A stretch of 44,419 nt of DNA from the IMG/VR virus record IMGVR_UViG_3300046543_000574, positions 1 to 44,419 of that record; one strand, 5' to 3'. Both the position numbers and the translations under genes were made by a program. The notes beneath the pieces are model-generated. The model did not search any database. It worked only from the letters and a program-made list of their open reading frames with translations, and was not told the origin of the DNA. The stretch is from a virus. Below are positions 1 to 44,419 of this stretch, piece by piece; the first letter of the stretch is position 1, and the number at the start of each line of letters is the position of its first letter.

Positions 1-86
1 CATTGGAGTCCATCGTCGCCCAACCGCATGAGCCACCGGTTGTCGATGTCCGTGAGATTCGAAAGGCGATGACACATGGAGAGTGA
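1..86 (+). CDS. 3' end of a patchwork-family protein (partial)
   Basis: An open frame enters from the left edge and stops with TGA at 84-86. It encodes about 28 residues beginning LESIVAQPHEPPVVD. The first 48 bases are identical to 44204-44251, where the same peptide lies inside the truncated gene at the right edge. The stop overlaps the start of the next gene at 76, the coupling style used throughout this genome. If the molecule is circular, this is the C-terminus of the gene that starts at 44062, because the frame is kept across the join. Function unknown. Confidence 0.6.
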   Translation, partial: LESIVAQPHEPPVVDVREIRKAMTHGE

Positions 87-261
87 GATCAAGCCCGACC
101 CCAGCCAGTTGACCCCCGAGGAGGCCCGAGAGTTGTTCTCCCTCTACCTCGCCCACGGGCCGCGACCGCCCGAGATCTACGCCTCGCACCCGCTTGTTAC
201 CGGCGCGGACAAGCTCGCCGCAATGCAGGCTCCGGACCAGGAGATTCCCGATGGAGACTGA
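76..261 (+). CDS. small hypothetical protein (61 aa)
   Basis: ATG start overlapping the end of the preceding frame, and stop overlapping the start region of the next gene at 251. The product is acidic and soluble, with a helix-friendly stretch around LTPEEARELFSLYLAH (residues 12-27). No family is recognised. Its position in a chain of small overlapping genes suggests a non-essential early accessory protein. Confidence rests on the overlaps and codon pattern, not on homology. Confidence 0.6.
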   Translation: MESEIKPDPSQLTPEEARELFSLYLAHGPRPPEIYASHPLVTGADKLAAMQAPDQEIPDGD

Positions 262-508
262 GATGAGCGCAATAGAAACCGAGAAAATAGAGAAGTCCTG
301 GTGCATTATGTGCGGGGCGGCTCCGGGGAACCCCTGCACCGTCATTAGCACGGTCGAGCCCGACTCCGAGTATGTGAAGGAAGGCCACGGACCGCCTCAG
401 ACCGCAGGAGAACCCCGCTCGCGCCCCCACTTCTATCGAGGCGGTCTCGACCACAAGCCAGCGGTGACGGTCGCCAACGAGCCGCCCTTCGCAAAGGAAA
501 AGTCATGA
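251..508 (+). CDS. small zinc-finger-like protein
   Basis: 85 aa from ATG 251 (GGAG eight bases upstream), or 81 aa from ATG 263, which also has a GGAG. The sequence WCIMCGAAPGNPC followed by a spaced KEGH gives a C-x2-C...C...H pattern. This matches the short zinc-binding proteins common in actinobacteriophage accessory regions; metal binding is inferred. It overlaps its neighbours on both sides (251-261 and ATGA at 505-508). Its target is unknown; DNA or RNA binding is possible. Confidence 0.65.
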   Translation: METEMSAIETEKIEKSWCIMCGAAPGNPCTVISTVEPDSEYVKEGHGPPQTAGEPRSRPHFYRGGLDHKPAVTVANEPPFAKEKS

Positions 509-627
509 GGAGAAGGCCGGTCCGGCTCGAAACGGTCCAGTTGCTCGCAGCCCTGATCGTGGCCCAGATCATCGCGCAAGGGGCTCTCTGGGGCGGCTAC
601 TTCCTAGTTCGGAGTCTCTATGCGTAG
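505..627 (+). CDS. 40-aa single-pass membrane protein
   Basis: Starts at ATG 505, overlapping the upstream stop (ATGA), and ends at TAG 625-627, overlapping the ATG at 620 of the next gene. A basic N-terminus (MRRRPVR) is followed by a hydrophobic stretch of about 20 residues (LLAALIVAQIIAQGALWGGY), so one inner-membrane helix with the N-terminus inside is likely. Function unknown; small membrane proteins in phage accessory operons are sometimes involved in exclusion. The overlap on both sides is the main support. Confidence 0.55.
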   Translation: MRRRPVRLETVQLLAALIVAQIIAQGALWGGYFLVRSLYA

Positions 628-838
628 GAGCCGCCCGGAGATCGTGGCAATCGCCCGCTCGGTCCTGACCGCTTCTCGCTGGGAGGCGGATATGGCCGTC
701 ACCAACTACGAGGGTGAACGGGTGTGGCTCAAGTCCTACTACAACCAACTGGGGGAGCGCATCGGGATCACCGACTGCTGCCTCGTCGAGTCTCCCTGTG
801 GCCGCCATGACCGCCCCGAGCCGGAGGTCGTCGCGTGA
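620..838 (+). CDS. hypothetical protein (72 aa)
   Basis: ATG start inside the end of the 505-627 gene and GTGA overlap with the next gene at 835. The product is soluble and mixed-charge, with an aromatic-rich middle (NYEGERVWLKSYYNQLGERI) and two adjacent cysteines near residues 53-54. No known domain is recognised. Confidence 0.55.
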   Translation: MRRSRPEIVAIARSVLTASRWEADMAVTNYEGERVWLKSYYNQLGERIGITDCCLVESPCGRHDRPEPEVVA

Positions 839-1656
839 CTCGCCCCAACTCCACCCAGCCAGTTCCACCTTCCTCCCTATCTAAGAGGCTGGAGGATCGG
901 GAGCGGGTCCAACGGCTTGAGGAAGCGGGGGAGAAGCTGGCTGTGGAGGCGCGCCACCGCCTACACGATGTAACCGACGACGACCTCGACCATGCAGCGT
1001 GGAGCGGCCCACAGGCGGAGGCGCTCAACGCTTGGAATGAGGCCCGGAAGGCGCTCAGGCCCGAGACACCGCCCCGAGACGCAATCTCCCAACTGGCCGA
1101 GTGCTACCGATTGAGCGGCGCAGACCCAGACGGTGACCCTGACTGGATGCTGGCGAAGGATGCGGTCGTGGAGGTCAAGCGGATGCGGGCGGAACTGGAC
1201 GAGCGGGAATCAGAGGATGGAAGCAAGGGGCGGGTCGTCGTTGAGCTATCCCTTGAGGAGGCGACCGCACTGGTGACGATTGCCCTTGGTAACTCCCAGG
1301 AACAGCACGAAGCTCGCATCCGTGCGCACACCGAGTCTGTCGCGGTCCCCGTCGTCCCAGCCTCTCTCCTTGAAGAAGAACAAGAGCGTGTTGAGCGGGC
1401 CGAAGATCAAAAGCACGCAGTCCTAGAGACGATTGGTCCAGCCGAAGATAAGCGGCGGCGACTCGAAGCCCGCGCCGAGGCCGCCGAGTCCCACGTTGAG
1501 CGAGTACGGCAAGAGCTATTGGAGCGGGCGGGCAGAGCGTGGAGCGAGGCTGGCCGGAAGCGACTCGAAGGCAGGCTCGAAGGCTCCAATCACCGCGAGG
1601 GAGAAGCGGTCGCCTACGAACACGCCGCCCGACTACTACTCGCACCAGACCAATGA
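835..1656 (+). CDS. patchwork-family coiled-coil protein
   Basis: 273 aa from GTG 835 (GTGA overlap). Long charged helical segments (about residues 12-45 and 175-260) predict coiled coil. Two DNA blocks tie it to the right-edge genes. The first 33 bases match 44062-44094 with two differences, and 1206-1250 is identical to 42828-42872, encoding the shared peptide ESEDGSKGRVVVELS. Outside these blocks the proteins differ, so this is a mosaic family. No catalytic motif is seen and the function is unknown. Confidence 0.7.
   Translation: MTRPNSTQPVPPSSLSKRLEDRERVQRLEEAGEKLAVEARHRLHDVTDDDLDHAAWSGPQAEALNAWNEARKALRPETPPRDAISQLAECYRLSGADPDGDPDWMLAKDAVVEVKRMRAELDERESEDGSKGRVVVELSLEEATALVTIALGNSQEQHEARIRAHTESVAVPVVPASLLEEEQERVERAEDQKHAVLETIGPAEDKRRRLEARAEAAESHVERVRQELLERAGRAWSEAGRKRLEGRLEGSNHREGEAVAYEHAARLLLAPDQ
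1206..1250 (+). repeat. 45-bp block shared with the 42124 gene
   Basis: Identical to 42828-42872; 36 bases of it also occur at the right edge in 44310-44348. It encodes ESEDGSKGRVVVELS in frame. Confidence 0.85.
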
Positions 1657-1916
1657 GCATCCAGCGCACCTATTACTGCGATGGCCCCGATCCCGAGAAA
1701 CCGGAGGGGCGGTGCATGTCAAGCGCCTCGACCGCTTCCGATCCGCCCTACCTGCCCCACGGAATCATCGAGGTCCGCGAACGCTGCGACGACGGGGACC
1801 ACGTTGACCACTTCTGCGGCTGGGACTGCCTGATGAAGTTCGCGGCCGACCAGCCGATACCCGAGGTCATTTCGATGGACGATTTTCCGGGGGATCAGAG
1901 AGGGGAGGGGCGGTGA
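1653..1916 (+). CDS. small cysteine/histidine-rich protein, possible zinc finger
   Basis: 87 aa from ATG 1653, which overlaps the upstream stop (ATGA). Cysteines occur near residues 9 and 22 and again in RERCDDGD and HVDHFCGWDCLMKF. The last stretch resembles a treble-clef or FCS-type zinc-binding knuckle. The C-terminus is acidic. Zinc binding is inferred; the partner is unknown. GTGA overlap with the next gene at 1913. Confidence 0.6.
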   Translation: MSIQRTYYCDGPDPEKPEGRCMSSASTASDPPYLPHGIIEVRERCDDGDHVDHFCGWDCLMKFAADQPIPEVISMDDFPGDQRGEGR

Positions 1917-2233
1917 GCGGCGAGGTCGCACAAAAGATGCGGCGAATGGTTGTCCGCGAAGAACGGATGCGGAGCGAACGCAACGAAGCCCTTGAGCTTC
2001 AAGGAACCGCTGAGGCCCGGATGCAAGAGGCCCAGATGCGGCAGATCGGTCTACGTGAGGAACGCGACCAATGGAAGCGGGCGGCAGAAGGCGACCGCGA
2101 TGGCTTAGTCACCCACGCCTACCACCTGCGAGTAGTTGGCGCACTGGTCGATGAGCGGAAGGCGATTGAAGCGGCCGAGGGCGTCACCCTGGAGCGCCGC
2201 GAGCAGATCCTTCACCCAGGAACGTTAAAATGA
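1913..2233 (+). CDS. coiled-coil hypothetical protein
   Basis: 106 aa from GTG 1913. Residues 5-65 are highly charged and helical (repeated E, R and Q with spaced L/M), predicting a coiled coil. It resembles in composition, but not clearly in sequence, the coiled-coil parts of the 835-1656 protein. It overlaps both neighbours. Function unknown. Confidence 0.6.
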   Translation: MSGEVAQKMRRMVVREERMRSERNEALELQGTAEARMQEAQMRQIGLREERDQWKRAAEGDRDGLVTHAYHLRVVGALVDERKAIEAAEGVTLERREQILHPGTLK

Positions 2234-2499
2234 CAGTGCAACGTTGTGAGCGTGGGTCCCCCAGGCGGGTTGACATGGGGACATCTGGCCCGGCATTTAC
2301 GCCTGATGAAGCGTCGAGAGGCGTGGAAACGGTCCTTCGGGATCGTCGCGTGGAGTCCACCCAGCCGGGGAATAACTGTGGACCTAGGCCCGCCAATTTC
2401 AGACCCCCGCTCAGAGCGCTGCGCCGCCTCTCCCCCCTGGACCCCGTATCTGGCTCTACAAAGCCATTTTCTTCTCCTCTAGAGCCGGGAGAGTCGTGA
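2230..2499 (+). CDS. doubtful hypothetical protein (89 aa)
   Basis: ATG 2230 overlaps the upstream stop (ATGA) and the stop overlaps a GTG at 2496, which favours this frame. The product is low-complexity (P, R and S rich) with poor third-position GC. The alternative frame 2246-2482 gives MSVGPPGGLTWGHLARHLRL at its start and looks at least as protein-like. I cannot decide between them, and both could be a decayed gene. No family recognised. Confidence 0.35.
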   Translation: MTVQRCERGSPRRVDMGTSGPAFTPDEASRGVETVLRDRRVESTQPGNNCGPRPANFRPPLRALRRLSPLDPVSGSTKPFSSPLEPGES

Positions 2500-2744
2500 G
2501 CGAGCTGCATCTTGAAAACGCCGCCGCCTGCTTGCAGCGCATCCTCTCAGCCAGAGACCCCGATCACGTCTACGTGGTCAGCGTCCGGCCACGGGATGGG
2601 GACGATGCCCGAGGCCGAGCCGTTGGGGCCGCTGGGGAGCGTGAGGTGGGCTCCGTAGCGGAAGCAACGAACGCGGTCAGCGACAGCGACCCGAGCACCC
2701 GACCCAACCGGCCGCACCACGACCGCAGCAAGCAAGTGGCGTAG
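2496..2744 (+). CDS. possible gene end antisense to the integrase
   Basis: GTG 2496 overlaps the preceding stop (GTGA). The first 35 residues (MSELHLENAAACLQRILSAR...) look like an ordinary helical phage protein. The rest, from about 2547 on, lies antisense to the integrase C-terminus and is low-complexity. One reading is a gene whose 3' end was replaced when the integrase module was acquired. It could also be spurious. Confidence 0.3.
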   Translation: MSELHLENAAACLQRILSARDPDHVYVVSVRPRDGDDARGRAVGAAGEREVGSVAEATNAVSDSDPSTRPNRPHHDRSKQVA

Positions 2745-3989
2745 GAGGGAGTTGCGCTCATCATGGTTCAGGTCCGCCCAAATCCCAGCCCCGCCCTGGA
2801 GCGCCGGCAGTTGAGGGGCACGCGCCATCTCGCGCCTCAGCGCCTCCCGGGCCGCGTCTACCTGTTCGCGCCTCACCCTCATTCCGAGCGCAGCATCAGC
2901 AGCACCCAGCCCGGCGAAGTCCACCGCCTCGACGTACCCGGCCAGCTCAGCCTCGGCCTCAGCCAGCGCAACCCGAGCTCGCTCTACGCCATCCCCCGCC
3001 GAGACAGTCGCCTCCAGCCGGTCAAGCTCCGCAAGAGCCACTTCTTCGACGTAGGTATCGACGCGAACGCAGTTGATCGCCACCGGGGCCGGACATCGCT
3101 TCCCCGAGTGATTCGTCGGGCAGGTGTAGACCTTCTCCCTGCGGCTGCCGCTCCGCGTCATTACATGCCCGCAGCTCGCGCATCGCACCAAGCCTGCGAG
3201 CAGAGCGGTCGGCAGGGTGCTTCTGGGGGGCCGAGGTCCAGAGTCGAGCTTCGCTTGCACCGCCTCGAACGTCTCCGGTTCAAGAATCGGATCGTGGGCC
3301 TCGGTGTTGACGTGCCGCCCGACCTTCAACTCCCCAAGGTAGACGCGGTTTCGGAGCAGGGAGCGCAGCCCACCCGGCGTCATCCCGAGCCGTTGAGACA
3401 AGGCCAAAATGCGCTCCCCTCGCAGGAAGTCTCGCGCCGCGTCACGGACCTCATCCGCCTGCTCGTTGATAACGAGGCCGCGAGTGTCGGGATCGCGGTC
3501 ATAGCCCCGAGGCGTTTGGCGGCGCTGCCAGATCCCGTTCTCGACAGCGCCGCGCCTCGCCCTCTCAAACCCCTCTCGCCGCTCCTCTCGCTGGTGCTGG
3601 TCGATCGAGGCCAAGAGGTTTCGCTGCAAGCGCCCTGCCGCCGTAGAGCCGTCGATATTCTCTCGCGCCGAGTAGACGACACCCCCGACGCCCTCGACCT
3701 CGTCCCAGAGGTCCAGCATCAGCCGCAGATCGCGTCCAGCCCGGGACAGGTAGGCGACCACAACCCCGGAATACAGGCCCGACTTGACGCCCTCCACCGC
3801 TTGACGAAAGACCGGGCGAGAGGCATCGGAGCCCTTCGCGTCAAGCTCTGGCGGCAGCAGCTCGACGCGATAACCTTGCGCCTTCGCCCAGGCTTCAATC
3901 TCTGCGGTCTGTTCTTCGGGCGAGCGCAGCCGCTCCAAGTCACGCTTTCCCACGTGGCTCACGCGCATATACCCGGCCAGCAGTCCCAC
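2547..3989 (-). CDS. int: large serine integrase
   Basis: 480 aa from GTG 3989. A TTG at 4019 would add ten residues but has no ribosome-binding site. With the chosen start the catalytic serine of GYMRVS is residue 11, as usual for serine recombinases. Next come LSRAGRDLR (about 85-93, active-site arginines), the recombinase domain (TPRGYDRDPDTRGLVINE, about 159-176), a zinc ribbon (C270-x2-C273...C290...C299) and a charged coiled-coil region. It catalyses attP x attB integration. It is the only leftward gene between the early and late operons. attP was not located. Confidence 0.95.
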   Translation of the reverse strand: MGLLAGYMRVSHVGKRDLERLRSPEEQTAEIEAWAKAQGYRVELLPPELDAKGSDASRPVFRQAVEGVKSGLYSGVVVAYLSRAGRDLRLMLDLWDEVEGVGGVVYSARENIDGSTAAGRLQRNLLASIDQHQREERREGFERARRGAVENGIWQRRQTPRGYDRDPDTRGLVINEQADEVRDAARDFLRGERILALSQRLGMTPGGLRSLLRNRVYLGELKVGRHVNTEAHDPILEPETFEAVQAKLDSGPRPPRSTLPTALLAGLVRCASCGHVMTRSGSRREKVYTCPTNHSGKRCPAPVAINCVRVDTYVEEVALAELDRLEATVSAGDGVERARVALAEAEAELAGYVEAVDFAGLGAADAALGMRVRREQVDAAREALRREMARAPQLPALQGGAGIWADLNHDERNSLLRHLLAAVVVRPVGSGARVAVADRVRCFRYGAHLTLPSGPNGSASGIVPIPWPDADHVDVIGVSG

Positions 3990-4040
3990 CGATCCGACCC
4001 TAGCGCAAAGATCGCCCAAAGCACTACGGGCGTTCTTTGC

Positions 4041-4048
4041 CTATATAG
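4041..4048. promoter_or_regulatory. palindromic AT-rich box in the int/late divergent region
   Basis: The intergenic region between the leftward integrase and the rightward gene at 4070 contains the perfect palindrome CTATATAG, the most AT-rich spot nearby. It could act as a -10 element in either direction. No convincing -35 is seen, so promoter activity is a guess. An AGGAGG ribosome-binding site follows at 4058-4063. Confidence 0.3.
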
Positions 4049-4069
4049 CCCCGACCCAGGAGGCACCCT

Positions 4070-4210
4070 ATGAAGCCACGAACGGCAAGCGCCCGTCTCG
4101 ATGCCCTACGAAAACGAGCGGATGAAGGCAGCGAGAGAGCAGGGCGCGAAGTGGTCCGCCTGTGCCGCAAAGGCATGGTCTCGCCCTATTGGGAACGGAA
4201 GCGGCGATGA
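4070..4210 (+). CDS. 46-aa basic protein, first gene of the late-strand operon
   Basis: ATG 4070 has a strong AGGAGG seven bases upstream, and the stop TGA 4208-4210 overlaps the ATG at 4207. The product is rich in Arg and Lys (starts MKPRTASARLDALRKRADEG) and could bind nucleic acid. It lies directly opposite the integrase start across a 50-80 bp intergenic region, the place where small excision or regulatory proteins often sit. That role is inference only. Confidence 0.55.
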   Translation: MKPRTASARLDALRKRADEGSERAGREVVRLCRKGMVSPYWERKRR

Positions 4211-4830
4211 GGTTCCCGAAAGAGACAAGGGCGCTGATTCACGAAGCCGCCCCGCACCCTGCTCGCATTCCCTGGCCCGCCGGTTCAGAGCCTACGACCG
4301 GACGCCTCTACTGGGTCCAGAGCGCCGAGGATCTCGAAGCCGAGAGAAAGCGCCGTGAGGACTCGCCCGACACCTGCGCTGAGGTCTTGGCCGGAATGCG
4401 TCGCCGCCTCAACCCCAACGAGCCGGTCTCAACGCCCAAGCGCCGTCGCCGCAACCCCCGCGCCCCCCTTGCCGGCTCAGAACGAATCCGGGTTATCGAC
4501 GCGGAGATCAAAGAAGTCGGCTGGGAAGCCTTGGTTGAGGTCTACGAAGAGCCGGACCCGGTTCGCCATCTGCGCGTCAAGGCCAAGGTCCCAGCGGGAC
4601 CGAATCCAATCGAGGGCTACCAAGAGCCCACCGAGATCGAGCCCGAGCAGTTGCCGCCGATTCGCCGCCGCCTTGAGGAAGAGGAAGCACTTCGCATCGC
4701 CCACGCGGCCAGCATCGACCACGCCTCAGTCATCAAGGCAGAGCAAAAGCTGCTCGACCAACGCAGGCGAGGAAGGCGCTCAAAGCTCGCTGAGGAAGCC
4801 GTCCAGAGGGCCAAGAAACGCGCTGCGTAA
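4207..4830 (+). CDS. hypothetical charged protein (207 aa)
   Basis: ATG 4207 overlaps the upstream stop (ATGA). The middle contains a basic patch (PKRRRRNPR, about residues 77-85). The C-terminal 50 residues are a long charged helix ending in KRAA, probably coiled coil. No family recognised. Its position before the terminase makes a DNA-packaging role, such as a small terminase, thinkable, but no typical helix-turn-helix was seen. Confidence 0.65.
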   Translation: MRFPKETRALIHEAAPHPARIPWPAGSEPTTGRLYWVQSAEDLEAERKRREDSPDTCAEVLAGMRRRLNPNEPVSTPKRRRRNPRAPLAGSERIRVIDAEIKEVGWEALVEVYEEPDPVRHLRVKAKVPAGPNPIEGYQEPTEIEPEQLPPIRRRLEEEEALRIAHAASIDHASVIKAEQKLLDQRRRGRRSKLAEEAVQRAKKRAA

Positions 4831-5100
4831 AAGACCATCCGATGCTCCGGTTTGAATATGCGCTAGCTCTCTGCTGGGACCAAGCACCGGCCTCGCCGCT
4901 ACGGCAAACATTCCGGGTGCCTTCCACTTCTAGGGCCTACGTAGCTTCCCTGCCCTCCTCAGTTCCTCGCCGCCGTCGCCTTCGGGGCCCCTGGCGGCCA
5001 AAGTTGCGTCTGTTGGCAAGAACAGCGCATTAAGCCCGGGGGGACTTGCAAACCGCTCTCCCTAGCGGCTCCTCACGCCAAACCGGGCATCTTTGAATTC
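4831..5100. other. non-coding stretch between two late-strand genes
   Basis: About 270 bases with no convincing gene; a 63-codon frame at 4842-5033 has poor composition and no ribosome-binding site. A small hairpin CCGCT-N6-AGCGG lies at 5052-5067, about 35 bases before the gene at 5101. It could hold attP or a promoter, but no repeat or clear promoter was found. Confidence 0.4.
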
Positions 5101-5343
5101 ATGGGCACGATCCAGACCCAAATCCCACCCCGTCAACCGATGGGACCGTATCCAGCCGGCCGAGCCTGCTCAAGCTGCGGTGCCCACTTGAAGACCACGA
5201 ATCCAGGCCCCGACTGCGAGCCCTGCCTCACCCCGGCATCTGAGCTACACGCTCCAGACGACCCAATGCTCTCCGAACTAGACCGCCTACGTATCGGCAG
5301 AGAGCTAGAAGCGCTGGCCGAGGACGAGCGGGTTGCGGCGTGA
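5101..5343 (+). CDS. small four-cysteine zinc-ribbon-like protein
   Basis: 80 aa from ATG 5101. No ribosome-binding site is visible, so the start is uncertain. Residues 23-44 hold CSSC...C...C (ACSSCGAHLKTT, then CEPC), a typical zinc ribbon, followed by an acidic helical C-terminus. GTGA overlap with the next gene at 5340. Unknown function; possibly a small regulator. Confidence 0.6.
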   Translation: MGTIQTQIPPRQPMGPYPAGRACSSCGAHLKTTNPGPDCEPCLTPASELHAPDDPMLSELDRLRIGRELEALAEDERVAA

Positions 5344-5429
5344 CCCGCAACCACTTCGAGAACTTCTGCCTAGCCCTACTCGCCTTCACCTGTGTCGCCG
5401 GCATCGCCTTCATGCAGCGGTACGTCTGA
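5340..5429 (+). CDS. 29-aa membrane peptide
   Basis: GTG 5340 overlaps the previous stop (GTGA); the stop at 5427-5429 directly precedes the GTG of the HNH gene. Residues 8-26 are hydrophobic (NFCLALLAFTCVAGIAFM), giving one likely membrane helix. Supported only by tight packing and composition. Confidence 0.4.
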   Translation: MTRNHFENFCLALLAFTCVAGIAFMQRYV

Positions 5430-5726
5430 GTGCTCTACGCCTGCACTGTCTGCTCTCGGCTCTCGCCCAACCGCCAATGCCCAGACCACCAAGGGACGAA
5501 GCGCAATGGCTCAACCCGAGAGTGGCGCAAGACCAGAGAGCGCATCCTCGAGCGAGACGGCTACCGCTGTACCCAAACACTGGGCGATGGCGCTCGCTGC
5601 CCGATCACCACGAACTTGCACGTCGACCACCGCATCCCCAAAGCAATGGGCGGAAGCGATGGGGACGAGAACCTAGCCTGCCTCTGCTCCACGCACAATC
5701 TGCGAAAGGGCGATACGGCGGGCTAG
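5430..5726 (+). CDS. HNH endonuclease next to the terminase
   Basis: 98 aa from GTG 5430. The HNH core is clear: LHVDH at residues 63-67, then IPKAMGGSDGDENL with N81, and H89 in CSTHN. N-terminal C5, C8 and C17 and later C47 and C57 probably bind structural zinc. HNH proteins encoded near TerL are required for packaging and specific cleavage in several phages, such as HK97 gp74. This one lies about 600 bp upstream of terL, so that role is likely. A homing function is the alternative. Confidence 0.85.
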   Translation: MLYACTVCSRLSPNRQCPDHQGTKRNGSTREWRKTRERILERDGYRCTQTLGDGARCPITTNLHVDHRIPKAMGGSDGDENLACLCSTHNLRKGDTAG

Positions 5727-5771
5727 TCAGATCAACCAACCCGAGCGCGATGCTCAGGAAAGGAAGGCGCG

Positions 5772-6071
5772 ATGCCTGCCACCCAGGAGTACAAGAACCA
5801 GACGTTCACGATCACCTCCACCATCCAGTACCGAGGACCGCAGTTCCCCGACGACGTCCCTGAGTCGCTCCGAGAGACGCTCCGAGAGATGGCCAAAGGC
5901 AAGGGCGAGCCGTGGGTCTATCGCTTCGCCACCGAGTGCGGTCGCGTTGCATGGGTGCCGGTCTCGAAGGAGTTGGTTGAGGACGCGGCGATTGATGCTG
6001 AGGGTGAGATCCGTCGCATGGCTGGACTCGCGCTGGCCGAACTGCCTGGAGGCAGCGATGCCAGCCACTGA
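5772..6071 (+). CDS. hypothetical protein upstream of terminase (99 aa)
   Basis: ATG 5772 has GGAAAGGAAGG just upstream. The product is a mixed alpha/beta, acidic protein with a tail ending GGSDASH. No domain is recognised. It overlaps the next small gene at 6058. Given its place between HNH and TerL, a packaging accessory or small terminase role is possible but unproven. Confidence 0.65.
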   Translation: MPATQEYKNQTFTITSTIQYRGPQFPDDVPESLRETLREMAKGKGEPWVYRFATECGRVAWVPVSKELVEDAAIDAEGEIRRMAGLALAELPGGSDASH

Positions 6072-6261
6072 GTATGTGCTGACGCTGAGCAGCGAGGACA
6101 TTGGCCTGATCCGCCTCGGCCTCAACAAGTGCCACCGAGACTGCACGCCCGAGACCCGAGAGGATGTTCGCAAGGTCGAAGCGAAGATCAACGCTGCGAT
6201 CGGTAGCGATGTTGGCATGGCTGAGCCAGAGCAGCCAGGCGGCAGCGATGACTACCGCTAG
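6058..6261 (+). CDS. hypothetical protein (67 aa)
   Basis: ATG 6058 sits seven bases after a TGGAGG ribosome-binding site, inside the end of the previous gene. The peptide MPATEYVLTLSSEDIGLIRL suggests a short strand and helix. Its PEQPGGSDDYR tail echoes the PGGSDASH tail of the preceding protein, so the two may derive from a small duplication. Function unknown. Confidence 0.6.
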   Translation: MPATEYVLTLSSEDIGLIRLGLNKCHRDCTPETREDVRKVEAKINAAIGSDVGMAEPEQPGGSDDYR

Positions 6262-6334
6262 GGGTGGGGATAAACCCCCAAATGGTCGTCGCTTGGACAC
6301 TTCGCGCCTCGTCGCGAGAAAAACTTTGTGAGGT

Positions 6335-7804
6335 GTGGCCTGGGGCACGCTTGACCAGTTCCTCGAATGGACTGGGCAACTCATCCTCGACACCGGGGAG
6401 CCTTGGAAGCTAGAGCCCTTCCAGGAAGAAATCGTTGCCGACCTGATCGCCGGCTACTCCGAGATTTGGGCGTTGGTCCCAGAGGGAAACGGGAAGACCA
6501 CGCTTTGGGGCGGAATCGCCCTTTACCACGCCTTCCACACGCCTTCTGCCTTTGTCCCAATCGGCGCTTCCTCACGGGAGCAAGCCGAGATCATGTATCG
6601 GCAAGCCGAGGGCTTCGTCTATCGGACGCCGAATCTGCTGGCGACGAAGAAGTCCGACACCAAGGGTTTCCGCTGCCAAGAGGGCTATCGCCGGATCAAG
6701 TGCCTCGATACCGGGGGTCGGATTCAGGTCTATGCGGCTGATGACCGAACGGCGGACGGGGTTATTCCGACGCTTGCCCTTCCCGACGAGCTCCACCGCC
6801 ATCGCAACCTTCGCCTCTACCGGACCTGGCGCGGGAAGCTCGAAAAGCGCGGCGGCCAGATCGCCACGATCTCCACGGCGGGTGAGCCTGAGTCCGAGTT
6901 CGAGGACACCCGGGACAAAATCCTTAAATCGGCCACCAAGATCGAGCATCTCGGCCCCTTTGGCTGCCACATCCGCGCCGAGGGCGAGGACATCGTCCTC
7001 CACGACTTCGCTGTTCGTAACCGCAATGACGCCGAGAACATGGAGGTCGTTGCTGCAGCCAATCCCCGTGAGGCGATAACGGCTGAGTCGCTTCGCAAGA
7101 AGCACACCTCGCCGACGATGACCGACGCCCACTGGCTGCGGTTCGTCTGCAACATCGCGGCGAGGGAGTCGGGGCAGGCGATCACGCCCGAGGAGTTCGA
7201 CGCGCTGAAGGCTGATCCATTCAAGCCTGAAGGCGATTGGATCTGCGGCTGGCTCGATCTCGGCTGGAAGATCGACACCACGGCGATGGGGATGCTGCGC
7301 TGGCACTCCACGGAGCGGCGCTACATCGAGGACGTTCTGGTCCTCGAGCCTCCCGTCTCAGAGGCCGACATTGTTCAGGGCCTGGTCGAACGGCAGCGCA
7401 AATACGGCCCAATCGGCTGGGTCTATGACCCGAACGCCGGCGGCCAGCAGATGGCGCAGATGCTCGAAAAGGGCGAACACCCCTTGCAGGACGGTGAGGA
7501 ATTCACCTTCATCGAGCATTCCCAGGACAACGCGCCGATGGCCTTGGCCGCGTCCCGCCTGGACGAGGCGATGCGCAGCAAGTGGATCTTCCACGATGGA
7601 GACCTCACGCTCCGCAAGCACTTCCTGAACGCAGTCCGCAAGAGCCTCGGGGCCGAGAAGTTCAAGTTCGACCGCCCGGCAGAGGCGAGAGGTGCCGCCC
7701 GCGCCCGCTTCCCAATCGACGCCCTCACCGGAGTCCTGATGGGCAACAGCATCGCCGTTGCCGAGAACCAGACCTCCAAATCAAAGAAGGCCCTCTTCAT
7801 CTAG
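6335..7804 (+). CDS. terL: terminase large subunit
   Basis: 489 aa from GTG 6335. It is the ATP-driven DNA packaging motor and headful or site-specific nuclease. Walker A is PEGNGKTT at residues 49-56 (Lys54). Walker B is TLALPDE ending in D151-E152. The nuclease domain begins around GWLDLGW with D308, with a later acidic residue near D462. Length is normal for the family. It is directly followed by the portal gene. The ribosome-binding site is weak, so the start could shift by a few codons. Confidence 0.95.
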   Translation: MAWGTLDQFLEWTGQLILDTGEPWKLEPFQEEIVADLIAGYSEIWALVPEGNGKTTLWGGIALYHAFHTPSAFVPIGASSREQAEIMYRQAEGFVYRTPNLLATKKSDTKGFRCQEGYRRIKCLDTGGRIQVYAADDRTADGVIPTLALPDELHRHRNLRLYRTWRGKLEKRGGQIATISTAGEPESEFEDTRDKILKSATKIEHLGPFGCHIRAEGEDIVLHDFAVRNRNDAENMEVVAAANPREAITAESLRKKHTSPTMTDAHWLRFVCNIAARESGQAITPEEFDALKADPFKPEGDWICGWLDLGWKIDTTAMGMLRWHSTERRYIEDVLVLEPPVSEADIVQGLVERQRKYGPIGWVYDPNAGGQQMAQMLEKGEHPLQDGEEFTFIEHSQDNAPMALAASRLDEAMRSKWIFHDGDLTLRKHFLNAVRKSLGAEKFKFDRPAEARGAARARFPIDALTGVLMGNSIAVAENQTSKSKKALFI

Positions 7805-7826
7805 CCCACCCGATCAAGGAGCCGCG

Positions 7827-9254
7827 TTGCAACCGATGACGCCCGCCGCGTGGCTGAACTATCTCGAGCAAAAGCTCGCGGCCCAACAGCGCGAAATCGC
7901 CATTTTCGAGCAGTACTACAACGGCGAACACCGCTTGGCCTTCGCGACGCTGAAGTTCCGGCAGGCGTTCGGCTGGCTGTTCCAATCGCTGGCCGACAAC
8001 TGGTGTGAGCTGGTCGTGGATGCCCCGATCGAGCGCCTCTTTGTCGAGGGCTTCCGGTTCGGCAAGGGGAAACCCGCCGACACCAAAGCCTGGGATATCT
8101 GGCAGGCCAATGGGCTCGACTCCGAATCGGTGATGGCCCATACCGAGGCCGTCAAAGACGGGCGCTCCTACATCCTCGTCGGGCCGCCCGAAGAAGGCTC
8201 CAAGTATCCGCGAATCACCGTGGAGCACGCCTCTCAGGTGATCGTCGAGACCGAGGCAGGGAACCGCCGCAACCGACTCGCAGCTCTGAAGAAGTGGCGC
8301 GATGAGGACGGCTACATCTACGCCACGCTCTACCTGCCCAACCAGATCGTCAAGTGGCGGACCAAGGAGCCGGTGAAGTCTGCTGTCGCTGGCGATGTCG
8401 GTCGTAACTGGGTTCTGCGCCCGGGCGATGAGGGCGGCGACAACCCCGTCGGCGTCGTGCCAGTCATTCCGCTCGAAAACAACCCGACGATGCTCGCCGG
8501 CGGCCGCTCGGACCTGATCCCGGCTATCCCGCTGCAGGATGCGATCGACAAGGAGCTGGCCGACATGCTGGTCGCCTCCGAGTTCGCCGCCTTCCCGCAG
8601 CGCGTGATGACCGGCGTGGAGGTGCCGACCGACGAGAGCGGAGCGCCACTCAGTTCCACCGAGCTCAAAGCTGCAGTCGGACGCCTCTGGGTCTTCGAGA
8701 ACGAGAACGCGAAAGTCTCACAGTTCGCCGCGGCCGACCTCAACAACTACGTCAACGCGATCGCGATGCTGCTCCAGCATCTCGCCGCTCAGACCCGCAC
8801 CCCGCCGCACTACCTGCTCGGGCAGATCGTCAACGTCTCAGGCGACGCCCTGAAGGCAGCCGAGACCGGCCTCGTCGCCAAGGTCAAGCGCAAGCAGGTG
8901 GACTTCTCCGATAGCTGGGAGGAGGCGATGCGGCTGGCGCTCAAACTGAAAGACGAAGCCGACCCTGCCGAAGCTCTGAGCGCCGAAACGATCTGGCGCG
9001 ACCCGGAGTACCGCTCCGAGGGCGAGCAGGTCGACGCCGCGATCAAGCTCCGCGCCCTCGGCATCCCCGTCGAAGCCCTGTGGGAGCGCATCGGCGCCTC
9101 CCCGCAAGAGGTCGAAGAGTGGCGGAAGAAGCTGGACGAAAACCAGCAGCCGCCGATGCCGGCGAAACCGGGCGAACCGGAGGTCCCGACTGGGACTGGC
9201 GTTGCAGAACCGGCCGCCCCCGCCGTCTCGATCACCGAGCGCACCCAGCAGTAA
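7827..9254 (+). CDS. portal protein (SPP1 gp6-like)
   Basis: 475 aa from TTG 7827, five bases after AAGGAG; ATG 7836 is the alternative. The portal forms the dodecameric DNA gate at the capsid vertex. Family features are an N-terminal helix with EQYYNGEHRL (about 28-37), the segment HYLLGQIVNVSGDALKAAET in the second half, and a proline-rich C-terminus. The order terminase, portal, scaffold, capsid supports the call. Confidence 0.92.
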   Translation: MQPMTPAAWLNYLEQKLAAQQREIAIFEQYYNGEHRLAFATLKFRQAFGWLFQSLADNWCELVVDAPIERLFVEGFRFGKGKPADTKAWDIWQANGLDSESVMAHTEAVKDGRSYILVGPPEEGSKYPRITVEHASQVIVETEAGNRRNRLAALKKWRDEDGYIYATLYLPNQIVKWRTKEPVKSAVAGDVGRNWVLRPGDEGGDNPVGVVPVIPLENNPTMLAGGRSDLIPAIPLQDAIDKELADMLVASEFAAFPQRVMTGVEVPTDESGAPLSSTELKAAVGRLWVFENENAKVSQFAAADLNNYVNAIAMLLQHLAAQTRTPPHYLLGQIVNVSGDALKAAETGLVAKVKRKQVDFSDSWEEAMRLALKLKDEADPAEALSAETIWRDPEYRSEGEQVDAAIKLRALGIPVEALWERIGASPQEVEEWRKKLDENQQPPMPAKPGEPEVPTGTGVAEPAAPAVSITERTQQ

Positions 9255-9305
9255 GCACTTTCAGCTTCCCCGCGAGGGGGGAGCGCAAACAAAGGAGCTG
9301 CCGCG

Positions 9306-9806
9306 ATGGCAGAGGAGACATCCACGGCTACGGCCGAGGAGACCACCACCGAGGCCGAGGAGACCGCAACGGAGACAGAGGTTTCCGAGGTCGCCAAAGG
9401 CGCGAAAGACCCCGAGGCTGTCGAAAAGGCGCTTCGCAGCGAGCGAGCCACCGCAAGGGAGGCCCGCAAAAAGGCCGAGGCAGCCGAAGCCAAGGTCAGA
9501 GAGTTCGAGGACCGCGACAAGTCCGAGCAGGAAAAAGCAGAGCAGCGGGCCACCGACGCCGAGAACAAGGCGAAGGAGGCCGAGCGCAAACTGCTCAGGC
9601 TCACGGTCGCGTCCGAGAAGAAGCTCCCGGCCGAACTTGCCTCTCGGCTGCAAGGCGAGACCCAGGCTGAGCTCGAGGCCGACGCCGACAAGCTCCTGAA
9701 GCTCGTCAAGGCCGAGAATTCCACCACGCTCGATCAGGGCGCACGTACCTCGTCTGACTCAGGCGAGGACATGAACTCCCGCATCAGGGCAGCCGCAGGC
9801 CGCTAG
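9306..9806 (+). CDS. capsid scaffold protein
   Basis: 166 aa from ATG 9306 with AAAGGAG upstream. The first 35 residues are almost only E, T and A. Residues 40-110 are a long charged coiled coil, and the C-terminal part is predicted helical. This composition, small size and position between portal and capsid are typical of scaffolding proteins that are removed from the prohead. No protease domain is seen here or in the neighbours. Confidence 0.8.
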   Translation: MAEETSTATAEETTTEAEETATETEVSEVAKGAKDPEAVEKALRSERATAREARKKAEAAEAKVREFEDRDKSEQEKAEQRATDAENKAKEAERKLLRLTVASEKKLPAELASRLQGETQAELEADADKLLKLVKAENSTTLDQGARTSSDSGEDMNSRIRAAAGR

Positions 9807-9918
9807 CCCTACCAGCTTCACCTCGTTTCACCTTTCCCCTAGGGCGCGATGCCTGTCGGGGTCACCCCTCCGCGATGGAGGTCCGTTCAACACCAATCCA
9901 TCCAAGGAGTGACCCCGC

Positions 9919-10869
9919 ATGACTACGAACAACATCATCTCCCGAGCAGACGCTCAGGGCCTCGTCCCCGAGGAGGTCTCAAACGCGATGCTCAAGAGCC
10001 TGAGCGAAAGCTCGGCCGTTCTCTCGCAGTTCCTTCGCGTCCCGATCTCGCGCAACCAGGAGCGCTTCCCGGTGCTCTCGGCCCTGCCGATTGCCTACTT
10101 CGTCACGGGTGACACCGGGCTGAAGCAGACGACTGAGGTCAACTGGAAAAGCAAGTACCTGAACGTCGAGGAGATCGCCTGCATCGTGCCGATCCCCGAG
10201 AACGTCCTGGACGACGCTGCCTACGACATCTGGGGAGAGGTTCAGCCCCTCATGGAGCAGGCCATCGGTCGGACGCTCGATGCCGCCGTGTTCTTCGGCA
10301 CCAACAAGCCGGAAAGCTGGCCGGAAAGCATCGTCGCCGCTGCAACGGCCGCGAGCAATACGGTCAAACGCACGACCAACAAAGCGGAAGCGGGCGGGAT
10401 CGTCGGTGACTTCTCCGACCTCTTCGCCAAGGTGGAGGCCGAGGGTTACGACCCTGAGTCGGTTATCGCTGATCGCGTCCTCAAAGGTCTGCTCCGTCAG
10501 GCCCGCGCCACCACGGGTGAGTCCCTGATCGAGCCTGACGACGGGCAGGTGACGGCAGCGAGCATCTTCGGTGTCAACGTCGCCTATCCGATGCGTGGCC
10601 TCTGGCCGCGTGCCTCCGAAAAAGCGGAGGCCATCGTTGCCGACCCGTCCGAGCAGGTCGTCGGCGTTCGTTCCGACATCACCTGGAAGCTGCTCGACGA
10701 AGCGGTGATTCAGGACGGCGAAGGCAGCATCGTCTACAACCTCGCCCAGCAGGACATGGTTGCGATGCGGGTGACCTTCCGAGCCGGTTGGCAGACCGCC
10801 AACACGATTTCGTACGAACAGCAGGATGAAACGAAACGTTATCCCGCTGGCGTCCTCCTGAAGCCGTAG
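9919..10869 (+). CDS. major capsid protein (HK97 fold)
   Basis: 316 aa from ATG 9919 with CCAAGGAG upstream. It has the phage_capsid pattern: an early segment SQFLRVPISRNQERFPVLSA, a conserved IVPIPENVLDDAAYD (E-loop/spine region), EQAIGRTLDAAVFFG, and a C-terminal segment with VAMRVTFRAGW. There is no long N-terminal delta domain, consistent with the separate scaffold gene. It builds the icosahedral shell. Confidence 0.93.
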   Translation: MTTNNIISRADAQGLVPEEVSNAMLKSLSESSAVLSQFLRVPISRNQERFPVLSALPIAYFVTGDTGLKQTTEVNWKSKYLNVEEIACIVPIPENVLDDAAYDIWGEVQPLMEQAIGRTLDAAVFFGTNKPESWPESIVAAATAASNTVKRTTNKAEAGGIVGDFSDLFAKVEAEGYDPESVIADRVLKGLLRQARATTGESLIEPDDGQVTAASIFGVNVAYPMRGLWPRASEKAEAIVADPSEQVVGVRSDITWKLLDEAVIQDGEGSIVYNLAQQDMVAMRVTFRAGWQTANTISYEQQDETKRYPAGVLLKP

Positions 10870-11343
10870 CTACAGGAGGCGTTTCCAAGTCTCGCCCCTG
10901 ACGATCTTGCTGATCGTCATTTGGGCAACTCCGTACTGAGCGGCGAGGGCAGCTTGTGAAGGCCCTCCCGCTTGGTACAGGGAACGAATCTCAAGTACCT
11001 GCTCGTCGGTTAGGCGAGCGACCGGACTGTGTTTGCGCCCGTTCCCCCGGAACTTGCTGGCGCAGTCTCGGGCGTTGTCCCCCTTATCGCCAAGGAAAAG
11101 GTGGTCGGGGCGTACACATGGTGGGTTGTCGCAGCGGTGGCAAACCACCTTGCCATCTGGGATCGCTCCGAACTGGAGTTCCCACGAAATGCGATGCGTA
11201 TAGCGCACCACCCGACGATGGCCCATCTGTCCGTAGCCAGCCGCCGAGGTCGCTCCCGTCCAAGCCCAACAGTCCTCAGTTTTCGCGACCCGGGACCAGA
11301 ATCGTTCGACGTACTCCTCCTCGGTTTTCGCTGCTTTGGGCAT
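10870..11343 (-). CDS. HNH homing endonuclease, antisense in the head operon
   Basis: 157 aa from ATG 11343 on the minus strand; its stop abuts the capsid stop. It carries an HNH_3-type core: WAWTGATSAAGYGQMGH (about 26-42), HRISWEL, then VCHRCDNPPCVRPDHLFLGD (66-85) with H69, N73 and H81. The C-terminus has a helix-turn-helix (AALAAQYGVAQMTISKIVRG) for DNA recognition. It is free-standing and opposite to all structural genes, which points to a selfish homing insertion. Confidence 0.9.
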   Translation of the reverse strand: MPKAAKTEEEYVERFWSRVAKTEDCWAWTGATSAAGYGQMGHRRVVRYTHRISWELQFGAIPDGKVVCHRCDNPPCVRPDHLFLGDKGDNARDCASKFRGNGRKHSPVARLTDEQVLEIRSLYQAGGPSQAALAAQYGVAQMTISKIVRGETWKRLL

Positions 11344-11391
11344 GAGTCTAAACCTATCACTATGAGCAGACACGAAAGGAGTCATCCCACG

Positions 11392-11589
11392 ATGACTGCG
11401 AAGAAGACCGACGCCGGCCAGGCCGAGGTTCAGAAGACCGTCGACAAGCTCGAGGATCAGGGTTTCCTCGGCACCAAGGTCGACCCCCTGCCCAATTCCG
11501 CGCACTCGCTGGAGTCGGGGCCTGACAGCCCCCCGGCCGTGCCCGATTCCAACAGCCGGATCGTTCACCCGACCGGTGAGGAGAACTGA
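11392..11589 (+). CDS. small head-region protein (65 aa)
   Basis: ATG 11392 has AAAGGAG about ten bases upstream. The product is polar and Pro/Ser rich (second half VPDSNSRIVHPTGEEN). Its stop overlaps the next start (11589). Position suggests a minor head component or regulator of head assembly; no family recognised. Confidence 0.6.
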   Translation: MTAKKTDAGQAEVQKTVDKLEDQGFLGTKVDPLPNSAHSLESGPDSPPAVPDSNSRIVHPTGEEN

Positions 11590-11990
11590 TGACCGATACC
11601 GCTCCGCTCACCAAGAGGCTGACCGCCGATACCGATGCCACAGCCAAAGGCTCGGACATCACGGTCGCCGTCGGCACGGCTCCCTTCGCGGGGACCGTCA
11701 CCGGCGTCTCCTACATCGCCGTCTCGAAAATCACGGGAGCGGACACCAACAGCCGCACCCTGAAGCTCATCAATCTCGGCGCAAAAGACGAAGGCACCGC
11801 CGTCGTCGCCGAATTGAAACTGGTCAACGGCGTGAATGCCGGTGCGCTGGTTGAGACGGCTCTGACCCTCGGCGAAGCCAAAAAACTGGTGGTCGCTGAA
11901 GGTGACGTGCTGGGCTGGAAGTCCGAACACGTCGGCGAAGGTCTTGCCGATGTGGGCGGCGAGGTCCGAGTCACGGTCAGCCGTAGCTGA
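11589..11990 (+). CDS. probable head decoration or minor capsid protein
   Basis: 133 aa, start overlapping the previous stop. Short beta-rich protein with many T, V and A residues and little charge clustering, ending RVTVSRS. Size, composition and position after the capsid gene fit a capsid decoration protein, but no diagnostic motif is seen. Confidence 0.6.
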   Translation: MTDTAPLTKRLTADTDATAKGSDITVAVGTAPFAGTVTGVSYIAVSKITGADTNSRTLKLINLGAKDEGTAVVAELKLVNGVNAGALVETALTLGEAKKLVVAEGDVLGWKSEHVGEGLADVGGEVRVTVSRS

Positions 11991-11992
11991 GC

Positions 11993-12256
11993 ATGAACGA
12001 GGAGGAACGGGCCGAGCTGTATAGGACGCAGCTCACCGCTCGGCGTCAGGCACGGCGGGCGCGGTTCGTGGGTCTTGCGGGAAACCGCGATGCCCGCGTG
12101 GCGCTCGACGTTGCCTGGCGTCCTCCTCTTCTTGCTGCTCTCGAGGCTCAGGTGGGCTACCCCGGCGACGACCTCGACTCCGAAGAGAACGTGATCGCCG
12201 AAGTCCCGCCGCAGGACATCTACATCTCCGAAATACCAGACGGACTCTTGCTCTAG
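11993..12256 (+). CDS. hypothetical head-region protein (87 aa)
   Basis: ATG 11993 follows the previous stop by two bases. The N-terminal half is a basic helix (TARRQARRARF) and the C-terminal half acidic. No family recognised. Expressed with the structural genes. Confidence 0.55.
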   Translation: MNEEERAELYRTQLTARRQARRARFVGLAGNRDARVALDVAWRPPLLAALEAQVGYPGDDLDSEENVIAEVPPQDIYISEIPDGLLL

Positions 12257-12268
12257 GAGGGCAACACA

Positions 12269-12679
12269 ATGGCCGATTTCATCGACTTCAACGAGGGCAA
12301 GACCGAGCTGATCAACAACGGCCTGCCCGCCACCTGCCGTTTCCTGCTGTCCACAAAGCCCTGCTCGGGGACCGGCACACTCAAAGCCGAAGACACCCTC
12401 GCCGGAGGGGTCGGTGAGATCACCGGCACCGGGTACGCCCGACAGAGCCAGTCTGAGCCGACCGCCGCGAGTGGCGTCGTTTCCTTCGCCCAGATGGAAT
12501 GGAAAACCGAAGCGCACACTGACTGGCCCGCCTCGGTCAAGTCAGTGATCCTCGTCACTTCCGCCGACAACTCGGGCAAGGCAATCTGCGCGTGGAATTT
12601 GCAAGCTGGTGGCGGTGCCCGCGATCTCTCGCAGGCGAACACCACCGAGCAGGTCACTCCGACCCTGACCCTCACCTAG
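12269..12679 (+). CDS. hypothetical virion protein (136 aa)
   Basis: ATG 12269 has AGGAGGG upstream. The start MADFIDFNEGKTELINNGLP followed by alternating strands with T, S and G is typical of small structural phage proteins. Residues ATCRFLLSTKP and WKTEAHTDWPASVKSVIL suggest a single beta-sandwich. Could be a head fibre or neck component. Family not certain. Confidence 0.6.
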   Translation: MADFIDFNEGKTELINNGLPATCRFLLSTKPCSGTGTLKAEDTLAGGVGEITGTGYARQSQSEPTAASGVVSFAQMEWKTEAHTDWPASVKSVILVTSADNSGKAICAWNLQAGGGARDLSQANTTEQVTPTLTLT

Positions 12680-12683
12680 TTCG

Positions 12684-13742
12684 ATGGCCTTCACCGATCC
12701 CTCGGCGCCGTGGAACGACAGCGACCCGTCTACTCCTCTTACCGCTGCTCGCCTCAAAGCCTCGATCGCCGCGCTGGCGAAACTCGCGGAAGAAGGACTG
12801 GGGGCAAGCACCGCAGAAATTGAAGCCCTGAGTGAAGCCCTCGCCGATCTCGACGTTTCCGGGGTCGTCTATGCGGCCGATATTCGCGACAAGGTTCTCG
12901 CGGCCTCGGTCCCGCTTTCTGCGGAAGCCGAATCGTCTGATGTCAAGTGGGCGACGATCGCCCTGCTCTGCACGCTCCTGAACGCCCGCACGACCAAGTC
13001 TGCGGCCCGCCTAGCGACTGCGGCGGCGTTGCCGACCAACGTCTACGCGAACGGGACCTCTGGCGTCGGCGCGACGCTGACAGCGACGGCGAACGGGGTA
13101 CTCACCGTCGACGGCACGACCGTCGCGTTGGGTGATCGCGTCCTGGTCACCGAAGAGGCCGAAGGAAAGAAAAACGGCCTCTACAAATGCACGACGGAAG
13201 GCACTGCCGGGGCCAAATACGTCCTGACTCGCGTGCCGGAGATGGATCAGACCGGCGAGTTCGTCGGCGCCACGGTCTTGATCGTCACCGGGACCGCCTG
13301 GGGCGGCGTCGAGTTGCGCTGCACGAACACGGCGGCGGTGACAGTCGGCACCACGGCGGTCACCTTCGGCCGTCTCACCCGCAAGACAATCTCCTTCAAC
13401 GTCCCGATGAACTTCATCGTCGCCGGGGAAATCAAAGTCCCCGAAGAACAGACGAACGCAATCCCGCCAGCGTTCGTCTCCCTACTCAGCGGCCAGACGG
13501 CAAAACTGGTCGAGTGCCGGGCGATCATTGGTAGCGGCACCAAAGTCACCTTCAAACTGACGAAGAACGGGACGGAAATCACCGGCTTCACGGGGCTGAC
13601 TGCGAAAACCACCGCTGAAGGCGTCACCCCGACTGCGGTTGCGGTCGCTGACCACGATCTACTCGCCATAGTCGTCACCGCGGTCGAAGGTACGCCGAAG
13701 AATCTGACCGTGGAGTTGGTTCTCGAACAGACGGTCGCCTGA
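12684..13742 (+). CDS. fibre-like virion protein with receptor-binding-type module
   Basis: 352 aa. The N-terminal 60 residues are helical and probably form the attachment or trimer part. The middle (about 108-222) has a module common in phage tail-fibre proteins: DGTTVALGDRVLV, then KKNGLYKC and a strand with VPEMDQTGEF. The C-terminal 110 residues are a beta-rich domain. The stop overlaps the next start (TGATG at 13740-13744). Receptor binding is inferred. Confidence 0.65.
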   Translation: MAFTDPSAPWNDSDPSTPLTAARLKASIAALAKLAEEGLGASTAEIEALSEALADLDVSGVVYAADIRDKVLAASVPLSAEAESSDVKWATIALLCTLLNARTTKSAARLATAAALPTNVYANGTSGVGATLTATANGVLTVDGTTVALGDRVLVTEEAEGKKNGLYKCTTEGTAGAKYVLTRVPEMDQTGEFVGATVLIVTGTAWGGVELRCTNTAAVTVGTTAVTFGRLTRKTISFNVPMNFIVAGEIKVPEEQTNAIPPAFVSLLSGQTAKLVECRAIIGSGTKVTFKLTKNGTEITGFTGLTAKTTAEGVTPTAVAVADHDLLAIVVTAVEGTPKNLTVELVLEQTVA

Positions 13743-14917
13743 TGCAATTCCCGATTATTGGCAAAGGGGGGAAAGCATCTCCCTCGGAAACGACTTATAT
13801 GGCGGTTTCCATGGATGCGACCGCGACGGATGCCACCGAGTCGCACTGGCTCGTGCCGGTGAGCGAGGCCTGCACACTCACCGCATTTACCGTTTCGTTG
13901 CAGACCGCTCCCGGGGGCGCAGCCAAATGGGTCATCACAATACGCAAGCAGGGAACTACTAACACCGCAGCGACGGTAACAATCGAAGGTGCGTCCAAAA
14001 CGGCGACCTGGACAGGCTCCGTCGAAGTGGCTGAAGGCGAAACGCTTTCTATTTCAGTCGTGCCGACGGGTGCCCCGGCGGAAAGTCCTATCGGAACCTC
14101 GGTCGTTGCCTCTACTGCCAGTGGCAACTTCTTTGTGATGGGCGGCGTGAACGGAAACGCATCTACATCGGCCACCAACTATCACAATCCGTTCTTGATA
14201 AATGTGGCTCTAGTGACAGGAGTGGAAGAAGGCGCCGTTGTTATTCCCGGCGAATTTACCGCCAAGAAGCTCTACGTTCGCCAGAGTGCCGCATCGGGAA
14301 GTGGCAAGAGCTATACCTACAGCGCCCTTGTCGGCGCAACGGCCGCCCTCGCCGTAAAAATTGAAGGGACGAGCGCAACTACCGGATCGACGTCCGGCGA
14401 ACAGGCGATGACCGCAGGCGAACTTCTCGCAATAAGAATTGTTCCCGCTGGCACCCCTTCGCTCGCCCACTCCGCATGGTGTCTGAGTGTCAAACCGACA
14501 ACCCCCGGGCAGAGCTTTTACGGATTCGGCAACCCGAATCAGCCCTCTCCGACCGGGACGGTCTATACGTACCCGATCGGCACCGCAGCTTCATACAACG
14601 CCACGGAAGCCGAACGGCCCGGGTACTTCCCCGCCGCCAAGATCGGGCCGATGTATGTGAAGCTCGCTACGGCCCCGGGGGCGGGTAAGAGTAGGACCCT
14701 GACCATAAAGGACGCTGGCTCCGCTACGCCCGTGTCCGTGAAAATCGAAGGGGAAGCGACGGCTGGCAACACCCCCGAAACCGCGACCTTGGCTGGGGAC
14801 TTCAATGTCGTGTTGGCAGCGTCAGAGAGCGGAACCCCGGCGGTCTCGTCAGGAGTGCATCTTGGGTTTCTTGTCACTACGCCACAGCCCTCAACTATGC
14901 AGGCGCATGTCGTATGA
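13742..14917 (+). CDS. beta-rich fibre-like protein with three internal repeats
   Basis: 391 aa. Three similar domains of roughly 110-130 residues follow each other. Each contains a strand pair with TAPGGAAKW / SAASGSGKSY / TAPGAGKSRT, followed by VTIEGAS / VKIEGTS / VKIEGEA and a segment ending VVPTGAP / IVPAGTP / AASESGTP. This is a clear internal triplication. Such repeated jelly-roll-like domains are typical of surface fibres. Start and stop overlap both neighbours (TGATG and ATGA), so it is translated with them. Confidence 0.6.
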   Translation: MQFPIIGKGGKASPSETTYMAVSMDATATDATESHWLVPVSEACTLTAFTVSLQTAPGGAAKWVITIRKQGTTNTAATVTIEGASKTATWTGSVEVAEGETLSISVVPTGAPAESPIGTSVVASTASGNFFVMGGVNGNASTSATNYHNPFLINVALVTGVEEGAVVIPGEFTAKKLYVRQSAASGSGKSYTYSALVGATAALAVKIEGTSATTGSTSGEQAMTAGELLAIRIVPAGTPSLAHSAWCLSVKPTTPGQSFYGFGNPNQPSPTGTVYTYPIGTAASYNATEAERPGYFPAAKIGPMYVKLATAPGAGKSRTLTIKDAGSATPVSVKIEGEATAGNTPETATLAGDFNVVLAASESGTPAVSSGVHLGFLVTTPQPSTMQAHVV

Positions 14918-16155
14918 GCAGCCTTTACTACGCCGACCCCACGGGGTCTGACTCGACCGGCACCGGGACGAGTCTGAACCCATGGAAAACCTTTGAACAC
15001 GGCGTCGCAACAATGCCTGACGACGGAAGCACCCTCGTCTTGCGGACTGGAAGCTACGCGGGATTTGAACTGACTCGCAAATTCGTTAACCGCAGCAGGA
15101 TTTGGATGGAAGCCGGGACGGTCATCACTGGCCAACTCGACCTGGAGGGTAGCTCGGCACTCACCGTTCGCGGCCCCTACGCCGGTCCCCGTGGCATAGC
15201 GGCAAGCGCGAAAATAGAAACCATCAAGGTCCACGGCGAAAACGTCGGCCTTCAATTCTCCGACCTTGAGATCACCACCGGCCTCTACACAGTCGGGACC
15301 GGCGCGGCGGTCTCGCTGAGCTTCAAGAACCGCTGGGTCAAGTTCACCCGCGTCTACATGCACCACATCGCCACTGGCGTCACGGGCGGTCACATCGGCG
15401 GCAACCTCGACATCAACCGCAGCCGCTACCTGCACTTCATCGAATGCACGATGGAAGACATTCACGGCGACATTTTCGAACTGGGTAGCTGGGAAGACAT
15501 CCGCTTCTTCCGGTGCTACATCAAAAACTGCGGTCAGGAAAACCCCACCGACGAACCCCACCCCGACCATATTCAGCTAACCGGAGATGTCCACCGGATG
15601 CTGATCGATAGTTGCTTCGTCCTTCAAACTGCCACGGCCAAACGCACGGGCGGAGCGCAGATGCTCTTCTTCCAGGCCGAAACTGGGCCGATATCTAACC
15701 TCAAGGTCGTCAACTCCCTGATCGCCAGCCAACTCACGACGGCATCAGTCGCAGTCACTCAGGAGGGTGCAACTGGCGCCGAATTCATTTACAACGACGT
15801 CATAACGCCAAACATGGGTGGCGGCTACTGGCTCGATGGCAACAAAGGCGCGACGACCGACTCAATCGAAGTTGGGAACATCTTCTCCTCGTGGAAATCC
15901 GGCAGCGGCTCGACCTCCGCGGTGCGCGACTACAACCTCTATATGGCCGAACCCGCTTCTATGGGCGCTCACGACATCGTCGCCGCCGATCCCAAATTCG
16001 TGAATCTCCCAACGGCTCCCTACGAAGAAGACGGGAACTACGAACTACAGGCCAGCTCTCCCGCCAAGGAAGCCGGGGAGACGACCTACGCACCGAAAGT
16101 GGACATCCTCGGCCGCCCACGCGGCTCCAAACCGTCGATTGGGTGCTACCAGTGA
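14914..16155 (+). CDS. pectate-lyase-like beta-helix depolymerase (tailspike type)
   Basis: 413 aa from ATG 14914 (ATGA overlap). It begins YYADPTGSDSTGTGTSLNPW, the usual entry of right-handed beta-helix polysaccharide lyases with a 'prolonged step list' fold. It continues with stacked short strands (SRYLHFIECTMEDIHGDIF, WEDIRFFRCYIKNCG, RMLIDSCFVLQ) and a cap ending LGRPRGSKPSIGCYQ. Histidine- and aspartate-rich segments (HPDHIQLTGD) may line the active groove. It likely degrades host surface polysaccharide. It lies away from the baseplate genes. Confidence 0.75.
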   Translation: MSSLYYADPTGSDSTGTGTSLNPWKTFEHGVATMPDDGSTLVLRTGSYAGFELTRKFVNRSRIWMEAGTVITGQLDLEGSSALTVRGPYAGPRGIAASAKIETIKVHGENVGLQFSDLEITTGLYTVGTGAAVSLSFKNRWVKFTRVYMHHIATGVTGGHIGGNLDINRSRYLHFIECTMEDIHGDIFELGSWEDIRFFRCYIKNCGQENPTDEPHPDHIQLTGDVHRMLIDSCFVLQTATAKRTGGAQMLFFQAETGPISNLKVVNSLIASQLTTASVAVTQEGATGAEFIYNDVITPNMGGGYWLDGNKGATTDSIEVGNIFSSWKSGSGSTSAVRDYNLYMAEPASMGAHDIVAADPKFVNLPTAPYEEDGNYELQASSPAKEAGETTYAPKVDILGRPRGSKPSIGCYQ

Positions 16156-16161
16156 GCGCCG

Positions 16162-17238
16162 ATGACGACCTTCACTGATAGCGCCAGCGGCACCCTCTCC
16201 CTAGCGCCGATCGGCCTACTCCTCGGCTCGGGAACTCTCCTCGGCTCGGGCACCCTGCTCGGGGCGCAGCCGATCGCCGAGGCCCGCATCGGCACCGATC
16301 AACCGAGCGGCACCTTCACCCTGTCGGGAGCCGTCGTCGTCACCTTGAAACGATCGACTGCGCTGGCGGGCACCGCCACGCTCTCGGGGTCGATCGTCGA
16401 GTCCCGCCACGATAGCGATGCCTTGGTCGGGATGATGACCCTCGGCGGCACCCTCATCGACGCGCACCGGATCACCGAGGCGACCGTCACCGGCACGATG
16501 CGCCTCGCCCTCCCGCTGCTCGAGCTCGGCGCTGAAACGCTGCTAGGCGGCCTCACCCTACTTGGCCCCCAGCCGGCCAAAGAGCAGCGGATCTACACCG
16601 ACAAACCAGTCGGGGCGATGACCCTCCACGAAGGGCAGCTCCTTCTCGGCCCGGAAACCCTGTTGGGGACCGAAACCCTGCTCGGGCGCACGACCCAGGA
16701 GCGCCGGGTCGGCGCCGACGCGCCCACCGGAACCCTGATCCTCAGCGGCACGACCCTCAGCGGGTGGACGCAGGCGGTCAAACCGACGGGCACGATCGCT
16801 CTCAGCGGTGCCAGCGCAGATCGCAAGATCATCACCGAGGCCCCTGGGGCCTTCCCCGAACTGACCGGACACGCCTCCGACTTCTGGGAACAGGCTGGCC
16901 GGATCGCGCCGACCGGGGCGCTGTTTCTCACGGGTAGTAACCAGGAGGCGCTTAGCCGCAGGATTGCGCTTTCTGGCGAAGCCACCCTTACCGGAGTAGC
17001 TGTCGATGTAGAGCGGTTCGGAGATAGCCCCGAATGCACTCTGGTTCTTGGTGGCGCTCCGCATGAGCGCCAGATCCAGGCCGAGACGGTCGCAGGCGTC
17101 CTCGCCCTGACCGGCCACTCCCACGCTCGGACGGTAATCGGGCACCACCCAGGAGACCGCGGCAACTTCCAGCGTGGCGAGACCGGAACCCCTGCGCCTG
17201 AGACGAGCGGCAACCCAGGAGAAATGAGCCTCGTATGA
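16162..17238 (+). CDS. repeat protein with about 13 units of 20 residues
   Basis: 358 aa. About 13 imperfect repeats with the pattern T-D-x-P-x-G-T-x-x-L-S-G then 5-8 residues and E-x-R run through most of the protein. Examples: TDQPSGTFTLSG, ADAPTGTLILSG, VKPTGTIALSG. Three units carry an insertion of Leu-Gly motifs, such as LLLGSGTLLGSGTLLG (about 19-34) and LLLGPETLLGTETLLG. The regular strand-sized spacing suggests a beta-solenoid or a string of small beta units. Unknown function; its place among fibre proteins suggests a virion surface component. Confidence 0.6.
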   Translation: MTTFTDSASGTLSLAPIGLLLGSGTLLGSGTLLGAQPIAEARIGTDQPSGTFTLSGAVVVTLKRSTALAGTATLSGSIVESRHDSDALVGMMTLGGTLIDAHRITEATVTGTMRLALPLLELGAETLLGGLTLLGPQPAKEQRIYTDKPVGAMTLHEGQLLLGPETLLGTETLLGRTTQERRVGADAPTGTLILSGTTLSGWTQAVKPTGTIALSGASADRKIITEAPGAFPELTGHASDFWEQAGRIAPTGALFLTGSNQEALSRRIALSGEATLTGVAVDVERFGDSPECTLVLGGAPHERQIQAETVAGVLALTGHSHARTVIGHHPGDRGNFQRGETGTPAPETSGNPGEMSLV

Positions 17239-17957
17239 GCGTTATCCACACCCTTCTCGATGCCCGACCGCCGCGCAGGATCGACGGCATTCCCTGGATA
17301 CAGGTCCGCCCCGAACACTCCGAGAACGAGGACGGGCCGTGGACGGCAGACCCGATCCTCTCCCTCAGCCCGGTAGACACCGATCCGAACGCACCGCAGA
17401 AGCGGAACGTGACCTTCGCGAGCGACGTAGCTGAAGCCTTCTTCCGTCTGGTCTTCCTCGATGTCAACGAAAACGAGTCGCCGCCCACTGATCCGGCTTA
17501 CGACGATGGCTCCGGGGTTGACTGGCGCCCGACGACGGCTGACGTGGCGACGATCCTCCGGGCACGTACGCAGGACATGAGCACCGAGAGCGGAGTCTTT
17601 TCCGACACGACCCGGCCCACCAAAGGGCAGGTCCAACTCCTGATTGGGCGAGCCGTCACCGAGATTGGCGCGAGGCTCGGCACGGATGAACTGCCGTCGG
17701 ACGACCTTCGCGCTTACGCCCGCGAGCTAGCCGCGATCAGGGCCTCGATGGGTGTCGAGCTCTCCTATTTCCCCGAGCAGACCAACAGCGAACAGTCGGC
17801 CTACGACAACCTCCAGAAACTCTTTGAGTCGGGCATGGCCTCCTTGATCGACTCCCTTCCCGACACCAGCGCCACAAAGAAGGGCCTCTACTCGCTGCGG
17901 CAGCGCTCCGATGTTGCGGGCGCCGGTTTGCTCTCCACGGCAGAACTTCTCCCCTGA
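17235..17957 (+). CDS. head-tail connector / adaptor protein
   Basis: 240 aa from ATG 17235 (ATGA overlap). The N-terminal 80 residues form a beta domain. From residue 95 comes a helical segment: WRPTTADVATILRARTQD, then TRPTKGQVQLLIGRAV and DLRAYARELAAIRASM. This is typical of phage gp6-like adaptor proteins under the portal. The extra N-terminal domain is longer than the usual adaptor. It opens the neck and tail block. Confidence 0.7.
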   Translation: MSVIHTLLDARPPRRIDGIPWIQVRPEHSENEDGPWTADPILSLSPVDTDPNAPQKRNVTFASDVAEAFFRLVFLDVNENESPPTDPAYDDGSGVDWRPTTADVATILRARTQDMSTESGVFSDTTRPTKGQVQLLIGRAVTEIGARLGTDELPSDDLRAYARELAAIRASMGVELSYFPEQTNSEQSAYDNLQKLFESGMASLIDSLPDTSATKKGLYSLRQRSDVAGAGLLSTAELLP

Positions 17958-18433
17958 TGCGAGTCGATACCGAGGTCATCGGAGACGAGAAGGTGCTGCT
18001 CGACCTCGAGAAGATGATCGAGCGGGCCAACGACGCACGGCCGGCGACCAAACAGGTCAAAGAGATCCTCATCAAGTCCAACCGGGAGAACTTCGAGTCT
18101 GCCGGTTCCCACATCGGAGCGCCCTGGGCACCCCTTACAGAGGCGACGAAGGAACGCAAGGCCCGCGAAGGGCTCGACCCCCGCCCGTTGCACGGCAAGA
18201 CAGGCGCTCTCGCGGCATCCCTGACCGGCGGCAAGGGGAAGCGCACCGGGGCGACCCGCAAAGGCGCACGGGCCGGTACAGGTGTCTGGTACTCGGTCTT
18301 CGCACGGGGTACCAAGGGCAGCGCCGGTTCCCACAACACGGGCGAGGTGGCCCGCAAGCTCGTCGGCGTCACCCACTCCGAGGAAGAGGAGATCCTCACC
18401 ACGGTCTCCACCTACATCGTCCACGGCCGATGA
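17957..18433 (+). CDS. tail completion / virion morphogenesis protein
   Basis: 158 aa. The pattern APWAPLTEATKERKAREG, then LHGKTGALAASL, is the signature of the phage virion morphogenesis family (P2 GpS-like) and related neck proteins. It probably joins the contractile tail to the head. Start and stop overlap neighbours (TGATG at 17955-17959, ATGA at 18430-18433). Confidence 0.75.
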   Translation: MRVDTEVIGDEKVLLDLEKMIERANDARPATKQVKEILIKSNRENFESAGSHIGAPWAPLTEATKERKAREGLDPRPLHGKTGALAASLTGGKGKRTGATRKGARAGTGVWYSVFARGTKGSAGSHNTGEVARKLVGVTHSEEEEILTTVSTYIVHGR

Positions 18434-19011
18434 CGATATTCGGCTCTCTCTTCGGCGGCGACCTGATCGACGCCGCCTTGCTGGACGTTCTGAGCGAATG
18501 GATGCCCACCTACCTGCGGGCGGTGGCGGCAGACCGGGGCATCGACCCGCTTGAAGCTCCCCGCTCTCTGACGGTCGTATCGGAGTTTGCTCGCTTCCCC
18601 GAGTCCCAACTGCCAGCGGTTGTGGTCGTAAATGGCGGCACCGAACCCCCGATTGAGCGCTCAGGGCACTACGACGCGAAATGGCCCATTCAGGTCTGTG
18701 TCGAAGCTGTCGCCGCGACCGAGCTCGAGGCACGACGGAACGCGATCCTTTACCTCGTTGCCGCCCGCGGAGCGCTTCTCCGCAAGCGCTCTCTCGGTGC
18801 CGGGATGAAAGGCACCGACTGGGGCGGGGAGTCTTACACGCTCCGAGACGTCGGGGACCGGCGATCCATCATCGGTACGGCGGCGAGCTTCACGATCGAG
18901 CGCGAGAACGTTGCCCAGATCGGCGGCGGTCCGAAAGCACCGGACGCAGAGCCTTATTCCGACTGGCCTGAAGTCGAAACAGTCGAAGTCTCGGTCGAAA
19001 AGACCAACTGA
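18430..19011 (+). CDS. probable tail terminator protein
   Basis: 193 aa from ATG 18430 (ATGA overlap). Order of elements: N-terminal helix, strand RSLTVVSEFARFPESQLPAV, strand KWPIQVCVEA, helix with EARRNAILYLVAARGALL, then a short C-terminal beta part. This fold order and the position before the sheath gene fit tail terminator proteins. Family assignment is by context more than by motif. Confidence 0.6.
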   Translation: MTIFGSLFGGDLIDAALLDVLSEWMPTYLRAVAADRGIDPLEAPRSLTVVSEFARFPESQLPAVVVVNGGTEPPIERSGHYDAKWPIQVCVEAVAATELEARRNAILYLVAARGALLRKRSLGAGMKGTDWGGESYTLRDVGDRRSIIGTAASFTIERENVAQIGGGPKAPDAEPYSDWPEVETVEVSVEKTN

Positions 19012-19034
19012 CGTAGTTCCCAACGGAGGCACGG

Positions 19035-19232
19035 ATGGCCCAGCGATACCGGGTCACCTGGCCTCGCCCTGTGGATCTCGCCTGCGGCCAGATGGTCGCT
19101 TCAGGCGCAGTTACCAAGCGGGTGAAGCCAAGTGATCCACACGACAAGTGGTTGATCGATGAGGGACGGCTTGTGCTGCTGCCTCCGAAGCGTCAGCCCC
19201 GAAAAAGCACGAAACAGGAGGAGTCCAAGTGA
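19035..19232 (+). CDS. small tail-region protein (65 aa)
   Basis: ATG 19035 has CGGAGG upstream. It is a basic small protein starting MAQRYRVTWPRPVDLACGQM. The stop overlaps the GTG of the sheath gene at 19229. Comparable small genes often precede sheath genes in actinobacterial myophages. Function unknown. Confidence 0.6.
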   Translation: MAQRYRVTWPRPVDLACGQMVASGAVTKRVKPSDPHDKWLIDEGRLVLLPPKRQPRKSTKQEESK

Positions 19233-20650
19233 CACCGGCACCCACCGTCAAAGTCACCTCGGGGTCAGGCGCACCATCAACGTCGATCCCCACCGATACC
19301 GGGACGTGGTTCGTCACCGGAATCACCGAGCGGGGTCGCACCAACGCGCCCGTTCTGGTCAAAAACATCGCGGGATACGTCGCGGAGTACGGCGAACGGG
19401 TCTCCTACGGGTACCTCTATGACGCCCTGCAGACCTTCTTCGAAGAGGGCGGCAACCAGGCGTATGTCGGGCGAGCGGTTGGCCCCTCGCCAGTCGTCGC
19501 CACGATCACCGCGAAAAACGGCAGCTCGGAAAATACGCTGAAAATCTCAGCGGCCAGCGCGGGGGTCTACGGCAACAGCATCGCCGTCGTGATCGTGGGC
19601 GCAAGCACCACCCGCGTCTATCAGGTCAAATACAACGGCGTCGTCGTGGAGGAATCGCCCTCGTTCACGACCAACGCGGAAGCCGTGTCCTGGGCCGCTG
19701 GCTCGAGCTACGTGCGCTTCGAAGACCTCGGCAAAGGTCTCCCGTCTGCGGCGACCAAAGAACTCGCGTCGGGCACCGACGACCACGAAAACATCACCGA
19801 GACCCAGTGGTCCACGGCGCTCGCGCTGTTCGGAAAATCCCTCGGCCCCGGCCAGGTCTCCTCGCCAGGGAGGACGACTGCGGAAGCGCAGAAAAACCTC
19901 CTAACCCACGCCAGCACCTACAACCGCGTCGCGCTGCTTGACGGCACCGACACGGCGACGGTCGGCACCCTCACCGCGCAGGCGGCCACCCTGCGCGAAC
20001 AGTCCACGGCTCGCTACGGGGGTCTGTTCGCTCCCTGGGCGGTCATTCCGGGCCTGACCCTGGGGACAACCCGCACGGTGCCCTACTGCGCCGTACAGGC
20101 GGGCCTTACCGCTCGCTCAGACGGGGCCAGCGGCAACTCCAACCTCGCCATCGCGGGGGAGGAGCGGGGCGTCGCTCGGTACGCCACCGGCCTCTCGCAG
20201 GCTGGCTGGACTGAAACCGAACGCGGCACCCTCGCCGACGCAGGCGTCAACGTCGCCCGCGTTATCGGCGGCGCGGTCGTCACCTACGACGACCTCTCGC
20301 TGGTCAACGGCGTCGTGGACGACACCTACCTGCTGCTCTCCAACAACCGCTGCATCATGCAGATCAAGTCGGGAGCCAACGAAGTCGGTCGCAAGCACCT
20401 GTTCCGCCAGATCTCGCTCAACGAGATCGCGGACTTCGGCAACGACATCAACGGCGATGTCCTCCTGCCGCTGTTCGACAAGGAAGCCCTGTTCGGGGAG
20501 ACCCCCGAGGACGCCTACACGGTTCAGGTGAGCGATCCGGTCAACACCGAAAAAACCATCGGCGAAAAAAAGCTGAAGGCGAGCCTGTCGGTTGACATCA
20601 CCGGCTCGGCTCGAACTATCGAAATCGACGTGAATGTGGAGGCGAAATAA
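19229..20650 (+). CDS. tail sheath protein
   Basis: 473 aa from GTG 19229. Family features: N-terminal SIPTDTGTWFVTGITERGRT, the segment LYDALQTFFEEGGNQAYVGR (about 66-85), an inserted beta domain (about 90-170), and a C-terminal domain with EVGRKHLFRQISLNEI and final VDITGSARTIEIDVNV strands. It contracts around the tube to drive DNA injection, which makes this phage a myovirus type. Confidence 0.92.
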   Translation: MTPAPTVKVTSGSGAPSTSIPTDTGTWFVTGITERGRTNAPVLVKNIAGYVAEYGERVSYGYLYDALQTFFEEGGNQAYVGRAVGPSPVVATITAKNGSSENTLKISAASAGVYGNSIAVVIVGASTTRVYQVKYNGVVVEESPSFTTNAEAVSWAAGSSYVRFEDLGKGLPSAATKELASGTDDHENITETQWSTALALFGKSLGPGQVSSPGRTTAEAQKNLLTHASTYNRVALLDGTDTATVGTLTAQAATLREQSTARYGGLFAPWAVIPGLTLGTTRTVPYCAVQAGLTARSDGASGNSNLAIAGEERGVARYATGLSQAGWTETERGTLADAGVNVARVIGGAVVTYDDLSLVNGVVDDTYLLLSNNRCIMQIKSGANEVGRKHLFRQISLNEIADFGNDINGDVLLPLFDKEALFGETPEDAYTVQVSDPVNTEKTIGEKKLKASLSVDITGSARTIEIDVNVEAK

Positions 20651-21066
20651 TGGCCGGCAACCGCAAAGACCAATCGGCTATTACCGTCTCCATCGACGGT
20701 ATTGATACCGGCATCTGGGAGATGAAATCGGGGGGCGAAGTTGACTCCGACGACACCCAGATTTACCCCGGCGCCCGCCAGGCTCCGGTCTCTCTGGGCG
20801 GGAAACAGATTCCGGGCCCGATCACCCTCACCCGCACGTTCGACCTGACGCGGGATCTGGGGCAGATCAAGGGCTGGATGAACAAGGCCGGCAAGGCCCG
20901 GGTCACCGTCAAGGATCAGCCGCTCGACGCCGACGACAACCCCTTCGGGACGGCCATCGTCCAGACCGGCAAGCTCAAGACCGTCACGCCGCCGGACCGC
21001 GACTCCACCGACTCTGGGGCAGCGCAAGTGGTCATTGTTGTTTCCGTGGATGGGACCGTAGCCTGA
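20650..21066 (+). CDS. tail tube protein
   Basis: 138 aa; ATG 20650 overlaps the TAA of the sheath gene. It starts with strands containing AITVSIDGIDTGIWEMKSGG, has ITLTRTFDLTRDL in the middle and ends in a beta strand (AQVVIVVSVDGTVA). This is the pattern of the small inner-tube proteins that follow sheath genes. The protein polymerises into the tube inside the sheath. Confidence 0.85.
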   Translation: MAGNRKDQSAITVSIDGIDTGIWEMKSGGEVDSDDTQIYPGARQAPVSLGGKQIPGPITLTRTFDLTRDLGQIKGWMNKAGKARVTVKDQPLDADDNPFGTAIVQTGKLKTVTPPDRDSTDSGAAQVVIVVSVDGTVA

Positions 21067-21116
21067 GGTTCCACCGCCTAAGGCGACGCTAAAATGGCTG
21101 CTCTAGATACGAAAAT

Positions 21117-21146
21117 GCCCCCGCACAGTTTGAGGCTGTCGGGGGC
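21117..21146 (+). terminator. strong hairpin between tail tube and HNH genes
   Basis: Inverted repeat GCCCCCG-C-ACAG / CTGT-CGGGGGC: 7 + 4 paired bases with one bulged C and a 7-base loop. No T-run follows, so it is not a classical terminator. It may attenuate transcription or protect the mRNA. Its right arm could alternatively pair with CCCCCG at 21163-21168, just before the HNH start codon. Confidence 0.45.
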
Positions 21147-21168
21147 CGGACAACGGGAGGAACCCCCG

Positions 21169-21603
21169 ATGCCAGAGCAAGCCTACAAGCGGTGTGCGCG
21201 GTGCGGTGAGAGCAAGCCGCTCGATGATTTCAACCGCGACCGTGCAAAGAGTGATGGTCGCTGCGGATGCTGCCGTCCGTGCCACTCTCAGCGCACCGCC
21301 GAGTGGAAACGGGCGAACCCGGACCGCAAGGCCGCTACTAACAGACGGTGGAGGGCCAAGAACCCGGAGCGGATGCAGGCAAGTCGTGTTCGCGCAGAGG
21401 CGCGAAATCCGGAGAGGGCTCGAGCGAGAGCGAATTTGAGAAACGCGGTCTACGAAGGAAAGGTCGCAAAGCCCAACCGGTGCGAAGACTGTGGTGAGCA
21501 ATTCGAGAAGCATCGCCTACAGGGCCACCACGCCGATTACTCCAAGTTTTACGACGTGGACTGGCTCTGTCACGCCTGCCACGTCAAGCGTCACCACCCG
21601 TAA
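21169..21603 (+). CDS. HNH endonuclease (recombination-endonuclease-VII-like)
   Basis: 144 aa from ATG 21169 with GGGAGG upstream. An N-terminal zinc finger (CARCGESKPLDDF, then C...CRPC) is followed by an Arg-rich linker with repeated NPER/NPDR motifs. The nuclease core is CEDCGEQF...LQGHHADYSKFYDVDWLCHACH with a final RHH. It is inserted between tail tube and chaperone genes in the same direction, with its own hairpin leader, and is probably a free-standing mobile nuclease. Confidence 0.85.
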   Translation: MPEQAYKRCARCGESKPLDDFNRDRAKSDGRCGCCRPCHSQRTAEWKRANPDRKAATNRRWRAKNPERMQASRVRAEARNPERARARANLRNAVYEGKVAKPNRCEDCGEQFEKHRLQGHHADYSKFYDVDWLCHACHVKRHHP

Positions 21604-21644
21604 GCACCCACACGCGCTAACCGCGCCTACATAAGGAGCAACTC

Positions 21645-22193
21645 ATGGAGCCAGGCGCGACGCCTGAGGGCCACGATGGCCCGTCCGTAGATGACAAGCC
21701 CGTTCAGCCGAGCGCGAAGCCGGCCGAGAACAGGCTCGACAGCCTCAAGGAGAAGCGCAGGAAGGTCCGCACCAAGCGCGACCCCCTGAAACTGGAGATC
21801 CCCGAATACGGGGCCGATCTGGTCGCGGCCTACCGGGTGCTGGATTTCGAGGAGTTGAAGAAGCTCCGCGAGAAGGGCGAGGAGATGGCAGCGGCCAACG
21901 ATCCGCGAGCCGAGCTGAAGGTCAACTGCGACACCATCGCGGCAGCTTGCGTGGGCTTCTACACGCTCGCCGAGGACGACTCCGAGATTCCACTCAATGA
22001 GACCGAGGAGTCCTTCGGGGACGAACCGATCGTCTATGACAGCCGCCTTGCCGAGGCCCTCGGCGTAGAGACGAAACTGGTGCGCGAGTTGATCTTGGCG
22101 ATCTTCCCGACTGACCTCTCGGTCATTGCCCATGTGGCGCAGATTTCCCGCTGGATGGAGAGTACCCGGGCCAACGACGACGCGGATTTTTAG
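21645..22193 (+). CDS. tail assembly chaperone (short form)
   Basis: 182 aa from ATG 21645 with ATAAGGAG upstream. The protein has a charged N-terminal tail and a helical core with LVAAYRVLDFEELKKLREKG and ELILAIFPTDLSVIAHVAQI. Position between the tube and tape-measure genes and the frameshift product at its end match the gpG/gpGT system of other tailed phages. It keeps the tape measure soluble and starts tube assembly. Confidence 0.85.
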   Translation: MEPGATPEGHDGPSVDDKPVQPSAKPAENRLDSLKEKRRKVRTKRDPLKLEIPEYGADLVAAYRVLDFEELKKLREKGEEMAAANDPRAELKVNCDTIAAACVGFYTLAEDDSEIPLNETEESFGDEPIVYDSRLAEALGVETKLVRELILAIFPTDLSVIAHVAQISRWMESTRANDDADF

Positions 22194-22393
22194 AGGCCCT
22201 TGAGGGCGATGTAGCGGCCAATCAAGCCGCACGGGTGCTGGCCCTTGGCGGTGATCCGTGGGTCGCTCTCCGCGTCCCTCTCGGCCCAGAGGAGTTGATC
22301 TTCGAAGCCGTCCTCAAGGGGGCCGAGGAACACCGCAAGGCGCAGCACCGCGACCTCGCTGAGGCGGTCGCCCAGACCATCTTCGGCTCATAG
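21645..22393 (+). CDS. tail assembly chaperone, -1 frameshift fusion form
   Basis: The short form ends GAT TTT TAG (22185-22193). A one-base backward slip of the Phe tRNA from TTT 22188-22190 to TTT 22187-22189 gives perfect re-pairing. It opens a frame of 67 codons (TTA GAG GCC CTT...) to TAG 22391-22393, for a 249-aa fusion. The extension contains ARVLALGGDPWVALRVPL and AEEHRKAQHRDLAEAV. The +1 frame stops at once. No separate start codon is evident for the second part. The slip mechanism is inferred from the sequence. Confidence 0.75.
22185..22193 (+). promoter_or_regulatory. -1 ribosomal frameshift slip site
   Basis: GATTTTTAG: a run of five T directly before the in-frame stop. Phe-tRNA can slip back one base on the T-run while the stop codon waits in the A site. 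It joins the chaperone to its downstream frame. A downstream stimulatory stem was not identified with confidence. Confidence 0.65.
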
Positions 22394-22406
22394 GAAGGGC
22401 GACCCC

Positions 22407-24122
22407 TTGGCTACAAAGAACGATCTCATAGAGATCCGCATGAAACTCCTCGGGGCCAAGGAAGTGGCCGAGGGGACGGGTGTAGCGACAAAAGGGATCA
22501 AAGGCGTTGGTACCGCCACTCGCAAGACCTCCGGTGAGTCGAGCAAAGCGGCGAAGGTCAACAGCGTCCTAACTAAGAGCTACGGCGCGTTGGGACGGGC
22601 AGCCAAGTACGGCCTCGGCATCCTCGGGGTCTCCGGTGTTTTCGCCCTCCAGTCGGCAGTTCACAGCACCACCGAACTGGCGAAGACGACCGTTGGGCTG
22701 AGTCGCAACCTCGGGATAAGCACCAAAGCTGCTTCACGCTGGGGCGCGGTTGCGCAAGCCCGCGAAATCGACACCAAATCCCTCAATACCGCGTTCGCCA
22801 CGCTCTCCTCCCATGCCGTGGAAGCAGGCCGCAAGGGCGGCTCTCTGCTCACCTCCTGGCACCAGCTCGGAATCGGTCAACAGGAACTGACCAAGCACGC
22901 CGGCAACTTCAACTGGACCATCATGCGGACCGCCAAAGCGTTAGGCGAAGAGAAGGGCGGCACGGTGCGGATGACCGCCGCCAAAGCCCTTCTTGGCAAA
23001 GGCTACCAATCGCTTCTCCCACTCTTCTCCGAAGGTGTCAAAGGGCTAAAGGAACAGCTCCACTGGACGGATAAGTATGGCGGCGCCCTGAGCAATATGA
23101 CTGAGGGCGAACTAATGAAGTTCGTTCAGTCTCAGCGCGAGTCGAAAATCGCGATGCAGGCTCTGAAAACCACCCTCACCGTCGCCCTTCTCCCTGCGCT
23201 TGAAGGCGGCGAGGAACAGCTCCAGCAGTTCATCAAGACCCTCAACAGCCCGAAGATGAGCGGGGCGGAAAAGATCACCGCGATCCAAGGCCAGTTCGAA
23301 GGTCTGGAGAACACGCTGATCGAAGTCATCAGCCAGGCCCTTCCGAAAGTCGCGGAAAGCGGCGGGAAGCTGGGCCTGGCTCTGGCGGGCGCGGTGTGGG
23401 AAGGCTTCGTCCACTCCAACCTCCTCGGCAAGCTCGTCATCTCCGCCTGGCTCATCCACTTCATGGGGGGTGGCGAGTTGATCCGAGTCGTCGCAGGAAA
23501 GGTCGGCAATGAGATCGTCGTCGGGCTGGCGAAAACGTTGGTGCCGGGGGTCGCGGCTGAGCTTGCAGCGGGTTCGACTCTCGGCCAGATATTCGAGACA
23601 AGGTTCAAAGCTCTCGGGATTACATCGGGCCGAGCGTTCACGATTGGAGTCGTCGCTGGTGTTGCTCTCCTCGGTGTCTATGTCGGCACCCAGATTTACA
23701 ATCACCTCTCCAACAGCACCAAAAAGGCGATGCACGACTGGGCCTGGACGGCGGGTGAAAACTTCGTCAACACCCTCATCGACGCAATCAACAAGGGCCT
23801 CGATGAATCGAATGCTCTCGCCTTCATGGGGATCGAAGCGCCGGAAATCGGACACGTCAACTGGCACCACGGCCATAACTCCCTTGAACAGCAGCGCGGG
23901 CAGGCCAAAAACGCGATCCACCACGGCATGTTCGACGGCCCGGGCGGGAAACTCATCCCCGCGCCGGGGGGTAAGAGCGGCAAGAAGACTCCTAGGCCAA
24001 GCGCAGCTCCGCGCCGCAACTTCGCGGACATGCTGGAGCAGCACTTCCACCTCTACATCGACGGCAAAGAGGTCTCCCTTGCCGTCGCCCGCCACGCCAA
24101 TAGAGCGGCGGCCCGGGCATGA
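22407..24122 (+). CDS. tail tape measure protein
   Basis: 571 aa from TTG 22407 with AGGAAGGG upstream. It starts LIEIRMKLLGAKEVAEGTG and has long helical stretches, three hydrophobic segments (around LGILGVSGVFALQSAV, LVISAWLIHFM and FTIGVVAGVALLGVYVG), and a Gly/Pro/Lys-rich part before a helical C-terminus. It sets tail length; at this size a rather short tail is expected. Position after the chaperone frameshift is diagnostic. Confidence 0.88.
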   Translation: MATKNDLIEIRMKLLGAKEVAEGTGVATKGIKGVGTATRKTSGESSKAAKVNSVLTKSYGALGRAAKYGLGILGVSGVFALQSAVHSTTELAKTTVGLSRNLGISTKAASRWGAVAQAREIDTKSLNTAFATLSSHAVEAGRKGGSLLTSWHQLGIGQQELTKHAGNFNWTIMRTAKALGEEKGGTVRMTAAKALLGKGYQSLLPLFSEGVKGLKEQLHWTDKYGGALSNMTEGELMKFVQSQRESKIAMQALKTTLTVALLPALEGGEEQLQQFIKTLNSPKMSGAEKITAIQGQFEGLENTLIEVISQALPKVAESGGKLGLALAGAVWEGFVHSNLLGKLVISAWLIHFMGGGELIRVVAGKVGNEIVVGLAKTLVPGVAAELAAGSTLGQIFETRFKALGITSGRAFTIGVVAGVALLGVYVGTQIYNHLSNSTKKAMHDWAWTAGENFVNTLIDAINKGLDESNALAFMGIEAPEIGHVNWHHGHNSLEQQRGQAKNAIHHGMFDGPGGKLIPAPGGKSGKKTPRPSAAPRRNFADMLEQHFHLYIDGKEVSLAVARHANRAAARA

Positions 24123-24796
24123 GCCCCAAAATCGCAAGAGCGCGAGTGGCGCAGGACGCAGGGATGCGCCTCCACATCGTTGCCCGGGAAGCTCACCTCG
24201 ACTTCTGGGTGGACATGGGGGACGGCCCGGCCACCCTCACAGGCGGCCTGGGCGGCTGGCAGACCGTTGAACGGATAGACGACGTAGCCCTGACCGATTG
24301 GGTCGGGCAGGGCCCGTTGACCCAGGACATCCCGGTAATGCTCGACGGCTACCCGGACGAATCGGTCGAACGCGACCTGAAGAACATCCTCGCCCTGGGC
24401 CGCGACACCGAAGGCCCCCCGCCGGTCTTTGAAATCGACGGGCCGATCTACTTCCCTGAAGCGCATTGGGTGCTGCCGGATGGAGGAATCGCCCTCGACC
24501 CGGGCAGCACGATCCGCTCCGACAACGGAACGATCCTGCGCCAAGCTCTCACGCTCTCCGTCCTCGAGTACGTGCCACCCGATGAGGTCCGGTTGCGGGG
24601 TAAGAAGCGCCACAAGGACCGATTCGGGGTTGCCGACAACCGGGCGCTGACTGTCGTTACGAAGCCCGGGGACAACCTGGCGAAGATCGCGGCGCGGGAG
24701 TTCGGAGACTGGCGCAAATGGACCCTGATTGGGCCTAAAAATTCCATCGCTGATCCTCACCGCATCCTCCCGGCCGGTCGCGTCATCCGGCTATGA
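24119..24796 (+). CDS. LysM-type baseplate / tail protein
   Basis: 225 aa from ATG 24119 (ATGA overlap). The C-terminal 45 residues form a LysM-like domain (TVVTKPGDNLAKIAAREFGD, then WTLIGPKNSI, and ILPAGRVIRL). The N-terminal 150 residues are beta-rich. In contractile-tail phages a LysM protein follows the tape measure and links the tube initiator to the hub. It probably acts in the assembled baseplate. Confidence 0.82.
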   Translation: MSPKIARARVAQDAGMRLHIVAREAHLDFWVDMGDGPATLTGGLGGWQTVERIDDVALTDWVGQGPLTQDIPVMLDGYPDESVERDLKNILALGRDTEGPPPVFEIDGPIYFPEAHWVLPDGGIALDPGSTIRSDNGTILRQALTLSVLEYVPPDEVRLRGKKRHKDRFGVADNRALTVVTKPGDNLAKIAAREFGDWRKWTLIGPKNSIADPHRILPAGRVIRL

Positions 24797-26739
24797 GCGA
24801 CGCCAAGCGCGTTCAGGGCACAGCCTCGGACATTGGAGACCTCACCCTTCGCAGCGGCAGGACGGTCAAGGACGTCGCGATCGTGGTCGGCGGCGGAATC
24901 ACTCCGACGCCGATGCTCACCCGCACCACCGAAGGCGCGAGCACGGTCGCGGTTCCGATCTACGACCCGAACCTGAGCTTCTTGCAGCACTCGCTACTTG
25001 CCGAAAAGTTCGACGCCGAGCTGGACGGCCTGCACTTCCGCTACGTCGGACTGAGCAAGACGGGCAAGAATCTCAGCCTCACGCTCGAGGACCGCGACGT
25101 TGCGAAGATCCGCGAACTCACCGGGCCGAAACGAGCCTTCCGCGAACCCAACGGCGCAGGCTCCAAGGGCACCACCCGCGCCGAGTTCGTCAAGTCCCTG
25201 GTCAACGAGGCCAACCCGTCCCTTGACTTCTTCTGTCCCCAGCTTCACGCCAAGCAGCCGATTGAAAAGAAAGCCCAGGGGGCGAAGGCCAAAGAAGAAT
25301 CGAAAGCCAACCGGGGCAAAGGCGTCGGAGCTTCCGGGGGCAAGGTCAAGGGCCACGCGGCCGACGCCGAACAGACCGAAATGGTAGACCGCGCCCTGCG
25401 CGTGGCCGAGTCTCTGAGCGCCCCGCTCAAGGCCCGTGTCGCCCTCGTCGCTGCCCTAATTGACGAGTCCGAATGCCGCAACACCCACAGCGGCACCGGC
25501 TCCAGCGTCGGCGTCCTACAGCTTCTCGCCGAACATGGCTCGCTCTCCGAACGGCTCGACGTGGAGCATTGCGTCCACCTGTTCCTGACCGAGGGCTTCA
25601 CCGGAGCAGGCGGGGCAATCAAGCTCTCCAACGCCCACCCAACTTGGTCGGCGGCGGAAGTCGCCAATCAGGTCCAGGGACCAGCGGCGGGGGCCAGTGT
25701 CTACGCGCCCTACCAGACCGAAGCGCGGGAATGGGTCGAAGGCTTCGAAGGCGGGGAAACGTCGGGCTCCATCGAAGTCACCGAGCCCTACGAGTTCAAG
25801 GTCGGGGCCAACGAGACCTACTGGGCCGCGATCCAGCGCCTTGCAAAAGAGGTCAACTGGCGGGCGTTTATCGTCGCCGGCCGCTTCTTCTTCATCGACG
25901 AGATCGAACTGATCCGGGGCGAAGTGCGGCTTGCGATCGACCAGGACACCGAGGGCATCGAAACCGTCGACTTCGAATACGACACCGGAATGCCGGTCAC
26001 CGAGGTCACGGTCACCGCTCGCGTCAAGAAGTGGGGCGTTCCTCCCGGCGCCGTGGTGACGGTGGCTGGCTACGGCCCCGCGAGCTTTGGCAGCGGAGAC
26101 GCTCCCCCGAAGGACAAGAAAGCCCCAGCCATCGCCTCGGCCGTCAAAGCCGCGACCCATGAAGGCAAGGGCCGATACCTCGTCACCTCGATCGAAAGCC
26201 CTCTCGGCGGAGATACGGAATCTCGCCTCGCCACGGTCACGCTGAAAAAGCCGACCGCGCCGCTCCCTGAGCCTGCGGCCACGACGAAAACCGTTGAAGG
26301 TCTCGCCGCATTGGAAGGTTCCGCAGCGGGGACCGCTCCCGCCCAGGAAATGCTCCGGGCCGCTGAAGCCGAGGCAGCGAAGCAGCGGAGGTACCTGTGG
26401 GATGGAGGTCACGATGCCCTCTTCACCGGCCCCTACGACTGTTCGGGCTTCGTCTCCTTCCTGCTCCATGTCGGCGGTTTCCTCAACGCGCCAACGAACA
26501 CCACCGGCCTTGCTGCTTGGGGCGAAGCGGGGGCGGGCAGCGAAATCACCGTTTACGTCAAGACCAGCGGGGACTCCGAAGAAGAACACACCGCGATCAA
26601 GATCGGCAAAGACGTGTTCGAGTCGGGGGGCGGGGGAGAGAACACGAACCCGAACGGTGGCGCCGGCCACGTCGACCCCTCCCAGGTCAAGACCTTCCTG
26701 ACGCAGTTCAACGTCAAGAGACATCCGAAAGGTTTCTGA
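24793..26739 (+). CDS. baseplate hub protein with two cell-wall hydrolase domains
   Basis: 648 aa. The N-terminus (1-150) and a later part (about 330-480) are hub-like (gp27/gpD type). Between them, about 195-320, is a lysozyme or transglycosylase-like domain with LIDESECRN (E225/E227), SSVGVLQLLAEHG and WSAAEVANQVQGP. The C-terminal 110 residues look like NlpC/P60, with YDCSGFVSFLL (C550) and EEEHTAIKI (H599). The protein probably opens the peptidoglycan during injection. Two different hydrolases in one hub protein are uncommon. Confidence 0.82.
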   Translation: MSDAKRVQGTASDIGDLTLRSGRTVKDVAIVVGGGITPTPMLTRTTEGASTVAVPIYDPNLSFLQHSLLAEKFDAELDGLHFRYVGLSKTGKNLSLTLEDRDVAKIRELTGPKRAFREPNGAGSKGTTRAEFVKSLVNEANPSLDFFCPQLHAKQPIEKKAQGAKAKEESKANRGKGVGASGGKVKGHAADAEQTEMVDRALRVAESLSAPLKARVALVAALIDESECRNTHSGTGSSVGVLQLLAEHGSLSERLDVEHCVHLFLTEGFTGAGGAIKLSNAHPTWSAAEVANQVQGPAAGASVYAPYQTEAREWVEGFEGGETSGSIEVTEPYEFKVGANETYWAAIQRLAKEVNWRAFIVAGRFFFIDEIELIRGEVRLAIDQDTEGIETVDFEYDTGMPVTEVTVTARVKKWGVPPGAVVTVAGYGPASFGSGDAPPKDKKAPAIASAVKAATHEGKGRYLVTSIESPLGGDTESRLATVTLKKPTAPLPEPAATTKTVEGLAALEGSAAGTAPAQEMLRAAEAEAAKQRRYLWDGGHDALFTGPYDCSGFVSFLLHVGGFLNAPTNTTGLAAWGEAGAGSEITVYVKTSGDSEEEHTAIKIGKDVFESGGGGENTNPNGGAGHVDPSQVKTFLTQFNVKRHPKGF

Positions 26740-26741
26740 GC

Positions 26742-27494
26742 GTGCCCGACCTAAGCAAGCTCTCCGGCGAGTCGGTACAGCTCCCACCCGGCCAGGTCTT
26801 CGAGGCCGTGGTCAACGAAGACGCCACGAAAGCAGGCCAGCTCGTTACCTGCACGATTCCGAGCGTCGATCCCTCGGCAGCGACGGACCCCTGCCCCTGG
26901 ATGCCCTACACGACCGAGGCGGGCGCCTTCTACCCGAAGAAGGGCGACCGAGCGAAGGTCTCCGAGAACGGGGACGGCCCGGGGGTCATCCTGACCTGGT
27001 GGCCCGCGGCTGACGCCGTGCCAGATGTTCCGAGACCTCTCACCCCATACACGATTGAGATTTTCGGCCCGGAGCCTCGCGCCGCCGAGGCTCTCGAGGG
27101 CGATCTTTCGATCACGTCCTACGCCGCGCCCGGGTCTGCTTTCAGCTCCTCTTTCCAGCCCCTTGACTCGATGGTCACCGGCACAGTCGTCAGAGCCTTT
27201 TGGGACGTTGCCTGGAATTCGCTGGGCGGCACGGCTTGTGGCCTCCAGTTGGTCGGCTTCAAATCGCCTATCGGTGAAATCCCCGGGGAATTCTTCCCAA
27301 TCACAGAACTGACCGGCCAGTCAAAAATTACGCCGGTTCACGAAACCCCGATCGTCACCGCTGCGGTTGCAGCCCTCTGGAATGAAACCCGCAAAGACGG
27401 GCTCGCCCGCAACCTGGGCCACCGCCTGAAATCAGACGGCGTGGTCAAACCCCTGGTCTTCATGTCGCGAGTCGTGATGGTGCTGGCCACCTAG
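26742..27494 (+). CDS. baseplate OB-fold protein with C-terminal extra domain
   Basis: 250 aa from GTG 26742. Residues 15-90 have the strands of an OB-fold hub or spike protein: GQVFEAVVNED, GQLVTCTIPSVDP, GAFYPKKGDRAKVSENGDG and VILTWWP. Residues 110-250 form another beta-rich domain of unknown type. Its place between hub and gp25 fits a spike or hub-extension protein. A receptor-binding role of the second domain is possible. Confidence 0.65.
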   Translation: MPDLSKLSGESVQLPPGQVFEAVVNEDATKAGQLVTCTIPSVDPSAATDPCPWMPYTTEAGAFYPKKGDRAKVSENGDGPGVILTWWPAADAVPDVPRPLTPYTIEIFGPEPRAAEALEGDLSITSYAAPGSAFSSSFQPLDSMVTGTVVRAFWDVAWNSLGGTACGLQLVGFKSPIGEIPGEFFPITELTGQSKITPVHETPIVTAAVAALWNETRKDGLARNLGHRLKSDGVVKPLVFMSRVVMVLAT

Positions 27495-27519
27495 CTCGAC
27501 CCTCGAAAGGAGCATCGCC

Positions 27520-28263
27520 GTGACCGCCATTCCTCATTTTCGTGTGCCGCTTGCGCTGCGGACGACCGGCCCGGCTCCCAATCTCTTCACGGGAACTCCA
27601 TCGGGGGAAATCGACACCTACCGCACCGCCAAAGGCTCGACGGTTACCGATGATCCTGCGGTCTACTTCGGCACCGCGCCCGGGACCAAAGTCGTCACGG
27701 CGAACGCCAAAATCCAGGAAGGCGCTGACAGCGGCAACGTAATCGAGGTTGAGGCCGGGGTCACCTATCACGTCTCAGCCCGCGTACTGGGCAACGCGGG
27801 CGGGGAGTTGCTCTACATGCTCGCTGGCGACGAAACGATCGGCGTCAAATCTCAGCTCATCACGGCGAGCAAAGCGTGGCAGCTACTTGAGCTTGAGTAC
27901 ACCCCGACACTCTCGGGCACCACCGGCTTCTCGGTCATTACTCAGATCAAAGCGGGCTACACGTTCTGGGTGGACGATCTGCGCTTTGATGGCGCCGCGC
28001 CCTCGGAGTTCGCCACGGTCGAGCAGGACTCCATCGAGGAGATCGGGGATTGCGTCGAAGCAGCGCTCCGCACCCCGGTCGGCTCTCGGATCGACGCACC
28101 CGAATACGGCGTCCCGGACGAGACCTTTAACCAGCTCGGCCCCAACCCTTCCGCAGAGGTCTACCTAGCCGCCGTTGCGGCCGTGGAGCCCCGTGCACAT
28201 CTAGTTGGAGAGGCAGAGATCGAAGCCATGACAGAGCGCATCTCCATCAGGTCGGCACCGTGA
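27520..28263 (+). CDS. gp25-like baseplate wedge with inserted carbohydrate-binding-like domain
   Basis: 247 aa from GTG 27520 (AAAGGAG upstream). Residues 1-18 (PHFRVPLALRTTG) and 164-247 (TVEQDSIEEIGDCVEAALRT, then PVGSRIDAPEYG) are the two parts of a T4 gp25-type wedge protein, which is normally continuous and about 110-140 aa. Between them, about 20-163, is a beta-sandwich-like domain. It resembles CBM_4_9-type modules: NLFTGTPSG at its start, YHVSARVLGNAGGELLYML, WQLLELEYTPTLSGT, and FWVDDLRFDG at its end. The wedge role is firm; sugar binding is inferred. Confidence 0.8.
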   Translation: MTAIPHFRVPLALRTTGPAPNLFTGTPSGEIDTYRTAKGSTVTDDPAVYFGTAPGTKVVTANAKIQEGADSGNVIEVEAGVTYHVSARVLGNAGGELLYMLAGDETIGVKSQLITASKAWQLLELEYTPTLSGTTGFSVITQIKAGYTFWVDDLRFDGAAPSEFATVEQDSIEEIGDCVEAALRTPVGSRIDAPEYGVPDETFNQLGPNPSAEVYLAAVAAVEPRAHLVGEAEIEAMTERISIRSAP

Positions 28264-29417
28264 CCACATTCGTCGCCATCGAGGCGGAAGCCGACGCCAG
28301 CACCCTCGAACAGGAATCGATCGCGCTCCTCGAATCCGCCTTTGCGGGCTGGACCCCGGCCGCTGGCGGTCTCGACGTATGGCTCATCAAAGCCTTCTCG
28401 CGCATCGGCGCATCGATCTTCGACCAAGCCACCCTGGTCAGCACCGGAGCCTTCAAGAAGTTCGGGGAATCGGTCGTCAACGTCCCCCCGATTCAGGCCG
28501 CTCCCGCCACGGCGGAAAGCAAATGGACGATGGTGGACAACGCGGGCTACACGGTCCCCGCAGGCACCCAGGTCGCCATCGAAAAGGATGGGCAGACCAG
28601 CCTCGGGTTCATCAGCACCGAAGCCGTCGAAATCGCTCCGGGCGCGACCACGGGCACGATCTCACTCGCTGCGGTTGAACCGGGCGAGGAAGGCAACGGC
28701 CTCTCCGCCGATCCCAAACTGATCGACGCTCTGGCCTACGTCAGCAAAATCGAACTGGAAGGCGTCACGGCCAACGGAGTAGACGAGGAGCCAGAAGACG
28801 CCTACCTCAACCGCCTAGTTGAAACGCTCCAGCTTCTCTCGCTCTCGCTGATTGTCGGTCGAGACTTCGAGATCGACGCAAGGGCCGTGGCGGGGATTGC
28901 ACGGGCGAAGTGCTTGGAGGCATACAACGCCAGCGAATCGAAAGAAGAGGCCCTCTGCGTCTCGGTCTACCCGGTCGATGACGCGGGAGCCAAACTCAGC
29001 GCGGGGATCAAGGAAGCCCTGCAAGAACGGCAGGAGGCGAAGGTGCCCTCTGGCGTTTTGGTCTTCGTGGCTGATCCGACGTACACGAAAATCAAAGTCA
29101 AAACGAAAATCGTGGTCGAAACCGGCTTTGACTCCGCGACCGCCATCGCCGCCGTGAAAGCCCGTCTCGAAGAATATTTGGCCCCCGCGAACTGGGGCAT
29201 CCCCTCCCAGGGCGATGCCTCAACCAGCGGCGGGTGGATCAATCAAACGAAGGTCTATCGCTTCGAGCTTGTCTCCGAGGTTGATCGAGTCGGCGGAGTG
29301 GATCGGGTGGCGACGCTGGAATTAGTCAAAGAAGGTGGCTCGCTCGGCACCGCTGACATCACCCTCGAAGGCGTGGTGCCGCTGACCGAAGCGGGCTCGA
29401 TCACGGTCGAAGTCTGA
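28260..29417 (+). CDS. baseplate J-like protein
   Basis: 385 aa from GTG 28260 (GTGA overlap). The Baseplate_J pattern is clear: IFDQATLVSTGAFKKFGESV (about 59-78), then a beta domain with VPAGTQVAIE, AVEPGEEGNGLSADP (about 140-154), EEPEDAYLNRLVETLQ (about 178-193) and the C-terminal domain. It is the wedge component that holds baseplate triplexes, next to gp25 and gpI as in P2-like and T4-like baseplates. Confidence 0.92.
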   Translation: MTTFVAIEAEADASTLEQESIALLESAFAGWTPAAGGLDVWLIKAFSRIGASIFDQATLVSTGAFKKFGESVVNVPPIQAAPATAESKWTMVDNAGYTVPAGTQVAIEKDGQTSLGFISTEAVEIAPGATTGTISLAAVEPGEEGNGLSADPKLIDALAYVSKIELEGVTANGVDEEPEDAYLNRLVETLQLLSLSLIVGRDFEIDARAVAGIARAKCLEAYNASESKEEALCVSVYPVDDAGAKLSAGIKEALQERQEAKVPSGVLVFVADPTYTKIKVKTKIVVETGFDSATAIAAVKARLEEYLAPANWGIPSQGDASTSGGWINQTKVYRFELVSEVDRVGGVDRVATLELVKEGGSLGTADITLEGVVPLTEAGSITVEV

Positions 29418-30037
29418 TGCCTGAAGAAGGAACGCAACTCTGGGAACAGCTTTACGACGCGACAGGTTTTCACCGCGACGACGACACGGACGGCTCCCTG
29501 CGGAAGTTCTGCGAAGCCCTCTGCGACCCAACGCAGCCGGTCTATGACCTGGTGCGCGAACGGGAAGGGCAGGCTGGCTGGACGATCCTGCTGGACCCTG
29601 ACGAGTGTCCCGCCCAGTTCCTGCCCTACCTGGCTCAGTACGTCGGTGTCGTTGTCGTCCCAGAGCAAACCGAGCAGCAGCTACGCGACGAGATCCGCGA
29701 GCCCACTGGGTGGAAGCGCGGGCAGCCTGAAGCGGTGCGGATCGCCACCCGGCGGGGCCTCACCGGGGAAAACCCGCTGGTAATCATCCATGAGCGGACG
29801 CCGGCGCCGGGCGAAACCTATATCCGCACGTTGCTCAGCCAGACCCCGAACCCGACTGCCACCGCCGCGACGATCCGTGCCGCTCTCCCTGCGGGGGAGA
29901 GGCTGTCATACGAAGCGATCGAAGGCGTGACCGTCGCCGACGTGTCTGCCTCAGCGAAATGGACGACCGTGGCCGACCTCGCCGCGGCCTTCTCGTCGGT
30001 CAAAGCCTTGGCCGAAATCCTCCCCTCTGAACTGTAA
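29417..30037 (+). CDS. baseplate protein gpI-like (tail protein I)
   Basis: 206 aa; ATG 29417 overlaps the J stop. Features: an N-terminal helix, YDLVREREGQAGWTILLDPD (about 43-62), FLPYLAQYVGV, EIREPTGWKRGQPEAVRIAT and a small C-terminal beta domain with ERTPAPGETYI. This is the actinophage type of P2 gpI. The J-I order is conserved in contractile-tail phages. It usually anchors fibres. Confidence 0.82.
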   Translation: MPEEGTQLWEQLYDATGFHRDDDTDGSLRKFCEALCDPTQPVYDLVREREGQAGWTILLDPDECPAQFLPYLAQYVGVVVVPEQTEQQLRDEIREPTGWKRGQPEAVRIATRRGLTGENPLVIIHERTPAPGETYIRTLLSQTPNPTATAATIRAALPAGERLSYEAIEGVTVADVSASAKWTTVADLAAAFSSVKALAEILPSEL

Positions 30038-30046
30038 GGAGCCCCG

Positions 30047-30439
30047 ATGGCCGTCTCTGGCAAAACTGCAGCGCCGCATGAAATCCCATACTTCCTCGGC
30101 ACCGACAAACCGCCCGACATGGCGGCGGTGACGAAAGCCATTGCGGACCGGCTCCAACTGCGGCTCCCCATCGCGCTCCAGGTCGGCGGCGAAGGCTCAT
30201 TGCTGTTTGGGACCGGCGCGACGACTGCCAGGATCTCAACAGGCGTCTACAAAATCACCTTGGCTAAAGAAGCCGGTTCAGTGGTTATTGCCACCCCCTC
30301 TCTGGCTGGCGGCACAACCGGCAACCCGGTCAAAATCAGAAGCGCCAACGCAAGCAAAACCTCGGTAGAAATCCTGATTGAAAACGCTGCGGAAGTCGCC
30401 GTCAACTCGCCCTTCAACGTGGTTATTCAGCCCTCTTAG
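30047..30439 (+). CDS. short tail-fibre-like protein
   Basis: 130 aa from ATG 30047 with AAGGAG upstream. The N-terminus has IPYFLGTDKPPDMAAVTKAI, the typical attachment stretch of actinophage minor tail proteins. The rest is one beta-rich domain. It is the only fibre-like gene after gpI, which is short for a host-range protein. The larger fibre-like genes lie at 12.7-17.2 kb. Confidence 0.65.
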   Translation: MAVSGKTAAPHEIPYFLGTDKPPDMAAVTKAIADRLQLRLPIALQVGGEGSLLFGTGATTARISTGVYKITLAKEAGSVVIATPSLAGGTTGNPVKIRSANASKTSVEILIENAAEVAVNSPFNVVIQPS

Positions 30440-30443
30440 GGCT
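30429..30443. terminator. hairpin between convergent genes
   Basis: Perfect inverted repeat AGCCCT-CTT-AGGGCT, spanning the stop of the rightward fibre-like gene and abutting the stop of the leftward DUF2510 gene. There is no T-run on the right side. It could work as a bidirectional terminator-like element. Confidence 0.4.
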
Positions 30444-30752
30444 TCACGCCAGCACGACCACGAGCGCTACGGCATAGAGCATGAACATGCCGAACGAGAA
30501 CCACATCACGAAATTCGCGTCCTGGTGGGAAGACGACTTCATTAGGAGGCCGTAGATGAGGCCGAGCGGGGGAGAGAGGGCGCTGAGGAAAATGCCGGGT
30601 CCGGTGACCCATATGGACCCCTTCTTGACGACCTCCGGCGTCCCGATCCGCTGCTCGCTCCACCCCGAGCCATCCCACCAGCGCTGCTGGCCTGAGTCGT
30701 CTTCATAGAAACCGGGGGGCGGCGCTACTCCTGGCGCATCTGAGCCATCCAC
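30444..30752 (-). CDS. DUF2510 membrane protein, moron-like
   Basis: 102 aa on the minus strand, starting at ATG 30752. Residues 12-35 (PPGFYEDDSGQQRWWDGSGW) are a DUF2510 domain, found mainly in actinobacterial membrane proteins. Two hydrophobic segments follow (about 50-70 and 81-101). It is a lone leftward gene between tail and lysis genes, so it may be expressed from the prophage. Superinfection exclusion or a host-envelope effect is inferred, not shown. Confidence 0.8.
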   Translation of the reverse strand: MDGSDAPGVAPPPGFYEDDSGQQRWWDGSGWSEQRIGTPEVVKKGSIWVTGPGIFLSALSPPLGLIYGLLMKSSSHQDANFVMWFSFGMFMLYAVALVVVLA

Positions 30753-30816
30753 GCCCTGAACTTACCACCAGCAGAACTCTTGAGATGCCGACTACCGGAA
30801 AGAGCGCGAGGCATGA

Positions 30817-30990
30817 ATGAAGTCGTTTCAGTCAGTGGGTCGGGCGATTCTCTTCCTAGCGGCCCTGGCGATCCTCATCTACGAGTTCATCATCGGCCCG
30901 CAGCACGGCCAGCGTCCCGACAGCACGATCGTCATCGCGGCGATCGGCCTGGCCGGCGCCTCCATCTCCCTCAAATGGGACTGGCGATAG
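30817..30990 (+). CDS. 57-aa membrane protein, possible holin component
   Basis: ATG 30817, ending TAG 30988-30990. Two hydrophobic helices: about 9-26 (RAILFLAALAILIYEFII) and 37-52 (STIVIAAIGLAGASIS), joined by a short polar turn, with a charged C-terminus KWDWR. It is encoded just before other small membrane proteins and the endolysin, so it may belong to the lysis cassette. Confidence 0.55.
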   Translation: MKSFQSVGRAILFLAALAILIYEFIIGPQHGQRPDSTIVIAAIGLAGASISLKWDWR

Positions 30991-31085
30991 TGATCTGGCG
31001 CTGGCTCCACAGCTACCGGCACACCGCCGCTGTGCTTGCAGTTGTCCTCTACGCGATGGTCCTGGCGAAGGTGGTCGGACTGTGA
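30990..31085 (+). CDS. 31-aa membrane peptide
   Basis: GTG 30990 overlaps the upstream TAG and has GGGA nine bases before it; ATG 30975 is an alternative giving 36 aa. Sequence WRWLHSYRHTAAVLAVVLYA then MVLAKVVGL: one membrane helix after an aromatic, basic N-terminus. GTGA overlap with the next gene at 31082. Function unknown; lysis-related by position. Confidence 0.45.
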   Translation: MIWRWLHSYRHTAAVLAVVLYAMVLAKVVGL

Positions 31086-31645
31086 GCAGGAAGAGCTTCG
31101 AGGAGCGACACCGAGACAACATCTCCCGCCTAAAGCTGGTCCTAATCGTGGTCTGCCTGATCGCCATTCCCGTGACGTTCTGGGTCAACCACAGCGATGT
31201 GGGCCGCGTCAACGGGCGCGTCAGCAAAGTCGAATCCCCCTGCCTGAAGTACGGACCGCACTCGCGCCTTTGCCGGGAATCCTTTGAAAAGGCCGTCCTG
31301 ACGATCACCCACCCCGAGGCCTGCGCGATTCTCCGCAAGGCCGGGCTGACGATCCAGAGCTGCGCCGGAGCTCGTCTCGCTCAGGAAACCAAGCGAGGCA
31401 ACGAACGTGCTGCGACGAAACGCAGCACCGGGGGAGGTGATGCCACATCAAGCCCTCCGGGCCACTCGCAACCCGGCCCGCCTTCGAGCGGGCCTTCGGA
31501 AACGCCGGGCAACGCACCGCCCCCTGTGAGCGGAGAACTTCCCGAAACCGCATCGCCCAAAGCTGAACCGCCCGGGCTGCTCGACCCGACCCTGGAAACG
31601 GTCTGCTCGGTCAACGCTCTCGGCATCCGCATCTGCACCCCCTAA
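31082..31645 (+). CDS. membrane-anchored protein with long extracytoplasmic tail
   Basis: 187 aa from GTG 31082. A basic N-terminus is followed by one membrane helix (about 17-35, KLVLIVVCLIAIPVTFWV). Then come an outside part with cysteines near residues 54, 64, 80 and 93 and a Pro/Ser/Gly-rich linker (about 115-165) ending with two more cysteines. Topology and place before the endolysin suggest a wall-spanning or lysis accessory role. No family match is claimed. Confidence 0.65.
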   Translation: MSRKSFEERHRDNISRLKLVLIVVCLIAIPVTFWVNHSDVGRVNGRVSKVESPCLKYGPHSRLCRESFEKAVLTITHPEACAILRKAGLTIQSCAGARLAQETKRGNERAATKRSTGGGDATSSPPGHSQPGPPSSGPSETPGNAPPPVSGELPETASPKAEPPGLLDPTLETVCSVNALGIRICTP

Positions 31646-31660
31646 GCCCCAGGAGGCTCC

Positions 31661-32281
31661 ATGAACGTCGAGGATTACCGCAAGCGGTTGGTAGAAGGCC
31701 GCGCCAAAGAACGCCATTTCGTCTCAGTTCGCAACGCCTGGAGAACCATCGTCAAGAAGCGGGCGCTGCAACTGAAGCATGCGATCGAACGGCGCAAGGC
31801 CCTCGACAAGCCGCACGTGGTGGGGAAGAACCTGGTCGTCGGCGGCAAGCCCCAGGAGCGGCTCCTGTTCGCCATGGAATACGCGCACCGGATCTTCCGC
31901 CTCGAATACTCAGAGGCCGGAACCTGGGTCAAGGGCTACGGCCTGACCAACGTTCCGGGCGGCCACGGCTACCGCACGGACTGTAGCTGGTGGTACACGA
32001 TGCTCCGCTACGCCTGCGGCCTCAGAGGCCCGAGCATCGATGGCGGCTACACGGGCACGATTCTCACGGAAGGCAAGGAGGAGACGCGCTCCTACGCCGA
32101 ATGTCACGCGGGCGTCGCGGTCGTGTACGGCAGCGGGACCGGCTTCCACGTAGCCATGTCCACCGGCAAGGGCCCGACCGTCTACCAGCACGGCGTCCCT
32201 GAAGTGGATACCGGGACATTCGATCAGTTCGGGGCGGGCACGGAAGTCCGCTATCGCAGCTTCTCCAACTCAAAGCGCTAA
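31661..32281 (+). CDS. endolysin, NlpC/P60-like peptidase
   Basis: 206 aa from ATG 31661 with AGGAGG upstream. The N-terminal 60 residues are a basic helical part. The catalytic part has GHGYRTDCSWWYTMLRYACG with Cys108, then GTGFHVAMSTGKGP with His163, an arrangement of the NlpC/P60 (C40) and CHAP superfamily. It cuts peptide bonds in peptidoglycan at the end of infection. No signal peptide is seen, so export depends on a holin such as the neighbour at 32296. Confidence 0.82.
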   Translation: MNVEDYRKRLVEGRAKERHFVSVRNAWRTIVKKRALQLKHAIERRKALDKPHVVGKNLVVGGKPQERLLFAMEYAHRIFRLEYSEAGTWVKGYGLTNVPGGHGYRTDCSWWYTMLRYACGLRGPSIDGGYTGTILTEGKEETRSYAECHAGVAVVYGSGTGFHVAMSTGKGPTVYQHGVPEVDTGTFDQFGAGTEVRYRSFSNSKR

Positions 32282-32295
32282 CGAAAGGTAAGTCC

Positions 32296-32466
32296 ATGAA
32301 GCCCCTGCACCCAAAGGTGAAGGTCCCCGCAGTCGTCGGAACGGTCATCGCAATCGTTCTCGCCGTCCTCGCTGCGGTCTCCTCCATTCCGCAGTACGCG
32401 CCCTACGTCGCCATCGGCGTCACGGTCATCACGGCGATCAGCGGCTACCTCACCTACGCGCCATGA
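32296..32466 (+). CDS. holin-like protein (56 aa)
   Basis: ATG 32296 with GAAAGG upstream; it ends TGA 32464-32466. It starts MKPLHPKVKVPAVVGT and has two hydrophobic helices (about 10-28 and 34-52, the second with VAIGVTVITAISGYL). Size, topology and place right after the endolysin are typical of small actinophage holins. Confidence 0.7.
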   Translation: MKPLHPKVKVPAVVGTVIAIVLAVLAAVSSIPQYAPYVAIGVTVITAISGYLTYAP

Positions 32467-32528
32467 GCATCGTCTTGGGTCTCCTCATCATCGACACGGT
32501 TTTCCTCGCCATCCTCCTCCTGCGTTGA
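32463..32528 (+). CDS. 21-aa membrane peptide
   Basis: ATG 32463 overlaps the holin stop (ATGA). The whole product is one hydrophobic helix (MSIVLGLLIIDTVFLAILLL then R). It may modulate the holin or be non-functional. Supported only by the overlap and composition. Confidence 0.35.
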   Translation: MSIVLGLLIIDTVFLAILLLR

Positions 32529-32622
32529 GCGCCCATGCCCCTTCCGGACTGGGAGAAGCACGGGCAGCTCGAGGCGATGGACTGGCTCTTGCCGTTCCAC
32601 CACAGGCCGTGGAGCAGAAGCC

Positions 32623-32922
32623 GTGAGCCGGGGAATCCAGCGCGAGAGGGATCGGGTCAACTGGTATCGCGACCGCGACTGGTTCGCGATGCGCGCCCCG
32701 GCGTCTCTCGGTCCCGTGGACGTAATCGCAGCTAAGGCCGGAGAGCGGCTGCGCTTCGAGGAGTTGAAGTCGACCAGCGCCGGTCCTTATCACTCGTTTG
32801 GGCCGCAGGATCGGGCTGAGCTCAGCTTTATGGCGAAGCTCGCAGGAGCGGACGCCTACCTCGTTTGGTGGCCTCCGCGCAGCAAGCCGAAGGTCATTCC
32901 CGAGTCGGAGTGGCCGACCTAA
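32623..32922 (+). CDS. PDDEXK-type nuclease (Holliday junction resolvase-like)
   Basis: 99 aa from GTG 32623. It begins SRGIQRERDRVNWYRDRDWF, then has ASLGPVDVIAAKAGERLRFE followed by ELKST. The D in GPVDVIA and the E-x-K in EELKST form the PD-(D/E)xK active site, as in Hjc resolvases, and RAELSFMAKLAGADAYLVWW completes the fold. It probably resolves branched DNA before packaging or acts in repair. The gene sits in the late operon after lysis genes. Confidence 0.8.
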   Translation: MSRGIQRERDRVNWYRDRDWFAMRAPASLGPVDVIAAKAGERLRFEELKSTSAGPYHSFGPQDRAELSFMAKLAGADAYLVWWPPRSKPKVIPESEWPT

Positions 32923-32981
32923 CCCCTTCCTGGATGGGCCGCAGCGCTGGCCCGACCCTATAAGCGACCGGAGGAGGATTC

Positions 32982-33212
32982 GTCCTACCAAAGGCACTTT
33001 CCATAGTCGCGGTCGGCGCTGCTTTCATCGCACCAGCCGCGCACCACCATAGGCCGACAAGCCAATGTCGGCCAGTAACCGCCCGGTCGTCCCAGCAGTT
33101 CATTGCAGCTATCTGGGACAAGCGCCGATGGGACAGAGGATCACCCCATTCCCCGGCACTCCACGCCTGGCGTAAGAAGCTGAAGTGCGCGGGTCCGGCC
33201 AATCGTCGGGCG
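32982..33212 (+). other. in-frame upstream extension with signal-peptide-like sequence
   Basis: The frame of the 33213-33527 gene is open upstream to a stop at 32961-32963. A strong GGAGGAGG lies at 32970-32977. The next codons after it are TTC, GTC, CTA, CCA, with no ATG, GTG or TTG. The extension encodes PKALSIVAVGAAFIAPAAHH, a good secretion signal, then FIAAIWDKRRWDRG and LHAWRKKLKC. A mutated GTG (now GTC at 32982) or a rare start codon would explain this. Confidence 0.5.
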
Positions 33213-33527
33213 ATGCGTAAGCACTGGAAGCGAGAGCGGGGCAGCTATGGCCGCTATCGCGCTCTACGTCTCATCGCCCCCTATCCCGGCAACGGGGAAT
33301 GGTGGTCGGTCCCCTGGCCGATCGTCAGGTGCGAGTCGCTCTCGTCCGGCCTCTGGTCGGCGGCGAACTCCTCCGGGGCTGAGGGGCCGTATCAACTACT
33401 CGGGCACGGGCAGCCGTGGCCGGTGACGAGCTGGCACGACAAGATGGAGCATCACCGGATCGCGGCCGAGCTGTACGCCGAATCTGGAACCGCCCCCTGG
33501 GTCTCATCAGAGCCCTGCTGGGGGTAG
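33213..33527 (+). CDS. transglycosylase / Rpf-like wall-cleaving protein
   Basis: 104 aa from ATG 33213, the first standard start. The domain has IVRCESLSSG with Glu41 as likely catalytic acid, WSAANSSGAEGPYQLLGHG and WHDKMEHHRIAAELYAESGT, then the ending PCWG. This is the lysozyme-like fold of transglycosylase and Rpf proteins. The full protein probably begins about 77 codons earlier with a secretion signal (see 32982-33212). It may act as an extra lysin or wall-remodelling enzyme. Confidence 0.7.
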   Translation: MRKHWKRERGSYGRYRALRLIAPYPGNGEWWSVPWPIVRCESLSSGLWSAANSSGAEGPYQLLGHGQPWPVTSWHDKMEHHRIAAELYAESGTAPWVSSEPCWG

Positions 33528-33532
33528 CACCT

Positions 33533-33568
33533 AGCCCCGTCGTCCTTCATTGGTCGGCGGGGCTTTTT
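33533..33568 (+). terminator. rho-independent terminator of the late operon
   Basis: Stem AGCCCCGTCG / CGGCGGGGCT (ten pairs with one G-U), 12-base loop, then TTTTT at 33564-33568. It lies five bases after the stop of the last late gene and before the leftward repressor. This is the clearest terminator in the window. Confidence 0.85.
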
Positions 33569-33629
33569 CGTGCGCTCTTTACCGACAATTTGGACAAGAA
33601 GCGTCCATGCGGTTGTCCGGCGTGATTTA

Positions 33630-33839
33630 GTGCACGACGAATTGCAGGGGGACAGCGCAGAGCAAAGGCGGGCATGGCTGCTAGGAGCGGCCGTAGCGGG
33701 CATGAATGTCCTCGCAGCCCTTGCAGGCGAGAGCGAGGACACGGCGGAGCTGGCCTCTACTTTTCTTTGCGCTGCTGCCGTTTGGGCCGAGCGTGCCGGG
33801 GAGGAAGGGCAGCCTTTGCTGCTGCGGCGGCTGATTTAG
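33630..33839 (+). CDS. small helical hypothetical protein, convergent with repressor
   Basis: 69 aa from GTG 33630; an earlier GTG at 33570 is also in frame. No ribosome-binding site is visible. The product has AGMNVLAALAGESEDTAELA and looks like a regular helical protein. Its last 83 bases overlap the 3' end of the leftward repressor. Either this gene or the repressor tail may be shorter than drawn. Confidence 0.35.
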   Translation: MHDELQGDSAEQRRAWLLGAAVAGMNVLAALAGESEDTAELASTFLCAAAVWAERAGEEGQPLLLRRLI

Positions 33840-34212
33840 ACGAGCGAGGTTTGCGCTTCGGCTTCTCGCCTATCAGGCGAAGAATCCGATCCATCTTCTC
33901 CTCGATCCGCTCAAGCTGACTTTCTTCCTGCTCCACGGCGGGCTTTAGCTCTGTCGCGTCGATCTTCAGCCCTTCCGCGATTCGCCGGATTGTCACGGCG
34001 CGCGGATCACCGACCTTCCTCTCCTCGATCCGCTTGATCGTCTTGTAGGAGACGCCCGCACGGGAGGCCAGCTCCTCCCTGCTGAGGCTCTGCGCTTTGC
34101 GCTCCTCCTGGATGCGCGTCGCCATTCGCTCGCGGTAATCGGCCATCTGGCGGGCGAGGGTAAGACGAAGACCCGGAAAGTGCTGGGTCATTTGAGGAGG
34201 GGGCACTTGCAT
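33757..34212 (-). CDS. XRE-family repressor (immunity repressor candidate)
   Basis: 151 aa from ATG 34212. Residues 33-85 are a helix-turn-helix (LSREELASRAGVSYKTIKRI). A charged coiled-coil stretch (about 93-116) probably dimerises it. The last 35 residues are very basic and Ala-rich. There is no peptidase domain for RecA-linked self-cleavage. The -10 of its likely promoter ends only a few bases before ATG 34212, so the message may be leaderless. ATG 34191 and 34145 are alternatives without ribosome-binding sites. It likely maintains lysogeny. Confidence 0.85.
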   Translation of the reverse strand: MQVPPPQMTQHFPGLRLTLARQMADYRERMATRIQEERKAQSLSREELASRAGVSYKTIKRIEERKVGDPRAVTIRRIAEGLKIDATELKPAVEQEESQLERIEEKMDRILRLIGEKPKRKPRSSKSAAAAAKAALPPRHARPKRQQRKEK

Positions 34213-34235
34213 TCCGCCGAATGTACCGTTAATGT
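34207..34235 (+). promoter_or_regulatory. rightward early promoter candidate
   Basis: TTGCAT (34207-34212), 17 bases, TAATGT (34230-34235): a near-consensus sigma-A promoter. The expected start is about 34242, giving a leader of about 19 bases to ATG 34261. The -10 overlaps an operator half-site. Confidence 0.6.
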
Positions 34236-34248
34236 CCCACGGACACAA
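34220..34248 (-). promoter_or_regulatory. leftward repressor promoter candidate
   Basis: Read on the minus strand: TTGTGT (34248-34243), 17 bases, TACATT (34225-34220). The expected start is about 34213, next to ATG 34212. It overlaps the rightward promoter almost completely, so the two must compete. Confidence 0.55.
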
Positions 34249-34258
34249 GGTGGACATT
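34220..34258. promoter_or_regulatory. operator cluster of the lysis-lysogeny switch
   Basis: AATGTAC (34220-34226), AATGTCC (34231-34237) and GGACATT (34252-34258) are repeats of one half-site, and TGTCC-CAC-GGACA (34233-34245) is a perfect 13-base palindrome. These cover the -10 of both promoters and the leader of the rightward gene. Binding by either XRE protein is inferred. Confidence 0.65.
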
Positions 34259-34260
34259 CG

Positions 34261-34455
34261 ATGACCCCCCCAACAGAGACAGACATTGGCAAGCGCCTCA
34301 GACGCGACCGGGAGGCCCTGGGGCTGACCCGTGAGGACGTGGCTTCGAGAGCGCGGCTCTCCTACAAGACCATCGAGCGCATCGAGGCTGGGGACTCCAT
34401 CCCTCGCCGCTCCACCCTGCACGTCCTTGAAGAAGCTCTCAAGGAGGCAGCGTGA
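34261..34455 (+). CDS. small XRE-family regulator (Cro-like position)
   Basis: 64 aa from ATG 34261 with AAGGTGG upstream. Almost the whole protein is one helix-turn-helix domain (DIGKRLRRDREALGLTREDV, then RLSYKTIERIEAGD). It diverges from the repressor gene and is the first gene of the early operon, the place of cro or an excisionase-type regulator. GTGA overlap with 34452. Confidence 0.82.
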   Translation: MTPPTETDIGKRLRRDREALGLTREDVASRARLSYKTIERIEAGDSIPRRSTLHVLEEALKEAA

Positions 34456-34634
34456 CCACCGCCACCGCCACCAAGCCCCTGACCATCACCTTGCCGTATT
34501 GCGAGGTCTGTGGCCGAGTAGGCCGACTGCCCAATGCGAACTGGGGCGGGAAAACGGCTTGCACGGGAGCGCCCGGACATCTTCACAAGCGCCACCAGAT
34601 GGTGCCGAAAACCTTTGTCGAGACGAGCGCCTGA
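34452..34634 (+). CDS. small zinc-finger-like protein (60 aa)
   Basis: GTG 34452 overlaps the upstream stop. YCEVCGRVGRLPNANWG, then C and GHLHKRH, give a CxxC...C...H/H set for one zinc ion. Second gene of the early operon. The stop overlaps the next ATG (TGATG at 34632-34636). Confidence 0.6.
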   Translation: MTTATATKPLTITLPYCEVCGRVGRLPNANWGGKTACTGAPGHLHKRHQMVPKTFVETSA

Positions 34635-34732
34635 TGGACCCCTTCACCCTCGCCCTGATCTTCCTCGGCTGGATCTTCCTCAATGTCGGGGTCGCCCTTT
34701 GGCTCTCAGTGATTAAGAGGAACCAGCGGTGA
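34634..34732 (+). CDS. 32-aa membrane peptide
   Basis: ATG 34634 overlaps the previous stop and the stop overlaps GTG 34729. One membrane helix (LALIFLGWIFLNVGVALWLS) followed by a basic end KRNQR. Expressed early; function unknown. Confidence 0.5.
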   Translation: MDPFTLALIFLGWIFLNVGVALWLSVIKRNQR

Positions 34733-34971
34733 GCGACTCGGTTGCATCTCACACGGGCCGACGCCTTACGGCTGTCCCAGACCCCCCGAAGGAGCATCCG
34801 GTTCTGGGAGCACTTCGCTGGCTCCATTTTCTCAACGCAGCTACGAAGAACCGCGCCGAGCTTGAACACATTGCACGTGAGGCACGGCGCGAGGAACACG
34901 ATGTTTACGCAGACCACCTAGAGGCCGCTATCTACTCGCTGACGCTGGCCGAAGGTCAGGTGCGGAGATGA
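34729..34971 (+). CDS. hypothetical helical protein (80 aa)
   Basis: GTG 34729 (GTGA overlap). From residue 25 on it is amphipathic and helical, with LGALRWLHFLNAATKNRAEL and AREARREEHDVYADHLEAAI. No family recognised. ATGA overlap with the next short gene. Confidence 0.55.
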   Translation: MSDSVASHTGRRLTAVPDPPKEHPVLGALRWLHFLNAATKNRAELEHIAREARREEHDVYADHLEAAIYSLTLAEGQVRR

Positions 34972-35090
34972 GCGCCCTCCACTCCGAGACAGTCCCCCTA
35001 CCACTCCCCATACGCCTTCTCTGCCTGCGTCTTTCCTTGCGGGCTCTCTTGTTTGGAACTACGGAACACGACTCGGAGGAGGCGGTTTAG
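34968..35090 (+). CDS. 40-aa peptide, doubtful
   Basis: ATG 34968 overlaps the previous stop and the frame ends right before GTG 35091. It is Leu/Arg rich with an acidic tail. It fills the gap between two genes exactly, but its composition is unusual, so it may be a chance frame. Confidence 0.3.
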   Translation: MSALHSETVPLPLPIRLLCLRLSLRALLFGTTEHDSEEAV

Positions 35091-35450
35091 GTGGAGGTTT
35101 ACGAGGGGTTGGAGAAGGCGCTCGACGTGATTAAGGAGGAGCGTAACTGGTGCCAAAACGTCGTCACAGAGGAGCGCGACCACGGTTTTGCCTACTGCGC
35201 TGTAGGCGCGCTCGGAATTGCTTGTGGGGGTCCGAATTACTGCCGGGCTGCAAATGCGCTCGTAGCGGCTGCAAGGAGGCGCGGGTTCAAGACTCACATC
35301 GACCTGAACAACGAGACGGACCACGCCACCACCGTCAGCATGTTCCAAGGGGCCATCCGAGCCGAGAAGCAAAAGGCCGGAATCTCCCTCGACCTCCCAT
35401 CCCCCCAGCCTGACGAAAAGACCGAGGACCGGACTGAGGTTGCGGTCTGA
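35091..35450 (+). CDS. DUF6197-like hypothetical protein
   Basis: 119 aa from GTG 35091 with GGAGGAGG upstream. The pattern GFAYCAVGALGIACGG, then YCRAANALVAAARRRG and LNNETDHATTVSMFQGAI, matches a small actinobacterial and phage family of unknown function (DUF6197 type). Its C-terminal 30 residues are acidic and disordered. Confidence 0.65.
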   Translation: MEVYEGLEKALDVIKEERNWCQNVVTEERDHGFAYCAVGALGIACGGPNYCRAANALVAAARRRGFKTHIDLNNETDHATTVSMFQGAIRAEKQKAGISLDLPSPQPDEKTEDRTEVAV

Positions 35451-35710
35451 TGCTCCTCGATGCTCTCTCACAAACCGCCCATGACCTCGCCATAGGACTA
35501 GCTGCAGGGCTTGTCCTCCTGCTACTCGGCTACTTGATTGTGCGCTCGAATCTGCGGCTGAAGGAGCGAGAGGCAGCACTACGCCAGAAGGAAAGCGAAG
35601 AGGTGGTTCCGGCTTTTAGCGGCCCCCTAGATTGGCCTCCGAAACGTGGCGACCCACACCCCCGTAGCCATGAAGCGATAGTGCCACGGGCGGGGAGGAA
35701 GGCGGCATGA
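35450..35710 (+). CDS. single-pass membrane protein (86 aa)
   Basis: ATG 35450 overlaps the previous stop. One membrane helix (about 14-32, AIGLAAGLVLLLLGYLIV) is followed by a charged helix and a Pro/Arg-rich cytoplasmic tail. ATGA overlap with 35707. Function unknown. Confidence 0.6.
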   Translation: MLLDALSQTAHDLAIGLAAGLVLLLLGYLIVRSNLRLKEREAALRQKESEEVVPAFSGPLDWPPKRGDPHPRSHEAIVPRAGRKAA

Positions 35711-36054
35711 GCGACCTACCTAAGAGGCTGGAGGAAATGGCAAAGGACTGTGAGCGGACCCGCGCTTCCGGCGAGTTCATTCGGACCCTCCGAGAAGCCG
35801 CCAACGCCCTACAGGAAGTGAAAACGGAGCAGGTAGAGGAGCGGCGGCGGAGTCTCGAAGCAGCGCACGAGGCCCTTCGCCAAATCGTTGATGCAAGAGA
35901 AACCGAGGACATGTCATCAAGCGCGTGGATTGACTGGGCAATAAGAACAGCCCGTGGCGGCCTGAACATCGGGCCGCTCTTGCGCTGGCCAGATCCAGAG
36001 ATAGGGCGGCAGGAAGACGCAGCGGTCGAGTCGCGGGAGGTCCAAGGTGGCTGA
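35707..36054 (+). CDS. coiled-coil accessory protein related to the patchwork family
   Basis: 115 aa. It starts MSDLPKRLEEMAKDCERT; the DNA CTAAGAGGCTGGAGGA near its start also occurs near 880 in the 835-1656 gene. Residues 1-70 are helical and charged, and the rest is mixed. It overlaps the next gene by eight bases. Function unknown. Confidence 0.55.
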   Translation: MSDLPKRLEEMAKDCERTRASGEFIRTLREAANALQEVKTEQVEERRRSLEAAHEALRQIVDARETEDMSSSAWIDWAIRTARGGLNIGPLLRWPDPEIGRQEDAAVESREVQGG

Positions 36055-36397
36055 CGACTGGGCCTTTTTCGTGCATCCAGACGGCGAGTACGTGTCGATC
36101 AACGATGGCACTCACGGCGACACGCTTTTAAAGATGCCCAAGGGGTCTGTGGACGGGGAGCGGGTCCGCCAATTCGCTGCCGCCCTTGAACACATACAGC
36201 TGGGTGAGGGGGATCGGGAGCGGCTGCGGGAGGCGATCGTCTCCGCCATTGAGTGCATGGCGGGACCGCTGGGGCGTGCGAGATCGCGGGCGCTTGATGG
36301 GGTCAGCGATACCGACCAGATGCGGGACCTTGATCTCGTAGCCGACGGCGTAAAGATGCTCCGTGCCGCCCTATCCCAATCAGAGGGGTCCAAGTGA
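36047..36397 (+). CDS. hypothetical protein with patchwork-family tail
   Basis: 116 aa from GTG 36047. The N-terminal beta part reads DWAFFVHPDGEYVSINDG. The C-terminus LRAALSQSEGSK is encoded by DNA (GCCGCCCTATCCCA at 36365-36378) that recurs at 42631-42644 (differing only in its first base) and 44293-44306. In those genes the same tail continues into the longer shared module. It looks like a truncated module end. Confidence 0.55.
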   Translation: MADDWAFFVHPDGEYVSINDGTHGDTLLKMPKGSVDGERVRQFAAALEHIQLGEGDRERLREAIVSAIECMAGPLGRARSRALDGVSDTDQMRDLDLVADGVKMLRAALSQSEGSK

Positions 36398-36446
36398 CCT
36401 TCCTTCAAGCCCTATACACAATGGTCAAGGGTGGGGGAATACGGCT

Positions 36447-37001
36447 GTGAGCGCCTACACCGTCAAGCGCGTAGACGACTCGCCCCGCGAATGGACCTCC
36501 AAACAGGGCGGGACGTTCCTCTCCTACACGGTCGATCTCGAGGACATCGAGGGCAAGGTCCAAGCGGGCATCGAGTGGAACCGCAAACCGGAGAGCCGAG
36601 CGCCCGAGGTTGGCGATCGCATCGCGGGCAACATCGAACCGGGCAAGTTCAGCGAACGCTTCAAAATGGACTACGAGGCGACGAAAGAACTGACGGGCGG
36701 CGGCGGCTCCTCCGACTACCGAAGCGGGGGAGAAGCGAAGAGCAAGGGCGGCTGGAAGCCCGAGAGCCAATACGACCCCGAGAAAGTCGCCCGCATCACA
36801 CGCGCTCACTCCCAGGAGATGAGCATTCGCGTCTTCGCCCTCATCGAGGGCCACCTGGAGAACAACGACGAGGCGATAGGCCACGCGCTCAATCGCATTC
36901 GCAAGATTGCGGATTGGTTCGATGCCGACATTCAGCGAGCCGCTGCGGTGGAGAGTGCGAAGGCTGAACTCGGCGCTACCGAGGAGGGGCCGGCGTTCTG
37001 A
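36447..37001 (+). CDS. single-stranded-DNA-binding-like protein
   Basis: 184 aa from GTG 36447. Residues 1-85 look like an OB-fold (AYTVKRVDDSPREW, FLSYTVDLEDIEGKVQAGIE, VGDRIAGNIEPG). A Gly/Ser linker follows. Then comes a helical domain YDPEKVARITRAHSQEMSIR (about 111-130) through HALNRIRKIADWFDADIQ, and the end EEGPAF is acidic like SSB tails. It likely protects ssDNA during phage replication or recombination. Confidence 0.65.
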   Translation: MSAYTVKRVDDSPREWTSKQGGTFLSYTVDLEDIEGKVQAGIEWNRKPESRAPEVGDRIAGNIEPGKFSERFKMDYEATKELTGGGGSSDYRSGGEAKSKGGWKPESQYDPEKVARITRAHSQEMSIRVFALIEGHLENNDEAIGHALNRIRKIADWFDADIQRAAAVESAKAELGATEEGPAF

Positions 37002-37201
37002 TGTTCAAGCCCTCACCCAGCCGCCACTTCGACACAGACCTACGTGCTGATGAACAGGAACGTAAGGAACTCGAACGGCTGGGTCCAGAGAGAGCAGAGT
37101 TCGAGCCCGTAGGGCGAGTCGATGATGGGTTGGATTTCTACGAGGGACGGGTGCTTTACGAGCGAGAGCGGGCCGAGGAAGACCAGAGGTATTCGTTTTG
37201 A
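37001..37201 (+). CDS. acidic hypothetical protein (66 aa)
   Basis: ATG 37001 overlaps the previous stop. It is charged throughout (Asp, Glu, Arg) with DDGLDFYEGRVLYERER near the C-terminus. TTGA overlap with the next gene. No family recognised. Confidence 0.5.
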   Translation: MFKPSPSRHFDTDLRADEQERKELERLGPERAEFEPVGRVDDGLDFYEGRVLYERERAEEDQRYSF

Positions 37202-37428
37202 GTGCCGAGTTCGTGGGTGCAATGTGCGGCGGCTACGACCGCAAGGAGAAGACCCGCTTCATTGACGCGAAATGGTGCTTCTGGTGCCGCGCTCGCCATA
37301 TCCACACCTGGGTCGTCTTCCTGCCCGAGCCAATGAGCTACTACGGCCCGACCGCGAAGTGGGAATGCGCCAAGTGCGGCAAGGACGAAACCGGCTTCCC
37401 TGGCACCGAGTGGTGGTACGGCGAATGA
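37198..37428 (+). CDS. small zinc-ribbon protein
   Basis: 76 aa from TTG 37198 (overlapping the previous stop); GTG 37213 and ATG 37222 are alternatives. Two CxxC knuckles: WCFWCRARHIHTWVVF and WECAKCGKDE, giving a four-cysteine zinc ribbon. Aromatic-rich end WWYGE. Possible transcription or DNA-binding partner; no family certain. Confidence 0.6.
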   Translation: MSAEFVGAMCGGYDRKEKTRFIDAKWCFWCRARHIHTWVVFLPEPMSYYGPTAKWECAKCGKDETGFPGTEWWYGE

Positions 37429-37751
37429 GCCAGAAAGCGACCGTCCTCAAGATGCTCCGCAACGCAGGAGAGCGAGGGGTACGTAGTGACGAGTTCATTC
37501 GCTCTTACATGCCACGGGGCTGCGCTCGCGTTCTGGAGCTGAAGGAAGACGGCTACGAGATAGAGGACACCCGAGAGGGCAAATACAAGCGATTCGTCCT
37601 ACGGGGCGAGGTCGGACACAGGGTTGGGGGCCGGGGTGAGCCCTCGCCCCCTCTCTCGAGGGCAGCCGATGCGACCCCTAGCCCTGTGTCGGGCCAGCTC
37701 TTTGACGTTCCTCCCCGCTCGGCCTTCACAGACGACGAGATGGCCGCGTGA
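37425..37751 (+). CDS. winged-helix DNA-binding protein
   Basis: 108 aa from ATG 37425 (ATGA overlap). Residues 1-57 form a winged helix (ATVLKMLRNAGERGVRSDEF, then CARVLELKEDGYEIEDTRE and KYKRFVL). The C-terminal half is Pro/Ser-rich and disordered and ends FTDDEMAA. GTGA overlap with the methyltransferase gene. It may regulate early genes or act in replication. Confidence 0.65.
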   Translation: MSQKATVLKMLRNAGERGVRSDEFIRSYMPRGCARVLELKEDGYEIEDTREGKYKRFVLRGEVGHRVGGRGEPSPPLSRAADATPSPVSGQLFDVPPRSAFTDDEMAA

Positions 37752-38422
37752 AGCCCTACTACGAAGACGAGAGCTGCACGATCTACCACGGGGACTGCTG
37801 CGAGGTGCTGCGGAGCATCGAGGCTACGGTGATGGTGACGGACCCGCCGTATGGGATGGCCTTTAAATCGAACAGACACGGCGCACGATACGAGACTTGG
37901 GCCACCGCTAATCGCCCTGTGTCGATAGCGGGAGACCTTGACACGCAGGCCCGCGACACCGTTTTGAGACTGTGGGACCCCTTCCCGGCGCTGGTCTTTG
38001 GAACGTGGAAACGACCCCGGCCCAAGCACACAAAGGCAGTTCTAACCTGGATCAAGGGCGATCACCTTGGCATGGGGGACCTATCCATTCCTTGGCGTCC
38101 GAATACAGAGGAGATCTATGTTCTCGGCTCCGGGTTTAGGGGCCACCGGGGAACCTCGGCACTCGACTTTCCGGCACCCGTGTCGTGGGCGTCGAAGGGC
38201 CGCGACCATCCACATGAAAAGCCCGTAGCCCTGCTCAGGGAGCTGATTGGTAAGTGCCCCAAGGGCACCGTCCTCGACCCCTTCATGGGCTCTGGCACCA
38301 CCCTCCGCGCCGCAAAGGATCTCGGCCGCAAAGCAATCGGAATCGAGATAGAGGAGCGCTACTGCGAGATAGCCGCTGAACGTCTCGCGCAAGAGGTTCT
38401 CGACCTTGGAGCAGCCGCCTAA
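37748..38422 (+). CDS. DNA methyltransferase (N4/N6 type), copy 1
   Basis: 224 aa from GTG 37748. Motif order is catalytic DPPYG (32-36) first and the AdoMet-binding DPFMGSGTT (177-185) near the C-terminus, as in beta-type amino-methyltransferases. It methylates an amino group of A or C in a specific site, probably to protect phage DNA. Its last 71 shared bases (38336-38406) are identical to those of the second methyltransferase. No cognate restriction gene is adjacent. Confidence 0.88.
   Translation: MKPYYEDESCTIYHGDCCEVLRSIEATVMVTDPPYGMAFKSNRHGARYETWATANRPVSIAGDLDTQARDTVLRLWDPFPALVFGTWKRPRPKHTKAVLTWIKGDHLGMGDLSIPWRPNTEEIYVLGSGFRGHRGTSALDFPAPVSWASKGRDHPHEKPVALLRELIGKCPKGTVLDPFMGSGTTLRAAKDLGRKAIGIEIEERYCEIAAERLAQEVLDLGAAA
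38336..38406 (+). repeat. 71-bp identical 3' block of methyltransferase 1
   Basis: Identical to 40265-40335. It encodes IGIEIEERYCEIAAERLAQE and the next few residues in both enzymes. The rest of the two genes is clearly different, which points to gene conversion or recombination at the 3' ends. Confidence 0.9.
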
Positions 38423-38553
38423 TGCCCGACCCCGTATGCGCCCGCTGTAGCCACCCCCTTACCGCAGAGTGGTATTGGGCCAAGAAGGACGGAAAGACAA
38501 CAGGGCAGGGCGTGTGTGCGAGCTGTGCGACGGAGAAAGAGAAGGCGGCGTGA
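38422..38553 (+). CDS. 43-aa zinc-knuckle protein
   Basis: ATG 38422 overlaps the methyltransferase stop (TAATG) and the stop overlaps GTG 38550. It has VCARCSHPLTAEWYWAKKDG, then VCASC and a charged tail: two CxxC pairs. Probably a tiny zinc-binding protein; function unknown. Confidence 0.55.
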   Translation: MPDPVCARCSHPLTAEWYWAKKDGKTTGQGVCASCATEKEKAA

Positions 38554-38888
38554 CATGGACCAAGCTAGACGACGGCTTTTGGTCGAATCCGAAGGTGGAG
38601 GACGTGGGGAACGAGGCCGCCGGCGCCTACGTGCGGATGCTCTCCTACTGCGGCCAGCATCTATCGGACGGGCGTGTCAAGGAGACTGCGGCCAAGTACA
38701 TCACCACGGCCCGCGTCCTCAAGAAGCTGACCGAGTTCGGGTTCATCGAGCGCAACGGCGCGGGCTGGGTCATCCCCGACTACCTCGACTTCAACCCGAG
38801 CAAAGAGAAGGTCGAAGCGAAGCGCAAGGCCCGGGCCGAGGCTGGCAAACGCGGCGGCGAAAGCTCCAGCAAAGGCCGCAGCAAATGA
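38550..38888 (+). CDS. replication-initiator N-terminal domain-like protein
   Basis: 112 aa from GTG 38550. It resembles the winged-helix N-terminal part of phage replisome organisers: TWTKLDDGFWSNPKVEDVGN, AAGAYVRMLSYCGQHLSDGR, VLKKLTEFGFIERNGAGWVI and PDYLDFNPSKEKVEAKRKAR. The usual C-terminal part is missing, since the frame stops after SSSKGRSK. The next frame (38885-39076) continues in a style expected for the missing part, so a frameshift split is possible. Confidence 0.65.
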   Translation: MTWTKLDDGFWSNPKVEDVGNEAAGAYVRMLSYCGQHLSDGRVKETAAKYITTARVLKKLTEFGFIERNGAGWVIPDYLDFNPSKEKVEAKRKARAEAGKRGGESSSKGRSK

Positions 38889-39076
38889 GCAAGCAATTGC
38901 TTAAGTGTTTGCTCAGTCGGGATTTCAACCCCGTCCCGTCCCGTGTTGTAGTGGTTAACGAAGGTGGTCGTCTCTCTCCAACGTTCCGTCTAGCGAGGCG
39001 TCTCAGGGTTAACCGTCGTTTTCGTCTCTCGCTGAGTGTTCTTCGCCCTACGCAAGCGGAAGGGGAAACGGCATGA
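38885..39076 (+). CDS. 63-aa frame after the replication gene, possible split C-terminus
   Basis: ATG 38885 overlaps the stop of the preceding gene. The start MSKQLLKCLLSRDFNPVPSR resembles the poly-polar and Pro-rich linker that often follows RKARAEAGKRGG in replisome organisers. Base composition is lower in GC than its neighbours. It could also be a non-coding origin region. Confidence 0.35.
   Translation: MSKQLLKCLLSRDFNPVPSRVVVVNEGGRLSPTFRLARRLRVNRRFRLSLSVLRPTQAEGETA
38887..38914. repeat. nested palindromes in the replication gene, origin candidate
   Basis: AAGCAATTGCTT (38891-38902) is a perfect 12-base palindrome. Around it GAGCAA (38887-38892) pairs with TTGCTC (38909-38914). Two GGTTAAC boxes lie downstream, each followed within about 20 bases by CGTCTCTC, in a locally AT-richer stretch. 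Position inside a replication gene is typical of phage origins. Confidence 0.35.
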
Positions 39077-39327
39077 AGCGAGGCAAAGACGCTCGCCTAA
39101 TCGACCGGGCAATCACCGTCGCCTACCACGCAACGGACACCGAACGCCAGCGGGCGAGGGACGCAAGGCTCGCGCTTAAACAGCCCTGGGTCTTCACCGC
39201 CTTCCTGCTTCTCCTCGATGCTGGTGCCCCGCCAACCGAGTCAAAGATTCTCGCTGAGGCCAAGCGCTTCGGCGAGGCGTATGAGCGGTTCATGTCGCGG
39301 CCAGTGCGTGAGCGGGTGGCGGCGTAA
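39073..39327 (+). CDS. hypothetical helical protein (84 aa)
   Basis: ATG 39073 (ATGA overlap). Basic and helical; contains AYHATDTERQRARDARLALK and VFTAFLLLLDAG. No family recognised. The stop overlaps the start of the mIHF-like gene. Confidence 0.5.
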   Translation: MKRGKDARLIDRAITVAYHATDTERQRARDARLALKQPWVFTAFLLLLDAGAPPTESKILAEAKRFGEAYERFMSRPVRERVAA

Positions 39328-39680
39328 TGACCCTCACCGCGCTCCCAGACCGCAGTTACGAGCAGCGCATGAGCGCTCTCGCCCGAGCCAACGAGATTCG
39401 CTTCGCCCGCGCCCGCCTGAAGAAGGCCCTCAAGGCAGGCGACTACACCCCGGCCACCGTTCTGTTCTCGCTGCAGTACGACTGGCTTCACAAGATGCGG
39501 GTCGAGCAGGTCTTACTCGCCACCCCGACTCTCGGCCGAGTCAAGGTCGCCCGAGCGCTCAATAGCTGCCGCATCAGCCCCTCCAAGACCATCGAGGGAA
39601 TGACCGAAAGGCAGCGAGAAGAGTTGCTCTCCTACCTTGCCGAGAAGTACCCGCAGGCTGAGATTGGAGCGGTGGCGTGA
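39327..39680 (+). CDS. mIHF-like DNA-binding protein
   Basis: 117 aa; ATG 39327 overlaps the previous TAA. It follows the actinobacterial integration host factor pattern: a long basic N-terminal helix (ANEIRFARARLKKALKAGDY, 21-40), a helix around residue 50, and an H2TH-like part (MRVEQVLLATPTLGRVKVAR, 57-76). The C-terminal helix has GMTERQREELLSYL. mIHF bends DNA and organises the nucleoid. Here it may help replication, transcription or recombination. The usual glycine-rich PGVG hairpin reads TPTLG. Confidence 0.7.
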   Translation: MTLTALPDRSYEQRMSALARANEIRFARARLKKALKAGDYTPATVLFSLQYDWLHKMRVEQVLLATPTLGRVKVARALNSCRISPSKTIEGMTERQREELLSYLAEKYPQAEIGAVA

Positions 39681-40351
39681 AGCCGTATTACGAACAGGGC
39701 GGGATCGCTATTTACCACGGGGATGCGGTAGATCTTCTCCCCTCGCTCGGCCACTTCGGCCTCTGTCTCACAGACCCGCCCTACGGAGTCAACTACGTCA
39801 GCAACACAGGTGGACGTAGAGGCAAGGAGCCGATCAGCAACGACGGGACTCGGATTTCCCTCGCGCTATATCGACGGCTAATGCCCCTCCTAGACGCGGA
39901 CCATGTTCTGTGGTTCACGCGCTGGGACGCTTGGCCCGATGTTTGGGGGATTCTCGGCCATTCATTTCCCCTGCGCGGCCTGCTGGTCTGGGACAAGGGG
40001 ACGCCGGGGATGGGCGATCTAAAGCATTGGGGCCTTTCCTACGAGCTGATTGCATCGGCGGGAATAGGGAAACTCAACGGTTCTAGAGACGGCAGCATCC
40101 TTCGATTCCCGGGCGTCCCTCATTCATCCCGGAAGCACCCGACGGAGAAGCCCGTCGCACTCCTCCGATACCTCATTGAACAACTCGCGCCAACGAGCGT
40201 TGTTGACCCTTTCATGGGAAGCGGGCCAACTCTAGAAGCCGCCGCAGGGCTCGGGATACCGACCATCGGAATCGAGATAGAGGAGCGCTACTGCGAGATA
40301 GCCGCTGAACGTCTCGCGCAAGAGGTTCTCGACCTCGGAGCGGTGGCCTAA
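39677..40351 (+). CDS. DNA methyltransferase (N4/N6 type), copy 2
   Basis: 224 aa from GTG 39677. DPPYG is at 33-37 and DPFMGSGPT at 177-185; the usual GSGTT or GSGTS reads GSGPT, a change in the AdoMet loop that may lower activity. Length and motif positions match copy 1, but the middle, which includes target recognition, differs. The 3' block 40265-40335 is identical to copy 1. It is followed directly by an HNH gene (TAATG overlap). Confidence 0.85.
   Translation: MKPYYEQGGIAIYHGDAVDLLPSLGHFGLCLTDPPYGVNYVSNTGGRRGKEPISNDGTRISLALYRRLMPLLDADHVLWFTRWDAWPDVWGILGHSFPLRGLLVWDKGTPGMGDLKHWGLSYELIASAGIGKLNGSRDGSILRFPGVPHSSRKHPTEKPVALLRYLIEQLAPTSVVDPFMGSGPTLEAAAGLGIPTIGIEIEERYCEIAAERLAQEVLDLGAVA
40265..40335 (+). 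repeat. 71-bp identical 3' block of methyltransferase 2
   Basis: Second copy of the block at 38336-38406, in the same frame. Confidence 0.9.
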
Positions 40352-40905
40352 TGTCCCTACACGAAGCAAAGGAGTGCGGCTGCTCAAAGGAAATCGGGAT
40401 GACTGAGGCCCGTACTCGGCACCACTGCGAGCACGGCAATCTGTTCGTGTATGTCAAGGCGTTGGGGAGCAAGGCCGGCAGGCCGCGCACGTCTTTCCGC
40501 ACCTCTCGTCCGAAGGAGAGCGCCGCCGAACGCACGGCCCGCGAGGAGTTCAACGAGACCGTCAAGGCGTGGCCCTGCCTGTTCTCCACCAGCCGCAGAG
40601 GGCATGTATGCGATGGGGAACTCGACGCCCACCATCTTGTCCCCAAGAGCGTTTTGAGATTCCGGCTCTCGGACTGGTCTGAGCCCGACCTTCTCGCGGT
40701 CCTCTACCACCCGCACATCGGCGCTCCGCTCTGCCGTCGCGCTCACGAACTGGTGACCGTCAAAGCCGAGTACGTCTACTGGGACGAACTCTCGCCCGAG
40801 TGCCTCGACTTCGTCTCCTCACTGCCTGATTTCGTCCTGATGCGGCTCGAAAAAGAGAGCCCGAAACGCAAGCTGGAGAGTCCCTCAGGAGTAGTGGGGA
40901 TGTGA
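40351..40905 (+). CDS. HNH nuclease-like protein between two methyltransferases
   Basis: 184 aa from ATG 40351. The core reads HVCDGELDAHHLVPKSVLRF (about 87-106), then LYHPHIGAPLCRRAHEL, matching an HNH/His-Me finger pattern. The N-terminal 45 residues contain cysteines and histidines (CGCSKE, HHCEHG) that may bind zinc. The neighbours on both sides are methyltransferases, so it could be a restriction partner; a homing nuclease is the other option. Confidence 0.7.
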   Translation: MSLHEAKECGCSKEIGMTEARTRHHCEHGNLFVYVKALGSKAGRPRTSFRTSRPKESAAERTAREEFNETVKAWPCLFSTSRRGHVCDGELDAHHLVPKSVLRFRLSDWSEPDLLAVLYHPHIGAPLCRRAHELVTVKAEYVYWDELSPECLDFVSSLPDFVLMRLEKESPKRKLESPSGVVGM

Positions 40906-41738
40906 CCGGAAGAACTCCACTGACGTATTACGGCGGCAAGCAGAAGTTGGCGGCTCAGATCGTGGAGTTGATGCCCAGCCACGTCGCTTACCTGGAGCCG
41001 TTTGCGGGTGGGGCTGCTGTCCTCTTTGCCAAGCCAGCAGCGGAGCGGGAGACGCTGAACGACATCGACGGTCAGATCATGCGGTTCTGGCGGGCGCTGC
41101 GTGACCGGCCGGAGGAGCTGGCATCGGCGGTAGCCACCACGCCCTACGGCCGCTCGGAGTGGAAAGCGTCGATCGACGGAGATGCGGACGATGACGTAGA
41201 GGCGGCGCGGCGGTTGCTGGTCAACGTCGACATGTCGTTCTCCCGCTCCCGGAGCAGCTGGTCCCCGCCTTCGATGCTGAAAGACCGCAAGGGACGCTGG
41301 CAGCCCCGCACTTGGCAAGACCTCCCCCGCCGAATCACCGTGGCGGCTGAGCGACTCACGAACGTCTGTCTGGAGTGTGGCGACGCGCTCGACATGATCC
41401 CGCGCTGGGATTTGCCCGACACGATGATCTACGTGGACCCGCCCTACACAGGGGCCCATCGCCTCCAGATGGACAAGGGCTACACGCACGACGCCGGGCC
41501 CGACCTCTGGACTGATCTCGTTGACGTTCTGGGGTCGATCGAGAACGCCGCCGTAATCGTCTCGGGCTATCCCTGCGAGGAGGTCGATCGACTCGGCTGG
41601 CGGACACTCGCCCTCGATGCGAACCGCAACGTGCAGGCGCGAGCTGGCGGAAAACTCCCGAAGGCACCCGAGACGCTCTGGCTCTCACCCGCCGTACCTG
41701 ATCCGTGGCCTGACCTTCTGAGCGGAGCAGCCGCATGA
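40902..41738 (+). CDS. D12-class DNA adenine methyltransferase (Dam-like)
   Basis: 278 aa from GTG 40902. Order of motifs: LTYYGGKQKL (7-16), EPFAGG (32-37, AdoMet binding), then DPPYTG (179-184, catalytic), the alpha class typical of Dam and DpnM. It methylates N6 of adenine in a specific site. It is the third methyltransferase in four kilobases, and the target site cannot be read from sequence alone. Confidence 0.9.
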   Translation: MTGRTPLTYYGGKQKLAAQIVELMPSHVAYLEPFAGGAAVLFAKPAAERETLNDIDGQIMRFWRALRDRPEELASAVATTPYGRSEWKASIDGDADDDVEAARRLLVNVDMSFSRSRSSWSPPSMLKDRKGRWQPRTWQDLPRRITVAAERLTNVCLECGDALDMIPRWDLPDTMIYVDPPYTGAHRLQMDKGYTHDAGPDLWTDLVDVLGSIENAAVIVSGYPCEEVDRLGWRTLALDANRNVQARAGGKLPKAPETLWLSPAVPDPWPDLLSGAAA

Positions 41739-41763
41739 CCCCTAAAGGAGGCTATTGAAAGAC

Positions 41764-42102
41764 ATGGAGACAGCAACGATTCCAGTTCCAGAGATCAGCG
41801 ATGTTGAAGCGGCTTTCCCCGCGAACGTCCTCGACTGGATGCCGCCCCGCGATGAGATCCCCGAGGAGTTCAGGTTCATGCGCGGTCGCTCGGAATGGAA
41901 CGAGATCGCCGACAGCTGGTTCGCCAATGGTCTGCCCGGGAACGTGGAGTTCTATCCCCGGGATGGCGTGGACCCCGAGAAGGCGGTCAAGGCGATCAGC
42001 GCGGTCCTCGGCAGCTTCGCCCCAAAGCATGAGCACAAGGAGGAGGCCGCCGCTTACCTCCTTTCGTGCTGGTTCTCGAAGATCAAGAACTGGAAGCGTT
42101 GA
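41764..42102 (+). CDS. hypothetical protein (112 aa)
   Basis: AAAGGAGG lies at 41744-41751; ATG 41764 is 12 bases away and TTG 41755 only three, so ATG is preferred. It contains LDWMPPRDEIPEEFRFMRGR and GNVEFYPRDGVDPEKAVKAI, and an end with two Trp and basic residues. No family recognised. It sits between the Dam-like gene and the patchwork gene. Confidence 0.55.
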   Translation: METATIPVPEISDVEAAFPANVLDWMPPRDEIPEEFRFMRGRSEWNEIADSWFANGLPGNVEFYPRDGVDPEKAVKAISAVLGSFAPKHEHKEEAAAYLLSCWFSKIKNWKR

Positions 42103-42123
42103 TGCCCAACCAGGAGAAGTGAG

Positions 42124-43032
42124 ATGAGGAAAGAGCAGGACATCTACTTGAAGGTCACCGTAGACCCGGACGAACTACGCGACTTCTACGGTCGAGACGA
42201 ACCGCTCACGAATATCGACTGGGCCTATCACCTCCGAATGGGCGACCTCCGCTTTGTCGAGCAAGCAACCCCTGTTGAAAACTGCCCAGACCTACGGGAG
42301 CGGTTCTTCAGCGCCCTAGAGGCGGCGGGGTGGAGCGACGGTGAAGAAATCCCGTCCGACGAAATCAACGCGGCGTTCGAGAAGGCCAACTCCACGGGCA
42401 AGGGCGATGAACTGCTTAGAAAGCTGAATCAGGCGAATGCCCAGATCGCAGCGTTTCGTGCCCGGCTCAACGCTCTACAGGACCTAGGAGGAGGGCTGCC
42501 AGAGAAGCTGCTGAGTGAGGAGGCGGTCCGCGAGGGATCGAAGGCGCTGGCTCCCGATGGGCATTCGTGGTCTAACCGCCGACCCGCTCTGGAAGACGAC
42601 GCCCGCGAGTGCATACGTGCTGCTTTGGATTCCGCCCTATCCCACTCAGAGGATGGAAGCTCCCTTTGCAAGGGTCAAGGGCAGTGGTTCCGTTTCAACG
42701 GCCCGACTCCGCAAACAACCCAGGTGGTCCTGTCACCGGGACGGCTCTATGAGTTTAAGCCCGGCGAGATTTTCAACGAACACGGCACCCGTATCGGTTA
42801 CCTGAACCGTGAAGATGCGCCCAAGTTGGAATCAGAGGATGGAAGCAAGGGGCGGGTCGTCGTTGAGCTATCGCGGGAGGAGGCACACGCTGCTAGGCAG
42901 AATCTCTGGCACTACGGCGACGACGCCGACTCCGCACTCGCTGGCGCTTACGGCAGCCTTGCCGCCGCTCTGATCCGCCATCCCGACTACGACGAAGTTG
43001 CCCAGAACCGAGCCGCCGAGGATGGGCCATGA
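42124..43032 (+). CDS. patchwork-family protein, longest member
   Basis: 302 aa from ATG 42124. It is built from blocks found elsewhere as exact DNA. NALQDLGGG (42469-42495) also occurs at 44161-44187. SEDGSKGRVVVELSREEAHA with its following residues (42834-42943) is repeated at 44310-44419. Part of the same block is in the 835 gene. Two copies of a SALSHSEDGS / LESEDGSKG motif occur inside this protein. No catalytic motif seen; it is probably an early accessory protein. Confidence 0.65.
   Translation: MRKEQDIYLKVTVDPDELRDFYGRDEPLTNIDWAYHLRMGDLRFVEQATPVENCPDLRERFFSALEAAGWSDGEEIPSDEINAAFEKANSTGKGDELLRKLNQANAQIAAFRARLNALQDLGGGLPEKLLSEEAVREGSKALAPDGHSWSNRRPALEDDARECIRAALDSALSHSEDGSSLCKGQGQWFRFNGPTPQTTQVVLSPGRLYEFKPGEIFNEHGTRIGYLNREDAPKLESEDGSKGRVVVELSREEAHAARQNLWHYGDDADSALAGAYGSLAAALIRHPDYDEVAQNRAAEDGP
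42834..42943 (+). repeat. 110-bp exact direct repeat, internal copy
   Basis: Identical to 44310-44419, the last 110 bases of the window. It encodes the shared module starting EDGSKGRVVVELSREEA. The first 39 bases (42834-42872) belong to a 45-bp block also present at 1206-1250. Confidence 0.9.
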
Positions 43033-43532
43033 ATAGAGAGACGACAGTTCCAGAGTCGGCGTTACAGGCGGTCAATCGGCTTGAATTTGAGGGCGGTCTG
43101 CCGGTCACGATGACGCCTGCTGAGCGCGATCAAGCGATCCTCCAAGCCGCCCTACCACACCTCCGAGCCCAATTCGCAGAGGAACTGCTGAGTGATGAGG
43201 CCGCCTGCGCGAACTGCCACGGTCACGGCACCGTCCCCCACCCGTTTCCATTCAACGCTCCATGCCCGCCCTGCCCACGTTGTGCGGGCACCGGGAAGCG
43301 GCCGCTGCGCCAAGGAGAAGAGCCATCGAAACCAACCGCTAACGCCCTGAAGCTGCGGGGGGCAATGGTCGAGATCGCTGACGAACTCGAACGGTGGGGA
43401 GCCAACAACGCCGACGAGAGTCAGACCGAGGGCGATGTACCAGAAGAGCGTTATAAGGCGTTTCAGCTAGCGGTTCATCTGATCCGCGCCGCCCTTGACC
43501 GAACCGCCCCCAATGCCCAACCAGGAGAGTGA
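43029..43532 (+). CDS. protein with DnaJ-type zinc finger
   Basis: 167 aa from ATG 43029 (ATGA overlap). CANCHGHGTV (about 58-67) and CPPCPRCAGTGKR (about 77-89) form CxxCxGxG-type zinc knuckles, as in DnaJ. The segment EELLSDEAA before it resembles EKLLSEEAV in the 42124 protein, another shared block. The C-terminal helix ends RAALDRTAPN. Function unknown. Confidence 0.6.
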   Translation: MNRETTVPESALQAVNRLEFEGGLPVTMTPAERDQAILQAALPHLRAQFAEELLSDEAACANCHGHGTVPHPFPFNAPCPPCPRCAGTGKRPLRQGEEPSKPTANALKLRGAMVEIADELERWGANNADESQTEGDVPEERYKAFQLAVHLIRAALDRTAPNAQPGE

Positions 43533-43574
43533 GATGAGGACGATAAACGAGAAAAGTGAGCAGGAGAAAACAAA

Positions 43575-43697
43575 ATGAGCGGCGTCAATAAGCACCACGT
43601 GATTCGCGGCAAGGTGTTCCTCTACATCTGGCGCGGCAATCGGCACCGCCACGTGATCCTCTACTTCTTCGGCCTCTACCTGCCGGTTTGGCGATGA
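43575..43697 (+). CDS. 40-aa basic aromatic peptide
   Basis: ATG 43575 has AGGAG nine bases upstream and the stop overlaps ATG 43694 (ATGA). Sequence VIRGKVFLYIWRGNRHRHVI, then LYFFGLYLPVW: basic and aromatic, with a weak membrane-like end. Function unknown; packing and ribosome-binding site support it. Confidence 0.5.
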   Translation: MSGVNKHHVIRGKVFLYIWRGNRHRHVILYFFGLYLPVWR

Positions 43698-44065
43698 GTG
43701 AGATGAGGAAAGAGCAGGAGGGAAGCGGCTGGAAGAAGCTCGACCCGATTGGGCCTGTGCGGAGCGGCTGTCTAAACTGCCCCCCGAAGCCTGAGGCCGC
43801 GCCGATGGATTGGGACCCGCATCCAGGGTTCGGTGGCGTTGACCTCACCCGAAACGGCGAGCGAGTCGTCAGCTACTTCCTGACGATTCACGACGAGGGA
43901 GATGACGCGGCGGCTATGACGGTCCAGGACTTCGAGGACCGAGCGGCGGGCGATCCCGACCACGACTGGCGCTTCAAGATCAACGGACCGCTCAGCGAAG
44001 TGACCTACCAGCGCCACGGCGACTCGGAGTGGTACGCGGTCGAGAAGGGCATGGGATTCGCGTGA
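43694..44065 (+). CDS. hypothetical protein (123 aa)
   Basis: ATG 43694 (ATGA overlap); TTG 43688 would add two residues. Residues 1-8 (MSEMRKEQ) are encoded by DNA identical to the leader of the 42124 gene (22 bases). The C-terminal half, with DFEDRAAGDPDHDWRFKING and VTYQRHGDSEWYAVEKGMGF, looks like a small alpha/beta domain. Its stop overlaps GTG 44062. Confidence 0.55.
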   Translation: MSEMRKEQEGSGWKKLDPIGPVRSGCLNCPPKPEAAPMDWDPHPGFGGVDLTRNGERVVSYFLTIHDEGDDAAAMTVQDFEDRAAGDPDHDWRFKINGPLSEVTYQRHGDSEWYAVEKGMGFA

Positions 44066-44419
44066 CCCGCCCCAACCCCACCCAGCCAGTTCCAGCATTC
44101 CCTGACCGCCTAATGATCCAGGCCCTACCCGGCAGCGAGAGCGTTCTGTACGTTCGATCCAACGCTCTACAGGACCTAGGAGGAGGGGGGCCGGCTCGAA
44201 AGGCATTGGAGTCCATCGTCGCCCAACCGCATGAGCCACCGGTTGTCGATGACTGGAGGCGGCAATTCGAACTGGTCCGCAACATCGCGCTCGCCGCCCT
44301 ATCCCAATTAGAGGATGGAAGCAAGGGGCGGGTCGTCGTTGAGCTATCGCGGGAGGAGGCACACGCTGCTAGGCAGAATCTCTGGCACTACGGCGACGAC
44401 GCCGACTCCGCACTCGCTG
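44062..44419 (+). CDS. patchwork-family protein, cut by the window edge (partial)
   Basis: Starts GTG 44062 (GTGA overlap) and remains open for 119 codons to the last base. It combines blocks seen elsewhere: TRPNPTQPVP (as in the 835 gene), NALQDLGGG (as in 42124), ALESIVAQPHEPPVVD (as at the left edge), and LEDGSKGRVVVELSREEA with following residues (as in 42124). If joined to base 1 the frame continues to TGA at 84-86, giving 147 aa. Confidence 0.65.
   Translation, partial: MTRPNPTQPVPAFPDRLMIQALPGSESVLYVRSNALQDLGGGGPARKALESIVAQPHEPPVVDDWRRQFELVRNIALAALSQLEDGSKGRVVVELSREEAHAARQNLWHYGDDADSALA
44204..44251 (+). repeat. 48-bp exact repeat of the window's left edge
   Basis: Identical to bases 1-48; the sequences differ from base 49 on. 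It encodes ALESIVAQPHEPPVVD in the same frame at both places. Because sequence continues past it on the right, it is not a simple terminal redundancy. Confidence 0.9.
44310..44419 (+). repeat. 110-bp exact direct repeat, right-edge copy
   Basis: Identical to 42834-42943. The window ends inside or exactly at the end of this repeat, which suggests that an assembly was broken or closed here. Confidence 0.9.

Follow-up and report, generated by a model that had tools for sequence, protein, structure and literature searches.

Judged by its sequence, the only gp25 of this phage found in the window (the whole 44,419-nucleotide stretch of DNA that was analysed), i.e. its BW1 or sheath-initiator wedge protein, is split in the turn of its N-terminal beta-hairpin by an in-frame module with a predicted beta-sandwich fold of the CBM4/16 type. 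We consider it probable that the junction of sheath and baseplate bears six copies of this module and that it binds a glycan of the host surface, the binding, the exposure and the assembly being what we infer. Proteins of the gp25 kind are small and couple the baseplate to the sheath; they are conserved in T6SS and R-pyocins as well as in phage tails, and represent the near-universal sheath initiators of contractile injection machines. The gene, its parts and its neighbours are given below (window positions).

19229..20650, plus strand: putative tail sheath gene (contractile tail), from length, position and gene order; no Pfam match
24793..26739, plus strand: hub (gpD-like) protein, 648 aa, from synteny; no Pfam match
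26706..27494, plus strand: spike-like gene 5' of gp25, start assumed, from synteny and phmmer across loci
27507..27512, plus strand: AAGGAG, Shine-Dalgarno-like, 5' of the GTG start, from sequence
27520-28263, plus strand: gp25 gene, one open frame with a GTG start, 247 aa
27520..27558, plus strand: N-terminal strand of gp25, residues 1-13, MTAIPHFRVPLAL, from the plain-gp25 profile alignment and the PHFATPFRL match in sister L002
27559..28002, plus strand: inserted CBM4/16/22-like beta-sandwich, residues 14-161 (+/- 2), from Pfam and predicted structure
27682-27945, plus strand: Pfam CBM_4_9 match within the insert, residues 55-142
28003..28260, plus strand: gp25 core, residues 162-247 (second hairpin strand, helices and EPR motif), from HMM and PHROG
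28186..28194, plus strand: EPR motif, residues 223-225, from protein alignment
28260..29417, plus strand: Baseplate J (BW2), next gene 3' of gp25, Pfam Baseplate_J 4.6e-27
29417..30037, plus strand: gpI / Tail_P2_I (BW3), plain in the window, Pfam 3.5e-7

Pfam and synteny place the genes in the order spike, gp25, J, I, and the wedge order W-J-I of P2-type contractile tails is thus the same in the window. The arrangement of the putative sheath with tube, TMP, LysM, hub, J and I is kept in L045, L047, L049, L050 and L052 (kin phages, here and below, are IMG/VR contigs retrieved with J, gp25 and hub queries). In the spike-like gene the first ~108 aa are conserved and the remainder is variable (phmmer across loci). 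For J, the closest named phages are those of Arthrobacter and Gordonia, at an identity of only about 25%. By eye, an HNH-endonuclease-like ORF (21094-21603, CARCGES...CHACHVKRHH) was noticed within the tail operon, where it separates the tube gene from the tail gene that follows, and the hub (24793-26739) was seen to carry an NlpC/P60-like C-terminal stretch (YDCSGFV), apparently replaced in the hub of L027 (2570-4627) by a different peptidase-like end (HFDHVHFG).

The split of gp25 was assessed with an HMM built from nine uninterrupted relatives, from which the window protein was left out. Positions 17-100 of this plain-gp25 profile align to residues 162-245 (E 1.4e-39) and positions 3-14 to residues 2-13 (i-E 0.04, insignificant alone, but collinear and correctly placed), and no other piece of the protein was aligned. 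As these two matches flank the gap, we conclude that ~148 residues were inserted in a turn of ~2 residues, with borders at residues 14-161 by the profile or about 15-163 by the alignment. The proposal of the earlier note that the N- and C-terminal parts belong to one gp25 is thereby borne out, and its extent for the intervening part (20-163) is close to ours. The string IPHFRVPL occurs once across all frames of the window, in which no second gp25 was found. Baseplate and baseplate wedge PHROGs match residues 163-228 (E 1.3e-4 and 7.8e-4), and the EPR motif is nearly invariant among 19 aligned gp25 proteins and also present in Wphi gpW. The window protein (P0001) stays below the threshold of Pfam PF04965, which the insert-free gp25 of L002 passes (29.0 vs 27.2 bits), and an AF2 model of the whole 247-aa chimera reached a pLDDT of 51, too low for the geometry of the hairpin.

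An internal GTG near 27970 could conceivably serve as the start of a short gp25, although no clear ribosome-binding site was seen 5' of it. The insert lies in a clean frame, is devoid of stops, and has a GC content by codon position (0.59/0.50/0.77) resembling that of the flanking coding DNA. That the gene is an assembly or frame artefact, in which gp25 was fused by the assembly to a fragment of a different tail gene, could be argued from the metagenomic nature of the contig and from the exact chimera having been observed once; nevertheless, we find this scarcely credible, since both joins are in frame, gp25 is intact on either side, the synteny is normal, and chimeras of this kind recur in four further samples, on the contigs L008, L011, L015 and L052.

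The nearest insert-free alleles are ~100 aa long (e.g., L002, MATRTPHFATPFRLSGSSFAVIEQDSAEEIEDCV...), and the sister allele L002 (103 aa) reads MATRTPHFATPFRL-SGSSFAVIEQDSAEEIEDCVEV..., with no insert, in a phage whose J protein is 57% identical to that of the window. Plain gp25 proteins were recovered from L002, L009, L012, L013, L016, L045, L047, L060 and L063, and because they lack the insert it does not belong to the regular make-up of gp25. One of the kin proteins with a fused module (P0002) matches gpW of phage Wphi/P2 at 33% identity, and the place of insertion apparently corresponds, in the P2-type Wphi gpW, to the turn in YLGMNRSDGLTVTD. The window gene has in common with the gp25 / P2 gpW / TssE family (PF04965) a core of ~85 aa with the EPR motif and the spike-gp25-J-I order, and differs from it by ~148 extra residues in the turn of the N-terminal hairpin.

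The insert itself is predicted to be a beta-sandwich of the CBM4/CBM16 type and may bind sugar. Pfam CBM_4_9 matches the whole protein at E 2.9e-4 and the insert alone at E 7.7e-5; its 23.5 bits fall slightly short of the curated cut-off of 25.9. BLASTP paired the insert with gpI of L009 (33% identity over 138 columns, E 6e-8), and a related copy of the same domain family occurs in gpI of L060; a profile of these three sequences gave, as its four best PDB hits, xylanase CBM4-2 chains (weak, E 0.03-0.25). The AlphaFold2 model of the insert (three sequences) had a mean pLDDT of 61; insert residues 61-120, all of them beta, reached about 80, and confidence was low in the first third (first 50 residues). 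Foldseek placed CBM4-2 and CBM16 chains on top (E 5e-6 to 2e-5), and VIA returned mostly CBM4/CBM16/CBM22 chains (Z 9-10, about 10). Hence, the look of a CBM_4_9-type sandwich that had been noticed in the letters agrees with the predicted structure (AF2 model, compared by Foldseek and VIA), and the insert, absent from plain alleles, did not turn out to be a known component of gp25. The CBM4/CBM16/CBM22 modules of bacterial xylanases and glucanases share with the insert the predicted sandwich fold and a weak sequence similarity, in contrast to which the insert is only ~10-19% identical to them and sits in a phage structural protein. Foldseek also listed bacterial toxins, whose receptor-binding domains have a sandwich of this general form, and a shared sandwich fold by itself says nothing on function.

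Comparison of the kin sequences indicates that the turn of the N-terminal hairpin is re-used as a site for carbohydrate modules. In the gp25 of L011, VPHFSYPLRL and KLVTVEQDS flank a Laminin_G_3 domain (Pfam 1.6e-17) at the turn used in the window, and the distant relative L052 has a LamG domain (Pfam 1e-18) at the same turn, between APHFDIPFRF and AAVVEQNTFEE; this LamG/concanavalin-like domain is unrelated to the CBM-like insert. In two other phages, enzyme-like regions precede gp25: the 673-aa protein of L008 (1975-3993) consists of a LamG domain (1.9e-17) and a GH26-like region (E 0.001, below the cut-off) followed by a complete gp25, and the 647-aa protein of L015 (2315-4255) has a GH26 domain (2.7e-8) ahead of gp25, its first ~195 aa being without an assigned domain. 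We note that in L008 and L015 depolymerase-type enzymes share one polypeptide with the sheath-initiator wedge protein. The view of the earlier note that adhesion modules may be placed on the wedge ring itself is strengthened, at the level of sequence, by the LamG domains at the same turn (two phages) and by the GH26 fusions (two more). Tentatively, the hairpin turn of gp25 may be seen as a re-usable mount, on which, in this uncultivated phage lineage, unrelated glycan-binding domains were repeatedly placed, with entire GH26-type hydrolases joined to gp25 besides; contact with receptor or capsule would then be coupled directly to the holder of the first sheath ring, and not solely by way of fibres on BW3.

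In the J tree, the clade of 13 members (support 100/100) comprises four with a modified gp25 and nine with a plain one, while among the more distant rows modification is confined to L052 (1/14). L028 (LamG insert; same contig as L011) and L029 (plain gp25) are sisters (support 100/99), and L030 and L027, which fall together with the window phage, have plain genes; these patterns therefore point to recent and repeated gains and losses or to whole-gene exchange, which are alike compatible with the tree. Such patchiness (as in the L028/L029 pair) would suit a neutral or fast-exchanged passenger of recombination in the baseplate operon that has little present function. We deem this improbable, given the clean frame without stops, the neighbour-like coding composition and the recurrence of modules that are all of carbohydrate type. 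IMG/VR scans with P0001 and with its insert yielded no close relatives, and two GTDB genome scans with J and gp25 yielded no prophage. Across 50,697 annotated phage records searched by tblastn (P0001 with E up to 1, P0002 and P0003), none combined gp25 with an extra module: no P0001 hit spanned more than 40% of its length, and P0003 gave no hit at all. The gp25 core of L002 likewise gave zero phage matches in tblastn against phage records.

We reason that a CBM4/16-type beta-sandwich, having entered in frame the turn of the N-terminal hairpin, would still allow the gp25 fold to assemble, because the core and the EPR motif are intact; with assembly retained, six copies of the module per baseplate would thus be exposed at the sheath-baseplate junction, where they may bind a glycan on the host surface. 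There, the module could supplement the fibres as an accessory adhesin, or serve as an anchor between baseplate and wall while the sheath fires; by analogy with Vp4 Gp119, the accessory adhesin is the simplest reading. While the split gp25, the empty sister allele, the predicted CBM-type fold and the re-use of the site are established from sequence and the models built on it, copy number and a role in adsorption are put forward here as presumed properties.

Phage-tail beta-sandwich domains can be purely structural, and the main rival to an adhesin is a structural or decoration sandwich that packs on the sheath, BW3 or the N-termini of fibres and stabilises the junction with no sugar binding. 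The BW1 of known machines locks the (BW2)2-BW3 bundle and takes up the arms of the first sheath ring, while RBPs usually bind BW3 (PMC10811340); in phage Milano, BW1 touches the sheath, BW3 and the tail-spike arms, and the arms meet BW1 and sheath above the plane of the baseplate (PMC10811340). The position of gp25 near the sheath, and not at the periphery, counts against the adhesin, and the contacts of Milano BW1 at this junction suit a packing role. So do the frequent occurrence of CBM-like folds as non-catalytic spacers and the fact that no ligand residues were identified in the insert (its alignment to the PDB hit begins past the N-terminal part, and no ligand-contact residues are assignable from it). 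Nonetheless, we hold a purely structural sandwich to be unlikely: the modules differ in fold (CBM4/16-like and LamG, with some GH26 fusions besides), so that carbohydrate, rather than a packing surface, is their common factor, and sister gp25 proteins exist without any insert.

The BW1 of Milano is too divergent for the profile; by eye, its Cys41 closes a strand that leads into a GQG turn, maybe that of this hairpin (suggestive only). Cys41 of Milano BW1 is disulfide-bonded to the tail-spike arm.

Returning to the adhesin, sugar-binding modules on a conserved baseplate ring protein are found in the evolved Dit of lactic-acid-bacteria siphophages, which has in common with the window gp25 the location of such modules (putative in gp25) on a baseplate and differs in belonging to non-contractile tails and in being another protein with another fold. 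CBMs on myophage baseplates, including the wedge protein BW3, were reported in 2024 (PMC11406892). The CBM-bearing BW3 of Vp4 (Gp119) decorates host cells, and its CBM-less homologue does not (PMC11406892). Both Gp119 and the window gp25 are myophage wedge proteins with added CBM folds (predicted in gp25) and have a homologue without them in a relative; however, Gp119 is BW3, the usual place of receptor-binding parts, whereas the window protein is BW1, the sheath initiator, and cell binding was shown for Gp119 only. A CBM on a wedge protein is therefore already known, while on gp25 it is apparently new, as the open-access papers searched describe none. If true, a natural loop that accepts domains of 150-220 residues would make adhesion or depolymerase modules possible on the trigger itself, engineers of contractile particles would gain an insertion site tested by evolution, and the influence of receptor contact by BW1 on sheath firing would become directly testable.

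The entire wedge operon is modular. In L009, the CBM of gpI lies between ALGWWAKEDEN and the helix LLRTAAAWVETLLDPV, two flanks that are nearly continuous in the plain gpI of L024, and gpI (BW3) of L031 (6438-8339) has an N-terminal LamG domain and a polysaccharide lyase (PF14099).

Several minor features were also seen in this operon. The gpI of L049 has, by eye, a sandwich-like insert, and the spike-like protein of L029 (2342-4813) is fused to a pectate-lyase-like right-handed beta-helix. J measures about 459-464 aa in L024, L045 and L063 (most kin 385-393 aa), the extra part being near the C-terminus. Lastly, ~2-2.6 kb of additional sequence follows J in L045 (9928-12515), L047 (9619-11671) and L063 (6383-8878), located between J and I in the former two and followed by a LamG-bearing ORF in L063.

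Follow-up and report, generated by a model that had tools for sequence, protein, structure and literature searches.

A patchwork of short, in-frame DNA blocks among early genes of a myovirus-like phage

Introduction

How does a cluster of small phage genes come to share stretches of identical DNA when the sequence between those stretches appears unrelated? IMG/VR record IMGVR_UViG_3300046543_000574, from an uncultured soil phage, raises this question. It is 44,419 bp long, classed as linear and without an end repeat, and the whole record was analysed here (the window). A sequence-only reading had described short exact blocks recurring in several genes and offered two explanations, an undescribed module-swapping system or repeat-driven recombination.

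Results

A probably temperate, myovirus-like phage

Genes for terminase, portal, major head protein, contractile tail sheath, tape measure and baseplate make the phage myovirus-like (Table 1). Its large serine recombinase is probably an integrase; a plus-strand ORF without a family match (2763-4073) overlaps this gene, and the minus-strand integrase is probably the real one. The sequence-only reading had overlooked the integrase when it stated that no reverse transcriptase or transposase accounts for the blocks. The statement holds for reverse transcriptase, since PF00078 has no match anywhere in the record, and an action of the integrase on the blocks is without support. The integrase and two Cro/C1-type helix-turn-helix genes lying back to back suggest a probably temperate lifestyle. 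By portal, the best annotated relatives have actinobacterial hosts and the nearest genes among genome assemblies lie in Acidimicrobiales MAG contigs; judged from these relatives, the host is probably an actinobacterium. An Hjc-like, archaeal-type Holliday junction resolvase domain is encoded at 32623-32919 (E 2.7e-7). A search confined to the RecT family found no annealing protein of that type in the phage. An Rfam search matched nothing.

Table 1. Coordinates of genes and repeat blocks in the window
Feature	Position	Strand	Details
Left-edge fragment (L0)	1-86	+	3' end of truncated family member, ending ..LESIVAQPHEPPVVDVREIRKAMTHGE and a stop codon; frame read from sequence
Start block N1, gene 835	831-867	+	GTGA stop/start overlap plus VTRPNSTQPVP
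Gene 835 (A)	835-1656	+	273 aa; family gene
KRLED block, gene 835	876-896	+	20/21 identical to 35715-35735, in frame
SEDGSK/GRVVVEL block, gene 835	1206-1262	+	initial 45 bp exact with 42828
Large serine recombinase	2547-4019	-	490 aa; Resolvase, Recombinase and zinc-ribbon domains
Terminase	6335		gene position
Portal	7758		gene position
Major head protein	9919		gene position
Contractile tail sheath	19229		gene position
Tape measure	22407		gene position
Cro/C1-type HTH gene	33757-34422	-	
Cro/C1-type HTH gene	34180-34455	+	
Gene 35707	35707-36054	+	loosely related; KRLEE block
Gene 36047	36047-36397	+	loosely related; C-terminal AALSQSE block 36365-36386 again at 42631 and 44293
N6/N4 methyltransferase gene	37748-38422	+	3' end block 38336-38427
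Second N6/N4 methyltransferase gene	39677-40351	+	3' end block 40265-40356
Junction block N2 (RBS/start)	42102-42140	+	42102-42130 again at 43513-43540 (97%)
Gene 42124 (B)	42124-43032	+	302 aa; family gene
NALQDLGGG block, gene 42124	42468-42500	+	initial 28 bp exact with 44160
Gene 43029	43029-43532	+	neighbour, weakly linked; DnaJ-like CxxC zinc motif; N2 junction at 3' end
Gene 43703 (F)	43703-44065	+	in common with gene 42124: MRKEQ start block only
Gene 44062 (E)	44062-44419	+	family gene, cut off by contig end

Exact, in-frame repeats link the family genes

Exhaustive search of the genome found exact direct repeats of 110, 71, 48, 45, 39, 28 and 23 bp. The longest joins gene 42124 (42834-42943) to gene 44062 (44310-44419), the 48-bp repeat joins the left-edge fragment (1-48) to gene 44062 (44204-44251), and the 45-bp repeat joins gene 835 (at 1206) to gene 42124 (at 42828), with 39 bp also found at 44310. 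Those of 28 and 23 bp lie at 42468/44160 and at 42118-42140/43697-43719, and start block N1 (831-867) recurs at 44058-44094 over 37 bp with two mismatches (35/37). Self-alignment thus recovered the 110-, 48- and 45-bp blocks described before, extended one of 27 bp to 28 and the start block from 33 to 37 bp, and added a 71-bp methyltransferase repeat (38336/40265) that had been missed. The chance expectation in this genome is about 6e-8 for any exact 28-bp pair and about 0.002 for pairs of at least 20 bp. Four isolated actinophages with related portals, used as a control, had no exact repeat above 24 bp other than low-complexity ones.

The proposed links among 835, 42124, 44062 and the left-edge fragment through exact or near-exact blocks were confirmed, and gene 43703 joins them through 23 bp. 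The looser members fared less evenly: 35707 and 36047 are tied to the family by short, weak links of 16-22 bp, and 43029 by its RBS/start junction (16 bp exact in a 29-bp alignment of 97%) plus chance-level matches. The 43029 protein is small, with a DnaJ/anti-TRAP-like CxxC zinc motif and a weak match to an anti-termination Q-like PHROG (E 9.5e-5). By hand count, 241 of the 358 nt of gene 44062 (about 67%) lie in blocks that recur in the genome, with at least four different partners, and its unique parts measure 65, 11 and 41 nt. No family gene had a library match above cut-off; weak Pfam matches of 835, 42124 and 44062 to DUF3117 (13-15 bits, cut-off 25), all on the GRVVVEL stretch, are a lead only. 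An AlphaFold fold of 42124 from its single sequence had a mean pLDDT of 37 and was discarded as useless.

The blocks keep the reading frame, as had been claimed. All exact matches of at least 17 bp between early genes are in frame, and those of at least 12 nt divide into 22 in frame versus 3 out of frame, compared with 3.9 +/- 2.0 in-frame matches (maximum 9 in 300) among codon-shuffled early genes. This count treated gene 36363-37001 in the wrong frame; the correct one moves one match to in-frame, and a 16-bp match (922/36721) is out of frame after correction also. Structural genes, taken for comparison, gave 49 in-frame versus 22 out-of-frame matches, none longer than 17 bp, against shuffled values of 33.6 and 13.9, and so stood nearer their shuffled expectation than the early genes did. 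The repeats are real, far above chance and nearly all in frame.

The blocks are colinear and the spacers unrelated

The blocks had been thought to occur in different order. They are in fact colinear in every gene, running from start block through KRLED, NALQ, LESIV and the ALSQ/SEDGSK join to GRVVVEL, and permuted order is ruled out. Gene 835 carries N1 (831), KRLED (876) and SEDGSK-GRVVVEL (1206); gene 44062 carries N1 (44058), NALQ (44160), LESIV (44204), the ALSQ join (44293) and GRVVVEL (44306); and gene 42124 carries N2 (42118), NALQ (42468), an ALSH join (42631) and GRVVVEL (42828). Gene 35707 has KRLEE alone, save a weak NALQE, gene 36047 ends in ALSQSE, and the left fragment contains LESIV. 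One motif is present twice, in 42124 only. The arrangement is a presence/absence patchwork in which block content and intervening sequence vary.

Such colinearity in all members is as expected from one ancestral gene, and GTGA-linked tandem genes are easily duplicated. These could therefore be ordinary paralogues that arose by tandem duplication and diverged, with strongly conserved motifs remaining and occasional gene conversion. The fixed order expected of plain tandem paralogues was seen, and similarity outside the blocks was not. Single-sequence comparison of interblock protein segments, with 500 permutations per pair, detected no residual similarity (p 0.16-0.84 over segment pairs). The value was 0.50 for 42124 against 44062 between NALQ and ALSQ; beyond the common start it was 0.73 for 42124 against 43703 and 0.49 for 835 against 44062; and for 835 against 42124 past their common block it was 0.84. 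The blocks are therefore not merely the slowest-changing parts of visibly related, uniformly diverged paralogues. They are also identical at synonymous sites, and the N-termini differ, with N1 in 835 and 44062 and N2 in 42124 and 43703. On this evidence we consider plain paralogy unlikely. The earlier view that exchange is recent or maintained is borne out, since the blocks are exact, the spacers are unrelated and identity varies from block to block; the spread of those identities (91-100%) points to more than one event.

One step of such exchange has left a trace. In gene 42124, 15-bp direct repeats TCAGAGGATGGAAGC (42646-42660 and 42832-42846) flank a 186-bp (62-codon) segment; gene 44062 has no insert and a single TCAGAGGATGGAAGC, mismatched at one base on its left edge. 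On the left side of the join, 44062 is similar to the left copy (GCCGCCCTATCCCAAT, which matches 36365 over 16 nt and 42632 over 13 nt); on the right side it equals the right copy over 110 bp exactly. This is the expected trace of deletion between short direct repeats, or of the reverse insertion, and fits either direction.

The same pattern occurs outside the family. The two paralogous N6/N4 methyltransferase genes (METHYLTRANSFERASES) are 95.5% identical over their final 89 bp, 71 bp of them exact, and their proteins are 46% identical overall; this speaks for gene conversion acting locally within the early region. A third methyltransferase, of the D12 class, is encoded at 40902-41738. The GTGA junction before a methyltransferase start (39666-39685) has a 20-bp exact match in relative G004 (L027) at about 2456 in portal orientation, and G004 internally repeats 17 bp of this match (2164/2454).

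Most members probably form one cluster across the contig ends

In relative G006 (43,051 bp) the terminase lies near the left end, and the right end is a homologue of window 5333-5863 that follows a homologue of 40351; several relatives close with end overlaps of 123-127 bp, most at 42.6-44.9 kb. Because of this synteny and these circularly closing relatives, the window ends are predicted to adjoin on a circular map, which would bring gene 835, the left fragment and the members between 42124 and 44419 into a stretch of about 4.6 kb, not counting a gap that is unsequenced. A 43-kb dispersal of the family is ruled out on the same grounds, the separation being only apparent. The integrase lies about 0.9 kb from gene 835.

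Both contig ends fall inside repeat blocks, probably the reason that assembly stopped there. This would also suit an assembly artefact, in which a hypervariable locus was misjoined between strain variants at shared k-mers near the contig ends, above all in gene 44062 and the left edge, as would a linear record without an end repeat when several relatives close. However, the pairs 831/44058, 1206/42828, 42468/44160 and 42118/43697 are internal, in frame and flanked on both sides by unique sequence, and a relative from another metagenome has similar junction repeats. In addition, the shorter blocks (23-28 bp) fall below the k with which such metagenome assemblies build their final contigs, and the relatives' 126-127 bp overlaps fit k=127. 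We regard misassembly as rather improbable.

Junction repeats recur in related phages

A comparison with related phages for new block orders had been proposed. Among 44 related virus records there is no full relative of 42124 or 835, and similar junction repeats were found in G007 (L030). This phage has three tandem small genes with an exact 48-bp junction (RALNPTKEDR-stop/MSGITK) and a 36-bp start block, and two of the three are alike at both ends with largely different middles. Two genes of G014 have an identical 24-bp start, and in G017, G024 and G039 repeats precede genes and are apparently noncoding. In G004, a protein that otherwise differs has a 46-bp, 85% match to 1088-1133 (gene 835), which suggests exchange between phages. 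Because the early genes of most relatives lack comparable coding blocks, the patchwork is not general in the group; junction repeats recur in it, and the dense intragenic patchwork is, within this sample, peculiar to the present genome. Early genes of G001 (33596-33987) and G006 (32153-32387), in portal orientation, contain long low-complexity repeats of six-base type, ADAAAV- and SAAR-like.

Wider searches added little. IMG/VR contained no match to 20 bp taken exactly from the common block, and no relatives of the 42124, 835 and 44062 proteins were confirmed there; tblastn of phage records with 42124, 835 and 43029 found none, and the C-terminal module of 42124 had no confirmed match in GTDB genomes. 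Degenerate patterns gave three matches for the GRVVVEL module, all unrelated, and for the CYRLSGADPDG module only the known relative G004.

Discussion

We think it probable that tandem accessory genes coupled in translation acquired the patchwork through ordinary recombination at short homologies, with the frame kept by selection. On this view a probably temperate tailed phage carries, beside its integrase, a fast-evolving cluster of short accessory genes. What recurs as identical or nearly identical DNA, with order and frame preserved, are stop/start junctions and short stretches that code for linkers or helices. Several rounds of homologous or annealing recombination at short repeats, both inside the genome and between it and co-infecting phages, may have copied, converted, removed or substituted pieces, and selection would have purged frame-breaking products. 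The 62-codon segment of 42124 between its 15-bp direct repeats, with the one-copy join in 44062, would represent a deletion or insertion step. Red-beta needs at least 23-27 bp of exact pairing and RecA 31-34 bp (De Paepe et al. 2014, PMC3945230), and several blocks are of such sizes. Blocks of 28-110 bp fit these lengths, whereas shorter ones (15-22 bp) would need annealing or slippage. We count the Hjc-like resolvase in favour of this account; the RecT search without a match, the sub-minimal blocks of 15-22 bp and a pattern that is not general in relatives weigh against it.

Several known systems resemble the patchwork. Recently emerged shuffling of phage protein fragments leaves high identity between otherwise unrelated proteins, and its authors anticipate more such mosaicism among accessory proteins whose function is unknown (Smug et al. 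2023, PMC10684548). Set against the common fragment of at least 70% or at least 90% identity used there, the blocks here are 91-100% identical, and the remainder is unrelated by single-sequence comparison (p 0.16-0.84). Fragments in that survey are domain-sized, are compared between phages and come mainly from receptor-binding proteins, endolysins and replication proteins (PMC10684548), whereas those described here span 7-37 codons, are exact in DNA and lie within one genome and one gene cluster. Cluster K mycobacteriophages carry start-associated sequences (SAS and ESAS), the SAS being a 13-bp sequence at translation starts in 11-19 copies (Pope et al. 2011, PMC3203893). Short repeats at the starts of some genes in one genome are common to both cases, but our junction blocks differ from one another, have 2-3 copies and reach into coding sequence, and most blocks are gene-internal; unlike SAS, they do not form a single conserved repeat with a ribosome site ahead of many starts. 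Relaxed homologous recombination by Rad52-like phage recombinases acts between phage and prophage over longer homologies (De Paepe et al. 2014, PMC3945230). It too makes mosaics from short, partly diverged homology, with pairing lengths that match several blocks, although the RecT search identified no Rad52-like recombinase here. The blocks also resemble another arrangement in their repeated stop/start junctions. The interlinked ninR genes of lambda and the boundary sequences of lambdoid phages are tandem small genes with overlapping stops and starts, whose repeated junctions possibly guide exchange; there whole genes are swapped, unlike the present blocks, which also lie inside genes.

A stronger version would have the phage maintain a set of in-frame linkers and junctions that promote recombination (the SEDGSK linker, the GTGA start blocks), so that the same few modules are continually recombined into new early proteins. 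We hold this to be quite improbable; if true, populations would carry many alternative joins at the locus. A dedicated diversification system (a diversity-generating retroelement, invertible segments or a serine recombinase acting on the repeats) is very improbable: a large serine recombinase lies near the cluster, but lysogeny suffices to explain it, the cluster has no inverted repeats of at least 12 nt within 100 nt, and the blocks (22-110 bp) are unpermuted. Without a reverse transcriptase gene, a diversity-generating retroelement is ruled out, and a shufflon or other invertible segments by blocks that are all direct and by a recombinase of the large integrase type. The integrase is not needed for the patchwork, because the blocks have no common core and all run in one direction on one strand. 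With no permutation, no inverted or site-like common core, no reverse transcriptase and no machinery tied to the repeats, the undescribed module-swapping system is not supported, and the other option of the sequence-only reading, repeat-driven recombination, fits better.

Short-homology recombination would thus make this patchwork, probably real and unusual in density, a variation on known phage mosaicism with an ordinary mechanism. The proteins probably have host-specific early or anti-defence roles in which short modules are exchangeable, a guess from their position. Small early phage genes are mostly orphans of obscure origin; here the seams can still be seen, with starts, linkers and ends identical in DNA and unrelated sequence in between. 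The locus offers a concrete, testable case of accessory genes assembled by recombination at codon-level repeats, a class under-sampled by large mosaicism surveys, and if population reads gave alternative joins, the rate of new-gene formation would become measurable.
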